58,510 nt of DNA, from the IMG/VR virus record IMGVR_UViG_3300032087_002691, positions 1 through 58,510 of that record, one strand, 5' to 3'. Both the position numbers and the translations under genes were made by a program. Of the stretch, positions 1 to 58,510 are shown one piece after another (the first letter of the stretch is position 1; each line of letters starts with the position of its first letter). Under the pieces are notes generated by a model that was given only the letters and a program-made list of their open reading frames with translations, was not told the DNA's origin and searched no databases. The DNA comes from a virus.

Positions 1-122
1 GCCTAGTGATGTGACGACAGTAGTTGCTCAGCAGCCTACACAGACGGTTACTGTTAGTGGGGTGGTTGCTGGTGCCGCTGGTCCTGCGGGAGCTGATGGA
101 GCTGATGGAGCTGATGGTCAAG
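1..122. repeat. Paralogue repeat with 57212-57333 (tail fibre N-terminus)
   Basis: Bases 1-61 are identical to 57212-57272, and similarity with a few mismatches continues to about 122/57333. The repeat encodes the start of the collagen-like stretch of both fibre genes. The window begins exactly where this identity begins, as expected when an assembler breaks at a repeat. Confidence 0.9.
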
Positions 123-1924
123 GTTTGATTGTAGGTGGCACTGAGAACGAGTTCCTTCAAAAGAATAGCGCAACCGACTACGATACAAAGTGGAGTGCTT
201 ATACTCTGCCTGGCGCAGATGGTGATGATGGTCAAGTCTTAACAACTGACGGTGCGGGTACGGTGTCATTTGCGTTTCCTAAGACCATTGCTGAGGATGT
301 AAAGAACGTGAGCGGAGGGACCCTTAGTAAGGGTACACCAGTACATGTCACTGGCTCTGTAGGTAATCTCGCTGAGGTTATTGCTGCTGACGCAGCCACA
401 AACTATCCAGCTCACTTTGTTCTTAATGAAGATATTGCTGATGATGGAGAGGGTCTGGGTATTGCTCTTGGGTTTATCAACAACGTAGATGTGCCCGATG
501 CCTCTATCTACACAGAGGGACAGACGGTATATCTAGGTGAGACGCCTGGAACATTCACAACAACAAAGCCAACAGGAACAAATGCCATCCAGAACCTTGG
601 GATTATCATCAAGGTGAATACGAGTGGTAATAAGATTTCTGGTATTATTATGGGTGCGGGTCGTTCTAACGACGTACCCAACATACCTAACGGTCAGACT
701 TGGATAGGTAACGCTTCGGGTGTTGCTACACCTACTACGCTGGCTACAGTCGCAACAACGGGGGCTTACTCTGATTTGAGTGGCACGCCAACCATTCCTT
801 CTGGTGACCTTGTGGATGACACAACCCCTCAACTAGGTGGTGACCTTGATGTCAACGGCAACAAGATTACGTCTGCATCTAATGGGGATATTACGATTGA
901 GCCTGACGGAGATGGTGCAATAATCTTCAAGTCTGATAACATTCAGTTTGATGGAGGCGGTACGTTCCAGGGAAAAATTAGACTATATGAGTCTGATGTG
1001 CTGGGTAGCAACTACATTGCACTGGCTGCCCCACTTGGAGTTACTAGTGATATAACATTTACATTCCCAGACGGGGTTGGGTCTAATGGACAGGTTCTTA
1101 GTTCAAATGGGGCTGGAGGGTTTGTTTGGATAACACCATTATCTGAAACAGACCCCGATTTTCAGGGCAACCTTGAAATAAGAAGGTATTCGACGATAGA
1201 AGCACAGCTGTCTCTGTTTGACTACGACAATGACAATTTTATTGGGCTGCGGGCGCCGACCGCATTGACTGCAGACACCGTTTTTATACTCCCTAGCTCT
1301 GACGGCAGTTCAGGTCAAGTTCTTAAAACCGACGGTAGTGGAAACTTGTCGTTCACCTCGGTTGGTACGGTAGGCACAACTGGTACGCCAATCGACAGTC
1401 AGGTTGCTGTATTTACTAATGCAAACACTATTGAGGGAGACGCTAATTTTGCGTGGAACGGTACTAAGCTTACGGTTGCGGGGGAGATGGTTGCTGATAA
1501 GGTTGCCATCAATCAGGTTGGACTAACCTCTGTTGGGGACTTTGGTTCTGGTTCTAGGGTTTTGAGTAGGGTAGGAACGGACACTACTGTTACGGTTGGG
1601 GACGTTTATTACTTAGGCAGTTCGGCATGGATTCAAGCCGACGCAGACGCTGTGTCTACAGCCTCTGGATTGATTGGAGTCGCCGTGGCCTCATCAACAA
1701 ATGATGGGGTTCTTGTTAGCGGAGCCGTTAAGGTTGCAGATAATACTGGGTTTAGTTCATCTGCCGTCGGAACTGTGTTGTATCTTGACACAACTGCGGG
1801 GCACGTAACGGCCACAGCACCGTCTGGAACTGGAGATGTTGTTCGAGTCGTTGGGTATGTTCTTAATGGTAGCAGCGGCATCATTTACTTCGACCCATCT
1901 AAGGATTGGATTGAGCTGTCATGA
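2..1924 (+). CDS. Collagen-like tail fibre protein, copy 1 (5' end cut by window)
   Basis: The frame is open to the left edge, so the start is missing. A GTG at 11 is available, but the paralogue starting at 57162 has 16 more residues in front of the shared stretch. Near the N-terminus are Gly-Ala-Asp collagen-like triplets (GPAGADGADGADGQG). The rest is low-complexity, Thr/Gly/Ser-rich and beta-like, with repeated 'YSDLSGTP' and 'GQVLxxxGxG' units typical of trimeric phage fibres. The C-terminal part (about residues 500-620) closely matches the end of the 57162 gene. The stop overlaps the next ATG by 4 nt (ATGA), so the two fibres are coupled. Likely role: receptor-binding or side fibre of the virion. 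The fibre class is clear from composition; the receptor is unknown. Confidence 0.75.
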   Translation, partial: PSDVTTVVAQQPTQTVTVSGVVAGAAGPAGADGADGADGQGLIVGGTENEFLQKNSATDYDTKWSAYTLPGADGDDGQVLTTDGAGTVSFAFPKTIAEDVKNVSGGTLSKGTPVHVTGSVGNLAEVIAADAATNYPAHFVLNEDIADDGEGLGIALGFINNVDVPDASIYTEGQTVYLGETPGTFTTTKPTGTNAIQNLGIIIKVNTSGNKISGIIMGAGRSNDVPNIPNGQTWIGNASGVATPTTLATVATTGAYSDLSGTPTIPSGDLVDDTTPQLGGDLDVNGNKITSASNGDITIEPDGDGAIIFKSDNIQFDGGGTFQGKIRLYESDVLGSNYIALAAPLGVTSDITFTFPDGVGSNGQVLSSNGAGGFVWITPLSETDPDFQGNLEIRRYSTIEAQLSLFDYDNDNFIGLRAPTALTADTVFILPSSDGSSGQVLKTDGSGNLSFTSVGTVGTTGTPIDSQVAVFTNANTIEGDANFAWNGTKLTVAGEMVADKVAINQVGLTSVGDFGSGSRVLSRVGTDTTVTVGDVYYLGSSAWIQADADAVSTASGLIGVAVASSTNDGVLVSGAVKVADNTGFSSSAVGTVLYLDTTAGHVTATAPSGTGDVVRVVGYVLNGSSGIIYFDPSKDWIELS

Positions 1925-2874
1925 GCATAAACAAACTCTCTGGGGTTACTTGGACTGGCATATCTAAGGTTGATGGAGTAGCGGCTTCAGGCATTAGCAA
2001 GGTTGCTGGTGTGGATGCCCCGTCAGTTAGTTATTTTCTTGATACATACCCTAACCCTGTTGCTGCTTACAGTCTACGTAAGCTTTCTTCTACGGCAACG
2101 ACTGCTATAACGGTTGAGAATTCTTCTGGCACAACAGCAGACATAGGTTTTGACTCTAACGGAGACTTAGATACAGCGGCCCTAGCATCTCACTGCGGTA
2201 GTAACTACGGCAGGGTGAGCAAGTGGTGGGACCAGTCTGGGAATGCAAACCACATGGAGCAGTCTACTGCTGCCTCAAGGCCATACATCGCAGACGCCTC
2301 TGGGCATGTAATTACAACAACAACAAATTCTATCCCAGCTCTTGACTTTTACTTTGGCTCAACTGCGAGATGGTTGGAAGATACGTTTGTCACAAACAAT
2401 GGTAGTCAGTTTCTTTTGACATGTTTACTGGAGCTAGGTACCGTGACTGCAACTCAAAACTTTTTCTCTCAATGGACAGCATCACAATCAACCCAGGTTA
2501 TGCAGCTTCAAGGATTGAACACTGCTAATTGGAGAATTATTGCTAGGTATGACAACGCCTCAGCAAACCTTGGTAGAGTTCAAACAAACGCTGCTTTATC
2601 TTTGGGCAATGAGTATATTATAAACAGCTACGTAAGCAACTACGCAGGAGACGTGGATGTAAATGGTGATACTGCAGACACAGACACTGGATTCCCAACG
2701 ACAGGGTCTATAAACAATAGCAGCCTTCTTACTGCTCTCGGAAGAAGGTCTGATAACGGAAACGGCCAGTACCAAGGATTAGCCTCTGAAGTTATTCTTT
2801 GGTCTGACACTACGCTTCCAGATAGAGATAATGTTATGGCTGATATAAACTCTTATTATTCTATATATGCCTAA
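1921..2874 (+). CDS. Concanavalin/arabinofuranosidase-like fold tail fibre protein
   Basis: 317 aa. The N-terminal 35 residues repeat 'SGISKV' and 'WTGISKV' units. From about residue 45 the protein shows the pattern of the AbfB-catalytic-like lectin fold: AAYSLRKLSS, then TADIGFDSNGDLD, then VSKWWDQSGNANH (residues about 48-112), followed by a beta-rich jelly-roll. In phages this fold usually serves as a glycan-binding fibre or tip domain; I cannot confirm catalytic residues. It overlaps the upstream fibre by 4 nt, and its stop overlaps the start of the small gene at 2867, so it lies in a tight adhesin operon. Binding of a host surface polysaccharide is inferred from fold and place. Confidence 0.65.
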   Translation: MSINKLSGVTWTGISKVDGVAASGISKVAGVDAPSVSYFLDTYPNPVAAYSLRKLSSTATTAITVENSSGTTADIGFDSNGDLDTAALASHCGSNYGRVSKWWDQSGNANHMEQSTAASRPYIADASGHVITTTTNSIPALDFYFGSTARWLEDTFVTNNGSQFLLTCLLELGTVTATQNFFSQWTASQSTQVMQLQGLNTANWRIIARYDNASANLGRVQTNAALSLGNEYIINSYVSNYAGDVDVNGDTADTDTGFPTTGSINNSSLLTALGRRSDNGNGQYQGLASEVILWSDTTLPDRDNVMADINSYYSIYA

Positions 2875-3092
2875 GACAGCAACAGACACGGGTAATAAAA
2901 TAACCTCTGGATACGCTTTGGTTATTGATAATATTGAAGAATACTTTGAGACTATTCAGGGTGCCGTGAACTGGGCTAAAGCGGGCAACATTAATGATGT
3001 TGTTTTTTTTTACGGACCCATCAATAACAGACCAAGAAAAGGCTGACGATTTACTCTACGGCGACGGTATGGCCTACTCTGACAGTCTTTAA
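2867..3092 (+). pseudogene. Small gene interrupted by a T9 homopolymer frameshift
   Basis: An ATG at 2867 overlaps the stop of the previous fibre. The frame reads about 45 codons into a run of nine T (3003-3011), then ends after a basic tail. If one T is skipped, the frame continues FTDPSITDQEKADDLL and ends in GMAYSDSL with a stop at 3090-3092. This gives a coherent acidic 74-aa protein that fills the gap to the next promoter. The break could be a sequencing or assembly homopolymer error, a real mutation, or programmed slippage. The product is unknown. Confidence 0.6.
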
Positions 3093-3100
3093 TATATTTG
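3093..3100 (+). promoter_or_regulatory. Bacteroidota -7 box TATATTTG
   Basis: Matches TAnnTTTG and ends 4 nt before the ATG at 3105, so the transcript would be almost leaderless. No clear TTG -33 box is visible. The same box with the same 4-nt spacing recurs upstream of 44231 and 45303. Confidence 0.55.
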
Positions 3101-3104
3101 CATT

Positions 3105-3395
3105 ATGGCTGATGCATCTAAAGTAAAAAAGATGTTAAAGAGGTATGGACTCTCTGGGGTAAACAAACCCAAGAGAACTCCGTCACACCCTAAAAAATCT
3201 CACGTTGTTCTAGCTAAGGTTGGTGATAAGGTTAAGCTTATCCGCTTTGGCGAGCAGGGGGCAGATACAGTCACAGAGTCCAATCCTACGGGAGCACGTA
3301 AGAAGAAGCAGGACTCGTTCAAAGCTCGTCACGCAAAAAACATTGCTAAAGGAAAGATGAGCGCGGCCTACTGGGCTAACAAAGTAAAATGGTAA
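3105..3395 (+). CDS. DUF5872-like small basic phage protein
   Basis: 96 aa, very Lys-rich. The pattern is RTPSHPKKSHVVLAKV, then IRFGEQGAD, then SFKARHAKNIAKGKMSAAYW (to residue 92). I recognise this as the DUF5872 family, small proteins common in marine phages next to head genes. The conserved KARH..N..KGK stretch suggests nucleic acid binding, but no function is established. It has its own promoter box immediately upstream and sits 13 nt before the scaffold-like gene, so it probably belongs to the capsid operon. Confidence 0.75.
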   Translation: MADASKVKKMLKRYGLSGVNKPKRTPSHPKKSHVVLAKVGDKVKLIRFGEQGADTVTESNPTGARKKKQDSFKARHAKNIAKGKMSAAYWANKVKW

Positions 3396-3408
3396 TTAAA
3401 TACAAATC

Positions 3409-4533
3409 ATGAAAGATTTAGAAACAGCGATGTCGGAAGCAGGCTTCACTATTAGTGATGACGCACCGACGCAAGAAACATCTCAGGAAAATGTACAAAA
3501 TCAAGAGCAAGCTCAACAAAGTACTGCTCCTGTTGAGGACGTCGCTCCTCAGCCTGAGAGACAACCTTCTCCTGAACCTGAGCTGGTGGCTCAACCGCCA
3601 GTCCAACAAACTCAGGACCCGTATTATACGCAGGCGCAGAAGGTAACACAACAAGAAAATTTCTCCGAGTCCGAACTCGAAAATGAAGTATTGAGGTATA
3701 TGAGCGAAAGGCTCGGCTCTCAGTACGACAGCTTCGACTCGTTCAAAGAGAGTTTAAATAAAGCTTCGCTTGAAATCGACGAGCGTGTAGCTGCAATCAA
3801 CAACTTTGTCCGTGAGACAGGACGGAGCCCAGAAGATTGGTATGCATATCAACGGCTTAATACATCCGAAATGGATGACCTTACCGCTGTGCGCAACCAG
3901 ATGAAGATGGAACATGCAAACCTCAGCAGTGAGGAAGTTGACATGCTCATCGGAAACAAGTACAAACTGGACCCCGACCTAAACACCGAGCAGGATGTTA
4001 AGATGGCGCAGCTTCAACTTAAGATGGATGCGGAGCAGGCACGTCGTTCCCTTGAGGATATTCGTAGTAAATACGAAGCCCCTGAAGTTCAGAGCAACGA
4101 GCCACAATCTTTTATAACTGATGAGTGGGTTTCCACGATGAGAAAAGAAGTCAATAGTCTTGACGGACTTGTGTTTGGCTTACCTAACGGTTCGCAGTTC
4201 ACCTACGGGTTGAACAACAAGTACAAGGATTCTCTCATTGAAAAGAACTCTCGTCTTGACTACTATTTCGACGACTACATCAACAGCTCAGGGGACTGGA
4301 ACTTTGATAAGCTCAGTTCTCACAGAGCGCTCATTGACAACATCGACGAAATTGTTTCTTCTGTATACAGGCAGGGGGTTAGCGACGGACAACGAAAGGT
4401 TGTTCAAACCGCTGGCAATGTATCTACGGATACTAGACCTCAGCAGAGCATTCAGCAGAACACATCTAGTAGACTTGAGGAACAGCTCAGGGAGGCATTC
4501 GGAGGTAATAATGGATTGACTTTCAAATTCTAA
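3409..4533 (+). CDS. Putative capsid scaffolding protein
   Basis: 374 aa, acidic, Gln/Glu/Pro-rich in the first 90 residues, then predicted helical and coiled-coil (residues about 95-215) with a charged C-terminal tail ending in GLTFKF. It lies immediately upstream of the major capsid protein (20 nt gap), the usual place for a scaffold. Low-complexity acidic N-terminus plus long helices is typical of phage scaffolds, and no enzymatic motif is visible. The assignment is by composition and gene order. The start ATG follows an A/T-rich leader (TAATTAAATACAAATC) without a Shine-Dalgarno site. Confidence 0.6.
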   Translation: MKDLETAMSEAGFTISDDAPTQETSQENVQNQEQAQQSTAPVEDVAPQPERQPSPEPELVAQPPVQQTQDPYYTQAQKVTQQENFSESELENEVLRYMSERLGSQYDSFDSFKESLNKASLEIDERVAAINNFVRETGRSPEDWYAYQRLNTSEMDDLTAVRNQMKMEHANLSSEEVDMLIGNKYKLDPDLNTEQDVKMAQLQLKMDAEQARRSLEDIRSKYEAPEVQSNEPQSFITDEWVSTMRKEVNSLDGLVFGLPNGSQFTYGLNNKYKDSLIEKNSRLDYYFDDYINSSGDWNFDKLSSHRALIDNIDEIVSSVYRQGVSDGQRKVVQTAGNVSTDTRPQQSIQQNTSSRLEEQLREAFGGNNGLTFKF

Positions 4534-4552
4534 CGCCTAAAAAAAAGAAATC

Positions 4553-6001
4553 ATGGCTATTACGGTTACAAACAACGGAGGTAACCCAGGTCCTAAAGGG
4601 ATTAACAACTCCGTATTTAACAGACTAGACCCAACGAAGTACACTTCGTTGCACGACTTTATCGACGAGGTAAACGCTCCAGACATCAGAGCCAACCTCA
4701 TCAAAACTTTCGGTGACCAGGGTATCACTGGCTTTCTGAAGCTCACAGGTGCTGTCAACAGCGCAGGTACTGCAGACGAAGTCACGTACTGGGAAGAAGC
4801 TAGACTCCACCAGTTGCAATCTTGTGACGCTGACGGTGGCGGTTCTGCTATTGCCGCTGGAACGACTGAAGTCACTATTGATGGCATGCATGCTCAAGGG
4901 GGTTCTGGATATGATTCAGATGCTGAGGATGCTACTGTAAAGGCTCTCGTAGTTCGTAAGGGTGATATCGTTTTGCTCAATGGCGCTGACCGCTTCATTG
5001 TTTCAACGGTAACTATTAACTCTACTACAGGTGTTGCTTCTGCAGAACTTCACTCATTGGTTTCTGGAGGTACTTCCGCAGAGATTGCTGACAATGCCGC
5101 TCTTTCATTGCCAATCGTTGGTAATATGTTTGAGCAGGGCACTGACCAGCCAGACCGCTACTTGGAGTCTAACGTTGTTAAGAGAACCAACCCATACGCT
5201 ATCGTTAAGGAGGTGTACAAGGTTACTGGTTCACAGGCAACGAACATCGGCTACGTTGACCTCGGAGGAGGTGACTACAGATGGTACTTGAAGGGTGAGG
5301 GTGATACTCGTCAGCGCTTTATGGATAAGCGTGAGATGACTCTCTTGCTTGGACAGAAAGTCACCAACACTACTGATACTGAGGTTGCATCTATCGACGG
5401 TACTGAAGGTTACTTCGCCGCCTTGGAGGACAGAGGTATGGTTACTTCTGACTTGATTGGCGCCACTACCACCGACTTCGGTGATATTGATGCGCTCATC
5501 ACGCAGATGGATAAGCAGGGATGTCCAGCTGAATACGCTATCTACGCTAACACTGCTCAGATGTTGGCCTTGGATAACATGTTGGCTAACGGTGGTACAG
5601 CAGCCTCAACATCAGGTTTGGCAGCTAACTACGGTGCATTCAACAACGATAAGGACATGGCGTTGAACTTGGGATTCCAGTCATTTGCTAGAGGTGGATA
5701 CACCTTCCACAAGCACAGCTGGAAGCTCTTGAACGACCCAACCTTGTTGGCTGGTTCAGACTACAAAGGTGTTTGCATTCCTTTGGCTAACGTAACTGAC
5801 GCTAGAACTGGTACGAAGGCTCCAGCATTGGAGATGAACTACAAGGCTGCGGGAGGTTACAGCAGAGAAATGGAGCACTGGGTAACTGGTGGTGGAGTTC
5901 TCGGATTCAACAACAACGGTAAGGACGTTGCTGAGTTCAACTACCGCTCAGAGTGCAACTTGATTACTCGCGCTGCAAACCAGCACGTATTGATTAAGTA
6001 A
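4553..6001 (+). CDS. Major capsid protein
   Basis: 482 aa, a usual size for an HK97-fold shell protein of crAss-like and related podoviruses. It starts with an N-arm (MAITVTNNGGNPGPKG) and has a helical segment YTSLHDFIDEVNAPDIRANL at about residues 24-43. Evidence is position (after the scaffold-like gene, before the connector/ring genes), length, and even Gly/Ala/Asn-rich composition. A C-terminal region with WVTGGGVLGFNNNG at about residue 444 looks like a beta-rich P-domain strand. A strong hairpin terminator follows at 6016-6050, fitting a highly expressed gene. The family cannot be fixed without a structure comparison. Confidence 0.75.
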   Translation: MAITVTNNGGNPGPKGINNSVFNRLDPTKYTSLHDFIDEVNAPDIRANLIKTFGDQGITGFLKLTGAVNSAGTADEVTYWEEARLHQLQSCDADGGGSAIAAGTTEVTIDGMHAQGGSGYDSDAEDATVKALVVRKGDIVLLNGADRFIVSTVTINSTTGVASAELHSLVSGGTSAEIADNAALSLPIVGNMFEQGTDQPDRYLESNVVKRTNPYAIVKEVYKVTGSQATNIGYVDLGGGDYRWYLKGEGDTRQRFMDKREMTLLLGQKVTNTTDTEVASIDGTEGYFAALEDRGMVTSDLIGATTTDFGDIDALITQMDKQGCPAEYAIYANTAQMLALDNMLANGGTAASTSGLAANYGAFNNDKDMALNLGFQSFARGGYTFHKHSWKLLNDPTLLAGSDYKGVCIPLANVTDARTGTKAPALEMNYKAAGGYSREMEHWVTGGGVLGFNNNGKDVAEFNYRSECNLITRAANQHVLIK

Positions 6002-6015
6002 TCTGATTTGTAATT

Positions 6016-6050
6016 GGGAGGGGAGAAAGGCTCTCCTCCCTCTTACTTCT
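6016..6050 (+). terminator. Hairpin terminator or attenuator after the capsid gene
   Basis: GGGAGGGGAG (6016-6025) pairs with CTCTCCTCCC (6031-6040): ten pairs with one G-T wobble around an AAAGG loop, followed by the T/C-rich TCTTACTTCT. It lies 15 nt after the capsid stop. The T tract is interrupted, so termination may be partial. Confidence 0.6.
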
Positions 6051-6069
6051 GACAATAAAATTTATTATC

Positions 6070-6906
6070 ATGGAAAATCAAACTGTTAAGAGAGGGCGTC
6101 CAGCTAAGTCTGCGCCTAAGGTGGCTGTTGAGACGGCTGCTCCGAAGGCATCGAAGCCTTCAATCAAAAGAAGTATTCCTAATGAGGAAAATCGCCCGTC
6201 AGCGTTTGTCACTGTTAACGGCGCAGGCGGTATCGTACTTAAACTCAGAAACTCAGGGCTGTCGTACTACGACCCCGAAACGAAGCAGGTTAGACAGATT
6301 AGATATGCTCCACTAGAGCCATCTGTTTTTGTTGATGAGCAATCAGCCTCTCCCGTTATTGAGCAAGTCTTTATGTATGACAAGATGCTCGTCGTGCCTC
6401 TTGAGAAGCCAAACTTGAAAAGATTCTTGGAGCTTCACCCAGACAACCAGGCTAATGGCGGCACAGTATTTAAAGCTCTTGACAACAAGAAGCCAAAGGT
6501 TGATGAGGTCAACAACGAGTTCTTGATTCACGATGCCGTTAGCATTGTTAAGAGCAAGAGCGTGTCTGACTTGTTGCCACTGGCTATGGCTTTGAAGATT
6601 AACATCGACCAAGACGACCTGTCTGTTAAGCGCGACATGGTGCGTTACGCTCGAAGGAATCCACAGAAGTTTCTCGACATGACAACCAACCCATTGGTTG
6701 AGGTAAGAAGCTCTACGTCCCAAGCATTTGACTTCAATATCGTTAGATACAACGGAGGTGCTATTGTTTGGTACGACACGAACAAGGTTATTGTCACAGT
6801 ACCTACGGGGCAAGATGCTTCAGAAACTCTTGCTAGATACTGCATGACAGACCAGGGAAGTTCTGTACTTTCCGAAATAGATAGGCAGCTTGCAGAGATT
6901 GCCTGA
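6070..6906 (+). CDS. Virion-associated protein with N-terminal AT-hook-like motif
   Basis: 278 aa. The N-terminus (residues 1-40) is basic and disordered, with KRGRPAKSAPK at residues 7-17, an AT-hook-like RGRP core able to contact DNA minor groove. The body has an 'FLELHPDNQANGG' segment (about residues 118-130) and a helical stretch ending near residue 205. It sits alone between two terminators (6016-6050 and 6925-6959) directly after the capsid gene. Decoration, inner capsid or head-completion roles are all possible; I do not recognise the family firmly. The leader is A/T-rich (ATAAAATTTATTATC). Confidence 0.5.
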   Translation: MENQTVKRGRPAKSAPKVAVETAAPKASKPSIKRSIPNEENRPSAFVTVNGAGGIVLKLRNSGLSYYDPETKQVRQIRYAPLEPSVFVDEQSASPVIEQVFMYDKMLVVPLEKPNLKRFLELHPDNQANGGTVFKALDNKKPKVDEVNNEFLIHDAVSIVKSKSVSDLLPLAMALKINIDQDDLSVKRDMVRYARRNPQKFLDMTTNPLVEVRSSTSQAFDFNIVRYNGGAIVWYDTNKVIVTVPTGQDASETLARYCMTDQGSSVLSEIDRQLAEIA

Positions 6907-6924
6907 CATCGCGTGTGAGGCAGT

Positions 6925-6959
6925 AAGGGGGAGTGGCCGAAAGGCCCTCCCCTTTTTCT
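6925..6959 (+). terminator. Rho-independent terminator
   Basis: AAGGGGGA (6925-6932) pairs with TCCCCTTT (6948-6955), with one G-T wobble. An internal GT/C bulge separates this from GGCC-GAAA-GGCC (6935-6946), and a T tract follows. A textbook terminator with a GAAA tetraloop directly after the 278-aa gene, separating it from the next promoter at 6961. Confidence 0.85.
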
Positions 6960-6960
6960 T

Positions 6961-6968
6961 TATATTTG
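6961..6968 (+). promoter_or_regulatory. Bacteroidota -7 box TATATTTG
   Basis: TATATTTGC begins right after the terminator, 20 nt before the ATG at 6989. The following leader 'TTAGCCCAAA' resembles the leader of the portal gene ('GTGAGCCCAAA', after the box at 54283), so the two late promoters share a 5' UTR element. Confidence 0.55.
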
Positions 6969-6988
6969 CTTAGCCCAAAACAATCGAA

Positions 6989-7708
6989 ATGATAAGCGTT
7001 AAGAGAATATATGAAGTGTTGAAAGACCTCGCCAATAAAGAGCAGCGGGGCTTTGTTAGCCCGTCAGAGTTCAACACGATGGCTCCTATCGCTCAGACCG
7101 CAGTGTACAATGCTATGTGGGCAGAAGCCGTAGGGGTTCAACAGCTGGTTTCTACAGGGAGGGACGGTCAGAGGGCGATGTCTAAGGAGAGAGATGTTAA
7201 GGAGGATTTGGCTGCATACCTCAGGTCGGAGACACTGGACAGACAGAGTGACTTTAAGTTTCTTTTCCCAGACGACTACTACAAGATTGCATCTGCAAAA
7301 ACGTATGGGGATGTGCTTATGAATACTGTGACATCAATTCCTATTGAGTTGGTATACGATGTACATAAGCTTGACTACATGTTGCAGAGCCCGCTATCCG
7401 CGCCCACTGCGACCAAGCCAGTAGCCTTCGTTGCAGATAAGATTGAACTCTATCCTAAGTCTATCAGAAAGATTGACTTGAGATACTATAAGATACCTGA
7501 GGGCGTTACTACAGCGGGTGTATCGTCTACGTCACAGCCTCAGTACAACTTTAATACTATCGGAGGTGATGAAGTCTTTGATGCATCTACTAGCATCAAC
7601 TTTGAGTTGCCAGAAGACAGGGAGGATATGCTCGTCGTTGAGCTTGCTGGCATGATTGGCACAGCGCTAAGGGATGCAGCACTCGTTAACTATGGAAGAC
7701 AAAAGTAA
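6989..7708 (+). CDS. Neck/ring (head-tail connector) protein, crAss-like type
   Basis: 239 aa. It starts with a helical domain (MISVKRIYEVLKDLANKEQR). In the middle is the signature KIELYPKSIRKIDLRYYKIP (about residues 151-170), followed by 'INFELPEDREDMLVVELAGMIG' split over residues about 208-229. In my recollection this layout marks the small ring proteins below the portal of crAss-like and related Bacteroidota podoviruses. It overlaps the next gene by one base (TAATG), and with it forms a two-protein neck module before the giant tail protein. Function is inferred by family resemblance and order. Confidence 0.6.
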   Translation: MISVKRIYEVLKDLANKEQRGFVSPSEFNTMAPIAQTAVYNAMWAEAVGVQQLVSTGRDGQRAMSKERDVKEDLAAYLRSETLDRQSDFKFLFPDDYYKIASAKTYGDVLMNTVTSIPIELVYDVHKLDYMLQSPLSAPTATKPVAFVADKIELYPKSIRKIDLRYYKIPEGVTTAGVSSTSQPQYNFNTIGGDEVFDASTSINFELPEDREDMLVVELAGMIGTALRDAALVNYGRQK

Positions 7709-8511
7709 TGGCACGTAATCTAGTAACAGTATCAGAAGTTGTAAGTGACTTCATCATGTCTCTAGAGGGTGATGATTTCGCAAAAAACATATCAGATACT
7801 CTGGTTCACAACTACGCTCTTCGCGGCATTCGCGAGATGGGCTTTGACGTATTGCAGAGGGTACAGTCTATCAAGCTGACAAAGAACAGCAACGACACTG
7901 TAGACCTGCCAGATGATTTTGTATCTCTTGTTAAGGTTGGGGTTATCGGTTCCGATGGTCTGCTTTACGTGCTCGGTGAGAACAAGAACATCAACATGTC
8001 TCGCAAGTACAAGACGACTGCGGGAGGCACTTTGATTGACAGCGACGGAGATGGTGTTTATGACAGGGAGGACGCTAAGGGTTCTCCTAGCAGCGCAAGA
8101 GACCTTGACGACCATGTAGTCTTCAACAACTACATCTATCAAAACAATGTAGGGCAGCTGTACGGCTTCGGCGGTGGTAAGTATAGAGGGGAGTACAGAA
8201 TGAACTACGAGCAGAACAGAATCGAGCTTGCTCTTGACAGCGGATACAGCGAGATTGTTATTGAATACATCGCTGATGAGGCACGTAGCGAGAACCCAAC
8301 AGTTCATGTCATGGCTGAGGAGGCTCTCAGAGCATATATCTATTACAAGATTATAGAGCGAAAGAGCAGCGTTCCAGGCAACGAAAAGGCTAGAGCTAGG
8401 GCTGAGTACTTTAACGAGCTTAGAAGGGCTAATTCGCGCTTAAAATCATTCAGTAAGGAGGATGCTCTGCAGGTTATTCGTAAGAACTTCAAACAAGCTC
8501 CTAAGTACTGA
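7708..8511 (+). CDS. Neck/ring protein 2
   Basis: 267 aa. An N-terminal helical part is followed by TVDLPDDFVSLVKVGVI at about residues 65-81, a pattern ('LPDDF...KVGV') I associate with connector/ring proteins of crAss-like phages. A Gly-rich hairpin region lies near residues 146-160. The C-terminal 60 residues are basic and helical. Its ATG overlaps the stop of the previous gene and its stop overlaps the ATG of the 1829-aa gene, so the three are probably translated together as a neck-tail assembly line. Confidence 0.6.
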   Translation: MARNLVTVSEVVSDFIMSLEGDDFAKNISDTLVHNYALRGIREMGFDVLQRVQSIKLTKNSNDTVDLPDDFVSLVKVGVIGSDGLLYVLGENKNINMSRKYKTTAGGTLIDSDGDGVYDREDAKGSPSSARDLDDHVVFNNYIYQNNVGQLYGFGGGKYRGEYRMNYEQNRIELALDSGYSEIVIEYIADEARSENPTVHVMAEEALRAYIYYKIIERKSSVPGNEKARARAEYFNELRRANSRLKSFSKEDALQVIRKNFKQAPKY

Positions 8512-11500
8512 TGGCTATTGATAAGCTTATTCCGCAATATCTCAACACCGATGATGACGAAAGAATCCTCAAGGTATATGAGATGGTTGATGCACTCAAC
8601 ATCAGAGTCTCTCACGAGGATGATGGAGACGCTGGTGTAGTCAAGAACGTAGAGGGGAATACGTCTATATCTCCAAAGAATGCATCCGACGCTATTCCTG
8701 CGTCAGGGATAAACAAGGTTATCGGCGCTGTGGGCTCAGAAGCGTACAAGTGCATATACTTCTTTTTATATAACGGGAACGATGGCCACGGCATATACAA
8801 GTACACAGCGCAGGCAGACGCTGATTCAAACGACACCTATCAAAAGGTTTACGAATCGCGTAGTCTCAACTTCAATATGCAGAGCTATGTCTCTGCTGAC
8901 CTCATTGTAAACCAGCAGGGCGAACATTTGCTGTACTTCACTGATGACAGGAATGAGCCTAGAAAGATAAACGCCACTAAGGCGCTATCTGGCTCATATC
9001 CATCAGAGTTCACTGGCGGTTCAGATGATGAAAAGGAGTTGTTCCTGACGGTGTGCAAGCAACCACCATTAGAGCCACCCACCTTTGTCTTCAACAGCAA
9101 CGCCTCGATAAAGAGGAACCAGCTACACAATAAGCTGTTTCAATTTGCTTATCAGTATGTGTATGATGACGGTGAGGTTAGCGCACTATCCCCATACTCT
9201 AAGATTGCCGTAAGCCCTAACCACTTGGCTTTCAACTCGTCTCAAAGAAACCTTTATGAGACGAACAATAACGAGATTAACATTTACGTTGACTGCAACA
9301 AGGGTCCAGTAGATAAGATTCGCCTCTTCGCTAGGGAGGGTCAGAACGGATACTTTGTAAGGATTGACGAGATTCCAAACAATCGCGAGGTAGACCAAGA
9401 GATTGTTACGTTTAGAAACGACGGTATCTATAACCAGCTTGACGAGAATAGTGCGAACAAGCTCTTTGACGCTGTCCCTAGGCAGGCAGCTGCCCAGACG
9501 TTCTCAAACAACAGATTGTTTTACGGGAACTACCTGGAGGGTTTTGACAACGTAGACACAGAGTCGATTCAATACCCAGTATATAAGAATATTTTCCTGC
9601 AGCCTGAGGTAAGGTCAAACATAGGTGGTACTTACAACACAGGTTTTTTCTATGATGTCGCCGCACTCCAGTTAACTGATTTTTATACCAGGACAGCAAG
9701 CGGTATTGGTAGTTCTTTTGAAGACTTAAGGTATCTAGAGCTAGGAGAAACAATAGAACCTCTTACCTCTAAATATATCCCTACTGGAGACTTCACAAAT
9801 GTTCAGCAGACATTCTCGTCTAATGCGCCTATTGGCTTTCAAATTGACACGAGCCAGATTCCTGAGAATGGATTTGAGGTTGCTTCAACAATCCTGCTGT
9901 CATACTCGATGGATGGGGACAGTATAGGGTTTTCGAATAATACGCTTCATTCGGTTGACGCGGACACCCATGATTATGAACTAACATCTTTTGATGTAGA
10001 TATAACCCTAAGGGAGGGAGACACAGTTGTCAGCGGTAACGGTATGCCCGCTCAGATTTCAGTTCTTAATCCAGCTAAGTTTGCTAGGAAAAACAACCTG
10101 GGCAACTATAAGGCGATACATAATTTTGACAGACAAGGGTGCTTAAACAACCTTAAGATTACTGGGGGAATGGATATAAGTGCCGAGGTGGAAGTCCCTG
10201 CTGGCACAAACAAACAGGGTATTGTTGACTTAATTGTACAGGCGATTAATCTTCACGCACCCCTTTCTGTTGGGGTGCACTCTGGCGTCAAGAGTGGGGA
10301 TGATATCGCAAATGACCTTTTGAGTTATAGCGCTGGTGATTTAAGCAATCATCTCTTAGCCTTCAAAGCAGATGATAGTGCGTTGAAATCCGCTGATATC
10401 TCATCGAATTATTTCTTGGGGGTAGGTGAAGATACTGACCGACCAGACATTCTGTTTGTCGAGTGGGATGGTGTGTTTACAATGACACCATCTGCAAACT
10501 ACGTTGCAAATCAAGACCACGTATTCGTTAGTCTCAAAACATCAAGCGTAGACCTGGCTGCGGTAGGTGCCGCAACATTTGCCGTCAATCAAAATATTTT
10601 AAATATCATTACGCCAACCACGAGCAAGTTTGCACCAACGTCACATCATACCGACGGTATCGTGACTGGATATGTGTTTAGCGCTAGTGAGATTGACTGT
10701 GAGATTCACACAGCGGATTTAACCAGCAATGGTGACGGCCTCCCATTTAAAGATATCGTTGGAAGTGACGCAACATTCCTTACAACAATTAGAAACGTTA
10801 ATGTTTCTGGTAACGGAGCCATCGTATTCAACGACAGCTCAGTAAGTGCAAACAAATCGTTTAAGTCTGGTGCTACTCACGAGTTCGGCATCGTTTACTT
10901 CGACAATAGAAACAGAAACGGAGGGGTTCAAAAACTAGGTTCTGTAGAGGTCGCACCGCTTGGCAGCAGCAAGAGGAACGGTAGGAACGGTACGTGCGAG
11001 ATTGATATCCGTCTGTTGCACGAGCCCCCAGAGTGGGCTGAAAGATGGGCGCCTGTATACTCTACAAACACGACGTATGACACGTTCCTTCAGTTTACTG
11101 TAGCTGAAGCGCTGTTACCTAACCTCACACTGTTTAGAGACATTTTGTCACCAGTAGATACGGACGACGAAAACGATTCTTTGCGTAATAGCAGACTTAT
11201 AAACTCATCTATTGGTGGGGATATTCGTTCAGCCATCTTCTTGTCTATGCGGACTCTTGAGGGTAAGAACAATTCCTACAAGGAGTTTAAGGGTGGAGAG
11301 ATTGATTATCAGTATCAAGAGGGTGACATCTTGAGAATCGTTTCATATGTGAACCCTCAGGGAGAAACAATTTACCCAGACGGAAAAGAGTTTAAAATTA
11401 CAGGGTATAACTACTTCATAGACAATGACGAGAACCCTCTTCAGGTATCTACTACATCTGTAGCCACTGTTGGTGACGATGAGGGTCAGGAGAAAGATGA

Positions 11501-14000
11501 TGTATACAGGAGGACTGGTTGGTTCTTAAGTATTAAGGATAACAACACTACCAACTTTAATAGAAGCAGCGTAGAGAACGCAACAGACTTTTTCAGTCAG
11601 AAGTGTGTCATTGAGATAATGAGGCCAAAGAAAAAGATTGAAAACCCTGTATTTTATGAGATGGGGCTGTCGTATCCTATCGTGGAGGTTAGCTCAAGAA
11701 GAACTCACGGAGGAGACAGGTCCAATAGCACTATCACGGGGCTGGAGTGTAAGGTTCTAAACGCCAACTACTTTGAGTCTGATACAAGATTCTACGTTGG
11801 AGATAAGGTCGTATTTGACCACTCTGTTGCTCAAGCAGATATCAACCAGAACAATTTTGTTTTCGTTGCTGGGGTCGCGCCGACAGGAACATCATACAGA
11901 TATTTCGTCGATTCAAGTAATCCGTTCGCGCCTGCGTCATTTAACCTCACGTATGATAGCTGCTACATTACATCTAGCTATTTGACGGCAAACGGAACAT
12001 TCCCTGGTGTTGTCACAATCAACGAGGGCGATGTATACATGAGGCAGAGGGAGATGCTTGTAAATGCGAAAACTCCATTTGCTCCAATAGCTGCAGGTAT
12101 AAACGACAGGGTGTATAGCCCAGACCAGCCGAGGAAGCAAGACTACACTACGTTTATTGTCGAGGATGACAGGGCTAGTGACTTCTTTGAAAGTGATGCT
12201 AAGTCCTTTGGTCGCGCTCATATTGAGACGCCAGACCAAGAGCGTATAAAGAGAATATCCTCCATTACGTACAGCGACCCATTTGCGTTTGATTCATCGC
12301 AACTAAACCTGTCGTCATTTAATCCGAATCTGTTCCCGTACTACGACATGCCATCGAAGCACGGTGAGGTTACGTCGCTGATTGACGGTAACGAGTCAAT
12401 CACGGTTCTTCAGGAGAGCAAGGTGTCTATCCTGCCTATCGGAAGGAACGTCGTCGAGATGAATGGCGAGAGCAACATGGTTGCGTCTACAAACGTGATA
12501 GGCACCCCAACATTTATGGCGGGGTCTTATGGGCCAGGTAACTCCCCAGAGGGTGTTGTTGAGCGGTTTGGGCAGGTGTACTTCTCTGACGTCAGAAGTG
12601 GTGTTGTGTGTAGGATTGACGGCAAGGGTATCACGCCTATCAGCTCAGAAAAGATGGAGTCATACTTCGAAGGCTTGTTTGGTGATGTCAACAATGCTGT
12701 CGCCAGACCTCGCGTCCCAAGTGGCTTTGACCCAGAGAACGGAGAGTACGTTGTCACAACAGAGGCAATAAGTCTGAACAAGATTGTTATTGATGGCGAT
12801 ACCATAGGGTATGGTCACTCGCCTATTGCGGGCACAGTCAACCCAGACCTTCAGGTATCCCCTAAGTTTGAGGACAGCTTGATTCTAACTTGGGGTACAG
12901 ACCCGTTGGATTGGGACGAGAGCGCTTGGGAGTCGGACGCCTGTACACCAGAGTGGGATGATTTGCATTCAGGCACCATCTATCTTGATAGACTTACAGA
13001 GACCAATGGGGTGTATGTAGACCCTTTGTATATAGGTGAAACACAGAATCTAAGAGTGGACACTATTGTTGAGGGTCAGCTGTACCGTGGTAGTGCATTG
13101 CTTTCACTCAAGGACTACACCGTTGATTTCTGTACAACGCTCATGGATATCGTTAACGGCGGTACCGATACATTGACGATAACTAGCATTACCGACCCAG
13201 AGCAGGCTACCGTGGCTTGGGGACCAAGCGTACAGAAGTGGCTTACGTTCTACTCATTCTATCCAGAGATGTACGCCAACGTTCAGAACAGATTCTTCTC
13301 GTTCAAGAACGGTCAAATGTATTATCACAACAAGAATGCTACACGCAACAACTTCTATGGTACTCAGTACACATCTAAGATAGACCTCATCTCTAAGGCA
13401 AACCCAAGTAGCATTAAGCTCTACAAGGCAATGAGTCTAGAGGGTAACGCTAACTGGGAGACGACGTTATCTAACGAGACACAACAAACTGCTGTTATAC
13501 AAAAGACTCACTGGAATGAAAAGGAAGGTTTGCGTTACGCAAACATACCTAGGGTTATTGATGAAGACCCAGGCGCGTCTACCGTTATATCATCTTCGGC
13601 TTACTCCGTAGTGGGTGAAGTTGCTTCTGTTGATTCTGGCTCTATAACATTTGTTAATGATATTAATAAGTCGCCTGTTATGACGGGTCCTTCATCTCTT
13701 ATGTATGTGTGCCGAGATGGAGAGTCCGTTTGGACGGTTATAGCGGCCCTAAAACTCACGGGCGTGTCATCAAAAAATAAAGCTATAACGAACATTGACC
13801 CTAGTACACTAAGTATTGGGGCTGGTGACATCTTGGCAAATGCTTGTATAACAGGTGTTAGTGGAGACACTCTTAGAGGCTACTACACGAAGCTCTCTAT
13901 GGAAAACGACGACACTACTGCGAAGGAATTGTTTGCTGTTAATGTAGTGTACGAACCATCACTCCTCCACAACGACGGAGGCCAACCTAATAATCAGTAA
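8511..14000 (+). CDS. Giant tail stabilisation / nozzle-like protein
   Basis: 1829 aa. The N-terminus has NTDDDERILKVYEMVDALN (residues about 12-30), followed by a propeller-like beta series of 'YLYFTDDRNEPRKIN' type repeats. I recognise this as the 'phage stabilisation protein' opening of crAss-like and allied podoviruses. The central and C-terminal parts are beta-rich with many Asp/Asn turns, fitting a large tubular tail component at the distal end of a short tail. It follows the two ring proteins without a gap, as in crAss-like neck-tail clusters. No enzymatic motif is evident. Confidence 0.6.
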   Translation: MAIDKLIPQYLNTDDDERILKVYEMVDALNIRVSHEDDGDAGVVKNVEGNTSISPKNASDAIPASGINKVIGAVGSEAYKCIYFFLYNGNDGHGIYKYTAQADADSNDTYQKVYESRSLNFNMQSYVSADLIVNQQGEHLLYFTDDRNEPRKINATKALSGSYPSEFTGGSDDEKELFLTVCKQPPLEPPTFVFNSNASIKRNQLHNKLFQFAYQYVYDDGEVSALSPYSKIAVSPNHLAFNSSQRNLYETNNNEINIYVDCNKGPVDKIRLFAREGQNGYFVRIDEIPNNREVDQEIVTFRNDGIYNQLDENSANKLFDAVPRQAAAQTFSNNRLFYGNYLEGFDNVDTESIQYPVYKNIFLQPEVRSNIGGTYNTGFFYDVAALQLTDFYTRTASGIGSSFEDLRYLELGETIEPLTSKYIPTGDFTNVQQTFSSNAPIGFQIDTSQIPENGFEVASTILLSYSMDGDSIGFSNNTLHSVDADTHDYELTSFDVDITLREGDTVVSGNGMPAQISVLNPAKFARKNNLGNYKAIHNFDRQGCLNNLKITGGMDISAEVEVPAGTNKQGIVDLIVQAINLHAPLSVGVHSGVKSGDDIANDLLSYSAGDLSNHLLAFKADDSALKSADISSNYFLGVGEDTDRPDILFVEWDGVFTMTPSANYVANQDHVFVSLKTSSVDLAAVGAATFAVNQNILNIITPTTSKFAPTSHHTDGIVTGYVFSASEIDCEIHTADLTSNGDGLPFKDIVGSDATFLTTIRNVNVSGNGAIVFNDSSVSANKSFKSGATHEFGIVYFDNRNRNGGVQKLGSVEVAPLGSSKRNGRNGTCEIDIRLLHEPPEWAERWAPVYSTNTTYDTFLQFTVAEALLPNLTLFRDILSPVDTDDENDSLRNSRLINSSIGGDIRSAIFLSMRTLEGKNNSYKEFKGGEIDYQYQEGDILRIVSYVNPQGETIYPDGKEFKITGYNYFIDNDENPLQVSTTSVATVGDDEGQEKDDVYRRTGWFLSIKDNNTTNFNRSSVENATDFFSQKCVIEIMRPKKKIENPVFYEMGLSYPIVEVSSRRTHGGDRSNSTITGLECKVLNANYFESDTRFYVGDKVVFDHSVAQADINQNNFVFVAGVAPTGTSYRYFVDSSNPFAPASFNLTYDSCYITSSYLTANGTFPGVVTINEGDVYMRQREMLVNAKTPFAPIAAGINDRVYSPDQPRKQDYTTFIVEDDRASDFFESDAKSFGRAHIETPDQERIKRISSITYSDPFAFDSSQLNLSSFNPNLFPYYDMPSKHGEVTSLIDGNESITVLQESKVSILPIGRNVVEMNGESNMVASTNVIGTPTFMAGSYGPGNSPEGVVERFGQVYFSDVRSGVVCRIDGKGITPISSEKMESYFEGLFGDVNNAVARPRVPSGFDPENGEYVVTTEAISLNKIVIDGDTIGYGHSPIAGTVNPDLQVSPKFEDSLILTWGTDPLDWDESAWESDACTPEWDDLHSGTIYLDRLTETNGVYVDPLYIGETQNLRVDTIVEGQLYRGSALLSLKDYTVDFCTTLMDIVNGGTDTLTITSITDPEQATVAWGPSVQKWLTFYSFYPEMYANVQNRFFSFKNGQMYYHNKNATRNNFYGTQYTSKIDLISKANPSSIKLYKAMSLEGNANWETTLSNETQQTAVIQKTHWNEKEGLRYANIPRVIDEDPGASTVISSSAYSVVGEVASVDSGSITFVNDINKSPVMTGPSSLMYVCRDGESVWTVIAALKLTGVSSKNKAITNIDPSTLSIGAGDILANACITGVSGDTLRGYYTKLSMENDDTTAKELFAVNVVYEPSLLHNDGGQPNNQ

Positions 14001-14009
14001 ATTAGCAGC

Positions 14010-15191
14010 ATGTTTGACGAATACGGCAATCCAATATATCAACCAGGGATTGAATACAAGACAGAATTACCACCAGAACTTGGTAATTTTACGCTGGGTG
14101 CAATACCTTCTCCACAGCCCTTGCCCCCGCAGCTGGCCTTTCATCCAGGGGGTCGAGTTGCAGATGAGGTTGCTAATCCTGCTATGGATAAAGCTTTTTT
14201 CAATAGAGGATTGATGGGCGGTATTCAGGAAGTCTTTCAAACTTCCCCAGCAATGGCGCCTGAAGACATGGCGTCTATGCAGGTCACGAACCAATACCTA
14301 AGACCAGACCCATTTATTGACCAAGGCGGGGGTATGAAGCTACAGGGCGCTGGCATGATGACTAGTGGTGCTCTCGGTGTAGCGGGAGGTATAACGGATA
14401 TCATCCAAGGGACTAGGAACTTGCGTGATGCCAGAGCAGACCAAGCTTCCTCGCAAGCAGAGATTGATAAGCTTAAGGCGTCCCAGCCGTCGCTGTCTAC
14501 TCCAGCTGAATATTATGAGGCTGTAAAGAACGCATACGACTCCAGACTCATGCAGATGAGAACGGAGGACATCAACAGAAACCTGGCTAACACCACAGCC
14601 GCAGCGGCGTCGTTCGGCTCTAGAGGTCTAGGTGCTTTGGCTGGCGCTACACAGGCGGCAAATAGAGCTCAAAGACAAGAGGTGCTGACACAGCAACAGT
14701 TGCAGACTCAGAACCTGCAGCAGCTCGCTCAGGCACAGCAGAACACTATCGACAGAAAAGAAGCTCGTAACGTAAGAGAGACACAATATGCTCAGTCACA
14801 GCTGGAGGCTGCAAAGCAAGCGGCCATGATGGCTCAACAGCAGCGTATGTCTGGTATCGCAAGCACGGTGGGCGGAGTAGCACAAGCAGGTATGGGCTTC
14901 GGCGCACTGCGCACAGGAAATCAGCTGCTTGATATGGGGGCCAACATCGCTGGCCAATCGTTTAAAAAAGGTGGTAAGGTTCAGAAGACGCCAGGTAAGT
15001 TCTCTCATAAGGAGAACGAGATGGCTGTTGTAACCGAGGACGGAGAAGATACTGGCATCAGAGTTACTGGTGGTGAGTACGTGCTTAACCCAAAACAAGC
15101 AAGGGCTATTAAGATGTTGGTTGAGTCAGGAGACGCGAAAGCGCTTATGAAGTATATGGATAACCTTCTTGACGAACCTCAATTCGCATAA
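14010..15191 (+). CDS. Internal virion protein with coiled coil and GGEYVLNPKQA motif
   Basis: 393 aa. A Pro/Gly-rich N-terminus precedes an amphipathic hydrophobic segment around residues 112-135 (GAGMMTSGALGVAGGITDII). A long Gln/Ala-rich coiled coil follows (about residues 215-280). The C-terminal module is KKGGKVQKTPGKFSHKENEM, then TGGEYVLNPKQA (about residues 350-361), seen in many phage tail or ejection proteins. Together with the next two genes it looks like a set of cargo proteins ejected into the host, as in T7-like internal virion proteins. That comparison is by architecture only. Confidence 0.5.
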   Translation: MFDEYGNPIYQPGIEYKTELPPELGNFTLGAIPSPQPLPPQLAFHPGGRVADEVANPAMDKAFFNRGLMGGIQEVFQTSPAMAPEDMASMQVTNQYLRPDPFIDQGGGMKLQGAGMMTSGALGVAGGITDIIQGTRNLRDARADQASSQAEIDKLKASQPSLSTPAEYYEAVKNAYDSRLMQMRTEDINRNLANTTAAAASFGSRGLGALAGATQAANRAQRQEVLTQQQLQTQNLQQLAQAQQNTIDRKEARNVRETQYAQSQLEAAKQAAMMAQQQRMSGIASTVGGVAQAGMGFGALRTGNQLLDMGANIAGQSFKKGGKVQKTPGKFSHKENEMAVVTEDGEDTGIRVTGGEYVLNPKQARAIKMLVESGDAKALMKYMDNLLDEPQFA

Positions 15192-15193
15192 CC

Positions 15194-16945
15194 ATGGAAT
15201 ACAAGTTTGCATCTGACTACGCTAGAGAGGTCAGCGAAAAAATTCAAGGCGATATCGACAGAATCCTAGCCCAGAGAAGGGAGGCTTCTAATGCAGCCAA
15301 AGAGGAGGCTAGATATCAGGAGCAGAGAGAAAAGATGGACGACCAGCTTTACGGGTACACTAAGACATCTATGGAGGTGGCTCCGTCTGGTCTTGAGGGT
15401 CATTACGTCGATGGCGTTCAATACGCTCTTGATGAGGTGCAGAAAGCTTCAACTCAGCACAAGCTTAACCCAACTGAGGCTAATCGCTTAAAGATGAATC
15501 AGGCTAGGCAGCAGTACGAGAATATCAAGAATGTTGCCACAGCTAAGGGGGCTCAGAACTACCAGACAATGGTTTCTATTCGTAACGGCTCGATTAAGAA
15601 CCTAGCTAGTCGTGACGGTATGTCTGGTAAAGACTACGCAGAAAAACAGTATAGCGAGTACACCCAAGCTCCTTCATGGCAACTCTCAGAGGACGGTAAG
15701 CTTATGATTATGCAAGAGGATGGTGGTCTAGTAGACTGGAATACAACTAGATACGCTGACTTAAACGATGTTTTCGTGCCTCAGATAAAGGCGGAGGAGA
15801 GTGAGTTTATGTCTGACAAGATGGCTGAAGCGCTGTTTAAGAATAGGTATCAACCGAAAGAGAGTGATTATACCCTTAAGGATTCTGCCACTCAACTTCC
15901 AATAGGTATTCTCGACAAGGACAAACTATACGCCGACCTTACTGTCGCCATCAAAAGAGAAGGTATTTCGAATCCGCAGATGTGGACTGCGGCCTCCCTA
16001 GAACAGAGTAAAAGAGAAAATCCTGGTAGGGGTGATATGACCCCTAAAGACCAAACCGACGCCCTGGTCGCGTTCAATACTGATTTTCAGCAAGATTATT
16101 TCAGGCTAGAAGACGACAGTTTTGTTGGGATTACGGAAGGCGCGTTCAACTCCGAAGGTGAGTGGGTGTTTGAGGTAAATGATGATTTTGTCAAGCAATC
16201 AAATAAACCTGAAAAGGAGGGTATCATGGCGTGGAGGACAGCGTATAAAAATTACGTTGAGGACATTGCGCAAGGCGTGGAGGACCGCATAACTCCTACG
16301 AACCAGCTGTCAACAATTATGCAAATACAAGAACGGGAGGAACGCAACGCAACGGCTGCTGCTATAAAGAATCAGCAAGCTCAACTTAAGGCTCAAGAGG
16401 ATACACAAGCACTGCTAGATGAAACCTATGGCGTTCGAAAGTTTGACGACAATGGCACAGATATGTATTCTGTAGATATGCCAGTAGGCGCGTTGAGCAT
16501 AACCGTCCCTCAGACCGACGCTGATGATAACGCATACTCTTATAGAGATACTAACATCGTGTCCGACAATATTGCTGGTTTGAGTAATGTTGCTGTTCAA
16601 AACATTATTTATGGTGACTATAACGGAATGCCATACCCGCTCGCCATTGTGCTTAATTCACAGAAGGGGGTTAGCGGCAGTAAATACAACCAAACCAAAT
16701 CATCTACTAAAGAGTATACTATTGAAAGCACTGATGATGCGTTTGCAGGTATATGGCAATCTATAAAGAACAAGCAGAACGTGTATAAACATTTGGACGC
16801 TGTACCTGTAAAAATTTATGCGTTAGAAAAAGGCATCATAGATGAAAATGAGTTTGGTTCTGGTGGATTTGATTATGACAAAGCCGTAGAGGCATCTAGA
16901 CAGATGAATGCGTATGGAGCACTGCCCCCGTACCTGAGACAATAA
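15194..16945 (+). CDS. Putative internal virion protein
   Basis: 583 aa. The first 130 residues are charged, helical and coiled-coil. The middle carries no motif I recognise. Residues about 395-435 form another Gln/Ala/Glu helix. It begins 2 nt after the previous stop and lies directly before the 3880-aa polyvalent protein. The position between two likely ejection proteins suggests a virion cargo protein; no homologue is recognised with certainty. Confidence 0.4.
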   Translation: MEYKFASDYAREVSEKIQGDIDRILAQRREASNAAKEEARYQEQREKMDDQLYGYTKTSMEVAPSGLEGHYVDGVQYALDEVQKASTQHKLNPTEANRLKMNQARQQYENIKNVATAKGAQNYQTMVSIRNGSIKNLASRDGMSGKDYAEKQYSEYTQAPSWQLSEDGKLMIMQEDGGLVDWNTTRYADLNDVFVPQIKAEESEFMSDKMAEALFKNRYQPKESDYTLKDSATQLPIGILDKDKLYADLTVAIKREGISNPQMWTAASLEQSKRENPGRGDMTPKDQTDALVAFNTDFQQDYFRLEDDSFVGITEGAFNSEGEWVFEVNDDFVKQSNKPEKEGIMAWRTAYKNYVEDIAQGVEDRITPTNQLSTIMQIQEREERNATAAAIKNQQAQLKAQEDTQALLDETYGVRKFDDNGTDMYSVDMPVGALSITVPQTDADDNAYSYRDTNIVSDNIAGLSNVAVQNIIYGDYNGMPYPLAIVLNSQKGVSGSKYNQTKSSTKEYTIESTDDAFAGIWQSIKNKQNVYKHLDAVPVKIYALEKGIIDENEFGSGGFDYDKAVEASRQMNAYGALPPYLRQ

Positions 16946-16964
16946 ATCGTTGAGTAGCTATTCA

Positions 16965-16972
16965 TATCTTTG
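16965..16972 (+). promoter_or_regulatory. Bacteroidota -7 box TATCTTTG
   Basis: Fits TAnnTTTG and lies 5 nt before the ATG at 16978, so the message would be nearly leaderless. The TTG at 16950-16952 is too close for a normal -33 box. Confidence 0.45.
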
Positions 16973-16977
16973 TTTCT

Positions 16978-19900
16978 ATGGAAACAAAAGAGCAGTTCCT
17001 TGAACGCTACAATGCAGCTGTCGCGGCTGGCGCCACACAAGCTGAGCTTCAAGCAATGATTGATGAGTTTGAAGCCTCAGAAGCGGGGCAGAAAGCTAGG
17101 GAAGAATACGAATACCTCAACCCTCCTAAGGAGAAAGTCGATGAGTATTTAGAATTTTTAAATTCTGACCTTCAAGACGAGGAGTATGTGAATAATTATC
17201 TTACTCCCAGTGTCCCTATTCACAGGGGCTGGATGGACATGCAGACTGGGGATTTGAAACAGGACCGTGATTTAGATATGAGCCCTGCGTTTGTTGCATT
17301 ACAGGCATATAACTATACATCTAAAGAAGCAGATGTATGGCATACTAGTGGGGGTAACATAGCGGACAAAGAATTTGGCTCTGAGATGGAAGATTGGTAC
17401 GGTAAGCAGTTTGTTGAGCAAAACCGTACATACAACAAAGGAGCCTTAGACTATAAGTACGACAATAACCTTTCGGCCTCAGAAAATAAATACTTAGAGG
17501 AAAGGCATTATCAGAAGCTGCGTTATACCGCTGCTATGTCTCCATTAGGTTGGGCTGACGTGGCCAAGGATTTAACCGATGATAAGAAAGAGGAGTTGAC
17601 GTCGCAAATTGTTACAAATCTTATAGAAATTGACAAGGCTTACAATGAGCGGCTAAAAAATCCAGATGAGTATGATGACTACATGCTCACTCCAGAGGAA
17701 CGTTCAGAATTCTTAGACAAGCAATTAGATTATTTTTCGATGCTTGGAGTTACTCTTAATGATGAGGCTTATGATGATTTTCAAAAGGAGTATAAGAGAC
17801 TTAACGATTATCGTAAAAAAGAACTGCTGGATAAATTCTCACTCAGCGAGCTATCAAACAAGATTGAAGAGAGGCACCTAGCTAAAAAAAGAGTTAATAT
17901 TGACAGCTGGGATTCTGAGTATGTAGAGCTCTATGGGCTTCAAAAATATAAGTTGAGCAACATGGTGCCTGAGGCCGTGCCCAGCACTACACTACCCTTT
18001 TTATTTTCTCCTTCCAAAAAATCATCCGTTCCGACTCAGGAAAATAGAATTGTATTTAGCCCAAATAAAGAGTATGATTTTGGTGATAAGACGATTAGCG
18101 GGGAAGAGGCTATGCTTCTTCAAGAAGTAGGAATAGCTCAACAAGAGGGGCTGGAAAGATTTGTACGCGCTCATTTCAGCCAAACGTACTACTACAAAGC
18201 ACTGCATCTTATTGGCGGGTTGCCATCACAGGGAAACAACGACCCTGCATCTTGGTTTAAACCCGACTCCAAGTTGGACGCTAATAGGCAGGATTTAATT
18301 GACGTAATAACAGAAAAGATTAATTCTGATTCCCCTTCGGAACAGCATGAGGGTTGGTTTATGCTTTTTTTAGGGAGCGGCGGTGAGCATAAAAACCCTG
18401 AGTTTACGGGCTTCTCTGCTGAAACAGATGAAGAAAGAATTATTCATTTGCTTAACGCATTTAGCAACTCCAACGACACACAATTATTCAAAGCCTTTCG
18501 TAATGGGTTTGACGGAGGTGAGGGTTTTACCTATGAGCCAGAAGGAATAATGGCGATAGACAGGGGGGTTTCAGTGCCTGAAGCTATGGCGCAGTCGCTA
18601 TTTCCTGACGAAATGTTTCACTTTGGATTTGAGGCATACGTCGGCGGCGTGGGTTCATTGTTTTCTGGTAAAGATTTGCATGATAAAGCAGGGCAGCTAA
18701 CAGTCTTTGCAAACCAATTAGAAAATGTATATCCAGACATCCGAGAAAAAGGCATATCGGCTATACCCGACTGGAGCTATAAAATTACGAAATCTGGAAG
18801 GACTGATAGGGAGCATTTTCAAGAAACTATGACTAGGATAAGGTGGGAGGGTATAAGCGGTTTGGAGGATATGGCTGTGGAGAATATAAAGACTAGAGCA
18901 TATGCGTATGCGTCTGAATACATGGGGCCTAAACTTAGGCGTACACTGGGCAAAGATTACAGTCAATCCAAGCTTAGGGAATTTGAACAAAAACTATATC
19001 GAGAATATGATACCCCAGCAGACTTGACTGGAGATGGGTATTATAATGAAAACAAAGAGGGTTGGGATGGATTTACAGAAGCTTTTGGCGGGGAGTTTGG
19101 GCGAGCATGGCGACAGTCATGGGACGGTATGGCAACACTGACTGAAAATACTCTTGTCCTAGCGGATATTATGCCAGAATACAGGGCAAAGTCAAATCAA
19201 AGGGCACGGCAAAGAGGCATAGACGCCATAACAAAAGAGCTTCGTGTATCTACTAGGTCGCTTAGCGATAAGTTTAACTCTGGCGACTTTACTGGATGGA
19301 TTACAGATGTAGGCACACAAACGGGTGGGTCGATTCCAATGATGGGTGCGGCGCTGGTTACTGGGTTTGTAACAAGAGGGAACTCAAAAGCCGTTGCTGT
19401 AGTCACTTCCGCCATGGGTGCCGCTAGTGTTTATTCTCAAAACAAAGACACTGAATGGTTTAAAAACTTATCTGGCGCAGAGGCAACGGGATTTGTACTT
19501 AGTAGTGGTATAGCAGAAGGTTTGCCAGCGTTGGTGGGAGCAAAGATTTTTTCTGGCCAGGGCTTTCTTGCAAAAAGGCTTGCCAGTACGCCGATGGGAA
19601 AGGCGGTTATGTCGGGTAGCGGGAAACAGGGTTTCTTGGGCTGGACCAGGGGCCTGATTATTGGAGCTGGGCTAGGCGCTACTGAAGAGGCTTTGACAGA
19701 GGGCGTTACCGCTGGGTGGCAGTACACGGCAGAAAGATGGGCGAAAAATCAAGCAGGGGAATACGCTACTTGGAACTATGATGACTGGTGGGCAGCCGTT
19801 AAAGAAGGAGCTCTTGCTGGTCTTGGCATGGGTGGTGTTTTTTCTGGAACTGGTACTCTTGTTCGAACTGTTTCAACTAAAAGTCTTGGTTCATTAAGAA

Positions 19901-22900
19901 CAATAGCACAAATAAAAGAGCTGCAAAATCAGTACAGCCAGGCGGAATCAAGGACAGAAAGAGCGGCTATAGGTAGAAAAATTGTTGACGCTGTAGCGGC
20001 TCACACAAAGAATACAGAAAGACGCCAGGCTCTTATGGAATATCTGGCTGAGACTGATGACGCTAAATTCAACGAACTCGTTAATATTCATAATGAGGTT
20101 GAGGTTTTAGCGGAAGAATACTCTAGGTCTGATACCAAGAGAAGGAGGGAAATAAATAAAGAATTAAAATCTCTGCTGAATCGAAGGGCAGACATCGAAG
20201 GAGAATTAGACTCAGCCCTACAGACGGACGCAGCTTTAGAGGCTAGGGTACTAGGCAGGGAGGCCAAGAAAGCAGGTGAGAGGAGAAGAGATTACGGGGG
20301 GTTGTTTGAAAAGGGAACGGGAAAAATTACAGTAGATAAAAGCAACCTTGGTGCAGTAGCTAAAATCATTGAGAAGCTCACAAAACTTGATGTAAGCCCA
20401 TATAGCATTATGACTGAGGATGGCCGTGCTGTCGCGGCTACAACAGGAGAAAGGATTGTTAAGGGTATGCAAAACGCCTTAAACGTGGTCAGGGCACTGT
20501 CATCGCTTGGGGATTTTGCTATAGAGATGTATCGTGATTACGACACCTACATCAATGACCTTATGGAGGAAGGTAGTGTTGTCGACGAGGCTACGGGTGA
20601 GACTCGTAAGATGACGAGAGAAGAGGCTCAAAATGCTGCTGGTAGAGGAATGTGGACTGGCTCTGGAAAGATTAAGCTGTTCTTGCCAGCGATGCTTGAG
20701 AACACCGCTTATCACGAAGGGTATCACGACTTTGTTCTTCAGACGGTTGGAGAAAAGGCGGCAATAGGATTAGCTAAAAAACTATTTCAAGCCCTCCCTA
20801 AAAACCTAGTACAGAAGTACGGTAGCTTCTTAAGCTCCTATGGCTCTGGGATGGGCAATCTTGTTAAGATACTTGAAAACAAGAATGTTAGCGACGCCGA
20901 CAAGCGTCAAGCTGCAGATGAATTCCTTATGGAATTTTTGTCTGACCTGTCTGCTGGAAACGTTTCTATTGAAGTCCAGAAGGGGATTATTCGACAGTTT
21001 ATGGACTTCTTGGCTCCACACCTTGGTCGGATTGGAATTAAGGGTATACCAGACGCTAAGATTTCCGACGTAGTGAAAGCCATCAATCAGCTAACATCTG
21101 AAGTAGCTGAAGGTAAAAGGCTTGAAGGCCAAAAGGCTTTGTCTACTGCCGTAGCTAGAGCTGGATACGCAACGATGACAGCAAAGATGGGTATCAGCGT
21201 CGATGATGAAATTGAAGAAGGCTACGACCAGGCAAAGGCGCAAGCCATGACGTCTAAAGATTCCGACGAGAGCGGTAAAAAGATTGACGCCACCCTTATG
21301 TTCCTAGTCGGCAAGTCAAGAGTAAGCGGTAGATATCCTATTAGAAAGAGCTTCAACAGCAACCAGCACATAGAGAACTTCATTAACTATATGGAGGAGA
21401 GGAAAGGCTGGGTGTTTGATGAGATGTTCATCAATAAAGGTGAGTACGAGGGTAGGGAGTTCTCAACAGACGAACCCGCTGTGCAGCCACCAAAACCAAA
21501 GGCTACTCTAGTGCCTACGGATTCTGATATATACAGTGTTCAAGCATACGACTTTGAGGGCTTTGTGGAGATTATGGATAAGGCTCTTGAGAAGAGAAAG
21601 GAGCTTAGCATGAACCTCGGAATTCAAGTAGACCCGTTGACCGTAGAGGATATAAAACAAATCAAAGAGGAGGGCGGTGTTTTGTATATGACCATAGACA
21701 ATAAGGCTGGCGCCTATATCAAGCGCGATGGTTATATGGGCGGCTTGTTTAAGGACCCTGACTCAAGCTACCGCTCTGTAGCTAAGGCTATGCAAGACAA
21801 GCGCAACGGCCTCGCTAAGAATTCTTGGGGCATGAAGTCTGCGTTCATGAGCTCGTATGCTACAGACCTTGAGAGGCAGTATGTTGAGAATGGATGGAAG
21901 CCTGTAGCTAGGGTAGAGTTTAATCCAGATTATGCACCAGAGGGGTGGGATGCAGAAAACTCGCCGTTGATTAATAAGCCAGACATCGTATTCTACGTCG
22001 AGGGCAAAGGAGAAGTGGGCGGAGGTAAGATGATGGATAGCTATGACGAAGCTTATTCAGCAGCAAGAGACCTTGCTCAAAAGGACAGCCCAGCATCTAA
22101 GGCTCAAGCTATGCCAGACGCCTCGCTGCAAGAGGATGCTACCGTCTCTTTTGAGGATGCTTCAGGCATCACTCCTGCTATGCTGTCCAGTAGAGCGGGC
22201 GAGCTTAAGCTACCTGAATCTCAAAGACAAAAAAGAAATAAGGTTGTTACAGGTGTTCTCAACAAGTATGAGCTTGGCGAGATTAATCAAGAGCAATATA
22301 TCGCTGCTGTTCGAGAGAACATGCCAATCAAGGCTTTCGACGAGGTTCCAGAGATTCCTAGTCTATTAGACGTTGCCGCATCCCTTAAAACAAATCAAGT
22401 TAATAAGGGTATTATTGGCTCAAATAAGCAGGTGGAAGACGGTTATTACGTCGGTCTTAGGCTTGATGTTCCAGCATATAACGAGTATGACACATGGGTG
22501 GTGTCTGTACACCAGGGCAAAAAAGCAGAAGCTAGGACTCCCTACCTAGGAGGTAAGACTATCGGATATGGTCAGACAGGGGTCATCACAAATGTCACCT
22601 TTGATTCAACACCTGTAGCGGCACTTAATATCGCAAGAAGCAAGGGTAAAACGACTATTGCCCGCATGTTTGGAGACTGGAGAAATGAAGACCCTAAGTC
22701 TGTGCGTGAACGTGCGATGGCAATCATGGAGGGACCAGAATACAATTCTGACTACAAGGAAATTGGTAAGATGGACGGATGGATTCAGGTTGGTATGAAT
22801 CCGTTCAGGCACAGCTGGTTCTACGACAAGCGAGATGGCCGTCCGATTGCAGAGGCGTCTGAAGTTATTCAAATTGGGGCTCTTGTACTTGCCAAGGATG

Positions 22901-25900
22901 CGGTTAAGATTTCTGAATCTGATGAAAGGTTTAACGCTAAGAGCGCTGTCAGCGGCAAGACTATTAAGTTTCAACGTCCAGGCTCTATTGTCGACGATGT
23001 TAACAGTCTAGCTAAGACTGATAAGGTTGGCATCTTTGACTTCGAGTACTCTGCCAACACCTCTCAAATGGATGAGTGGATAAAGTCTGGGGTGGTAAGG
23101 CAGGAGGAGATGTCGTTTATCGAGGGTATGGATGTCTTGGCGCACTCACCAGACAACATGATGGTTGGTAGCGTGTCTGTTGGCGATAGAGTTATTGCAG
23201 AAAACGGAGGAGGCTTGTTCTATTCTGCTAGAACTGGCGACGTGTGGGCTGTAGCTGGTGAGAGTACTGGTAGAAACATGGCTAAGGAGCTCAATGAACT
23301 TCGCTCAAAATCTGAAAATGGTAAGGCATACATAGTTCTTATTAGTGGCAGCAGGGTGAAGCACGTAAGCTCTACTGGCGGTGTTATGTCATTTGCCGCT
23401 ATTGGATTTGAGATGGTTGAACAAGGCATCATCACTAAGTCTGAACTAAAGGAGGTGCTTAGGCAAACCATTAAGGAAACAGAAGTAATATCTGAAAAGG
23501 CTCAGATAAGTGCTAATGAGGCAAGGGTTAAAGATGGTAAAAAGCCCAAGCCAATAAGGAAGGGTGTTAGAACGCTAAGCGACCTCACGGGTACAATGCA
23601 AGCATTGTTTGACCGTTTCTATGTTGAGTTTGCTTCCCCATATCAATCTACTTTTGAGCAGAGGAAAGCCTTTGTAGATAGATTTGCCACCAATCTAGGC
23701 GCCTTGGTTAAAAGAAAGGCCGACATGGGCGATGCTGAGTCAACGGGCCTAAAGGAAGCCTACAAAAAAATGTTTGGTATTTCAAACATGAATACGAACC
23801 AATTTGGCAGCACCATTAAGAACTTCTTCTTCGACAACTTCCAAGAAAAAATCTTGCAGGGTGGCCAGAAGGGTGAAATATATGCAGCTATTGAGGTATC
23901 ATCTGACGTAGAGCTTGTAACGGACCCAGACCCAACAGCGTCTTACCCACTTAAACTCGTCAACACGGACCCCGATGCTCCAGCTCCAAAGACAATAGTC
24001 TTTAAAACAATGCGCCGAGTTGACGGCTCTATGATTTCTCGTAGCTCAAGAGCTATGGGTAAGCAGGTGGGTGATACATACATAAACAGCAAGGGTAAGA
24101 AGGCAACTATAACAACCACTGTCTTTGAGGCTATGAGTGGGCAGGGCGTCACCTCGTGGGGGCGCATGACTATGAAGGCTCCAGTACCAGTAGACGCTAT
24201 CGCTAGAGAGGTGGTGAGCATGACTGAGACCCGCACCATTGGTGTTCGCGCCAAGGCCCAGGGTAATATCATGAAGATGCTTGCTGATGCGATTGATTCA
24301 ACAATGCCTACTCCAACCATAGAGGTTAGACGTGGTAAGCTTATCATAAACTCTTCTAGGGCAGAGCTTTGGAATAGGAGCAGAGATGAGATTGTTGACA
24401 TGCTTGTGGCTAGTGGTATGAGCAAGGAGAATGCCGTGGCACTGTATAAACAAGCTAAAGCCTACAAGCAAGGCAGGTTGGCGGGTAAAAACGCCGCCGA
24501 CAAGAATGCCCGCAACACCTTAGGTAAAAGAAACAGGGAGCTTAGCTCTGAAGCTAAATCTTTAAAGAAAGAACTTCGTGAGCTTACTCAAAAGTCAGAA
24601 ACTGTTGATGAGTTCTTGACGTTCGCCATCGCCCTCATTGATGAGCGCATGAAGGATAGGGGTAAGCAGCCGTTCTCAAAGAGAGAAATACAGCGGTTCT
24701 TTAAAATTGTTCGTCAGGCACATAGGTCGTCTTCAAAACGTATAGCTAAGGATGGAGGGGCTGAAGTGATGGACTCGTTTGTCGAAAAGATTATTGACAT
24801 CTTTGATAAGCAGGATGCGCAACAGGCCATGAGGGATTACATGGCTTCAATTAGCGCAGCAAGAAAGCTTCAAGACAGAATTGCTAAGCTGACTAAGAGA
24901 CGTAAAAGAAACGAGTCTCTTAAGTCTATAGGTTCATACGTAGAGGTCTTGAGAAGGCTTGCTGATATCAATCCAGCGATGTTGTCTCCAACAGACGTTA
25001 TGGATTTTATTAAGACTTTGAACGCTGCTGTAACTTCCGTATCAAAAGTTAAGACTGAGTTTGACGCTGAGGAAGAGAGAGTTGTTGGGGTGGCTCCAAA
25101 TCGCACCTCGGTAGCAGCATTAACGGCCATGGCCAATGACTTCAGGGCTCTCGAAGAGATTGGACGTAATGCCAGAATGGTGGCTAAAGCCGAGGCGGCT
25201 GCACAGAAAAACGGAACCGAGTTTGAGGAGGAGTATTCAAAGCTTATCAAGGCAGAGAGGCTTAAGCAGGTTAGCTCAACCAGAAAAGCTGTTCTTAAAT
25301 ACATCGAGGACAACCCTCGTGAAAACCTAGACGCATCCAATCCAGCCGACCTGGAGTATATCCTAGAACAGCTGGCTGAAAATAAAGCCCTACTTGAGGA
25401 GCAGTCAAAAGAAGCTATTATCAATGATGTGCTTCTCCCCATGATTGCTTTCAACCTTGATAGGCTGCTTGCCGATGAGCATATAGCAGAAATACTGGGT
25501 GTATACTGGGCATTTGATTATGACGTCAACGCTCTTTCTCGGCGACTTTCAAAGCTTGACAAGGTGACACTCGCCAGTATTGAGTTTAAGCTTGACGACT
25601 ACCTGATGAACGACTCTACGATGGGTCTAGGTACTGTAGCTGCTAGGGTCAAGGGTAAGATAGATTATGCCGACGGCATTAAATCAAACTTGCTAGATAA
25701 GGGCATTGTTGCAACAGGCAAGCCACTTCTTGCTGCTCTTGACACCGTAGACTCTCTTATTAGATTCATGTTCAAAACAGACTCTAAGACCATAGCTAAG
25801 ATTAGAGTTCTTATTGGTTTTGCCGCTATTGAGAGGTCGTTTGCTAAGGCTGATATGATTCATGCCATGACAGCGGACGCCATCTCCGATAAGATGAATG

Positions 25901-28620
25901 AGATTGAGGGTAAGAGATATTGGAAGCGCAAGAAGGGTAGTGTAAGCACTGTGTACGACAATGCTATCATGCAGATATTCTCTATGGCTAGGCAGATGCC
26001 AGTCCTTGAGGAGGGTGTCGAAGGTCAGAACGCTGCTGATTGGTTCTTAGCCCTTAGAGATGTTATGCTCAGAACGATTGAGCACAACGAGCAGCAGAAG
26101 GACGTATACTCTAAAAAAGATATAGCTGAGATGCGTCGGGCATATGAATTTCTGTTTGAAAATTTCGATGAAGATTTGCCAGCTAGTCTTGACAACCTCA
26201 TGGGTAGAGTCGGTGTCTTTAGACCTGACCTTGTTGAGATGGTTGACTTTATGGTTGACATCCACTCCACTATGGAGGATATCTTCGCTAACTACGTAGA
26301 GAGGTATCTCGGTAAGACGTTGGTTAGAGAATCTCAATACACACCGTTCAGCGTCATGTCTAAGATGGAGCAATCCGCTGTTGATGATGCAGCGCAGCTT
26401 AGACAAGCGATGATGGAGGGGATGAGAACAGCAGCCCTGTCTAATGTAAAAAAGACAGCGGGCTCGTCATACGAAAGAAACCCAAAGAGTATATCTAGTA
26501 AGTCTAACATCATTGGTCTAAACTTCCTTAGTATCAATGAAAGAACGCTGAGAGAGAATACAATATTGTCTTACACTATCGGGGATGTAATGGCTTTGCA
26601 GTCAGCATTCTCTAGTGAAGAGATGACACAGCTCATCCCAGACAACGGAAGAAGAAATAGACTGCATCAAAAACTAATGCAGTATATATCTCAAGATATT
26701 GGGTCGGCACCATCGGTGTTTAAATCTAGATTTATTGTCAATGAAAGGGTTCCGTTCCTCGGCGGCAGGAGATTTAGAAACCCACTGCAAACGATAAGGA
26801 TTGCCACTATAGTAAGAGCATTTGGTGGGGTGTTTGTACAGACGCTCAAGCAGAGTACTGTTCTTGTTAGTGTCATTGGAAACATGAAAAACCCAATGCA
26901 GTCCATTCCGTATTTGCTTCAAACGTGGGCTGAGATTTGGGCATACGCGGCCAGAACTGGCGGGTTTAAGGATTCTAAACTAACCCTTGAGGCTAATGGT
27001 AGATATCGACTATTGCAAAACTCTCCTGTCTTTTCGAGAGACTATGAGGCTGGTAACATCGACCCCTACACAGGCTCTATCGAAACCGAAACAAGTTGGT
27101 TTGTAAGAACGAGAGATAAGCTCGCTTCTTTGGCTCTTAAGAACTTGAAGTCAACGGATAAGGCTGCAGCTATTGCATCATGGTTCGCATACTATGCTGA
27201 CTTCATGGTCTCAGAGAGTCTCGCCGAAAGCGTATGGGATATTGACTGGGAAGCTGAGGCGAACAATCCAAACGCAGAGGCGTTGAGCTATGCTGACACT
27301 ATGGTTTCAAAAGACCAAGCAGCATCTACTGCTAGACAGGCAGCCGATGTGTACAAAGATGGTCGTGGATTTGCTGGTGCGGTGACTGCATTTGCTAGAA
27401 ACATTATTCTTCCATTTGCCAGACACACCATTAATAAAAAACGAGCTATAGGTTCTGACGCAAGTAAGCTTCTATTTGGAAGAGACAAGAAAGCTAGGAG
27501 AGAGGGAGGTAAGAACATGGTGTTCCACATCGCGGAGCTAACAGCTTTCCAAGCTATAGGATATATTCTTCTACCAGCCTTAACTCAGTATGTAATGGGC
27601 CTCTTGGGTTATGACGACGAGGAAAAAGAGTCTGAATACAAAGACAACCCGTGGATGCGCGTGGGTGGCGGCGTGGTAAAGGACTTAGTGCCGCTTCCTC
27701 CTATGGGATACACTGACGACTTGATAACCGAAAACATAAACAGGTACTTCCTGTTCCCTATAGATTCTGGCATGGGGTGGACAGATGATGGCTATGATGA
27801 TGGCTACGAGGCATGGAAGAACACATCTCCAAACGCCTTGCCTACATACCAAAGAAAATCAGACCTCTCCGCCAAGGGTGCTTTAAACCTTATGCTTGGA
27901 CCGTATGGCCAGTTTGTAACTGACGCATACTACACGTATCAAAACCTTAACAACCCAGATAACAAGGTTATTTCTAAGTCAGGTAGAGAATACTACGTAA
28001 GGCCAGAAGATAAGGAGCAGATGGACACTCACTTTGCTTTAAGCTTCGTGTTGTTCATGACTCAAACGGCAGGGTTCTCATCAAAAGAACTTGACATGAT
28101 TGTCCGCAAGATGGATGACCTGCCTCGTGAAAGAGCCTTCTCGTCAGAGGAAGAACTCATGGGCTATGAGTATCAGATGGAGTGGCTGTTGGAGAACAGC
28201 GATGAGAACAAGCAGTTCTTGAAGTTCTTTGAGGGTGGAGAAGGTTCGGAAGATGTGGACGCTAGAATTGAACAATACCTCAATAGTATAGCCGATGACC
28301 CTGACTCATCTCCTCAAGAAGTCAAAAAGGCTTTGACCAAAATAAAAAAGGGAGCTAAGACTGCAGATGTGGAGTTCTATATGAAGCCTATGGAGGGTTA
28401 TTCAGAACACATCAGAGATATCAGGGGCATATACAGAAGCACATCCAACGCCAAGGAGTACGCTTCCGCTATCAACATCCGCAAGGAGATGATGAGCCCA
28501 GAAGAATTTGCTAACTTTAAGGCTCTATCCGATGTGTACATGTCCGCCATGAGTCCAGGTAGACTTGCTGAAAGCGAATACTATACTGCACACGGGTTGT
28601 CAGAAGACTTATCTAACTAA
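16978..28620 (+). CDS. 3880-aa large polyvalent protein with HEGYH zinc-protease motif
   Basis: A single uninterrupted frame covers one fifth of the window. Residues about 775-920 form a Gly/Ala-rich hydrophobic stretch suited to membrane insertion. HEGYH at residues 1246-1250 fits the HExxH zinc metalloprotease site. A segment ending APEGWD (about residue 1653) followed by 'KPDIVFYV' resembles the acetyltransferase-like module of phage polyvalent proteins. WIQVGMNPFRHSWFYD (about 1933-1948), then 'EVIQIGALVLAK', is another polyvalent-protein module. Long coiled coils cover about 2480-2760, and a C-terminal LPNxx-type helical module ends the chain. Such fused proteins are thought to be injected with the DNA and act on the host early. 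I see no RNA polymerase DxDGD motif. Individual activities are inferred. Confidence 0.7.
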   Translation: METKEQFLERYNAAVAAGATQAELQAMIDEFEASEAGQKAREEYEYLNPPKEKVDEYLEFLNSDLQDEEYVNNYLTPSVPIHRGWMDMQTGDLKQDRDLDMSPAFVALQAYNYTSKEADVWHTSGGNIADKEFGSEMEDWYGKQFVEQNRTYNKGALDYKYDNNLSASENKYLEERHYQKLRYTAAMSPLGWADVAKDLTDDKKEELTSQIVTNLIEIDKAYNERLKNPDEYDDYMLTPEERSEFLDKQLDYFSMLGVTLNDEAYDDFQKEYKRLNDYRKKELLDKFSLSELSNKIEERHLAKKRVNIDSWDSEYVELYGLQKYKLSNMVPEAVPSTTLPFLFSPSKKSSVPTQENRIVFSPNKEYDFGDKTISGEEAMLLQEVGIAQQEGLERFVRAHFSQTYYYKALHLIGGLPSQGNNDPASWFKPDSKLDANRQDLIDVITEKINSDSPSEQHEGWFMLFLGSGGEHKNPEFTGFSAETDEERIIHLLNAFSNSNDTQLFKAFRNGFDGGEGFTYEPEGIMAIDRGVSVPEAMAQSLFPDEMFHFGFEAYVGGVGSLFSGKDLHDKAGQLTVFANQLENVYPDIREKGISAIPDWSYKITKSGRTDREHFQETMTRIRWEGISGLEDMAVENIKTRAYAYASEYMGPKLRRTLGKDYSQSKLREFEQKLYREYDTPADLTGDGYYNENKEGWDGFTEAFGGEFGRAWRQSWDGMATLTENTLVLADIMPEYRAKSNQRARQRGIDAITKELRVSTRSLSDKFNSGDFTGWITDVGTQTGGSIPMMGAALVTGFVTRGNSKAVAVVTSAMGAASVYSQNKDTEWFKNLSGAEATGFVLSSGIAEGLPALVGAKIFSGQGFLAKRLASTPMGKAVMSGSGKQGFLGWTRGLIIGAGLGATEEALTEGVTAGWQYTAERWAKNQAGEYATWNYDDWWAAVKEGALAGLGMGGVFSGTGTLVRTVSTKSLGSLRTIAQIKELQNQYSQAESRTERAAIGRKIVDAVAAHTKNTERRQALMEYLAETDDAKFNELVNIHNEVEVLAEEYSRSDTKRRREINKELKSLLNRRADIEGELDSALQTDAALEARVLGREAKKAGERRRDYGGLFEKGTGKITVDKSNLGAVAKIIEKLTKLDVSPYSIMTEDGRAVAATTGERIVKGMQNALNVVRALSSLGDFAIEMYRDYDTYINDLMEEGSVVDEATGETRKMTREEAQNAAGRGMWTGSGKIKLFLPAMLENTAYHEGYHDFVLQTVGEKAAIGLAKKLFQALPKNLVQKYGSFLSSYGSGMGNLVKILENKNVSDADKRQAADEFLMEFLSDLSAGNVSIEVQKGIIRQFMDFLAPHLGRIGIKGIPDAKISDVVKAINQLTSEVAEGKRLEGQKALSTAVARAGYATMTAKMGISVDDEIEEGYDQAKAQAMTSKDSDESGKKIDATLMFLVGKSRVSGRYPIRKSFNSNQHIENFINYMEERKGWVFDEMFINKGEYEGREFSTDEPAVQPPKPKATLVPTDSDIYSVQAYDFEGFVEIMDKALEKRKELSMNLGIQVDPLTVEDIKQIKEEGGVLYMTIDNKAGAYIKRDGYMGGLFKDPDSSYRSVAKAMQDKRNGLAKNSWGMKSAFMSSYATDLERQYVENGWKPVARVEFNPDYAPEGWDAENSPLINKPDIVFYVEGKGEVGGGKMMDSYDEAYSAARDLAQKDSPASKAQAMPDASLQEDATVSFEDASGITPAMLSSRAGELKLPESQRQKRNKVVTGVLNKYELGEINQEQYIAAVRENMPIKAFDEVPEIPSLLDVAASLKTNQVNKGIIGSNKQVEDGYYVGLRLDVPAYNEYDTWVVSVHQGKKAEARTPYLGGKTIGYGQTGVITNVTFDSTPVAALNIARSKGKTTIARMFGDWRNEDPKSVRERAMAIMEGPEYNSDYKEIGKMDGWIQVGMNPFRHSWFYDKRDGRPIAEASEVIQIGALVLAKDAVKISESDERFNAKSAVSGKTIKFQRPGSIVDDVNSLAKTDKVGIFDFEYSANTSQMDEWIKSGVVRQEEMSFIEGMDVLAHSPDNMMVGSVSVGDRVIAENGGGLFYSARTGDVWAVAGESTGRNMAKELNELRSKSENGKAYIVLISGSRVKHVSSTGGVMSFAAIGFEMVEQGIITKSELKEVLRQTIKETEVISEKAQISANEARVKDGKKPKPIRKGVRTLSDLTGTMQALFDRFYVEFASPYQSTFEQRKAFVDRFATNLGALVKRKADMGDAESTGLKEAYKKMFGISNMNTNQFGSTIKNFFFDNFQEKILQGGQKGEIYAAIEVSSDVELVTDPDPTASYPLKLVNTDPDAPAPKTIVFKTMRRVDGSMISRSSRAMGKQVGDTYINSKGKKATITTTVFEAMSGQGVTSWGRMTMKAPVPVDAIAREVVSMTETRTIGVRAKAQGNIMKMLADAIDSTMPTPTIEVRRGKLIINSSRAELWNRSRDEIVDMLVASGMSKENAVALYKQAKAYKQGRLAGKNAADKNARNTLGKRNRELSSEAKSLKKELRELTQKSETVDEFLTFAIALIDERMKDRGKQPFSKREIQRFFKIVRQAHRSSSKRIAKDGGAEVMDSFVEKIIDIFDKQDAQQAMRDYMASISAARKLQDRIAKLTKRRKRNESLKSIGSYVEVLRRLADINPAMLSPTDVMDFIKTLNAAVTSVSKVKTEFDAEEERVVGVAPNRTSVAALTAMANDFRALEEIGRNARMVAKAEAAAQKNGTEFEEEYSKLIKAERLKQVSSTRKAVLKYIEDNPRENLDASNPADLEYILEQLAENKALLEEQSKEAIINDVLLPMIAFNLDRLLADEHIAEILGVYWAFDYDVNALSRRLSKLDKVTLASIEFKLDDYLMNDSTMGLGTVAARVKGKIDYADGIKSNLLDKGIVATGKPLLAALDTVDSLIRFMFKTDSKTIAKIRVLIGFAAIERSFAKADMIHAMTADAISDKMNEIEGKRYWKRKKGSVSTVYDNAIMQIFSMARQMPVLEEGVEGQNAADWFLALRDVMLRTIEHNEQQKDVYSKKDIAEMRRAYEFLFENFDEDLPASLDNLMGRVGVFRPDLVEMVDFMVDIHSTMEDIFANYVERYLGKTLVRESQYTPFSVMSKMEQSAVDDAAQLRQAMMEGMRTAALSNVKKTAGSSYERNPKSISSKSNIIGLNFLSINERTLRENTILSYTIGDVMALQSAFSSEEMTQLIPDNGRRNRLHQKLMQYISQDIGSAPSVFKSRFIVNERVPFLGGRRFRNPLQTIRIATIVRAFGGVFVQTLKQSTVLVSVIGNMKNPMQSIPYLLQTWAEIWAYAARTGGFKDSKLTLEANGRYRLLQNSPVFSRDYEAGNIDPYTGSIETETSWFVRTRDKLASLALKNLKSTDKAAAIASWFAYYADFMVSESLAESVWDIDWEAEANNPNAEALSYADTMVSKDQAASTARQAADVYKDGRGFAGAVTAFARNIILPFARHTINKKRAIGSDASKLLFGRDKKARREGGKNMVFHIAELTAFQAIGYILLPALTQYVMGLLGYDDEEKESEYKDNPWMRVGGGVVKDLVPLPPMGYTDDLITENINRYFLFPIDSGMGWTDDGYDDGYEAWKNTSPNALPTYQRKSDLSAKGALNLMLGPYGQFVTDAYYTYQNLNNPDNKVISKSGREYYVRPEDKEQMDTHFALSFVLFMTQTAGFSSKELDMIVRKMDDLPRERAFSSEEELMGYEYQMEWLLENSDENKQFLKFFEGGEGSEDVDARIEQYLNSIADDPDSSPQEVKKALTKIKKGAKTADVEFYMKPMEGYSEHIRDIRGIYRSTSNAKEYASAINIRKEMMSPEEFANFKALSDVYMSAMSPGRLAESEYYTAHGLSEDLSN

Positions 28621-28627
28621 GATTTAA

Positions 28628-29104
28628 ATGAAACTAGAAGTATTAAGATTTAGTAGCCAGAAAGACTCAACATCTGGCGCATTGTTTGACATTACTAACG
28701 GCAGGAAATTCCTGTGCTACACACTTGAAGATGAGAAAAGAGATGAAAAAGTTATGGGGGAGACTCGTATCCCCAGCGGAACGTATAGAGTTACGTTACG
28801 AACAGTGGGGGGCCACCACAGCAAGTATTCCCACCGCTTTAAGGATATTCATAAAGGCATGCTCTGGGTTCGTGACGTTCCTAATTTTGAGTATATACTT
28901 ATTCATTGTGGGAACACTGATGAGCACACTGCTGGTTGCCTTCTGGTTGGAGAAACACAGTCGTCCAATATTAAAGAACCTAACGGCTTTATTGGAAGGT
29001 CCACGCAAGCGTATTTCGACGTTTATCCAAGGATTGCGGACGCGCTTGAAGCTGGGGAAGAAGTAACCATCACTTACATAGACTACGATGGAGAAGAAGA
29101 TTAA
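28628..29104 (+). CDS. DUF5675 protein, putative peptidoglycan enzyme
   Basis: 158 aa. It shows the DUF5675 pattern: TLEDEKR (residues 32-38), GETRIPSGTYRV (44-55), MLWVRDVPNFEYILIHCGNT (78-97) and TAGCLLVG (101-108). The conserved His93, Asn96 and Cys104 arrangement resembles the His...Gly-Cys site of L,D-transpeptidase (YkuD) folds, so a cell-wall cleaving or remodelling role is plausible. It starts 8 nt after the giant gene and overlaps the holin by 17 nt, placing it at the head of a lysis cassette. Family recognition is good; the enzymatic role is inference. Confidence 0.7.
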   Translation: MKLEVLRFSSQKDSTSGALFDITNGRKFLCYTLEDEKRDEKVMGETRIPSGTYRVTLRTVGGHHSKYSHRFKDIHKGMLWVRDVPNFEYILIHCGNTDEHTAGCLLVGETQSSNIKEPNGFIGRSTQAYFDVYPRIADALEAGEEVTITYIDYDGEED

Positions 29105-29522
29105 GGATACTGGCTTAGGTAAGTGGCTCAAAGACAAGGCGCCAACGATACTTGATACGGTAGGCGAGCTGTTGCCTGATAAGGGCGGACTTGGTGTTGT
29201 AAAGAACCTGCTGGACAAGGACCCCAACATCAATCAAGACGAAGCTAAAGCCAGGATAGATGCTGAGATAGCATTTCAAGACAACGTAACGGAAAGATGG
29301 AAGGCTGATATGGGTAGCGATATCAAGCTCGCTAAGTACATCAGACCAGTTACACTCATCGCTCTTATGGCCATGTTCGTGCTCACGATGATAGCGGATT
29401 CCCTTGATAACTGGCCCTTTAACGTCAAGGACAGTTATGTATCTTTGTTAGAGATACTAATGCTAACATCATTCGGTGCATACTTCGCTGGAAGAACCAT
29501 CGAAAAAGCTAGGACTAAATGA
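29088..29522 (+). CDS. Holin, GTA_holin_3TM-like
   Basis: 144 aa. An amphipathic N-terminal half contains DNVTERWKADMGSDIKLAKY (about residues 65-84). Two hydrophobic helices follow: RPVTLIALMAMFVLTMI (86-102) and a second around 117-134 ending in AYFAGRTIEKART. This is the family pattern of the 3TM holins ('tERW..D..sD..L....RP', 'fggRtieK'). It should open the inner membrane for the wall enzyme. It overlaps DUF5675 upstream, and its stop overlaps the ATG of the 44-aa gene. Confidence 0.75.
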   Translation: MEKKIKDTGLGKWLKDKAPTILDTVGELLPDKGGLGVVKNLLDKDPNINQDEAKARIDAEIAFQDNVTERWKADMGSDIKLAKYIRPVTLIALMAMFVLTMIADSLDNWPFNVKDSYVSLLEILMLTSFGAYFAGRTIEKARTK

Positions 29523-29653
29523 GACACGAAGAAGATTTTGACGTAAGCTTTCTTGACCAAGATAAACTCAAAGAGCAAGAGAAAAAGATTGAGTCAGGAG
29601 AGATTATCTGCAGCATTAAAAACCCTGAGGATTGTGAATCATGCAGCGGCTAA
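29519..29653 (+). CDS. Small acidic protein in lysis cassette
   Basis: 44 aa, starting on an ATGA overlap with the holin stop. It is acidic and helical (EEDFDVSFLDQDKLKEQEKK) and ends in a Cys-rich tail CSIKNPEDCESCSG with three Cys, which could bind metal or form disulfides. No family is recognised. The ATG at 29641 of the next tiny frame overlaps its end. Confidence 0.5.
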   Translation: MRHEEDFDVSFLDQDKLKEQEKKIESGEIICSIKNPEDCESCSG

Positions 29654-29709
29654 GGCTTACGTGGAAAAAGTTTATATGGGCACTCATACAGTTTAGCAAA
29701 CACAACTAG
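29641..29709 (+). CDS. 22-aa basic/hydrophobic micropeptide
   Basis: The ATG lies 13 nt inside the end of the 44-aa gene. The product is basic then hydrophobic (MQRLRLTWKKFIWALIQFSK), like a short membrane-interacting peptide. It fills the gap before the next gene. Coding status is uncertain. Confidence 0.3.
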   Translation: MQRLRLTWKKFIWALIQFSKHN

Positions 29710-29715
29710 AAAGAC

Positions 29716-30003
29716 ATGGAGCTAGGAGAAAACACAAGAGTCACGCTTGATATAAAGACTATAGTTATCATCATTAGCTTTATTGTCACCTCTGTCGGGA
29801 TGTGGTATGCTATGAAGAGCGAGATTGAGCTCGCTAAAAAACTACCAGAACCAGAGATTGAGCGCACTGAATACGACCTCAAAGACCAACTCATAAGGGA
29901 AACTATTTTAAACACGCAGGAGCAAGTAGAAGCTAATGGCAAGAAACTAGACTTGATAGAGGGGCGGCTGTACGAACTCAGCACGGAAGCCAAAAGGAAA
30001 TGA
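29716..30003 (+). CDS. Single-pass membrane protein with coiled coil (spanin-like?)
   Basis: 95 aa. One transmembrane helix (about residues 13-33, TIVIIISFIVTSVGMWYAMK) is followed by a charged coiled coil (residues 40-90). The shape fits an i-spanin or a holin regulator; no lipoprotein partner with a lipobox is seen. It overlaps the thioredoxin-like gene by 4 nt (ATGA). The lysis role comes from its neighbours. Confidence 0.5.
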   Translation: MELGENTRVTLDIKTIVIIISFIVTSVGMWYAMKSEIELAKKLPEPEIERTEYDLKDQLIRETILNTQEQVEANGKKLDLIEGRLYELSTEAKRK

Positions 30004-30386
30004 ACAAGACTATTGCAATAATCGCAATCGGGGCAAGCCTGGCGGGCGCTGGAGCCGTATCCAAGGTCAGCAACAAACCAACATCTGAACCTATAGAGAC
30101 TTCGGTTGAAGAAAACGTTGAATCAGACATCGTTGTTATCCAGATAAACGCGGACTGGAATAGGAGTAATACTAGGAGTGATTTGAGAGCACTTAGAGGC
30201 TGCGACTACAGATTTGCTTGGCTTGAGGACCAGCCATACGAGCTTAGAAAAACCATAACTTCCGTTCCTGTTGTCGTCATTTACGCTGATGACAGACCAG
30301 CGTATCAATATGCTGCTGGTATTAGCCTATCGCTTGACACTCCGTTTGAGGAGATACAGAATAAGGTTTACGAATTATCTGAGTAA
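30000..30386 (+). CDS. Exported thioredoxin-fold protein lacking the CxxC site
   Basis: 128 aa. A hydrophobic N-terminal signal or anchor (residues 1-22) is followed by a thioredoxin-like domain. Strand DIVVIQINADW (43-53) leads into W53-N54-R-S-N57, where active thioredoxins have W-C-x-x-C. Later, TSVPVVVIY places the usual cis-Pro at Pro90. Both redox Cys are replaced by Asn, so a redox role is unlikely; the fold may bind a partner in the periplasm. It is the last gene of the lysis cassette and converges with the T9SS-type gene, overlapping it by 12 nt. Confidence 0.6.
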   Translation: MNKTIAIIAIGASLAGAGAVSKVSNKPTSEPIETSVEENVESDIVVIQINADWNRSNTRSDLRALRGCDYRFAWLEDQPYELRKTITSVPVVVIYADDRPAYQYAAGISLSLDTPFEEIQNKVYELSE

Positions 30387-31046
30387 CAGCACACTTCCTG
30401 AGGATACTATATTCTCTTCTGACTCCCCGTGTAATGTCCACACGTAGACACCCTGAGAGGCCCCGACTCCGTTCCAGCATACAGACCTGAGTAGGTCTCC
30501 GATAAAGACTAGGTTGCCCCACCTGTCATATATCCTATACTCTAGCTTATCCCAGCAGTAGCTATCTGCTATTGGACAAAAGAGGTCATTAACACCATCA
30601 TCGTTAGGTGTGAAATAGCTAGGCATATACACGTTGTAATCGCATCCCTCACAAGACATTCCAGTCACGCAATCAACAGTTGATATTGACAGCACGGTAT
30701 CTGGAGACAGCTGGATATATTCAAATACCTCAACCGTGTCTGCAGGCAACTGCACATACACCGTATCACATGATGCTATCGGCGGCTCAAGAACACCGCA
30801 TTTCCACGCCACCCACGCGGCCCATATACCATCTACTCCATGGTAGTAGTCGCAAAGCAGTTCCCCAACTTCGTATGGCGTCGTGCAATCAAGACAAGAC
30901 CCGTCGTCAACCGTAGCCTCGTCGTTGTAGTTGCAAGAGTTAGGCCACATGCACCCATATATAACGGGTACTTCAACATAAACTGTATCTGCCTGAGCAA
31001 CAGCTATAAGTGGCATCATAAATAGCGCTATCAAAGTCTTTCTCAT
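30375..31046 (-). CDS. Secreted protein with gliding-motility/T9SS C-terminal domain
   Basis: 223 aa. A signal peptide (MRKTLIALFMMPLIAVAQA, cleavage after residue 19) is followed by a Cys-rich stretch. It contains the flavobacterial 'CNYNDEATVDDGSC' repeat (residues 38-51) and several further Cys. Residues about 138-223 match the gliding-motility-associated C-terminal domain (CHU_C, type B T9SS signal): SYFTPNDDGVNDLF (143-156), YRIYDRWGNLVF (170-181), WNG (191-193), QGVYVWTL (198-205) and final SGSVLLLR. In Bacteroidota this domain directs proteins through the outer membrane. The phage would thus place a protein on or outside the infected cell. A minus-strand TATCTTTG box lies 4 nt before the ATG. 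Function beyond export is unknown. Confidence 0.8.
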   Translation of the reverse strand: MRKTLIALFMMPLIAVAQADTVYVEVPVIYGCMWPNSCNYNDEATVDDGSCLDCTTPYEVGELLCDYYHGVDGIWAAWVAWKCGVLEPPIASCDTVYVQLPADTVEVFEYIQLSPDTVLSISTVDCVTGMSCEGCDYNVYMPSYFTPNDDGVNDLFCPIADSYCWDKLEYRIYDRWGNLVFIGDLLRSVCWNGVGASQGVYVWTLHGESEENIVSSGSVLLLR

Positions 31047-31050
31047 AGCG

Positions 31051-31058
31051 CAAAGATA
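31051..31058 (-). promoter_or_regulatory. Bacteroidota -7 box TATCTTTG for the T9SS-type gene
   Basis: Read on the minus strand the box is TATCTTTG, then CGCT, then the ATG at 31046. It gives the secreted protein its own host-type promoter, unlike most minus-strand genes. No TTG -33 box is visible. Confidence 0.5.
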
Positions 31059-31064
31059 CCCTTA

Positions 31065-31271
31065 TTAGTCGTTCTGTTTTTTTATGTGCTCGTAGAACTC
31101 TGAGTCAATCTGCTTGATGGGGTGGATGAACTCCCTGTTGCAGTGCCTATTTATTTCCTTGTGCCTAGCCTTGCTATTCGTGATGCAGTTGTTGGCTGCC
31201 TGATAGGATGCGTTGGCCTTGAGAAGCGCGTCTATCTGCTTTCTCTTTTCTGGGTCTGTATAGTATGTCAT
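31065..31271 (-). CDS. Hypothetical protein, 68 aa
   Basis: The start chosen is the ATG at 31271, which forms an ATGA overlap with the stop of the nuclease gene above; a longer frame begins at 31298. The sequence is helical and basic with scattered Cys/His (NNCITNSKARHKEINRHCNR), then a 'PIKQIDSEFYEHI' tail. The C/H spacing hints at metal binding but no clear finger is seen. Last gene of the nuclease-replication operon. Confidence 0.5.
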   Translation of the reverse strand: MTYYTDPEKRKQIDALLKANASYQAANNCITNSKARHKEINRHCNREFIHPIKQIDSEFYEHIKKQND

Positions 31272-31771
31272 GATTCGTAATCTTTGAGGTAAGCCCAAAC
31301 CCTGTACGAGCTTATTGACCTGAGGTCTTTTAGGGTTATTCTTGTTACAACATCCGCCCTACCCTTTCTAGAATATCTCTTCCGATAGGCTTGACTCTTC
31401 TCGTCTACAGCGGTGTCGTCTATGTTTTTTTCACACCATTTAACAAGCTCGTCTCTGTTTACCACAGAGAAACCACCCTCTTCGGGCATGTCAAATGCGA
31501 TGATACTTGCCATCCCATACATCCATCCTCTCTCTCCTTTAACGTTCTTGAACTCGCACCATATCTCGTCGGGCAGGTTGTTACCCTTGACGTCTACTGA
31601 ATACTTCTTGCCGCTGTGGTGTAGCCAGAAGTCAATGTGGTGATGAATATCTTCTTTACTTCTGGACTTGTCGACCCTGAAGCCAAGGCTTTCTGCTGCT
31701 CTTTTAAATCTCACCTCAGCAACACGGCCTGTTGAGTTAGAATATTCTCGACGCTTGTTGCTTATAGTCAT
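31268..31771 (-). CDS. PD-(D/E)XK nuclease-like protein A
   Basis: 167 aa. STGRVAEVRFKRAAESLGF (residues 13-31) is the usual helix with conserved Glu19. HHHIDFWLHHSGKKYSVDVKG (43-63, key residues Asp47, Asp60, Lys62) is the core D...D-x-K motif. The fold is that of restriction-like and Holliday-junction nucleases. It overlaps by 4 nt both with the neighbouring nuclease gene and with the 68-aa gene, so all three are co-translated. Its substrate is unknown; host DNA breakdown, packaging repair or anti-plasmid action are options. Confidence 0.55.
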   Translation of the reverse strand: MTISNKRREYSNSTGRVAEVRFKRAAESLGFRVDKSRSKEDIHHHIDFWLHHSGKKYSVDVKGNNLPDEIWCEFKNVKGERGWMYGMASIIAFDMPEEGGFSVVNRDELVKWCEKNIDDTAVDEKSQAYRKRYSRKGRADVVTRITLKDLRSISSYRVWAYLKDYES

Positions 31772-32298
31772 GACCTTAGTTCAATCTTACTAATGTATCC
31801 GTTGTGAATTTTATTGTCCTCCACAACGTTTTCTGGTGCCAACCACCCCTCTGCGTTATCGTCCCCGCTCGTGCTGCAAGGGACCTTTCTAAAGGACTTG
31901 TCTTCACACCAAGAGATAAGGGGCTCAAGATAAAACACATGAGCGTAATCGCCTAGATGCCTGCCGTCTATGTCGGTATGCTTCATGATATACACAAAGA
32001 CATCGGCCTGACCGAGGCTTGAGTACAGACCACACCTCTCGTTCCTAGTCGTGCTCCAGCATTCAAGAAAGAGGTTGGGTGATTGCTGCCACGCTCTGTT
32101 GTGGCAATACATCCACGCCTTCTGGTCGTACTTGACTTCGAAGCGCATGCCGTTCTCTATCTCAAGGTCCCAGTACATGAGGTCGTCACCACGAATGGCG
32201 TCAGACCTAACTACAGTATGGTCCCTGCCTACGAGGTAGTCCTCCCACATCCTCTCCCCCTCCTTGCCATGAGCTAATGAACCTTTAAACTTGCTCAT
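31768..32298 (-). CDS. PD-(D/E)XK nuclease-like protein B
   Basis: 176 aa. HGKEGERMWEDYL (residues 10-22) supplies the helix with a conserved Glu. WDLEIENGMRFEVKYD (43-58) gives Asp44, then Glu54-Val-Lys56, the PD-(D/E)XK core. A basic/aromatic stretch follows (KAWMYCHNRAWQQSPN). It overlaps the 71-aa gene upstream and protein A downstream. Two adjacent, unlike nucleases of this fold suggest a pair acting together or on different substrates. Confidence 0.5.
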   Translation of the reverse strand: MSKFKGSLAHGKEGERMWEDYLVGRDHTVVRSDAIRGDDLMYWDLEIENGMRFEVKYDQKAWMYCHNRAWQQSPNLFLECWSTTRNERCGLYSSLGQADVFVYIMKHTDIDGRHLGDYAHVFYLEPLISWCEDKSFRKVPCSTSGDDNAEGWLAPENVVEDNKIHNGYISKIELRS

Positions 32299-32500
32299 TA
32301 TGCTCTTCGCATGCCGTCGTCACGGTATCTAGCTCGACGTTTATCTTGTTCTTAAACGACCTTACGAGGTCTAGGATTTCAATCCAGTTGGTTTTGGGCT
32401 CCCCGCTATGCGTATGCAATGCTTCGTACAGCTCAGTAGCCTCGCGCTGGATGTTGCTTGTGGATGAGAAGTAAATCTCACTTAGAATTTTTGAGTTCAC
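32285..32500 (-). CDS. Hypothetical protein, 71 aa (GTG start)
   Basis: The only start in the frame is a GTG at 32500, which overlaps the endonuclease gene by 23 nt; the end overlaps nuclease B by 14 nt. Helical, acidic, with no motif I know. The tight overlaps on both sides support it as real. Confidence 0.5.
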   Translation of the reverse strand: MNSKILSEIYFSSTSNIQREATELYEALHTHSGEPKTNWIEILDLVRSFKNKINVELDTVTTACEEHNEQV

Positions 32501-32957
32501 GACAGATTGTTTGGATGGTTTCGTCTACTTGTTTCTTGTTCTTAGGTATGAAAAGCATGTAGTCCTCCATACCATTGTCAACCAGATACTTAAGGAACAT
32601 CTTCCAGCGCAGTGGGAAGGTGTGCTGCGATGGCACGTAGCCCTTTGTCTCTATGATGAACTTATTCTTGTGCGACACAAAGTCTGGGGTGTATTTCACC
32701 TGCAGAACTGCGTTGCCTGTGGCGTTCATCAAATAGTCTTTCGACTTGGTTGACTTATAGTAGACGCCTGGATACCTGAATCCGTCCTGTATAACGAATG
32801 TCTCCCCCTCGTATACGAAATCGATATCGAACTCTTTGAGTTGGTCGTAGCAGTATGTCTCAAGGTTAGACTTCAACTGCTTACCATCCCTCCTGAGATT
32901 CCTGGTCTTGGCGGTCTTTTTTCTTGGGCGCGTGAGGTTTTTTCTAGCCTTCCTCAT
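32478..32957 (-). CDS. Phage endonuclease, T7 endonuclease I/VSR-like fold
   Basis: 159 aa from the ATG at 32957, chosen because it lies 13 nt after the primase-helicase stop; the longer frame to 33020 would overlap that gene. A basic N-terminus (RKARKNLTRPRKK) is followed by the core YTPDF (Asp102) and IIETKG (Glu113, Lys115), the PD...E-x-K catalytic set. The basic helix HTFPLRWKMFLKYL follows. This matches small phage junction-resolving or nicking endonucleases. Its place between primase-helicase and two other nucleases fits recombination-dependent replication or resolution before packaging. Confidence 0.65.
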   Translation of the reverse strand: MRKARKNLTRPRKKTAKTRNLRRDGKQLKSNLETYCYDQLKEFDIDFVYEGETFVIQDGFRYPGVYYKSTKSKDYLMNATGNAVLQVKYTPDFVSHKNKFIIETKGYVPSQHTFPLRWKMFLKYLVDNGMEDYMLFIPKNKKQVDETIQTICRELKNSK

Positions 32958-32970
32958 GATGCCCAAAAGT

Positions 32971-34776
32971 TTACAAAATATCCTGATGCATTGCAACCTG
33001 TTTACCAACAAGTTGTTCACCCAGTGGGTTAAAAAAGTCTTGGACAGGACCCTCTAAGTAGAACGCGCTGTGCGTCTGGTTGAACCTGAAGTATAGCGGC
33101 TCAGCAAATGGCGTAGGCTGCCCGCCTGTATCTGTCTCCCTGACCTTTCGTATATGCATCTCTGTCGTGAAACGTATGTTGGGGTCAATGTGCTGGACCT
33201 TTCTGTGCAGGGTGATGAAGCAGTCAGCCCTGTTCACCCACTTGCCACCACCCTCTGTGTCTTCAGCGTATGGCGCCCTAGGGTATCCGTCTTGGTCCTT
33301 CTGTCTCTGAGACTCAGTGACGCTATGAGCGTTCACCCATACAGCCACACCTAGCCTGTTGCTGAACGTCAGGAAGTCTGATGCCGCCTCGTAGTGGTAC
33401 TCGTGTGAGTTGAGGTGCTTGCCCTTCATGCCGTCGATACGAAGGCTGTTGTAGGGGTCGATGAACAGCCCGTCAATAGGTCTATTCCTATGAATCTTCT
33501 CCGCATATAGGAGCACGTCGGTATAGCTAAGCACCTCGTCGTTTTTGATGACAACAAAGTGGTCCTTCACCCACTGGTATGCTCTCTTCTGCTCCTGAAA
33601 GTTCATGCTCTGTATGTGCTTGTTCAAGCAGAACTGCATGAGCTTCATCTTGATAGCCGCTGTAGTGTTCTCCGCGCTGTATATAACCCATCGCCAATCG
33701 TGGTTCATGCTTGCGCTGACCATCAGGAATAGGGTGAACGTAGTCTTACCTATGTTGCTGTGTCCGTTTATCATGACGAACTCCTTCTTAAATCTGAAGT
33801 TGTCATCAACTCTGGTGTTGCCTGTAGACAGACCGACCTCGATGTTGCCCTCTCTGTATCTGTCAATCCAGTTAAAGTCAGCGTCGTCTGAGGAGACGAA
33901 AGACATGTCGCCATCCTGCAGTAGAATCTCTCTGTTAATCTTCTCCTCGTCCTCAATAATCTCCTTGATGGGCATGGTCTTGCCATGAGCAATGCCGTCT
34001 TTGATGGTACGCTTTGCCAGCTCAAGGTCATCTACGTCGTGCTTCTCTATCTCACGATTTAAAACGTACAGAGCTACCTCCTCCTCAATCCTACCCGCCG
34101 CAACGTAACCACCTATGAGGTGAGCCGCTCGGATAAGAACGCTATGCTTCTCCCCATCGCTGGCCCTGTTAATCATACGTGCAGCTATGTTGAGCTTCTC
34201 GTAGTCCGTCTTGGACTGGATGTCGAGGACGTAGTTGTCGTTACGATTCTCCCCAATCATACCAGTAAATACATCTGCGCTCTCTCGCACCACGATGTCT
34301 GGGTCACATGACTCAAAGCATGCGCGTGATTCATTGATGCCAGTAGAGTCTACCTCCAATCCATACTGGCTGTCAAAGTACTTCTGCAGGCTACGGAAGT
34401 GGTCTCGGTGGCGCGATGGTTCAGACACCTCAACCAAAGCCTTGATGCCGTTACCACTGGGGCTAACCCAACAGCTGCGAACATACTTATCTGAACCTAT
34501 GACAGACTTAGCTCTGTCTACATCAACGTGGTCAAAGTCTAATACGATTAACCCGCTGTGTCTCTTTAACTCGTCATCCTTCCTGCCACTAAACTCGCCA
34601 GAGAAAAGAACGATAGGAAGCTTGGTCTTCTCTGACTTGTCACCCCCTCGAATCTTATCAATCCTCGTTGTGTGTTTCCCCTCCCTTATACGTTGAAGTG
34701 CAGTTTCCAAGCGGATATAGGTCGGCTCCTGTACTTGATGTATGGAAGGGAATATGGTTACTACGGGGTTGCTCAT
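32971..34776 (-). CDS. Primase-helicase (BT4734/VirE_N-like primase fused to RecA-like helicase)
   Basis: 601 aa. Residues about 50-170 carry the BT4734-like primase signature: KLPIVLFSGEF (52-62), VLDFDHVD (78-85, Asp80/Asp82) and SPSGNGIKALVEV (105-117). The C-terminal part has Walker A GHSNIGKTT (338-346) and a Walker B-like GLFIDPYNSL around residues 440-449, followed by NAHSVTESQRQK as the sensor region. It is the main replication protein here, making primers and unwinding. No DNA polymerase is encoded, so it must load the host replisome. Its N-terminal 119 nt overlap the Nmad1 gene in another frame. Confidence 0.8.
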   Translation of the reverse strand: MSNPVVTIFPSIHQVQEPTYIRLETALQRIREGKHTTRIDKIRGGDKSEKTKLPIVLFSGEFSGRKDDELKRHSGLIVLDFDHVDVDRAKSVIGSDKYVRSCWVSPSGNGIKALVEVSEPSRHRDHFRSLQKYFDSQYGLEVDSTGINESRACFESCDPDIVVRESADVFTGMIGENRNDNYVLDIQSKTDYEKLNIAARMINRASDGEKHSVLIRAAHLIGGYVAAGRIEEEVALYVLNREIEKHDVDDLELAKRTIKDGIAHGKTMPIKEIIEDEEKINREILLQDGDMSFVSSDDADFNWIDRYREGNIEVGLSTGNTRVDDNFRFKKEFVMINGHSNIGKTTFTLFLMVSASMNHDWRWVIYSAENTTAAIKMKLMQFCLNKHIQSMNFQEQKRAYQWVKDHFVVIKNDEVLSYTDVLLYAEKIHRNRPIDGLFIDPYNSLRIDGMKGKHLNSHEYHYEAASDFLTFSNRLGVAVWVNAHSVTESQRQKDQDGYPRAPYAEDTEGGGKWVNRADCFITLHRKVQHIDPNIRFTTEMHIRKVRETDTGGQPTPFAEPLYFRFNQTHSAFYLEGPVQDFFNPLGEQLVGKQVAMHQDIL

Positions 34777-35032
34777 CGAGTTTGATTTCTAGAAGTATTA
34801 AATATCCAATTAGGTCTCTGATAACGTCTTCATCCTCAACGCTATCGTTAAAATTCAACAGGCGGTTAAGCTTGTCATCGATTCGAACCTTCAGTTGCTC
34901 GATGGTATCAGCCTTACTAAAGATTCTTATGGGGCTCAACGCAGAGCTGCCATACTTATTGTTCTTCTCTATCAAGAATTTTGCGATAGCCTCGCACTGC
35001 GTTTTGATTTTTGTCGATGCGTCGTCTGACAT
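34658..35032 (-). CDS. Nmad1/DUF1599-like nucleotide-modification-associated protein
   Basis: 124 aa from the ATG at 35032 (MSDDAST...). The core KNNKYGSSALSPIRIFSKAD (about residues 23-42), 'EQLKVRIDDKLNRL' and 'EDVIRDLIGYLILLEIKLDEQ' matches nucleotide modification associated domain 1. This helical domain is found in phages beside DNA base-modification genes and resembles all-alpha NTP pyrophosphatases. No thymidylate or base-modifying synthase is visible here, so the link to modification is by family only. It overlaps the primase-helicase by 119 nt and the DnaA-like gene by 77 nt, unusually long overlaps. Confidence 0.65.
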   Translation of the reverse strand: MSDDASTKIKTQCEAIAKFLIEKNNKYGSSALSPIRIFSKADTIEQLKVRIDDKLNRLLNFNDSVEDEDVIRDLIGYLILLEIKLDEQPRSNHIPFHTSSTGADLYPLGNCTSTYKGGETHNED

Positions 35033-35456
35033 TATGAAGGGTGTTTTGAATGTTGTCGATAGTTCTCTGAAGGGTCTCAAGCTCTGACCTACTTGTTACG
35101 TAGTGCCTGTACTGCCCGATGGGATACACCTCCATCTCCTTAGATACCTCGGCTACAATACGTGTTGCCATCTCATAGCACGAACCATAGTGTGCGCTGT
35201 ATGCCAAGTACATCTCGTGGTTTTTTATGGCGTGGAGAACCGTCGCATGGTCTTTGTTAAATAGTGCGCCTGACTGGACGCGACCACAGAAAGGGGCGAT
35301 GGCGTTAAACAGGGCGTTGCGAGCCTCGACAGCAGGGCGAGACCTGTTGGCCATCCAACGTCTCTTAGTGCTTCTGCTCTTCTCTCCTAGACCTAGCTCG
35401 TCTAAGTACAGGTCACGCACCCGAATGATGAATGGGTTGGTAGTTATCTTCTTCAT
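34956..35456 (-). CDS. DnaA domain IV-like origin-binding protein
   Basis: 166 aa. Residues about 42-92 match DnaA domain IV: 'AVEARNALFNAIAPF' (the R-helix), then FNKDHATVLHAIKNH (66-80), where bacterial DnaA has the DH-T-TVLHA DNA-recognition signature. The AAA+ ATPase domains are absent. The C-terminus is a coiled coil (about 120-165). It probably marks the phage origin for the primase-helicase or interferes with host DnaA. It lies just after the tRNA cluster and before the Nmad1 and primase-helicase genes. Confidence 0.7.
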   Translation of the reverse strand: MKKITTNPFIIRVRDLYLDELGLGEKSRSTKRRWMANRSRPAVEARNALFNAIAPFCGRVQSGALFNKDHATVLHAIKNHEMYLAYSAHYGSCYEMATRIVAEVSKEMEVYPIGQYRHYVTSRSELETLQRTIDNIQNTLHNVRRRIDKNQNAVRGYRKILDREEQ

Positions 35457-35473
35457 GATTTAATTTAAATGTT

Positions 35474-35534
35474 GAGGGCGGAGGGGAATCGAACACCACA
35501 CATACACCTGTTCATGTATGTCACCATGCGCCCT
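35474..35534 (-). ncRNA. tRNA-like element C, no D-arm
   Basis: About 61 nt on the minus strand. Outer helix AGGGCG/CGCCCT resembles an acceptor stem. A T-arm-like loop TGTTCGATTCCCC sits at the 3' side with one stem mismatch. Between them is one 7-bp hairpin, ACATACA/TGTATGT, with loop TGAACAGG. There is no room for a D-arm. It is the last of four RNA elements in a row around tRNA-Arg. It could be a degenerate or minimal tRNA, or a structured RNA derived from one. Confidence 0.4.
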
Positions 35535-35540
35535 TATTCG

Positions 35541-35617
35541 TTCGGAAGGGGGGACTTGAACCCCCATGTGACCAGTTACTCTTTCTACAAGGTATAAGCT
35601 TGAGGAGATACTTCCGA
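35541..35617 (-). ncRNA. tRNA-like element B, perfect acceptor and T-arm, non-canonical middle
   Basis: 77 nt. Acceptor TCGGAAG/CTTCCGA is a perfect 7-bp helix with an A discriminator. The T-arm GGGGG-TTCAAGT-CCCCC is perfect. The 45-nt middle cannot fold into normal D and anticodon arms. The only clear hairpin is CAAG-CTTATAC-CTTG, which read as an anticodon loop would give TAT (Ile), leaving just 8 nt where the D-arm should be. The element is tRNA-derived; whether it is charged or decodes is open. Confidence 0.5.
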
Positions 35618-35635
35618 TAGTTTACTTGCTGTTTG

Positions 35636-35709
35636 TACCCCCGACAGGATTCGAACCTGTGACCGTTTGCTTAGAAGGCAAATGCTCTATCCAGCTGAGC
35701 TACGAGGGC
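35636..35709 (-). tRNA. tRNA-Arg (anticodon TCT)
   Basis: 74 nt with a normal cloverleaf. The acceptor is GCCCTCG/CGGGGGT with G-T wobbles, and the D-arm is AGCTCAGCTGGATAGAGC. The anticodon arm TTTGC-CTTCTAA-GCAAA holds TCT, and the T-arm is ACAGG-TTCGAAT-CCTGT. CCA is not encoded. It reads AGA codons, which are frequent in the phage genes (many Arg codons here are AGA/AGG), so it probably boosts phage translation. Confidence 0.93.
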
Positions 35710-35714
35710 AGAGG

Positions 35715-35788
35715 TGGGTGGCTTTGTTTCCTAGAGGTGCTATGACTATACCTCGTTGTAGGCTCTCCCTACACACCATACGCCACCC
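35715..35788 (-). ncRNA. tRNA-sized structured RNA element A
   Basis: 74 nt, the same size as the tRNA 5 nt away. GGGTGGC/GCCACCC forms a perfect 7-bp closing helix followed by A, like an acceptor and discriminator. Inside are two hairpins, TGTAGG-GAGAG-CCTACA and GAGGT-(11 nt)-ACCTC. No T-loop (TTC) is present. It starts 6 nt after the stop of the 82-aa gene and may be an unusual tRNA-like RNA or a leader/processing structure. Confidence 0.4.
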
Positions 35789-35793
35789 TAGAA

Positions 35794-36042
35794 TCAGAAC
35801 GGCATCCCGTCCGCTGACGTTTCAGCTGGCTTGCTCCAGGACGCTGGGTCTTCGATGACGGCCCAAGCGTTGCCTTTGTTGTTCTGCTCCTTGTTCTTGG
35901 TGATGTTCACCTTGATGTAAACGTTGCCCTTCTCTGTGGCAAACTGCTTCATCTGCTCCAACTCAGACAAGCTGAACTTGACCTTCATGGAGACGTGTGG
36001 TTCTACGTAACCTACGTAGTTGTTGTTGTTGTCCTTTGACAT
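35794..36042 (-). CDS. Small ssDNA-binding-like protein with SSB-type tail
   Basis: 82 aa. A beta-rich body (YVGYVEPHVSMKVKFSLSEL, then 'NVYIKVNITKNKEQ') of OB-like character is followed by a flexible acidic tail ending in DGMPF (residues 78-82). Bacterial SSB proteins end in DDIPF, which recruits repair and replication partners. It sits next to an exonuclease and an ERF recombinase, where many phages place an SSB. At 82 aa it is shorter than a normal SSB. Assignment is by the tail, size and context. Confidence 0.45.
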   Translation of the reverse strand: MSKDNNNNYVGYVEPHVSMKVKFSLSELEQMKQFATEKGNVYIKVNITKNKEQNNKGNAWAVIEDPASWSKPAETSADGMPF

Positions 36043-36053
36043 GGTAAAAAAAA

Positions 36054-36326
36054 TTAATGGTTTAATGTATTAACGAAGTCGTTGTATGTATTTCTAAACG
36101 CAGGAATCATCATCTTATTGTCTCCGTGTACGCGAAGTAGCCAGAGCTCGTTGCTAGTACACTTGAGGGGCTCGCGTAGTTCTGAATACGTAAGCTTCTT
36201 GTCGACGATGAGGTATCTAACTAAGCTGCACTTAGCGTTCCATAAAGGGGCCTTGTACTTTGTAGCTTGAGTGACGTCAGTGCCGAAGTACTCGCTTGCT
36301 TTATTGATGATTTCTTCTGTGTTCAT
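36054..36326 (-). CDS. Small helical protein, possible DnaA-domain-IV-like HTH
   Basis: 90 aa. The spacing of helices (IINKASEYFGTDVTQATKYK, then 'AKCSLVRYLIVDKKLTYSEL', then a recognition-helix-like stretch 40-75) resembles the DnaA C-terminal domain, but the DH..VLHA signature is missing. It starts on an ATGA overlap with the exonuclease stop. If the fold is right, the phage has two DnaA-IV-like proteins. This is a weak resemblance. Confidence 0.4.
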   Translation of the reverse strand: MNTEEIINKASEYFGTDVTQATKYKAPLWNAKCSLVRYLIVDKKLTYSELREPLKCTSNELWLLRVHGDNKMMIPAFRNTYNDFVNTLNH

Positions 36327-37108
36327 ATCTCTTGATAGTTGTAGTATGCGTCTGAGATGATTGACCCATCTAGGTATTGCTTAATCTTCTCAACCGATGT
36401 ATTAAACTTCTTTTCTCCTGATTCTATTGTTTGGGGAGTCGCTTTATATACTCCGACAGCGTAGGGGAATGTCTTTTCTTGGACCACCCAGTAGTAATCC
36501 TCTACGCCGAACACCTTGCAGTAGATGTATGCTTGGATGTCGTACCCAAACTTGAATACATCGTATCTGAATCCGCTCATGCGCTGAGTCGTCTTGCTGT
36601 CAGAGATGTAACCATCCCCCTTGCAGTCTAGGAATCCTCTGACGGGGATATCATCCCCTTGGACACCATCTATGAAGCTGTTGAACTCTACTTGGTATTC
36701 TCCGTTGAGGAACTCGTCGCGAACTGGTGTCTTGTCGAGTCGTTCAATCATCTCCATTGCTTGCCTGTAGTCGTTGTTGTTGACAACAGACTTACCATCG
36801 GTGGTTGCTTTCATCGTGTGCTCCTTCAACCACTCCTTGTACTTCTTGGTAGAGCGGGGAGCTCGTCCACCTATCTCTGCCGTTATCTTGTCGTCGTTAA
36901 ATACAACGAACTCTTTATCAAATAGTTGTGGCTCGAACAGAAGCTTGTCGTATATGGAGCCGAACCGAAGAGCGTCGCTGTCCTTACGGATTCGCCCCTG
37001 CATATACATCTCCCAAAGCTTGATGTCTTTGAGGGCTTCCTTGCAGGAGGAATAGGAAAGGTAACCTTTGCCTACTCGCTCCGCAAGTTTGTTCGCAAAC
37101 TCCATCAT
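36323..37108 (-). CDS. RecE/YqaJ-like PD-(D/E)XK exonuclease
   Basis: 261 aa from the ATG at 37108, which forms an ATGA overlap with the ERF stop (a GTG two codons earlier is possible). SSCKEALKDIKLWEMYMQGR (about residues 20-39) and LRFGSIYDKLLFEP (about 47-60) match the PDDEXK exonuclease opening seen in RecE-type proteins. The catalytic centre is GFLDCKGDGYISDSKTTQ (about residues 157-174), Asp...Asp-x-Lys. It should resect dsDNA ends to give ssDNA for the neighbouring ERF annealing protein, forming a phage recombination pair. Confidence 0.7.
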   Translation of the reverse strand: MMEFANKLAERVGKGYLSYSSCKEALKDIKLWEMYMQGRIRKDSDALRFGSIYDKLLFEPQLFDKEFVVFNDDKITAEIGGRAPRSTKKYKEWLKEHTMKATTDGKSVVNNNDYRQAMEMIERLDKTPVRDEFLNGEYQVEFNSFIDGVQGDDIPVRGFLDCKGDGYISDSKTTQRMSGFRYDVFKFGYDIQAYIYCKVFGVEDYYWVVQEKTFPYAVGVYKATPQTIESGEKKFNTSVEKIKQYLDGSIISDAYYNYQEI

Positions 37109-37716
37109 CCGCACACAGACTTCAGGTAGTCGTTCTGCTCTGTTGTCATGCGGCTGCCGTGCTTCTCATCAACAGCTTGGAATGCTGCCAGTGAATTTTT
37201 GCTGTTGCGAATGTAGCTCTCTAGCTGTTCAAGCTCTTGTTCGCTAAGCCCTTTGGACTTAGATGGGGCGGCACTTCTTGGCGCAGGTTTGGATGCGGTA
37301 CGTCCGTGGTCGTTGGTTGCGTCGCTGTCCTTGGTGTCGTCGATGCAGAACAATCCATTCAGAGCATACTTACGTGCGTAGCTTGATGCTGAACCTGTAA
37401 TCTGGGAGGTATCCATACCCTTCTTGTTCTCCTCCTCACGAGCAAAGCCAGATGTCTGTACAGCTTGACCTTCCTTGTTGTGTACGACAGCGGTAGCTTT
37501 CACGTACACCCTACCACCAACATCTACAATCTCATCTGTGATAGTTAAGATAAGTCCGTGACTGCTGAGGTGTGGCTTGACAGCTTCGAGGATGTCCTCA
37601 CACGAGCGGTATTTGTATCCTCCAAACTTATTTGTCTGTCCCTTTGGGGCCTTGAGGGAGGATTGAATTGATGCCATTGATTCTACGATGGCGCTGTAGT
37701 TGTTGTCTTTTGACAT
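37105..37716 (-). CDS. ERF-family single-strand annealing recombinase
   Basis: 203 aa. The ERF core is clear: SIQSSLKAPKGQTNKFGGYK (residues 17-36), then YRSCEDILEAVKPHL, 'GLILTITDEIVDVGGR', and GMDTSQITGSASSYARKYAL (about 99-118), ending the domain with 'NGLFCIDD'. The C-terminal 70 residues are a linker and a helical tail. It anneals complementary ssDNA in recombination and genome circularisation, working with the exonuclease encoded immediately downstream. The leader is A/T-rich (TTAAAATTAAATTC). Confidence 0.85.
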   Translation of the reverse strand: MSKDNNYSAIVESMASIQSSLKAPKGQTNKFGGYKYRSCEDILEAVKPHLSSHGLILTITDEIVDVGGRVYVKATAVVHNKEGQAVQTSGFAREEENKKGMDTSQITGSASSYARKYALNGLFCIDDTKDSDATNDHGRTASKPAPRSAAPSKSKGLSEQELEQLESYIRNSKNSLAAFQAVDEKHGSRMTTEQNDYLKSVCG

Positions 37717-37734
37717 GGTTCTATGAATTTAATT

Positions 37735-37899
37735 TTAATCTAGAGGGAGCTCAATCTTGCAGTCCAATACCTTCTCGCTGGCTTGGCTTGCTACCTTTAG
37801 GCTGTTTACAAACAGCTTTCTCATTACATACAGAGGTAGCCATAAGATTAGTGTTGTCAGTAGTGCTGTTATCATCACTACCCAGTGCAGTACTTTCAT
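37735..37899 (-). CDS. 54-aa single-pass membrane protein
   Basis: ATG at 37899 after an A-rich leader (AAAAAAGAAATTAA). A transmembrane helix (residues 6-27, WVVMITALLTTLILWLPLYV) is followed by a cationic then acidic tail. A TTG-started 87-aa frame (37751-38014) covers the same DNA, but it has no hydrophobic or domain pattern and lacks an ATG. I prefer the ATG frame. Role unknown; membrane location clear. Nothing convincing is seen in 37900-38051. Confidence 0.5.
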   Translation of the reverse strand: MKVLHWVVMITALLTTLILWLPLYVMRKLFVNSLKVASQASEKVLDCKIELPLD

Positions 37900-38051
37900 T
37901 TAATTTCTTTTTTAGAGCGGCAATCAACAGCTTCTCCTGCTTCTTTATGGAGCGAAGCAGTATCGCTTGGTTGATTTGTTTTACAAAGTTCGTAAACAAA
38001 ATTGTTAGTTTCAAGGGTTGGGTTGTTAATTTTATTTAACAGCGTGGTTGA

Positions 38052-38267
38052 TTAGCTGTTAACTGGTTGAGTCTCAATAAATCCGAACTGCTCTGCGTCG
38101 CTCATAATTTTATTAACCTCGACGGTAAACAGGTTGACTGCGCCAGCGGCTTGGGTGTGTGGTTGCGCCATCACAATGCGCTTGTTGTTGTACGCTCTAG
38201 CTAGTCGGTCAAACAGCTTGGCCTTGTCTTGCAACTCAGTCAGGATTTCATCAGGTAGTTTGTTCAT
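38052..38267 (-). CDS. Hypothetical protein, 71 aa
   Basis: ATG at 38267, 5 nt after the 340-aa gene. The N-terminal half is a helical coiled coil (LPDEILTELQDKAKLFDRLA), and the C-terminal half ends 'FGFIETQPVNS'. No family recognised. It is part of the early minus-strand operon that continues to ERF. Confidence 0.5.
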   Translation of the reverse strand: MNKLPDEILTELQDKAKLFDRLARAYNNKRIVMAQPHTQAAGAVNLFTVEVNKIMSDAEQFGFIETQPVNS

Positions 38268-38272
38268 AACGA

Positions 38273-39295
38273 TTATTTTTTAGGGGTTAGGTATTTTGCT
38301 ACTTGTTCTCTAACGCTAGTCGGTAGATTGTTATTGTCGATGAGACTAATAATTTTTTCTTGAACGATGCCCTTCTTTTCTTGCGTCTCGGCAAGGTGGT
38401 CTTTATGCTTTTGAACTAATTTCTCAGCGTCAGAGATGCGTGAAGGGATGTCCTCTTCGAGGAATTCGAGACGCTTCACCTCCTGAAGATTGCTTGCCAT
38501 TGCCTTTGCTACATCGAAGCTCAACCCATCGGCAACCACATCGTAAATCCACTTGTCAACAACCTCCTCTGAGTCTTCTCTTACACTGAAGCTTATGTAC
38601 CCAGATTCGCCAAGCTTAAGGACAGAGAATGTCTTCTCCTTGACGTTCTTCATGACATCACGAACGATAGCTACGAAGTCGTCCATAGAGATGAACCATC
38701 TGTTTGTGACTACAAGGTCACCCTTACGTATCTTGCCTCGTTCAACGTCCTCAGTGATGGCACGTTCACAAATCTCAAGTTGTCGAGCGTGTTCGTAGTC
38801 CATAGAGAAGTACAGCTCCTTGAGACTATCGTAGTACCCTAGCTGCGTGAAGTCTTGAATCTTTGTTGGGTGAATCTCGTCGGTCAAGCACAGGGTGTAG
38901 TACCCATCAAACTTTACTGCGTATGTGTTTGGTACGGGGGAGCCAGACACTCGACGTGCGTTGACCGCGCCATCGATTTCAAAGGACTTGTCGAAGCATT
39001 GAGACAGCCTGTAGTTAGAAAGCTCAACGTCTATCGCCTTGACCACATCGTCGATAACGATGCCGAGGAAGTTCACGTAGTCGTCGTGCAGCTTTCTGTC
39101 GAATTGAGAATCGCAAATAGCCATCTCTTCGTTAGACATGATTCGCTCCGCGTCCATGAACTTCTTGACCTCCATCCGAACAAACCAATGGCTTGCATCC
39201 TCTCTCTTGGAGCGAGCGTATTTGAACGCATTGGACGCGAGGAACGATTTGGTGACGACGCTTGCGTCAGGTAGTTTTACTGCTGTCTTGCTCAT
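38273..39295 (-). CDS. Hypothetical early protein, 340 aa
   Basis: Residues 1-250 are mixed alpha/beta with an aromatic-rich segment (FDGYYTLCLTDEIHP, about 129-143). Residues about 270-325 form a coiled coil ('VKRLEFLEEDIPSRISDAEK'). No catalytic motif I know is present. The ATG lies 5 nt after the preceding gene's stop and its own stop is 5 nt before the 71-aa gene. The largest unknown in the early region; possibly a DNA- or host-interacting factor, but that is a guess from place only. Confidence 0.55.
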   Translation of the reverse strand: MSKTAVKLPDASVVTKSFLASNAFKYARSKREDASHWFVRMEVKKFMDAERIMSNEEMAICDSQFDRKLHDDYVNFLGIVIDDVVKAIDVELSNYRLSQCFDKSFEIDGAVNARRVSGSPVPNTYAVKFDGYYTLCLTDEIHPTKIQDFTQLGYYDSLKELYFSMDYEHARQLEICERAITEDVERGKIRKGDLVVTNRWFISMDDFVAIVRDVMKNVKEKTFSVLKLGESGYISFSVREDSEEVVDKWIYDVVADGLSFDVAKAMASNLQEVKRLEFLEEDIPSRISDAEKLVQKHKDHLAETQEKKGIVQEKIISLIDNNNLPTSVREQVAKYLTPKK

Positions 39296-39300
39296 TAGAT

Positions 39301-39702
39301 TTATTTTTTGATGTACAGGTTTGAAACAACCTCATTAAACTCTGATGTAGTAATCTCTTTGTTTCGGACAAGTTGAGATAGCATAACGATTGTACTGCCA
39401 GTGCGTTGTTCTTTTTGCCGAGGGATTTGTATTTCTGTATCATCTTCTTTAAGTACAGAAAGAGTTCCTCGTCTAATTTTTTTATTGATTGCTGTTTGTA
39501 ACGTCAGGAAGTTGCTGTTCCACATCAACCCGCAAAAGTCATTTAGAGTTTGTTTTTCTCTCATGTTTAAACCATTGCCAGACACATAGGTAATCCCTTC
39601 GTGAGGCCCAGACTTATACACTCGAAGCATTCTTTTGTTGAAGTTCTTATCAAAGAACTCGTTCAGCTTGTTGAGGCATTCTTGGTTGTATTTGCTCATC
39701 AT
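39301..39702 (-). CDS. Hypothetical protein, about 133 aa
   Basis: The start is one of two adjacent ATGs (39702 or 39699) behind the leader CTATAAATACAAT. The same CTAAATACAAT leader precedes the 58-aa gene upstream. The longer frame to 39753 overlaps that gene. Helical N-terminus, basic middle ('INKKIRRGTLSV'), no known domain. Confidence 0.5.
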   Translation of the reverse strand: MMSKYNQECLNKLNEFFDKNFNKRMLRVYKSGPHEGITYVSGNGLNMREKQTLNDFCGLMWNSNFLTLQTAINKKIRRGTLSVLKEDDTEIQIPRQKEQRTGSTIVMLSQLVRNKEITTSEFNEVVSNLYIKK

Positions 39703-39709
39703 ATTGTAT

Positions 39710-39886
39710 TTATAGGTTGATTTCGAAAATTCCTCTCCACTCCTCTCCTTCATTGAAGTCCTCCATGGATTTGTAGTTTGTCTGCATCATGTCGTTCCAC
39801 TCTTGCAGGTACTCATCCATGTCTTCGATGATTACTCCTTCGTGGTACTCGTCGTACTCGACTTGGATGTATATTGACTTACTCAT
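39710..39886 (-). CDS. 58-aa acidic hypothetical protein
   Basis: ATG at 39886 after the leader CTAAATACAATAAGCT. Very acidic with repeated 'YDEYHEG' and 'DMDEYLQEW' patches and a final FEINL. A promoter cassette of the repeated minus-strand type ends about 20 nt upstream. DNA-mimic-like charge is notable, but no function can be shown. Confidence 0.5.
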   Translation of the reverse strand: MSKSIYIQVEYDEYHEGVIIEDMDEYLQEWNDMMQTNYKSMEDFNEGEEWRGIFEINL

Positions 39887-39904
39887 AGCTTATTGTATTT
39901 AGGG

Positions 39905-39944
39905 GTTTCTAGTTTTAGAACGCGAGCGCTCTTGGTTTATTGTG
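39905..39944 (-). promoter_or_regulatory. Repeated minus-strand promoter cassette, copy a
   Basis: On the minus strand: CACAATAA, 15 nt, GTTCTA, then CTAGAAAC. CATCCGTTAA lies directly upstream. It precedes the 58-aa gene. One of seven such elements (39905, 40316, 41641, 41854, 42819, 43182, 48700). Confidence 0.55.
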
Positions 39945-40196
39945 TTAACGGATGGGAATTCTCTTATCCTCTACATATATGTGCTCAGCCATCATGAATT
40001 CCCTCCAATTCCATCCCTTCTGTGGCCTGCGATTGTCGTCGTGATGGACAGCGTTCTTCCACACGTACACACTCATATATTCAGTGCCTTCATCTAGAAG
40101 TTGATTGATTCTTTTGACGGCTCCGTAGTAGTCCTTCTCGTAGTAGTAGTAAGACTTGCCGCATGGTTGCACTCTGAAAACATTGTTGTATGCCAT
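39945..40196 (-). CDS. Hypothetical protein, 83 aa
   Basis: ATG at 40196, 2 nt after the stop of the 35-aa gene. Tyr-rich N-terminal half ('GKSYYYYEKDYYGAVKRIN') and a Trp-rich middle. Its last codons lie within the conserved upstream part of promoter copy a. No family recognised. Confidence 0.5.
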   Translation of the reverse strand: MAYNNVFRVQPCGKSYYYYEKDYYGAVKRINQLLDEGTEYMSVYVWKNAVHHDDNRRPQKGWNWREFMMAEHIYVEDKRIPIR

Positions 40197-40198
40197 GA

Positions 40199-40306
40199 TT
40201 AATCTTCTTTTTCTTGTTCGTTATCGGCAGATGTAGTTTCGTTGTCATCGGATGTGTCTGCAAACATCTCGAATATCTTAAGCACTTCTTTGGTTGGGTC
40301 AATCAT
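40199..40306 (-). CDS. 35-aa acidic micropeptide
   Basis: MIDPTKEVLKIFEMFADTSD then a Glu/Asp/Asn-rich tail. ATG at 40306 lies 10 nt from promoter copy b and the stop is 2 nt before the 83-aa gene. The tight packing supports it; function unknown. Confidence 0.45.
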   Translation of the reverse strand: MIDPTKEVLKIFEMFADTSDDNETTSADNEQEKED

Positions 40307-40315
40307 TTGTATTGT

Positions 40316-40357
40316 GTTTCTAGTGTTAGAACGTCAGTGTTCTCGGCTTATTGCGTG
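40316..40357 (-). promoter_or_regulatory. Repeated minus-strand promoter cassette, copy b
   Basis: Minus strand: CACGCAATAA, 15 nt, GTTCTA, then CACTAGAAAC. CATCCGTTAACA lies just upstream, within the end of the 67-aa gene. Confidence 0.5.
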
Positions 40358-40561
40358 TCACTTGTTAACGGATGTTAAATCTGTAAACTTCCATTCGATG
40401 CAGTCAAGGACAACATTCGTTCGTTGGGGAGAGATGGAGAGGTCAGTAGAAAATTGCTCAAACCATTCTCCATCCATCGTCCTGATATGCTCAAGCATCA
40501 TCACATGGTCAGGTCTCCCAAACAAATACTTCTTTTCAATCTCGTAAACCAAGTTCCTCAT
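40358..40561 (-). CDS. Hypothetical protein, 67 aa
   Basis: ATG at 40561, overlapping the 70-aa gene by 26 nt. Helical with 'EKKYLFGRPDHVMMLEHIRT', and its C-terminal codons (TSVNK) coincide with the conserved CATCCGTTAAC element of promoter copy b. Function unknown. Confidence 0.45.
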   Translation of the reverse strand: MRNLVYEIEKKYLFGRPDHVMMLEHIRTMDGEWFEQFSTDLSISPQRTNVVLDCIEWKFTDLTSVNK

Positions 40562-40748
40562 ACATCTCAGGTATATCGATGAAGTCAGAGAAGATTGATG
40601 CTATGCCGCGAGCAACGAACTGACTATAGTCGTCGGGGAGCGATGCATACAAGGCATATGACCTGATGACGTCCTCTTTCGGTAGCACATTGCATATCTC
40701 AATAGCTAACTGACGCGCTCGTATTACTTCTTGAATGGATAAGCTCAT
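40536..40748 (-). CDS. Hypothetical protein, 70 aa
   Basis: ATG at 40748, ATGA-like overlap with the 76-aa gene. All-helical and acidic: 'VIRARQLAIEICNVLPKEDV' then 'FSDFIDIPEMYEELG'. No known family. Confidence 0.45.
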   Translation of the reverse strand: MSLSIQEVIRARQLAIEICNVLPKEDVIRSYALYASLPDDYSQFVARGIASIFSDFIDIPEMYEELGLRD

Positions 40749-40975
40749 AGGGATTCAAGATTACAGGTGATGTCACCTCGGTTATTCAAGTATCCTTGTA
40801 GGATAAGATTACGTGCGCCACGTCCGTAGCTGCCTTGCAGGTGATTCACCATTCCCGTCTTGATTAGGTTTGAAAATAACACGATGGTGTCTGCGTTATT
40901 CAGCTCTCCAGACTCGAAGGCAATAATGGTGGTGACAAGGTCAACTTTTTTTTGCTTTCTCTTATACATAGTCAT
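40745..40975 (-). CDS. Small phage protein of the 'LQGSYGR' type
   Basis: 76 aa. The pattern TTIIAFESGELNNADTIVLF (residues 15-34), then 'LIKTGMVNHLQGSYGRGA' (37-54), then a helical end is one I have seen in small conserved hypothetical proteins of marine phages. Function is not known. It overlaps the genes on both sides by 4 nt, so it is tightly coupled in the early operon. Confidence 0.55.
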   Translation of the reverse strand: MTMYKRKQKKVDLVTTIIAFESGELNNADTIVLFSNLIKTGMVNHLQGSYGRGARNLILQGYLNNRGDITCNLESL

Positions 40976-41223
40976 TGAGTTTTAGTTTGGTTTTCTTCGA
41001 TGATGCGGAGAATGTCTCCAAGGTTGTGGAACTTGACGCTGTCTCCGATAACATCCGTCACCCTGCCTTTGTCTAGCTTAACCAAGGCCATCTCTTGTGT
41101 CCCGTCTCCCATCTCCACGAGGGAGATTGACATAGTGTCCGACAGACGGAGTCTTACTTGGGCTCGTTGTGTTCCGACCACATGGGTCATAACTACATCG
41201 ATGTTGTGTGGGTCAAAGGTCAT
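40972..41223 (-). CDS. Hypothetical protein, 83 aa
   Basis: ATG at 41223. Beta-rich ('AQVRLRLSDTMSISLVEMGD') with 'FHNLGDILRIIEENQ' at the end. Its start region (CCAAGAACAATGACCTT) nearly repeats that of the 60-aa gene (CCAAGAGCAATGACCTT), an apparent duplication of the initiation site. Unknown function. Confidence 0.5.
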   Translation of the reverse strand: MTFDPHNIDVVMTHVVGTQRAQVRLRLSDTMSISLVEMGDGTQEMALVKLDKGRVTDVIGDSVKFHNLGDILRIIEENQTKTQ

Positions 41224-41240
41224 TGTTCTTGGTTTTGTGT

Positions 41241-41423
41241 TTATAGTCCTGCAAGTTGTAGCACATCGGTTGCTTGGCAGTAGTCGTCATAGGTGCCGTA
41301 CAGGTAGATGATGTGGTTGTCGGTGTGCTCTGCGCATCCTACGCTGAACTTGTAACCGAAGGCAGAGAGGACTCCTGATTCCTGTTGGCTATCTGTCTTG
41401 CATAATTGAATTTCGAAGGTCAT
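41241..41423 (-). CDS. Hypothetical protein, 60 aa
   Basis: ATG at 41423, overlapping the stop of the 30-aa membrane peptide (ATGA); a longer frame to 41492 would run through that peptide. MTFEIQLCKTDSQQESGVLS and 'EHTDNHIIYLYGTYDDY' form a mixed alpha/beta mini-domain. Unknown. Confidence 0.5.
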   Translation of the reverse strand: MTFEIQLCKTDSQQESGVLSAFGYKFSVGCAEHTDNHIIYLYGTYDDYCQATDVLQLAGL

Positions 41424-41512
41424 TGCTCTTGGTTGTTTTTGATTTCTAGGTATCCGTGAATTGTGGCGCACACGATGGCTCCGATGATGCATATGTACAG
41501 GAGGACTTCCAT
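41420..41512 (-). CDS. 30-aa membrane micropeptide 1
   Basis: MEVLLYICIIGAIVCATIHG, then a short polar tail. The ATG follows CTAGAAACAA, the same short sequence that ends the promoter cassette. The stop overlaps the ATG of the 60-aa gene. A single transmembrane helix fills most of the peptide. Function unknown. Confidence 0.45.
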   Translation of the reverse strand: MEVLLYICIIGAIVCATIHGYLEIKNNQEQ

Positions 41513-41528
41513 TTGTTTCTAGTTGAGA

Positions 41529-41621
41529 TTAAGACAAGGAGTAGCTGACGAGCATGTAGGTTCCGACTCCGAATACTGATGCCGCGAGGGACAGGTTGGT
41601 AACAAATAGGATGGCAATCAT
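41529..41621 (-). CDS. 30-aa membrane micropeptide 2
   Basis: MIAILFVTNLSLAASVFGVG and a second short hydrophobic part; essentially one membrane helix. ATG at 41621 is 19 nt after promoter copy c (41641). It is co-oriented with micropeptide 1, 16 nt downstream. Confidence 0.45.
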   Translation of the reverse strand: MIAILFVTNLSLAASVFGVGTYMLVSYSLS

Positions 41622-41640
41622 AGCTTTAAGTTTTTAGTAG

Positions 41641-41680
41641 GTTTCTAGTATTATAACGCCCGTGTTTTCTAGTTATTGTG
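41641..41680 (-). promoter_or_regulatory. Repeated minus-strand promoter cassette, copy c
   Basis: Minus strand: CACAATAA, 15 nt, GTTATAAT, then ACTAGAAAC. It is the copy closest to a sigma70-like TATAAT and precedes membrane micropeptide 2. GTTAACACTT lies upstream. Confidence 0.6.
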
Positions 41681-41699
41681 TCTGAGTTGTAAAAAAGTG

Positions 41700-41834
41700 T
41701 TAACTATCTTTTTCTTCTGAATTGATGGTGCGCTCGGTCAACTTCTTTGCGAGAGATTTGTTGTGCTTAACTAGTTCTGATTCCTCCACCTTGGAGAGTT
41801 CGACGATAGTGTTGAAGATGTCTTTGACATTCAT
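41700..41834 (-). CDS. 44-aa charged helical micropeptide
   Basis: MNVKDIFNTIVELSKVEESE then a Lys-rich tail ending EEKDS. ATG at 41834, 19 nt after promoter copy d; stop 19 nt before copy c. So it is a one-gene unit between two promoter cassettes. No family recognised. Confidence 0.45.
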   Translation of the reverse strand: MNVKDIFNTIVELSKVEESELVKHNKSLAKKLTERTINSEEKDS

Positions 41835-41853
41835 GGCATATACTTTTTAGTAG

Positions 41854-41892
41854 GTTTCTAGTACTATAACGTGGTGGGGAGAACCATATTGT
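41854..41892 (-). promoter_or_regulatory. Repeated minus-strand promoter cassette, copy d
   Basis: Minus strand: GACAATAT, 15 nt, GTTATAG, TACTAGAAAC. CATCCGTTAACA lies upstream, right after the ArdC-like stop codon. Confidence 0.55.
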
Positions 41893-41913
41893 CCTCCCCT
41901 TTGTTAACGGATG

Positions 41914-42804
41914 TTAATCTCCGAGGATGCAGTCTACTGCCTTCATCGCTTGGGTGCAGGCACTGACAAGGAACTTCTTGTCGTTGCCAATCTTGCTAAT
42001 CCACCCGTTGATGTATGCCTGCGAGTTTGTGTGGTCAGACTTGGGGCTCAGCCCCACGATGCCTGTCAGGAATTCGGCACCAACTTCCGCCACCAATTCC
42101 TCCTTGCTATAGTTCTCGTCACCGAAGGAGTTCATGTCAACCAAAGTCTTGCGATTCAACAGACTCTCGTGGCCTGTGCTATGCGTCAGCTCGTGGAAGA
42201 GCACCTTGTAGTAGTCGTCAGCCGACACGAAGGTCTCCATCCTCGGCATCTGAACGTGGTGGGTCGCTGGCCTGTAGTATGCTCGGTCTCCTCCCTGCTC
42301 CAAGGTTGGTCGCCCCTTGAACTTCTCGTAGATGGCGTCAGCGCGCTCGATAGGCGTTGAATCATTGCCAGCTGACACGGGCTCGCGTCTCGGCTCGATG
42401 TCGTCGCATTGGGCAATGTTGAACACGTTGTAGGAGCGCAGGGAGAACAACTTCTCGTAGGCCATACCAACAGGGATGTCAGACTCTTTCTTGTAAATCT
42501 TCTTGTCCTCTCCCTTGAAGAAGATGTTCCAGAAGATGACCATCGTGGATGTCTCTCCCTTGCGGACCTGACCACCAAGCTGAGATGCCTGCTTGTACGT
42601 GAGCCATTCGTTGTGCTCATACTTCTTGTCATCCATCTCCGCGAAGAGGAAGAACACGTTCATCCCCTTGTACGGACGTCCTGTGGCTCGGTTGATTGGG
42701 GCCAGCCCACCTGAACCTTCCCATGGGCGGAACCATGCCATGCCTTTGTCCTTGAGTCCGTTGATGACGCGCTCGGTCACCTTGTCATAAATGTCTTGCT
42801 TCAT
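41914..42804 (-). CDS. ArdC-like antirestriction protein (ssDNA-binding domain plus zincin)
   Basis: 296 aa. The N-terminal ArdC domain (residues about 4-130) has 'GMAWFRPW', APINRATGRPYKGMN (35-49), WLTYKQASQLGGQVRKGE (67-84) and 'SYNVFNIAQC'. The C-terminal part has HELTHSTGH (204-212; His204, Glu205, His208) with Glu240 as the likely third ligand, a zincin-like metallopeptidase. ArdC proteins protect incoming DNA from host restriction and bind ssDNA. A promoter cassette lies upstream, and its start codons (MKQDIY) are duplicated in the next gene. Confidence 0.85.
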   Translation of the reverse strand: MKQDIYDKVTERVINGLKDKGMAWFRPWEGSGGLAPINRATGRPYKGMNVFFLFAEMDDKKYEHNEWLTYKQASQLGGQVRKGETSTMVIFWNIFFKGEDKKIYKKESDIPVGMAYEKLFSLRSYNVFNIAQCDDIEPRREPVSAGNDSTPIERADAIYEKFKGRPTLEQGGDRAYYRPATHHVQMPRMETFVSADDYYKVLFHELTHSTGHESLLNRKTLVDMNSFGDENYSKEELVAEVGAEFLTGIVGLSPKSDHTNSQAYINGWISKIGNDKKFLVSACTQAMKAVDCILGD

Positions 42805-42818
42805 AGCTTGTATTTTTA

Positions 42819-42862
42819 GTTCCCTCTGTTAGTCTAACGCTTATCGGTCTCGGATTATTGTG
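42819..42862 (-). promoter_or_regulatory. Repeated minus-strand promoter cassette, copy e
   Basis: Minus strand: CACAATAA, 16 nt, GTTAGA. The CTAGAAAC end is degenerate here (CTAACAGAGGGAAC). It precedes the ArdC-like gene, and the TAA in CACAATAA is the stop of the 62-aa gene. Confidence 0.45.
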
Positions 42863-43043
42863 TTTGAGACTCTTTGAACTCAATGGTGAGTTGCTCGATT
42901 GTCTTTCCGTCATTCAGAATGTCTGCACGAGTATTCAACCATGCCACCATATCTCGCAGGAACTCCGCTCCCGCGTCTACGTTTTCTTCGCCATTTGGTG
43001 CTTGGTATGGCGTATCCTTGAAGTTATAAATGTCTTGCTTCAT
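42855..43043 (-). CDS. Hypothetical protein, 62 aa, shares start with ArdC-like gene
   Basis: ATG at 43043. The first six residues (MKQDIY) and the surrounding 20 nt (AGCTATGAAGCAAGACATTT) are the same as at the ArdC-like start, but the proteins then diverge. Acidic helical body. It may be a remnant or a fusion of an ArdC start onto another small gene. Confidence 0.5.
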   Translation of the reverse strand: MKQDIYNFKDTPYQAPNGEENVDAGAEFLRDMVAWLNTRADILNDGKTIEQLTIEFKESQTQ

Positions 43044-43053
43044 AGCTTTTTTA

Positions 43054-43149
43054 TTAGAGTTCGTTGTACGCTAGAGTGAACGCAATCGATACGATTGTTA
43101 TTGTGAAGACTATCAACATAACAGCGTTTGGGTCATTTAAGATGCTCAT
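43054..43149 (-). CDS. 31-aa membrane micropeptide 3
   Basis: MSILNDPNAVMLIVFTITIV then 'SIAFTLAYNEL'. A single transmembrane helix covers most of it. ATG at 43149, downstream of promoter copy f. First gene of the minus-strand early region. Confidence 0.45.
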   Translation of the reverse strand: MSILNDPNAVMLIVFTITIVSIAFTLAYNEL

Positions 43150-43181
43150 AGCGTATAAAAATTAAAGGGTTGGGGTTGTGT

Positions 43182-43219
43182 GTTTCTTAGTTAACGATTT
43201 TCGCTTTCTGGATATTGTG
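43182..43219 (-). promoter_or_regulatory. Repeated minus-strand promoter cassette, copy f
   Basis: Minus strand: GCACAATATCCA, then GTTAAC and TAAGAAAC. CGTTAACATCGCTTAACACTT lies upstream with two TTAACA units. It is the leftward promoter at the divergent control region. Confidence 0.5.
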
Positions 43220-43630
43220 CAGAAGTGTTAAGCGATGTTAACGAGTTCCCATTGGTGGGGTTACCTTTCTGGCTGATGAATCGTGGGGGTTGATTGTCCC
43301 GCGTGTTTGGGTCTCGCGTTTCTGTGTCCAGTTCATCGGTCTCTTGGGGGAGAATAAAAATCTGAAATCATAATCTGAAACTTGGAATCGTAAAAGCGGA
43401 AAAGTCAGACCCCTAGGGTTCAGGATTCGGTTTCGGTTGGAGTACCACACGACGTGTACATGTACATAATCCCCTAGGTGTGTATATCTGACCCATTTTC
43501 ACATAACTTTGCATAAGAATTATATGCCACCATGTCTTGTATCCTACTCATTTCTGTCAGTTTCTTAGCCTTATTGTTGCACCACTTCTATCCCAACAAG
43601 AACTACTAGTCATTTAACACTAGTTAACAC
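43220..43630. other. Non-coding divergent control region
   Basis: About 410 nt without a credible gene. It holds AAGTGTTAAGCGATGTTAACG (43223 region; the key unit is GTTAAC), CCCCTAGG at two places (about 43410 and 43471), the palindrome TGTACATGTACA (about 43455-43466), and TTTAACACTAGTTAACACTT just before the plus-strand promoter. Such repeats fit operators or an origin. A 70-codon minus frame (43238-43450) lacks any protein-like pattern and is not called. Confidence 0.5.
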
Positions 43631-43661
43631 TTGACTTTTAAAAAAATAAGTAGTACCTTTG
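43631..43661 (+). promoter_or_regulatory. Bacteroidota-type promoter TTG-N20-TACCTTTG
   Basis: TTG at 43631-43633 (within TTGACTTTT) and TACCTTTG at 43654-43661 fit the -33/-7 consensus of Bacteroidota promoters. It is the best full promoter in the window and drives the rightward genes from 43788 through a structured leader. Confidence 0.7.
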
Positions 43662-43672
43662 CTATGCTCTTG

Positions 43673-43756
43673 AGCGGTTATGGTCTTAAGGGTTTGGACT
43701 TGGGGTCCCACCCTTAATCAGACCTTTTAATTCCTAAGGGAGTACAAAACACCGCT
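43673..43756 (+). ncRNA. Structured leader RNA with alternative pairing
   Basis: Just after the promoter. AGCGGT (43673-43678) can pair with ACCGCT (43751-43756), closing a domain. Inside, GGTC-TTAAGGGT (43682-43693) pairs with ACCCTTAA-TC-AGACC (43710-43724), capped by GGAC/GTCC, followed by TTTTAATT. CCCTTA (43711-43716) can instead pair with TAAGGG at 43735-43740. So two folds compete, one of them terminator-like. This fits an attenuator or cis-regulatory RNA; no known riboswitch class is recognised. Confidence 0.5.
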
Positions 43757-43787
43757 AAATAAATAAGTATCAAGGGCAAGCTGTGCC

Positions 43788-43955
43788 ATGGATATAAATG
43801 AATTTCAACTAGAGTTACTGAGGCAAGCTGTCTCAAACTCGCGAGGGCAGCATACTGCCAGGGGTAGACGTAGGGCTATGGCTAGAGCCTTAGATAAACT
43901 ATCCTCTAAACACAATAATGTAGGTGATGACTCGTTAGAGGGTCATGAAGAATAA
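43788..43955 (+). CDS. 55-aa basic hypothetical protein
   Basis: MDINEFQLELLRQAVSNSRG then 'ARGRRRAMARALDKLSS'. The Arg-rich centre suggests nucleic acid binding. ATG at 43788, 32 nt after the structured leader; it overlaps the next gene by 11 nt. First rightward gene from the control region, so possibly an early regulator. Confidence 0.5.
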   Translation: MDINEFQLELLRQAVSNSRGQHTARGRRRAMARALDKLSSKHNNVGDDSLEGHEE

Positions 43956-44217
43956 AGAACCTATCTATATGTGTGACGTTGTCTTGTATGATGGCAAGGC
44001 AAAGAAGGAATACAAGCTGTTTGATTCAATCCTGGTTGGTAACGACAAGGGTTTGATATGGGGTAACCCCTATTTCAGGGGGAAGCTTATCAGGGATATC
44101 TTCAAGACGAAGGCCAGAATAGCCCGACAGCAAGACAACCTACACCTTATATGTAGGCACATTGAGTTCAAGAAGTTTATTAGTCACTCCAACGTAAATT
44201 GGGGTTGCACTAAATGA
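43945..44217 (+). CDS. Hypothetical protein, 90 aa
   Basis: ATG at 43945 within the end of the 55-aa gene. Beta-rich N-terminal half (YMCDVVLYDGKAKKEYKLFD), a basic helix (IRDIFKTKARIARQQ) and a Cys/His-containing end ('LICRHIEF', 'NWGCTK'). No family recognised. The next promoter starts inside its 3' end. Confidence 0.5.
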   Translation: MKNKEPIYMCDVVLYDGKAKKEYKLFDSILVGNDKGLIWGNPYFRGKLIRDIFKTKARIARQQDNLHLICRHIEFKKFISHSNVNWGCTK

Positions 44218-44226
44218 CTATATTTG
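44199..44226 (+). promoter_or_regulatory. Promoter TTG-N17-TATATTTG
   Basis: TTG at 44199-44201 and TATATTTG at 44219-44226, with the ATG of the next gene only 4 nt downstream. Gives a nearly leaderless transcript for the 44231 operon. Confidence 0.6.
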
Positions 44227-44230
44227 CACC

Positions 44231-44617
44231 ATGAGAGTAAAGAAAAACACATACTATGGCCTCGGTGGCATGATGAAGACGTACCGCGAAGGCGGTATGA
44301 TGCCAGAAGAGGGTCAACCAATGGGTCAACAGGGCGGTATGGCACCTCGTGAGGGTGGCATGGCACCTGAACAAGGTCGCCCACCTATGGAGGGTCAGTC
44401 TGAACAACCTCAGTTCTCCGAGGAGGAGGTCATGGAGATTGTCAACGAGGTACGCCAGTACTTCTCTGAGGTCATGCCTGACACGCAGCTCCCACCAGAG
44501 TTTATTGCCAAGGTGGCTGAAGCATACGCTATGTCTGGCAGAAACCCTGCGGTTCTCGAAGAGGCTGTTAAATACGCACAGGGACAGGGCGGTGAAGACC
44601 AGCAAGCGGTCCGATAG
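44231..44617 (+). CDS. Gly/Met/Gln-rich structural-type protein with GG motif
   Basis: 128 aa. The N-terminus is MRVKKNTYYGLGGMMKTYRE, then repeated 'GGMM', 'GGMA' and 'PMGQQGG' units to residue 55, then an acidic helical domain (about 60-115). The aromatic-GG-Met opening resembles those of the 936-aa protein and the transglycosylase, pointing to a common virion-protein feature. It overlaps the next gene by 26 nt. Confidence 0.5.
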   Translation: MRVKKNTYYGLGGMMKTYREGGMMPEEGQPMGQQGGMAPREGGMAPEQGRPPMEGQSEQPQFSEEEVMEIVNEVRQYFSEVMPDTQLPPEFIAKVAEAYAMSGRNPAVLEEAVKYAQGQGGEDQQAVR

Positions 44618-44783
44618 AAAGAAACTAACCGTTTCCTCCAAAAAAATTTCCGTCCCGCCTCCAGCGGGATATCATTGGATGGAGGAAGGGGGCAGGTATT
44701 ACCTGATGAAGGGTGATTACCAGCCGCACCCTGGTGCCATGAAGGAAGCTGAGTTTAAACTAGCTACCCATGGGAAATCGTAA
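44592..44783 (+). CDS. Small phage protein of the 'GYHWM' type (GTG start)
   Basis: 63 aa from a GTG at 44592. PPPAGYHWMEEGGRYYLMKG (residues 22-41), then 'YQPHPGAMKEAEFKL', is a pattern I have seen in small conserved proteins of marine phages, function unknown. The longer upstream frame is a shadow of the 128-aa gene. The end overlaps the DUF5824 gene by 14 nt. Confidence 0.6.
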   Translation: MKTSKRSDRKKLTVSSKKISVPPPAGYHWMEEGGRYYLMKGDYQPHPGAMKEAEFKLATHGKS

Positions 44784-45162
44784 ACAACCATATAAGATGG
44801 GGTGGCCTAAGAAATACTTCAAGGGCAAACCCAACAGTGGCTCCGACGCCAGCTGGAAAGAGAGTATGGATACGAGAAAGGAGGCTTATGAGGCTGGCGA
44901 GAAGATAGATTTCGATGATGTATTGGAGGATGGTGGTAAGATTAAAGCCAAGCCAATAAACGACACCGTAAAGAAGACACTTAAAAATAAATCCAAGGAA
45001 TCTGGTATATCATACGGAACACTAGCTAAGGTGTACCGACGTGGTCAGGGGGCTTGGATGTCTGGGGGCAGTAGGAAAGGGGTAGGCATGGCTGGCTGGG
45101 CCATGGGGAGAGTCAACAGCTTTATCAAGGGCTCTAAGAAGCACGACACAGACTTGAGATGA
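44770..45162 (+). CDS. DUF5824-like phage protein
   Basis: 130 aa, basic. The C-terminal half carries the family mark: SGISYGTLAKVYRRGQGAW (about residues 78-96), then 'GWAMGRVNSFIKGSKK' (109-124). DUF5824 proteins are small, widely spread in phages, and often near structural genes. No activity is known. It overlaps its neighbours on both sides (14 and 4 nt). Confidence 0.7.
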   Translation: MGNRKQPYKMGWPKKYFKGKPNSGSDASWKESMDTRKEAYEAGEKIDFDDVLEDGGKIKAKPINDTVKKTLKNKSKESGISYGTLAKVYRRGQGAWMSGGSRKGVGMAGWAMGRVNSFIKGSKKHDTDLR

Positions 45163-45287
45163 AGAAGCAGGTATCGACATACCTGTCAAAATCTGTGCGC
45201 AGAAAGGGCGTCCACGCAAAGACCAAGTCCTCTAAGAACAAGAGGAGCAGGCTATATAAGAAGAGAAATATAGGTCAGGGTCGATAG
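45159..45287 (+). CDS. 42-aa highly basic peptide
   Basis: ATGA overlap with the DUF5824 gene. About 17 of 42 residues are Lys/Arg ('KSSKNKRSRLYKKRN'). A DNA-condensing or capsid-interior peptide would fit the charge. No homologue recognised. The next promoter begins 4 nt after its stop. Confidence 0.45.
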   Translation: MKKQVSTYLSKSVRRKGVHAKTKSSKNKRSRLYKKRNIGQGR

Positions 45288-45290
45288 TAT

Positions 45291-45298
45291 TATATTTG
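45291..45298 (+). promoter_or_regulatory. Bacteroidota -7 box TATATTTG
   Basis: Box, then CCGT, then the ATG at 45303: a 4-nt gap as at 3093 and 44219. No clear -33 TTG. Confidence 0.5.
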
Positions 45299-45302
45299 CC
45301 GT

Positions 45303-48113
45303 ATGGCAAACAAAAGACTATCACAACTCTTTATGGGGCTCGGTCAAGCACCTAGAAGAAAATATTTCTATGTAGGTGGGGAGATGGACCCTATGATGGA
45401 CCCCTCTATGGGCGACCCAACGGACCCCACAAAGCCGTCAACTAATGGTGACGGCGACCCTAAGAAACCAGCTAACGGCGAGACGGAACCGACGGATGGC
45501 GTGGTAACGGTTCAAAGACTACCAAGGTCAGAACAGAGACGTTTGACGTGGCCTATGACGCAGCCCGTAACATACGAGGGTACAAACATTGTTTCTGCTG
45601 AGGGGATGCAGCGACGCCCAGAGGAGTCGGACAGGGAGTATGAGCTCCGCATGCAAAACAGCAATATGCTTGGCGGTAAGAGTCTTCATTTGCCACGTGA
45701 GGGTGGTTATACCGAGGAGTCGGCACGAGTTCGTTACGAACCTAACGTAGGCATGATACAGGCCGAGACTGCTGGCAATATCGCTGCATACAATAAAGAC
45801 CACTCCCTCCTCTCCTCCGAATTGACAGAAGACGAGTTCAACAGAGTTGCTGCAAGTCCGTTTGCAAAAAACTATCTTCAAAAGGAGGGCGAGCCATTGA
45901 CGAGGGAAAATATTGCTGACAGATATCTTGAGTATACTTATCGTGTAAATGAGCTCTTTGATTTCAAAGACGACCCAGAAAAGAGGCAGAATCTTTTAAA
46001 TAAGATTGACTCCATGGCGGCGGATAACGCTAACTTCGCAACGAAGCTTGAGGGTCTTAGTGAGGATAGAAGGCTTGAGGTGACTAAGGATATGATGACC
46101 GATGGGAAGATTGGTGACTTCCATGGGGCTATACTAGACGATGAGGGTATATGGAGAGACACTCATTACTTTAAAGCCACGCCTTTTGACCCAAATTTCG
46201 TCGGTGACCAAAAAAAGTCTCCTTTTGTTGCGGATGCATGGATGCTATTTGGTGAGATTCCGCAGAGTGCAAACGTGATTTATGGTGTAGGGAACAGAGG
46301 GCTCCAGCCTAAAGACTTTGCTCAAGCATACAGCATGATGAAGGAGGAAGGTTTGGACCCAACAAATCCAGACCAGGAGGAAGAAGTGAAAGACTGGTAT
46401 GCGTCGAAATTCGATGAGGGGGTATTTAAGCCAATGAACATGAGGCTAGAGTACGGCCCAGGTGGCTCTAAGGGAGGAAACAGGATGGGTGGTGTAGCGA
46501 GTTTGGAACGAAGCCCATACAACGAGTTCCTGAATCAACTAGCATCGGAATACATAAGGAGCCCAGAAGCACGGGCCGCTGGTCAATATTACACGCCTGC
46601 AAAAGGTTTCGAAGGGAATCTTGATTACATGAGGGGTAATTTTCAGCTTGCAGGTAACCTTGATGATTCTCAAAGAGGTTTCGAAGGGATGCCGTCGCAA
46701 CAGAGCTTTGTTGTTTACAAAGACGACGGCGTACCAGACCGATTTGTTAATCAAGCAGAATATCTGTCTAAGAGATTATACGGGGAGATGGGTATTGAAT
46801 CCGACCCAGAAACCATTCAAAGAATGCTTGACAGTGAGGGGGGTATTGAGGAGCTTAGTAGGCAAACTGGCATTGAACTCCGTAACCTCAACTATATGTT
46901 GCAGGATGAATATGAAAAGGATAGACAAGAAGCTGGTAGAATTATACTTGATGATTTTATGGGGGCACGGTACGGTAGTCAAGCAAACGATATGTTTTTG
47001 ACTGCCGCTGGGGCTGAGAGAACATATTTTACAAGAAACCCCGATAAATCCAGCGCTAGATATCTTGTTCCAGGAGACTTTGATTTATCACCAGGAACGA
47101 AGGTTGCAATGGGCGGAGAGCAATTTCCTCTTCTCCGCACCGACGCGAGGACTGGAGACGACACGTTTTATAACACTGCGATGATAGTCAACAAGCAAAG
47201 CTTTCCTGGGGCTTTTACCTCACTAGCTGAAAGCCCGTGGTACTATATGCAGACTGAAGCTGGGCAAAAGCGTTTGACGAGAGCAATGAGTGAGAAAGAG
47301 CAAGAAGCAACCGAGGCCGAGGCTAGGCAAGCGTTCCTTGAGCAAGTTCCAGAAGAAGACAAGGCAGCTGCTGAAAAATTTGTCGACAGCGACCGCCCAT
47401 GGAAGCAACAGTTGAGGGTATCTGTTACGGGCGACGACGAGGAGAGTAGGTTTTATAACAACTGGCTTTCAGAGAAGGGTATCCAACCTTATAACTTGGA
47501 GAGAGAAGACTACGACCAGCTTAAGAAAGACTATGGTACTTACCTGGAGTCAGGTGTTGGTGCAGATGAGGACCAATCATCAAACATATCATATAAAGAG
47601 AAGCAAAATATTCTTGGAGAAGTCGCTGAGAAATTCGTTACTTATTCTGACTTAAGTAAAAGAAAGCAGGAAAAATCTACTAAGGCTCTTAGCGTTCCAG
47701 AGGTGCAGAAAAAACTTTCAAGCGGTGAGTGGACATTAGAGGATGTAAAGAAATACTTAAACGAGCCTGTCGAATATGATTATAAACCAACGAGGCTCGA
47801 TAAAGACTTTACTGAACCGACAAGAAAGTTTGCCAACCCGCCAGCACAGACGGGGTCGTCGACTTCCTCTTTCGCAGGAGGAGGAAAGGTCTATGCCTTC
47901 GGTGGTGTTATGGACAGTGTAGACGAATCAATGCCATCTACAGGCAGGGTTATAGATATGAGAGACATGTCTCCTAATGGAAAGTTGAAAAGACTGTTTG
48001 GAGCAATGAGAGCTGAGAGAGGGATGCGTATCCCTACCGAAGCAGGTGACCTCATGAACTTTATCGATAGCCTCAACAAAAGGTTTGTTAAGCCTAGAGG
48101 CGGGATGAGATAA
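45303..48113 (+). CDS. 936-aa putative virion protein with GG motifs at both ends
   Basis: The N-terminus has RRKYFYVGGEMDPMM (about residues 19-33) followed by a Pro/Asp/Gly linker to residue 60. The middle 700 residues are acidic, mixed alpha/beta and unrecognised. Near the C-terminus is SSFAGGGKVYAFGGVMDSVD (about residues 858-877). Length and late position fit an internal virion or ejected protein like the 16978 product. A bidirectional terminator follows. Function unknown. Confidence 0.5.
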   Translation: MANKRLSQLFMGLGQAPRRKYFYVGGEMDPMMDPSMGDPTDPTKPSTNGDGDPKKPANGETEPTDGVVTVQRLPRSEQRRLTWPMTQPVTYEGTNIVSAEGMQRRPEESDREYELRMQNSNMLGGKSLHLPREGGYTEESARVRYEPNVGMIQAETAGNIAAYNKDHSLLSSELTEDEFNRVAASPFAKNYLQKEGEPLTRENIADRYLEYTYRVNELFDFKDDPEKRQNLLNKIDSMAADNANFATKLEGLSEDRRLEVTKDMMTDGKIGDFHGAILDDEGIWRDTHYFKATPFDPNFVGDQKKSPFVADAWMLFGEIPQSANVIYGVGNRGLQPKDFAQAYSMMKEEGLDPTNPDQEEEVKDWYASKFDEGVFKPMNMRLEYGPGGSKGGNRMGGVASLERSPYNEFLNQLASEYIRSPEARAAGQYYTPAKGFEGNLDYMRGNFQLAGNLDDSQRGFEGMPSQQSFVVYKDDGVPDRFVNQAEYLSKRLYGEMGIESDPETIQRMLDSEGGIEELSRQTGIELRNLNYMLQDEYEKDRQEAGRIILDDFMGARYGSQANDMFLTAAGAERTYFTRNPDKSSARYLVPGDFDLSPGTKVAMGGEQFPLLRTDARTGDDTFYNTAMIVNKQSFPGAFTSLAESPWYYMQTEAGQKRLTRAMSEKEQEATEAEARQAFLEQVPEEDKAAAEKFVDSDRPWKQQLRVSVTGDDEESRFYNNWLSEKGIQPYNLEREDYDQLKKDYGTYLESGVGADEDQSSNISYKEKQNILGEVAEKFVTYSDLSKRKQEKSTKALSVPEVQKKLSSGEWTLEDVKKYLNEPVEYDYKPTRLDKDFTEPTRKFANPPAQTGSSTSSFAGGGKVYAFGGVMDSVDESMPSTGRVIDMRDMSPNGKLKRLFGAMRAERGMRIPTEAGDLMNFIDSLNKRFVKPRGGMR

Positions 48114-48133
48114 TCATCTAAACATAGTGTAAT

Positions 48134-48163
48134 AAAGAAAGCCCCTTTCGGGGCTTTTCTTTT
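48134..48163. terminator. Bidirectional terminator between convergent genes
   Basis: AAAGAAAGCCCC-TTTC-GGGGCTTTTCTTT: GC-rich stem flanked by A and T tracts on both sides, so it can stop transcription from both strands. It lies between the 936-aa gene (stop 48113) and the minus-strand secreted gene (stop 48162). Confidence 0.9.
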
Positions 48164-48668
48164 ACTTAACCCATCCTGCTGGCGGAGTTTCACATCCGTG
48201 ATTTACACAGAAGAAAACGGGGTCAGTGTCAGAAATCTCAACCCCAACTACTGGCGCACTATTGATAGGGTTGGGTAGTCTAAGACCACCACCATTGTGA
48301 AACGCTGCCCTTTCAATTTGAGCAACAGTGCTACCTATCAGCTCTCCCGTTTGAGCGTGAACCAGTCGTATGTGGTAGAACCCCCAGTTCTCATACCCCT
48401 CCTCAACCATAAACTCTAGCACCCATTCTCCGTCATACTGACTAGCCTGCGCGGAGTGCTTATCGATAGACGCCTGAATTTCTTCCTCCGTCATACGCTC
48501 GTGGTAGTCCTTATCCCACCAGTAAGGAGAGTACTTAACGTCCTTCCATACTTCCCACTTGACGGCTGCGAGACTATCAACCTTGACGCCTACACACGCC
48601 CTAATGAGAACCTGTGAGAATGATGTGGCTGCTACAAGCAGCAGGGGGATGACAATTAACTTCTTCAT
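48162..48668 (-). CDS. Secreted/periplasmic protein of unknown function
   Basis: 168 aa. The signal peptide MKKLIVIPLLLVAATSFSQ (residues 1-19) has the TSFSQ-type end common in flavobacteria. The mature part is acidic and Trp-rich ('YWWDKDYHERM', 'VWKDVKYSPYWW') with three Cys, two near the end ('FFCVNHGCETPP'). No T9SS domain. It is a single minus-strand island inside late plus-strand genes and has its own repeated-type promoter (copy g), so it is probably made early with the replication region. A cell-envelope role such as exclusion of other phages is possible but not shown. Confidence 0.6.
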   Translation of the reverse strand: MKKLIVIPLLLVAATSFSQVLIRACVGVKVDSLAAVKWEVWKDVKYSPYWWDKDYHERMTEEEIQASIDKHSAQASQYDGEWVLEFMVEEGYENWGFYHIRLVHAQTGELIGSTVAQIERAAFHNGGGLRLPNPINSAPVVGVEISDTDPVFFCVNHGCETPPAGWVK

Positions 48669-48699
48669 GGTGAATATGAATTTATTAGATTTGTGGTTT

Positions 48700-48739
48700 G
48701 TTTCTGTCTCTATAACGACGGCAGATTTTGGATATTGTG
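48700..48739 (-). promoter_or_regulatory. Repeated minus-strand promoter cassette, copy g
   Basis: Minus strand: GCACAATATCCA, then GTTATAG and GACAGAAAC. It lies 5 kb from the other copies but has the same core and precedes the secreted gene. TTTAACACTAG lies upstream. Confidence 0.6.
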
Positions 48740-48754
48740 CAAACTAGTGTTAAA

Positions 48755-49363
48755 ATGGAATTTAACAGACGCAGACCAAAGATGTACTACTCGTTCTCAG
48801 ATGGCGGTGTAGTTGATATGACTATAGGTGTCGCCTCACCAAACTATGAGGAAAGCGATGGTGGACCGATAGACTTGCAGGAGATGATTAGAAGACAGAT
48901 GGCTGCGGAGTCGTCACTTATCCCAGGACAGAAGTCTCACGCTGGCGCCGTAGGTCTAGCTCAGTTTACGCCCATAGCTCAGAAGGAGGTGGTGAGGCTA
49001 GGTATCATGGGCGAGGGCTGGAACCCTGAAGACCCTACTCAGGCGAGGGATGCTATGACTGGATACATGGAGTATCTGTACGACAGGCCGTGGGTCAACG
49101 CCGAGAACAGCGACCCTATGGTTGCGTGGGCCAAAGCGCTGTATGCTTATAACGCAGGAACTGGTACGGCGGTCAAAAGCCTCAACGAGCTAAAGGAAAA
49201 GGGATACGATATCTACAACAGTCTCGACTGGATTAATGAAATCAACGACGAGAGCCGTGGCTATATAGAGAAGGTCAACTTCATGGATACCGAGGCGGGC
49301 CGTCAGTTCCAAAGTGACTGGCCTACTTATGAGAAGCGCTGGACGCAGATTTACGGGGAGTAA
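48755..49363 (+). CDS. Lytic transglycosylase (SLT domain)
   Basis: 202 aa from the ATG at 48755; an in-frame TTG at 48728 lies inside promoter copy g and is less likely. The N-terminus carries an aromatic-GG opening (KMYYSFSDGGVVDM). The SLT fold is clear: AAESSLIPG (catalytic Glu52, Ser53), GAVGLAQFTP (64-73), AWAKALYAYNAGTG (124-137) and a later Tyr in 'ESRGYIEKV'. It cuts glycan strands of peptidoglycan; the virion-like opening suggests it may be packaged and used for local wall opening at entry. Confidence 0.85.
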   Translation: MEFNRRRPKMYYSFSDGGVVDMTIGVASPNYEESDGGPIDLQEMIRRQMAAESSLIPGQKSHAGAVGLAQFTPIAQKEVVRLGIMGEGWNPEDPTQARDAMTGYMEYLYDRPWVNAENSDPMVAWAKALYAYNAGTGTAVKSLNELKEKGYDIYNSLDWINEINDESRGYIEKVNFMDTEAGRQFQSDWPTYEKRWTQIYGE

Positions 49364-49796
49364 TCTTTATCACCTCCTCGCCCTGGAGCTTCCTGTAGAA
49401 CCGCTGCACTATAAGTCTAGCTTTCTGAGTCATTTGATATCTAGCCCTGTAGTTCTTCTTGCTGAAGTCCAGGAAGGCTAGTTGCTCCATAGTTATCTTA
49501 TCTAGGTCACTCTTATAGTATACCCTCTCCACCATGTCCTTCTTCATCAGCGGCATGATGACCCTCTCGTAAAACTTAAGGACGTTCTGGTGCAATGCCT
49601 CGGCTATATGTCTGCGTGTAAAGAACTCGTAGTCATACATAAACAGCATAGACTCTAGCTCGTTCTCTGTGATGCCGTGCCTGTCACACACATCGCGTTT
49701 AGCCAACTTGTAGTACTTAAGATAGTTGTTGTTGACGTACCTGTCGTTGAGCATCGAGAACTCTCGAAACTTCCTTCCTTTATGCGTTCTGCTCAT
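49323..49796 (-). CDS. Winged-helix-like putative transcription regulator
   Basis: 157 aa from the ATG at 49796; upstream in-frame codons run into the next promoter. Helices 'ENELESMLFMYDYEFFTRR', then 'IAEALHQNVLKFYERVIMPL' and a beta-wing-like 'MVERVYYKSDLDK', followed by 'YQMTQKARLIVQRFYRKLQG', give a MarR-like arrangement. A minus-strand gene between late plus-strand genes, tail-to-tail with the transglycosylase (41-nt overlap) and divergent from the 310-aa gene. It may control late promoters. Assignment is by helix pattern only. Confidence 0.5.
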   Translation of the reverse strand: MSRTHKGRKFREFSMLNDRYVNNNYLKYYKLAKRDVCDRHGITENELESMLFMYDYEFFTRRHIAEALHQNVLKFYERVIMPLMKKDMVERVYYKSDLDKITMEQLAFLDFSKKNYRARYQMTQKARLIVQRFYRKLQGEEVIKITPRKSASSASHK

Positions 49797-49801
49797 TGAA
49801 G

Positions 49802-49809
49802 TATATTTG
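49802..49809 (+). promoter_or_regulatory. Bacteroidota -7 box TATATTTG
   Basis: Lies 18 nt before the ATG at 49828, in the 31-nt gap between two divergent genes. Both starts are close enough that a repressor bound here could block both. Confidence 0.5.
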
Positions 49810-49827
49810 TGATGTAAAATTAAAGAC

Positions 49828-50760
49828 ATGGCATCTCTTAGTGCAACCAAGGTAAAGGACACATATGTAGGTCTTCTTAAGACCACTGATAATACGGGTA
49901 TAACCTCAACCCTCAAAAGAGTCACTGACGGAGCTGGCTCAGATACGGGGCTGTACCTTTCTGATGCCAAGGCCAAGGTTGATGCGTTGGAGATTGTGTC
50001 TGTATCACAAGACAACACTAGAACGAAGTTTTTAAACTGGGATGCGTCTGACGGTGTTGTAGGGTACTATGATTTTACAGCGTCTGACCCTGCGGTGTCC
50101 GCATCTGAATCTAGTGGTGATGTGACGATTACTACGGGGACAAATGCTGCAAATACGTTTACGCTCATTAGCGGGACAAACATTACCCTTTCACTCTCTG
50201 GCACGGATGTAACCATTGATGCGGCAACTGGTTTTGACGACTGGTTCTATACCTCGTACAACACTAGTTCATCATCTTCCAACACTCTGACGTCGGCTCA
50301 GTCTGGATTAACCATTGACCTTGCTTTCACAAGCAATGGAGATAGTGTAGTAACTCTACCCACGGCAGCGGCTGGACTTAGGTATACGTTTGTTGTTTCA
50401 GATGATACCGACGATAGGGGGAGCTTTAAGATTAAGTGTGGTGCTTCAGACGTCTTTGCTGGTGGCTTGGCATTCACGAATAATGGTGTGAGAGACAGCG
50501 TCACGGAAGCTAATAACAGAACACCGTACACCATGCATGAGTCACCAGCAAGTGCTGATAATCAAATACTTCTAGACCCAGACGCGGTGTCATCTGGTGG
50601 CAAGGCGGGTACTTGGATTACATGCGTTGCTATTAGTGATAGCACTTGGTTTGTTAATGGCCACGTATTCCAAGAGAAAACATACACCGAGTTTGTTGGT
50701 GGTAGCACCGACCAGCCTGGTATGCCAGACACCGTCTCAGACCTCTTCTCGGAAGTTTAA
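49828..50760 (+). CDS. Putative head-decoration/fibre protein
   Basis: 310 aa. The N-terminal part 'TKVKDTYVGLLKTTDNTGI' (about residues 7-25), then 'LKRVTDGAGSDTGLYLSDAK', resembles an anchor domain of structural proteins in marine podoviruses. The rest is Ser/Thr/Asp-rich beta structure ('TLISGTNITLSLSGTDVTID'), ending in 'EFVGGSTDQPGMPD'. Late position and composition fit a head fibre or decoration protein. Not certain. Confidence 0.5.
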   Translation: MASLSATKVKDTYVGLLKTTDNTGITSTLKRVTDGAGSDTGLYLSDAKAKVDALEIVSVSQDNTRTKFLNWDASDGVVGYYDFTASDPAVSASESSGDVTITTGTNAANTFTLISGTNITLSLSGTDVTIDAATGFDDWFYTSYNTSSSSSNTLTSAQSGLTIDLAFTSNGDSVVTLPTAAAGLRYTFVVSDDTDDRGSFKIKCGASDVFAGGLAFTNNGVRDSVTEANNRTPYTMHESPASADNQILLDPDAVSSGGKAGTWITCVAISDSTWFVNGHVFQEKTYTEFVGGSTDQPGMPDTVSDLFSEV

Positions 50761-50779
50761 TAATGATTAAATTAGGGAC

Positions 50780-51058
50780 ATGGACGACATTCTTAAAAAA
50801 ACCATGTTCGAAGAGATTGACGCTGCCTTCGAGCAAATCGAAGAGATAGTGCAGAAGTACAACATGTCTAGCAACATCGTGTATATGGGTTGCGTAGGTG
50901 TGTGCGAAGAGATTGAGGAGGACACTCACGAGTGGCAGGTCAAGTATACCTGGAACGTAAAAGACACAAACGAGCTTGAGGAAGTCGTTCAACTTCAGGT
51001 AGAGGCTTATATGAAGACCCTCCCTGACGACCCCCTCGACTTCCTATATTTAAATTGA
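50780..51058 (+). CDS. Hypothetical acidic protein, 92 aa
   Basis: Very acidic, mixed: helical 'IDAAFEQIEEIVQKYNMSSN' then beta 'IVYMGCVGVCEEIEEDTHEW' and a final 'DPLDFLYLN'. The ATG follows a short A/T-rich leader after the 310-aa gene. It precedes the terminase block. Unknown function. Confidence 0.5.
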   Translation: MDDILKKTMFEEIDAAFEQIEEIVQKYNMSSNIVYMGCVGVCEEIEEDTHEWQVKYTWNVKDTNELEEVVQLQVEAYMKTLPDDPLDFLYLN

Positions 51059-51059
51059 T

Positions 51060-51296
51060 ATGAACCTTATTAGAAAGATTGTCGTTGGGCCAAACCCCAA
51101 GGACGCGATGGCCTATTACGTGGGCATGAGGGCGGGTAATGGAAAGGTGTCCGCCATAGTTGAAGACGAAAGAGCTCTATTTAAATACAGCGTTCGCAGA
51201 TACAACGTATTCATTGAAGACAAGGATTCTACCTATATTTGGAAAACGGTTGAGAACCAACCTGTCTTAGTTGAATACGATTGTAATTTTGAATGA
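51060..51296 (+). CDS. Hypothetical protein, 78 aa
   Basis: MNLIRKIVVGPNPKDAMAYY (1-20) with 'YVGMRAGNGKVSAIVEDE' and a C-terminal beta stretch 'STYIWKTVENQPVLVEYD'. It starts 1 nt after the previous stop and overlaps the GroES-like gene by 4 nt. Small beta-rich fold, family unknown. Confidence 0.5.
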   Translation: MNLIRKIVVGPNPKDAMAYYVGMRAGNGKVSAIVEDERALFKYSVRRYNVFIEDKDSTYIWKTVENQPVLVEYDCNFE

Positions 51297-51874
51297 AAGC
51301 TTTGAATCACTTCGTCGTGAAGGTGGACAAACCCTTCAACGACACTGTAGAGCTGGGCGATAAGTCCATCTACCTCGACTCCAAGTGGAACGAATTTGAG
51401 AACCGTATCTGCTACGGAGAGATAGAGTCGCCACCGAGCAGGCACAATACGGGAGCTAAGAAGGGTGACACCCTATTCTTCCACCATCACGTAACCACTA
51501 CGGATAACCTCAGAATCTACGACAACCTATATGTAGCCAGCTATGGAGGTTGGAAGCCTCACGCTATTGCCTACAGACGCAAGAGTGATGGCGAGATAGT
51601 TATGCTTGGCAACTGGATTTTTGTAGAGCCTTCAAAAGTTAAGAAGGAGGATAGTGTAACCGAATCAGGTATAGTTAAGCAGTTGGGCATCAACGTCAAG
51701 GACAGAGATGTGGCTAAGGTTATTGCACCAACAGAGTATATGATAGAGCAGGGCGTCAAGGCTGGCGACATCGTTGGCTTCACGAAAGATGCCGATTACA
51801 AGATGACTCTAGACGACGGCAGCGTCGTTTACAGGATGGCTGAAGACAACCTGTTGTATGTCGAGGAAGGTTAA
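51293..51874 (+). CDS. GroES-like co-chaperonin with two domains
   Basis: 193 aa. The first half (about 1-70) has 'NHFVVKVDKPFNDTVELGDK' and a mobile-loop-like 'ESPPSRHNTGAKKGDTLFFH'. The second half (about 105-190) repeats the beta-barrel plan: 'NWIFVEPSKV', then 'IAPTEYMIEQGVKAGDIVGF' and 'YRMAEDNLLYVEEG', the last matching the usual GroES C-terminal 'hedILAvle' type. The two barrels suggest an internal duplication. Phage GroES proteins (as T4 gp31) help host GroEL fold the large capsid protein; the gene stands just before terminase and portal. Confidence 0.65.
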   Translation: MKALNHFVVKVDKPFNDTVELGDKSIYLDSKWNEFENRICYGEIESPPSRHNTGAKKGDTLFFHHHVTTTDNLRIYDNLYVASYGGWKPHAIAYRRKSDGEIVMLGNWIFVEPSKVKKEDSVTESGIVKQLGINVKDRDVAKVIAPTEYMIEQGVKAGDIVGFTKDADYKMTLDDGSVVYRMAEDNLLYVEEG

Positions 51875-52151
51875 GTTCACGACGATTGAGGCTTCATCAC
51901 GCCTCATGGAGTCTATGGCTATCGCAATCAATAACATGATTGAGGAGATTAAAAAGCCTGTGGACCCTGAGGTGAATGGCAGCGCTCGTAAGGCAGAGCT
52001 CCAGTCTATCAAGCAGACAGCGGTAGACTGCAAGGAGCTTATTGTAGAACGTCAAAGGCTAGAGCAGATGGTTAAAGACCTAAAACAAAACGGAGAAATA
52101 GAATCCGATAAGGACTACTCTAGTGGCTTTGCAGAACGGTTCAGCAAATAA
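51858..52151 (+). CDS. Putative terminase small subunit
   Basis: 97 aa, helical and charged with a central coiled coil ('IEEIKKPVDPEVNGSARKAE' then 'KELIVERQRLEQMVKDLKQN'). The evidence is place: it ends with a one-base overlap on the large terminase start. It overlaps the GroES-like gene by 17 nt. Small size fits a DNA-recognition subunit, though no HTH is clear. Confidence 0.5.
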   Translation: MSRKVKFTTIEASSRLMESMAIAINNMIEEIKKPVDPEVNGSARKAELQSIKQTAVDCKELIVERQRLEQMVKDLKQNGEIESDKDYSSGFAERFSK

Positions 52152-54262
52152 TGTCTCTTGTATATAGAAAAGATGAGGAGGTTCTTATTTCAATTTGCCC
52201 CAACGGTACGAAAGGAGAAACTGTCGAACTTGCGGGGCTATTCATTCTTCTTCCCGCTCAGCCTCCCGAAGAGGAAATTATCGGATATGGCAAGCCAGAC
52301 GACATGCAGCTGTGGGAAAGGGCACCTGTGCCAGCAGAGATGTCTAGGATTAAGTCTATGGATGAGTGGGGAGAGATGCCAAGGGAGTTTAGAGAGAAGT
52401 TTCATCCATATATCGAAGAGGAGTTTCGCCGTAGGCGTGAGGGCCTTTGGTTTTTCAATAAAGGTATTCCTACATATATTACGGGCAGGCACTACATGAT
52501 GCTTCAGTGGACTAAGCTCGATGTCGGATACCCTGACTATCTAGCTTTCCAGAGAGACATCTTCTTACACATGGCGGCCTGCGAGGCCGACCCTCGTTGC
52601 ATGGGGCAACTGTACACAAAGTGTAGGCGTAGTGGCTACACAAATATCTGCTCTTCAGTGCTTCTCGACGAAGCAACGCAGATAAAAGACAAGCTCTTGG
52701 GTATCCAGTCTAAGACAGGTAAGGACGCCCAGGAAAATATATTCATGAAGAAGGTGGTTCAGATGTTTAGGCATTACCCCTTCTTCTTTAAACCCATTCA
52801 GGATGGTACCACTAACCCACGCATGGAGCTGGCTTTTCGCGAGCCGTCTAAGAGAATCACGAAGAACAATAAGACTGCGCAGAAGGGCGAGGCTCTCAAT
52901 ACGGTAATTAACTGGAAGAACACCACCAACAACGCATATGACGGTGAGAAGCTCCACATGCTTTACCTCGACGAGGCAGGCAAATGGGAGAAGCCGACAG
53001 ACATACGCGAAGCATGGCGCATCGAGAGGACGTGTCTTATTGTAGGTAGAAAGATTATCGGTAAGGCTCTGGTGGGCTCTACCGTAAACCCTATGGACAA
53101 GGGGGGCACCCAGTTCAAGCAGTTGTGGGATGACTCTGATGTATCCAAGCGCAACGCTAATGGGAGAACTGTGTCTGGTCTATATCGCATATTTATCCCA
53201 GCATATGATGCCCTAGAGGGATTCTTTGATAAGTACGGTAATCCTATCGTAGAAACTGATGAGCCAGTAGAGGCTATGGACGGGGAGTTTATGCAGTTCG
53301 GTGCTAAGAGGTTTCTTAAGAACGAGCGCGACGCATTGAAGCATGACGCCAGAGAGCTCAACGAATTCATACGTCAGTTCCCGTTTACTACCGATGAGGC
53401 GTTTAGAGATTCTGTAGAGGGCAGCCTCTTCAATATCGGTAAGATATACGAGCAGATAGAGCACAACGACAACATGTATCCAAGCCCTATTGTGAAAGGA
53501 AACTTCGTTTGGGCGGGCGGGGTGCAGGACAGTAAGGTCGTGTTTCAACCGAGCTCACAGGGTAGGTGGCATATTGCATGGATGCCCGACATAAACAACA
53601 GAAGCGTTATCGTAGAGGAGAGGGGTAAGAAGGTCCCGCCTAATGCCGACATGGGGTGCGGGGGTGTTGACTCCTACGACATTGACGCTACGGTAGATGT
53701 GTCGCGGGGCTCTAAGGGAGCCTGCCATATGTACAATAAATTCAACCTTAACGGTGCAGGCAATATGTTTGTTGCTGAGTATGCCAGCCGCCCACCCCTA
53801 GCTAAGATATTCTATGAGGATGTGCTTATGGCTGCCGTGTTCTATGGGTACCCTCTGCTTATAGAGAACAACAAGTACGGAATCGTAAGGTACTTTGAGT
53901 CAAGGGGTTACGACGGGTATGTGATGGATAGACCTGAGCATCTTAGGAATAATAGCTCATCGTCAAACGTCAAGACAAAAGGTATCCCATCTAACTCTCA
54001 AGACGTCATACACGCTCACGCTCAAGCCATTGAGGATTACATACACAACCACGTAGGGCTTGATGAGGACGGTAATATTGGGAGCATGTATTTCAACAGG
54101 ACGCTAGAGGACTGGGTCGGTTTTAAGATTGACAACAGAACCAAGTTTGACTTGACGATAAGTGCGGGCCTAGCCCTGCTTGCTGCTCAAAAGGTGAAGA
54201 AAAAGAAGAAGGTCTCGAACTTCGAAGACAAGGTCTTTTTTAGGCGATACTCTATGCGATAA
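52151..54262 (+). CDS. Terminase large subunit
   Basis: 703 aa. ATPase: Walker A-like C158-R-R-S-G-Y-T164, Walker B MLYLDEAGK (Asp274, Glu275), and a coupling-type GSTVNPMDKGG (about 308-318). Nuclease: GVDSYDIDATVD with Asp507 and neighbours, later 'YPLLIENNKYGIVRYFESRG' (about 573-592). An added N-terminal part of about 120 residues precedes the ATPase, as in crAss-like and related large terminases. It cuts and pumps DNA into the prohead, docking on the portal made by the next gene. Confidence 0.88.
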   Translation: MSLVYRKDEEVLISICPNGTKGETVELAGLFILLPAQPPEEEIIGYGKPDDMQLWERAPVPAEMSRIKSMDEWGEMPREFREKFHPYIEEEFRRRREGLWFFNKGIPTYITGRHYMMLQWTKLDVGYPDYLAFQRDIFLHMAACEADPRCMGQLYTKCRRSGYTNICSSVLLDEATQIKDKLLGIQSKTGKDAQENIFMKKVVQMFRHYPFFFKPIQDGTTNPRMELAFREPSKRITKNNKTAQKGEALNTVINWKNTTNNAYDGEKLHMLYLDEAGKWEKPTDIREAWRIERTCLIVGRKIIGKALVGSTVNPMDKGGTQFKQLWDDSDVSKRNANGRTVSGLYRIFIPAYDALEGFFDKYGNPIVETDEPVEAMDGEFMQFGAKRFLKNERDALKHDARELNEFIRQFPFTTDEAFRDSVEGSLFNIGKIYEQIEHNDNMYPSPIVKGNFVWAGGVQDSKVVFQPSSQGRWHIAWMPDINNRSVIVEERGKKVPPNADMGCGGVDSYDIDATVDVSRGSKGACHMYNKFNLNGAGNMFVAEYASRPPLAKIFYEDVLMAAVFYGYPLLIENNKYGIVRYFESRGYDGYVMDRPEHLRNNSSSSNVKTKGIPSNSQDVIHAHAQAIEDYIHNHVGLDEDGNIGSMYFNRTLEDWVGFKIDNRTKFDLTISAGLALLAAQKVKKKKKVSNFEDKVFFRRYSMR

Positions 54263-54277
54263 ACGGTCATTCGTAGT

Positions 54278-54309
54278 ATTGCTATATTTGCGTGAGCCCA
54301 AATAGCAAT
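54278..54309 (+). promoter_or_regulatory. Promoter with inverted repeat before the portal gene
   Basis: TATATTTG at 54283-54290 is a Bacteroidota -7 box. ATTGCTAT (54278-54285), which overlaps the box, is a perfect inverted repeat of ATAGCAAT (54302-54309), just before the ATG at 54312. This could be an operator or, in the RNA, a start-masking hairpin. The AGCCCAAA between the arms also occurs after the box at 6961. Confidence 0.55.
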
Positions 54310-54311
54310 CA

Positions 54312-56756
54312 ATGATTTCAGGCAAAAAAAATTACGGTAAGTTCCCAGAACCTTTTGCCTCCCCAGAAGAGAAGGCTTCTAAGGAGTACGGAACTAGATA
54401 CGCCAAGGCTATTGAGAGTCAGTGGGGTAGTATGGATGACGTTAGCTCCGTTGCTGGTGGGCGTCTGAGAGATTTCGAAAAGAACAGAGATTACGCTAAC
54501 GGAACTCAAGACACGGCAATATACAAGCAGATTCTCAACTCCCTTGACCCGAACAATGGTGATGGCACACTCCTCAATCTAGACTGGAGCCCAGTACCTA
54601 TTGTACCTAAGTTCGTTAAGGTCGTAGTAAACAAGGTTCTGTCGCGAAAGCCATATCCTTCTGTTGAGGCAACCGACCCTGTATCTAAGGGGGAGAAGGA
54701 TGAGAAGAAGGCTTTGATTGAGTCCTCTATCGAAAACAAGGAGTTGCTCACGGAGGCTAGGACGATGGGGCTTCAGACGGAGATTGACCCATCACAGCTA
54801 CCCGACTCTACCGAGGAGGCTGAAATCTTTATGGACCAGAACGTCAAGACCAATGCGGAGATAGCCGCTCAGATTGGTACTTCACTAACCCTGGACTGGA
54901 ACGACTTTGACGACTCTGTATACAGACGGTGTGTTGAGGACCTGGTGGTATGCGGTATGGGTGTGGCTAAAAGAACCAACGACCCCAATTACGGAATTAA
55001 GGTAGACTATGTAGACCCTGCTAAGTTTGTTCATAGCTACACGGAGGACCCGAATATGGGTGACCTCGTATATGCTGGTCACGTAAAGCACATCAGCATA
55101 GCTGAACTCAAGAGGGTTGCGGGCGATGAGTTCACAGAGAAGGAATACGAGGAGATTGCTGAGAAGGCTAAAGCAAAGTCATTTAACGACAACTCTAAGT
55201 TTACTTCTAAGAGCTTTGATAAGGTATCTGGTTCTCTTAGGTACGGATATGACGACTACCTCGTAGAGGTGTTGGACTTTGAGTTCGTCACAGTAGACTG
55301 CGTGTACTATGAGAGCAAGGAGTCTCGGTTCGGTAACGTTGGCTTTTACTACAAGGGTTCTAGCTATAAGCCAGCTGCGGAGTCGGTGTACGACAGGAAG
55401 CCTTACAAGATGGAGGTTGAGGTCATTTACGGTGGCAGCTACCTGCTCGGCGCAAATAAGCTGTTTAACTACGGGGTCAAGAAGAACGTACCAAAGAACG
55501 TTCACGACCTCACTAAAGCCCGCCTGTCTTACAGCGTAGCATGCACCAACATTAGACGCATGAGACCTAAGTCTATGGTAGGCTCTATCATCGGCTTTGC
55601 GGACCAGCTCCAGCTCACTCACCTTAAGATTCAGCAGGCTATCGCTAAGGCTAAGCCTGACGGTGTCATCGTAGACATCGAAGGGTTGGAGAACGTACAG
55701 CTCGGACGTGGTGGAGAGTTGCAGCCACTACAGATTCAAGACATCTACGAACAGACGGGTGTCTTCTACTACAGAAGTAGGAACCCAGATGGCGGTGGAC
55801 AGCAGCCACCAATCAGACCTATCGATAATACGATAAGAAACATCCAGCAGTATGTGATGCTTTACAATCACTACCTGACTATGATTCGTGACGCCAGCGG
55901 TGTCAACGAGGTTATGGATGCTACGACGCCTAAGGGCGACGCTCTTGTCGGCGTTAGAGAGCAGGCTATGGCTGCGGGTAACAACGCCCTATACGATATC
56001 ACGAATGCATCTATGATTATCTACAAGAAGGTATGTCAGGATGTGGTTAAGTGTCTTCAGATTATACCAACCGACTCGGTCTTGTACGCAGTGTACGAGA
56101 AGGCTATCGGTAAGTACAATATGAATACGCTCTCTTCGTTTGCCGAGCTGCCTATGTACAACTTTGGTGTGCGTGTTGTCAAGGAGATGAGCGAAGATGA
56201 TAGAATGTTCTTGGAGCAAAACATCCAGCAGTCGCTTGCTCAGAGAGAGATTGACCTGGAGGATGCTCTTGCTGTCCGTCAGATAAAGGATATCGACCAG
56301 GCTCAACGCCTCCTCGTCGTCCGACGCAAGCGCCGTATGGCTAAGATGCAAGAGATGCAGCAGCAAAACATGCAGATGCAGCAGCAGATGAATCAGCAGA
56401 ATCAGCAGCTGGCTATGCAGGCTCGCGCACAACAGCTTCAGATGGAGGGTCAGATTGAGGCGCAGAAGATTCAGCTCAAGGGTCAGACTGAGATACAGGT
56501 GGCTCAAGCGCTCCACTCACTTAGAAAAGAAATCGAGATGATTAGAGCCGAGGCTTCTCTAGGCTTTAAGTCTACCGAGCAGGAGTTCAGAGAGAAGATT
56601 GATGTCCTTAAGGAGGACAGAAAAGACGCCCGTGTAGAAAAGCAAGCTGTAGCTCAGTCTAAGCTTATTGCTCAAAGACAGGGTGAGCGCCCAGTCATGG
56701 ATGAAGCAACCGAATCAGTAGACGACATCGTCAATCAAATCTTAAACAATGCCTAA
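54312..56756 (+). CDS. Portal protein
   Basis: 814 aa. The fold is that of crAss-like and related podoviral portals: 'VPKFVKVVVNKVLSRKPYPS' (about 98-117), a central 'MRPKSMVGSIIGFADQLQLT' (417-436), 'VFYYRSRNPDGGGQQPPIRP' and 'TPKGDALVGVREQAMAAGNN' (about 540-559). The C-terminal barrel region becomes a long Gln/Met-rich coiled coil (about residues 675-770), ending in an acidic tail. It overlaps the next gene by 8 nt. It forms the dodecameric packaging vertex with the terminase upstream. Confidence 0.85.
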   Translation: MISGKKNYGKFPEPFASPEEKASKEYGTRYAKAIESQWGSMDDVSSVAGGRLRDFEKNRDYANGTQDTAIYKQILNSLDPNNGDGTLLNLDWSPVPIVPKFVKVVVNKVLSRKPYPSVEATDPVSKGEKDEKKALIESSIENKELLTEARTMGLQTEIDPSQLPDSTEEAEIFMDQNVKTNAEIAAQIGTSLTLDWNDFDDSVYRRCVEDLVVCGMGVAKRTNDPNYGIKVDYVDPAKFVHSYTEDPNMGDLVYAGHVKHISIAELKRVAGDEFTEKEYEEIAEKAKAKSFNDNSKFTSKSFDKVSGSLRYGYDDYLVEVLDFEFVTVDCVYYESKESRFGNVGFYYKGSSYKPAAESVYDRKPYKMEVEVIYGGSYLLGANKLFNYGVKKNVPKNVHDLTKARLSYSVACTNIRRMRPKSMVGSIIGFADQLQLTHLKIQQAIAKAKPDGVIVDIEGLENVQLGRGGELQPLQIQDIYEQTGVFYYRSRNPDGGGQQPPIRPIDNTIRNIQQYVMLYNHYLTMIRDASGVNEVMDATTPKGDALVGVREQAMAAGNNALYDITNASMIIYKKVCQDVVKCLQIIPTDSVLYAVYEKAIGKYNMNTLSSFAELPMYNFGVRVVKEMSEDDRMFLEQNIQQSLAQREIDLEDALAVRQIKDIDQAQRLLVVRRKRRMAKMQEMQQQNMQMQQQMNQQNQQLAMQARAQQLQMEGQIEAQKIQLKGQTEIQVAQALHSLRKEIEMIRAEASLGFKSTEQEFREKIDVLKEDRKDARVEKQAVAQSKLIAQRQGERPVMDEATESVDDIVNQILNNA

Positions 56757-57165
56757 TTCGCTAAACCTAGACGTATCTAAAAGAGTAGATATCACCTGCA
56801 GAAGGGGGGACACTCTTACTATTGATTTGGATATTACTGACTCTAACGGCGACGCCATGAATCTTACAGGTTATACGTTCAAGATGGAGGTCAGAAAATC
56901 TGATACAGATGATGGCACCACTATCTCAGATGCTAGTATTATTCTGTCTACCGAAGACACAGGCAATAGCAATAATAAGCAGATTACAGTGTCTACACCA
57001 GACGCCAGTGGAAACTTGACGTTCTCATCAGTAGCCGCAAACATGAAAGCTGCAGCGGCTGGAATCTACGTTTATGATATAGAGTCCGACAACGGCAGTG
57101 ATACAGTTCAAACATGGCTTCACGGTCTGTTTACCATCAATGAAGATGTAACTGTTTACGCATGA
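56749..57165 (+). CDS. Baseplate/fibre anchor-like beta protein (BppU-N-like)
   Basis: 138 aa, beta-sandwich pattern: 'VDITCRRGDTLTIDLDITDS' (13-32), 'YTFKMEVRKS', 'GIYVYDIESDNGSDTVQTWL' (105-124) and a final strand. This matches the N-terminal adaptor domain seen in BppU-type proteins that hold fibres to the virion. It overlaps the fibre gene by 4 nt (ATGA), which suggests it is the adaptor for that fibre. Confidence 0.65.
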   Translation: MPNSLNLDVSKRVDITCRRGDTLTIDLDITDSNGDAMNLTGYTFKMEVRKSDTDDGTTISDASIILSTEDTGNSNNKQITVSTPDASGNLTFSSVAANMKAAAAGIYVYDIESDNGSDTVQTWLHGLFTINEDVTVYA

Positions 57166-58510
57166 CCATTGAGTTTAACCTTGAGTCACCTAAAAGCATT
57201 TCTGTCCAAGCGCCTAGTGATGTGACGACAGTAGTTGCTCAGCAGCCTACACAGACGGTTACTGTTAGTGGGTTGGTTGCTGGTACCGCTGGTCCTGCGG
57301 GAGCTGATGGTGCTGACGGAGCTGATGGTCAGGGCGTACCAACAGGAGGCGTGGAGGGTCAAACTCTGTTTAAGTCGTCAGCTACAGATTACGACACGGC
57401 ATGGGATTACGTGGAGTCGACGTATCTTCAGGTAGAAAACGCAGAAACCACGGCTATCGCAGCAGGCACCGTTGTGTACGCCTTTGGTGTGAGTGGGGCT
57501 AATATCACGGTCAAAAAAGCTGACGCAAGCTCTTCAAGTACAATGCCTGCAATCGGAGTGGTCCTAGAGGAGATTGCCTCTGGGTCTAGCGGTGAGATTA
57601 TCACCAGCGGATTGTTCAATAAAACCATTAGTGGACTCTCAGGTATTAGCGTTGGGGACACGGTGTATGTGTCAGAAACGGCTGGTTCGGTGACAACAAC
57701 AAAGCCGACAGGCACAGCCCTCATTCAGAATATTGGTGTTGTACTTAAGACGAATGGCGACAACATCCAAAAGATGAAGGTGTCTGCGATTGACAGGGTG
57801 AATGACATCCCTAACATTCCAAACGGTCAAGCCTGGATAGGTAACGCTTCAGGCGTACCCACACCTACTACGTTGGCTACAGTCGCAACAACGGGGGCGT
57901 ATTCAGACATCTCTGGTACGCCATCACTAGCCACAGTGGCAACTACGGGAGCCTACTCTGATTTGAGCGGCACACCATCACTCGCTGATGTTGTTGTAGA
58001 CGGTGATTTCGCTTCTCAGGGTATTATGCTTAGAGGTGCGTCATCAGGAACTTACAGTATTCTTACAGACAACAGCACGAACTGGAATACAGCCCATAGC
58101 TGGGGAAATCACGCTTCTGCTGGGTATGTAGACACAACTGGAACTCCAGTAAATAATCAACTTGCTGTATTTACCGATGCAGACACCATCGAGGGAGATT
58201 CTAACCTTACGTGGACTGGCTCTGTTTTTGCAGTTGGCGGCTATTTGGCTGCAGATTCAATTTCCGTTGGTGGCGCTGACACAGCTTCTGCTGGAAATTA
58301 TGGTTATGGGTCTAAAATTTTAGATAGGATTGGTTCAAACACTACTGGTCTTACGGCTGGAGACGTTTATTATTTAGGCAGTTCTTCATGGTTGCCAGCC
58401 GATGCTGACTCAGTATCTACATCCTCTGGACTTCTCGCAGTCGCAGTCGGTACGACCAGCGCTTCTATGCTTTCTAGCGGGATTGTTAAGGTTGCAGATA
58501 ATACTGGGTT
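57162..58510 (+). CDS. Collagen-like tail fibre protein, copy 2 (3' end cut by window)
   Basis: 449 codons to the edge without a stop. MTIEFNLESPKSISVQAPSD opens the protein, then the collagen-like GPAGADGADGADGQG. Later come 'IPNIPNGQAWIGNASGV', three 'YSDLSGTP'-like repeats and the shared end domain ('GDVYYLGSSSW', 'KVADNTG'). It has the same plan as the gene at the window start but a different middle region (the long insert of copy 1 is absent). The two fibres probably lie side by side in the real genome and may differ in receptor range. Confidence 0.75.
   Translation, partial: MTIEFNLESPKSISVQAPSDVTTVVAQQPTQTVTVSGLVAGTAGPAGADGADGADGQGVPTGGVEGQTLFKSSATDYDTAWDYVESTYLQVENAETTAIAAGTVVYAFGVSGANITVKKADASSSSTMPAIGVVLEEIASGSSGEIITSGLFNKTISGLSGISVGDTVYVSETAGSVTTTKPTGTALIQNIGVVLKTNGDNIQKMKVSAIDRVNDIPNIPNGQAWIGNASGVPTPTTLATVATTGAYSDISGTPSLATVATTGAYSDLSGTPSLADVVVDGDFASQGIMLRGASSGTYSILTDNSTNWNTAHSWGNHASAGYVDTTGTPVNNQLAVFTDADTIEGDSNLTWTGSVFAVGGYLAADSISVGGADTASAGNYGYGSKILDRIGSNTTGLTAGDVYYLGSSSWLPADADSVSTSSGLLAVAVGTTSASMLSSGIVKVADNTG
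58485..58510. repeat. Paralogue repeat with 1727-1752 (tail fibre C-terminal part)
   Basis: The last 26 bases are identical to 1727-1752 in fibre copy 1. The window therefore ends, as it begins, inside a repeat of the fibre paralogues. Confidence 0.9.

Follow-up and report, generated by a model that had tools for sequence, protein, structure and literature searches.

The locus and the phage that carries it

The window, that is, the whole stretch of 58,510 nucleotides analysed here, carries on its minus strand an ATG-initiated coding sequence (30375..31046) for a protein of 223 amino acids (aa) that ends in a type B C-terminal domain (CTD) of the type IX secretion system (T9SS). Facing it on the plus strand are a gene for a DUF5675 protein (28628..29104), the adjoining holin gene (29088..29522; phrog_3427, E=3e-21), which anchors a conserved slot, a 95-aa gene of the lysis-adjacent cluster (29716..30003) and a small convergent gene of 128 aa (30000..30386), which overlaps the 3' end of the coding sequence by 12 bp and has a homologue at the matching place in the sister phage contig L002. 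All sequence motifs quoted in an earlier note on this DNA were found in the 223-aa reading frame, but the gene end given there, 31058, is that of the upstream box TATCTTTG (31051..31058, minus strand).

The window genome is that of a Flavobacteriia podovirus. The phage genes recognised encode a portal (phrog_6547, E=1e-191), structural proteins, the holin, a primase-helicase and an ERF recombinase, as well as a PD-(D/E)XK nuclease-like protein and a crAss-type muzzle domain. Matches to the portal in the phage collection came from Flavobacterium, Cellulophaga, Tenacibaculum and Maribacter phages and one unassigned environmental record, the best at about 30% identity. As the portal relatives that have been isolated all infect Flavobacteriia, the host is probably also a member of Flavobacteriia, where the T9SS is common, and the portal, holin, primase-helicase and ERF genes uphold the earlier view that the protein is phage-encoded. 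The window further includes a 1829-aa protein with a crAss muzzle C-terminal domain (8511-14000), here in a 58.5-kb phage, a 3880-aa protein with no Pfam match (16978-28620; the L002 counterpart has 2972 aa), an ArdC-type antirestriction protein with a zincin domain (41914-42804, minus strand) and a 120-bp direct repeat, 97% identical, near both record ends (1-120 and about 57212-57331).

Protein layout, sorting domain and predicted promoter

The protein starts with a predicted Sec signal peptide (aa 1-17, MRKTLIALFMMPLIAVA / Q; 30996..31046), recognised by eye in the translation as MRK, a hydrophobic core and AVA-Q, with the same layout in L002, and it was among only two coding-strand reading frames of the window to pass a crude filter for a hydrophobic N-terminus. 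A Cys/Trp-rich cargo module follows (aa 23-95; 30762..30980), including the motif CNYNDEATVDDGSC (aa 38-51; 30894..30935), which has cellular and viral relatives. This motif had been described as a repeat, and multi-copy versions do exist in Flavobacteriales genomes as well as in relatives, but it is present here as a single copy. A linker (aa 96-140; 30627..30761), 69% identical to that of L002 and of low pLDDT to about residue 132, leads to the CTD (aa 141-219; 30390..30626). The protein had no match in PHROGs or PADLOC, nor in the PDB by sequence search, and no enzymatic domain was found with Pfam profiles; the cargo module, with an AlphaFold pLDDT below 50, gave no confident fold.

The T9SS type B sorting domain proposed in the earlier note is confirmed by PF13585 (CHU_C), which matches residues 141-219 over profile positions 3-84 of 86 (E=1.2e-10; 41.8 bits, cut-off 27), and by the modelled CTD fold. 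The other profile suggested there, TIGR04131, reached E=4e-8 and 33.2 bits, under the NCBI cut-off of 35, and aligned over profile positions 3-54 of 85 only; given this score and the coverage of just the first two thirds of the model, we treat the domain as a divergent type B CTD and file it under PF13585. In the alignment of phage relatives, 50 of 51 sequences match TIGR04131 at E<=0.001. The conserved CTD columns are all present (P142, F145-T146-P147-N148, D150-G151, N153-D154, R175, G177, W191, G193, Y201 and G217). In an AlphaFold model with 50 relatives in the alignment, the CTD forms a four-strand sheet at pLDDT 95-98 over about residues 141-223, with low confidence elsewhere, and its best solved counterpart, 8glk_D, comes from NucA, whose CTD is bound there within the T9SS translocon (weak at E=7e-3, TM 0.75 to target), so that structure prediction also pairs the domain with a T9SS substrate CTD.

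Among the predicted structures of viral proteins in BFVD, the best named matches were to phage proteins that bear the label 'gliding motility-associated C-terminal domain' and have the CTD fold in common with ours (E=8e-9 for A0A7S9STS8 of Virus NIOZ-UU157); these are database labels only, and no study of the context or function of these proteins was found. Cellular type B substrates (TIGR04131 / PF13585; for example SprB and the F. johnsoniae orphans Fjoh_1123, Fjoh_1720 and Fjoh_4934) likewise combine a signal peptide, predicted in the phage protein, with a C-terminal CHU_C domain bearing FTPN..DG.ND, RWG and GVY motifs and a C-terminal ..LLR, and the orphans also have an orphan-type CTD with no shuttle gene adjoining. 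Unlike these cellular proteins, the one described here is phage-encoded, has 223 aa and its own predicted leaderless promoter in a phage slot, and bears a divergent CTD under NCBI's TIGR04131 cut-off.

The box upstream of the gene is a TAnnTTTG -7 box, which ends 4 nt before the ATG in both the window and L002, in the latter after a G+C-rich hairpin and a T-run. In flavobacteria, this box is located at -12 to -5 (PMC9723704), and with the 4-nt spacing seen here the predicted transcription start is therefore the A of the ATG. The box lies 2-8 nt before the start codon in 4 of 57 window genes against 0.12 expected (P about 9e-6), and leaderless mRNAs are predicted for the genes that have it 4-5 nt before the ATG (3105+, 16978+, 45303+ and 31046-). 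Over the whole window there is no enrichment (36 occurrences, 35 expected), and no -33 TTG element is evident before the 223-aa gene. From the placement of the box, the gene looks independently transcribed by the host RNA polymerase from a host sigma-A promoter, giving a leaderless mRNA. The host-type promoter of the earlier note is thus retained as a prediction, consistent with the conservation of the box in L002 and its non-random placement.

In L002, a contig of 58,489 bp, the ortholog is 73% identical and occupies the syntenic place, as the last minus-strand gene, convergent and overlapping with the last small plus-strand gene past the holin. Residues 23-95 are 96% identical between the two (dN 0.03, dS 1.6, dN/dS about 0.02), compared with 64% in the signal peptide region and 57% in the CTD; synonymous sites are saturated in the linker and CTD. 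The difference between module and CTD marks the cargo as the most constrained part of the protein, and a copy at this distance, under purifying selection in a syntenic sister phage, means that the gene is not a chance reading frame. Domain and motif alike are of a kind typical for proteins of Flavobacteriales, as they would be in host sequence mis-assembled into a viral contig or in a captured host gene now decaying. Either origin is extremely unlikely, as the gene recurs with its neighbours in an independent contig, the module is under strong constraint and no full-length cellular relative was found, the cellular search returning only the 25-aa Cys motif from Flavobacteriales and related groups. 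Host contamination and mis-assembly were rejected because of this synteny and selection.

An accessory slot and CTDs without shuttle genes

Relatives of the region, found by search with the holin, have the CTD gene slot past the holin in common: it is present in the window, L002, L076 and L077. In the last two, type B CTD genes of 302 and 349 aa are in the matching convergent position, directly behind an overlapping gene for a secreted M43-type (pappalysin) protease of 577 or 632 aa, the L076 copy of which matches PF05572. L003 and L043 have the protease-CTD pair as well, and M43 genes come next after the holin in L079-L082. The secreted M43-type metalloproteases are located at 13200-14933 in L076, 9953-11851 in L077 and 5457-7466 in L003, in addition to those past the holin in L079-L082, and the region of the L003 gene (5457-7466) also contains a type A T9SS domain. 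In further phages of the CTD clade, the CTD gene adjoins an M15 endolysin gene (L043, and likewise the L009 group, by sequence similarity and not by profile) or lies near a DUF5675-like gene (L106).

Contig L078 is collinear with L077 at 73-80% nucleotide identity and is without the 5.2-kb block that holds the CTD and M43 genes; the common sequence breaks off after base 8943 of either contig and is taken up again in L078 32 bases further on. Because L078 is empty where L077 carries this cassette, the slot is moron-like, with an accessory cassette that is present or absent; for the window phage itself, no sister with an empty site was found. The arrangement resembles that of lom and bor of phage lambda, lysis-adjacent surface morons encoding outer-membrane proteins of a temperate phage, in that an accessory gene with its own promoter and a host-surface product (predicted here) stands beside the lysis cassette. 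It differs from them in the T9SS tag, and a scan of window proteins recognised no integrase or other lysogeny gene.

Type B CTDs depend on PorP/SprF-like shuttles, which are often encoded directly downstream (PMC12618676, PMC9143113). In six Bacteroidota genomes, PorP/SprF genes are directly downstream of 26 of 124 CTD genes, compared with 1 of 59 viral CTDs (Fisher P=2.4e-4), and 49 of 50 viral records are without the shuttle domain PF11751. A phage-borne shuttle gene was consequently rejected, the single record with PF11751 (G048/L058) having a host-type paired CTD and possibly being host DNA. In F. johnsoniae, three orphan type B CTDs use one common shuttle, and several type B CTDs, including that of an orphan, deliver what they carry to the machinery for gliding (PMC12618676). 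We trained a profile classifier on host CTDs, 14 paired and 34 orphan; with each left out in turn, it called 14/14 and 30/34 of them correctly. It placed 49 of the 50 phage CTDs in the orphan class, a class learnt from six genomes with fragmentary contigs, in which some 'orphans' may have lost their neighbour to a contig end; the exception was the sole record with its own shuttle gene. The CTD of the 223-aa protein scores 57.4 bits as orphan and 39.3 as paired.

A phage outer-membrane barrel was considered as a substitute shuttle and rejected, since its fold matches general porins, FadL and FapF and not specifically PorP/PorV. The family concerned comprises secreted phage proteins of about 348 aa, predicted to be outer-membrane barrels (L076 10599-11645, L003 227-1258, L106 1233-2273 and L086 5794-6834), and the model is barrel-like with 12-14 strands at modest confidence. 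Type B CTD genes are present at three of the four loci as well, and no homologue of the barrel proteins was found in the window phage.

Such a domain in a viral genome is not confined to this phage: a motif scan of 2.9 million viral contigs picked out 66 stretches distributed over 64 contigs, every one with a CTD reading frame, and at least 64 viral contigs thus carry type B CTDs. Among 51 records, the window phage included, 21 also encode Terminase_6N, and type A sorting domains above the cut-off were found in 11. In L017, L049, L021 and L027 (records G015, G041, G019 and G024), a type B CTD gene encoding about 880 aa is located ~1-1.5 kb from the terminase gene. The cargo of the viral type B CTD proteins ranges from none to more than 1,000 aa. 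Proteins of 107 aa that are essentially a signal peptide and a CTD are encoded in large-phage contexts by L012 (6237-6560), L041 (4979-5302), L048 (4352-4675) and L051 (431-754), with dN/dS about 0.25-0.3; the L012 protein has a CHU_C match over the cut-off, and in L041 the first in-frame start would add 45 residues. In 50,697 phage records, tblastn with the 223-aa protein brought up nothing beyond cyanophage matches to the Cys motif and matches to the CTD in two uncultured huge phages, to which further CTD queries added one faecal metagenomic record. Type B CTDs were accordingly present in three metagenomic records only and in no phage isolate of this collection. The CNYN..DDGSC motif is found in cyanophage virion-type proteins without a signal peptide (L114-L119; S-CAM1 and S-H9-2 records).

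Proposed role and alternatives

Our best explanation, which we hold with slightly better than even confidence, is that the 223-aa gene is an accessory, moron-like phage gene that the host RNA polymerase would read from its own TAnnTTTG promoter into a leaderless mRNA. Sec would carry the product across the inner membrane. The host T9SS, together with a PorP/SprF-like shuttle serving orphan type B substrates, would then take up the type B CTD; this shuttle would have to come from the host because the phage encodes none. The infected cell would retain the protein on its surface, and the strongly conserved Cys/Trp-rich module would act there, most likely by altering adhesion or masking a phage attachment site and thereby limiting superinfection. 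Export to the host surface, taken by itself and judged from the sequence, is likely. A published minimal type B signal, of up to 235 aa (PMC12618676) and so longer than the whole protein, counts against it, and export may fail in a given host, as type B CTDs can be specific to particular shuttles. Flavobacterial T9SS and gliding mutants are phage resistant, and SprB and RemA are discussed as receptors (PMC9233685, PMC13288928), which makes the masking or diverting of surface proteins against superinfection our first choice of function; that superinfection blocking or surface remodelling is the actual purpose is plausible, at somewhat less than even weight.

The resistance conferred by T9SS and gliding mutations (PMC9233685) would also suit a T9SS decoy, in which the phage CTD fills host PorP/SprF-like shuttles or translocons so that fewer gliding adhesins, which serve as phage attachment factors, reach the surface and the cargo is secondary. 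The conserved proteins of about 107 aa in L012, L041, L048 and L051, consisting of signal peptide and CTD only, favour such a role in some phages. For the 223-aa gene we consider it unlikely, because the cargo module is far more conserved than the CTD, which argues that the cargo matters, and because a single gene copy may not saturate the T9SS.

An equally unlikely alternative is a lysis or egress factor, an exported protein that, joined in relatives by the M43 protease, would loosen or strip the outer surface and so let progeny leave or keep them from adhering to debris. The gene adjoins the holin in the window, L002, L076 and L077, CTD genes sit by the M15 endolysin in L043 (and in the L009 group by similarity) and near DUF5675 in L106, and the M43 genes after the holin in L079-L082 fit the same picture. 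However, the 223-aa gene has a separate promoter on the opposite strand and its product no enzymatic domain, L078, a sister of L077, is without a CTD gene, and no recognised lysis gene adjoins the CTD genes of jumbo phages. One might also envisage a virion component that uses its CTD to dock onto shuttles of the host surface at adsorption, given that PorP-like surface barrels are binding partners of type B CTDs (PMC9143113) and that related Cys motifs occur in cyanophage virion-type proteins; this is very unlikely for a protein that has a predicted signal peptide, which those cyanophage proteins do not, and for a minus-strand gene that lies outside the block of structural genes.

Beyond superinfection control by the 223-aa protein, we tentatively raise, as a doubtful but broader idea, that phages of several unrelated lineages infecting Flavobacteriia repeatedly took orphan-class type B CTDs to load the host T9SS and gliding surface, with bare signal-peptide-plus-CTD proteins that jam adhesin display as the extreme; this would be an export-based superinfection control not described before. 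A 2020 cryophage paper reported three type A T9SS cargo genes in one phage, termed a unique occurrence (PMC7468147). As here, these are phage genes with a T9SS sorting domain for which the host exporter is presumed, and superinfection exclusion was suggested there too. There, however, type A domains stand on enzyme-like or PA14 proteins, whereas the case described here has a type B domain with a different shuttle class, a small Cys-rich cargo and a different slot (PMC7468147). The statement in the earlier note that such use of the host T9SS is little described therefore needs to be divided: no account of phage-encoded type B T9SS cargo was found in the literature searched, but type A phage cargo was reported in 2020 (PMC7468147) and some viral proteins already bear a CTD label in databases. 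New here are the common accessory slot by the lysis genes, the M43 protease as a recurrent partner, the absence of a shuttle gene, a CTD of the orphan class, the predicted leaderless promoter and the CTD-only proteins.

Phages of Flavobacteriia are abundant, and for the majority of their accessory genes no function is known; a T9SS tag indicates the destination of the product. The T9SS and gliding genes are known phage-resistance loci, and phage proteins riding that machinery would tie superinfection to motility and secretion. The small phage CTDs, the CTD-only proteins among them, are handy tools for studying how orphan type B CTDs are recognised.
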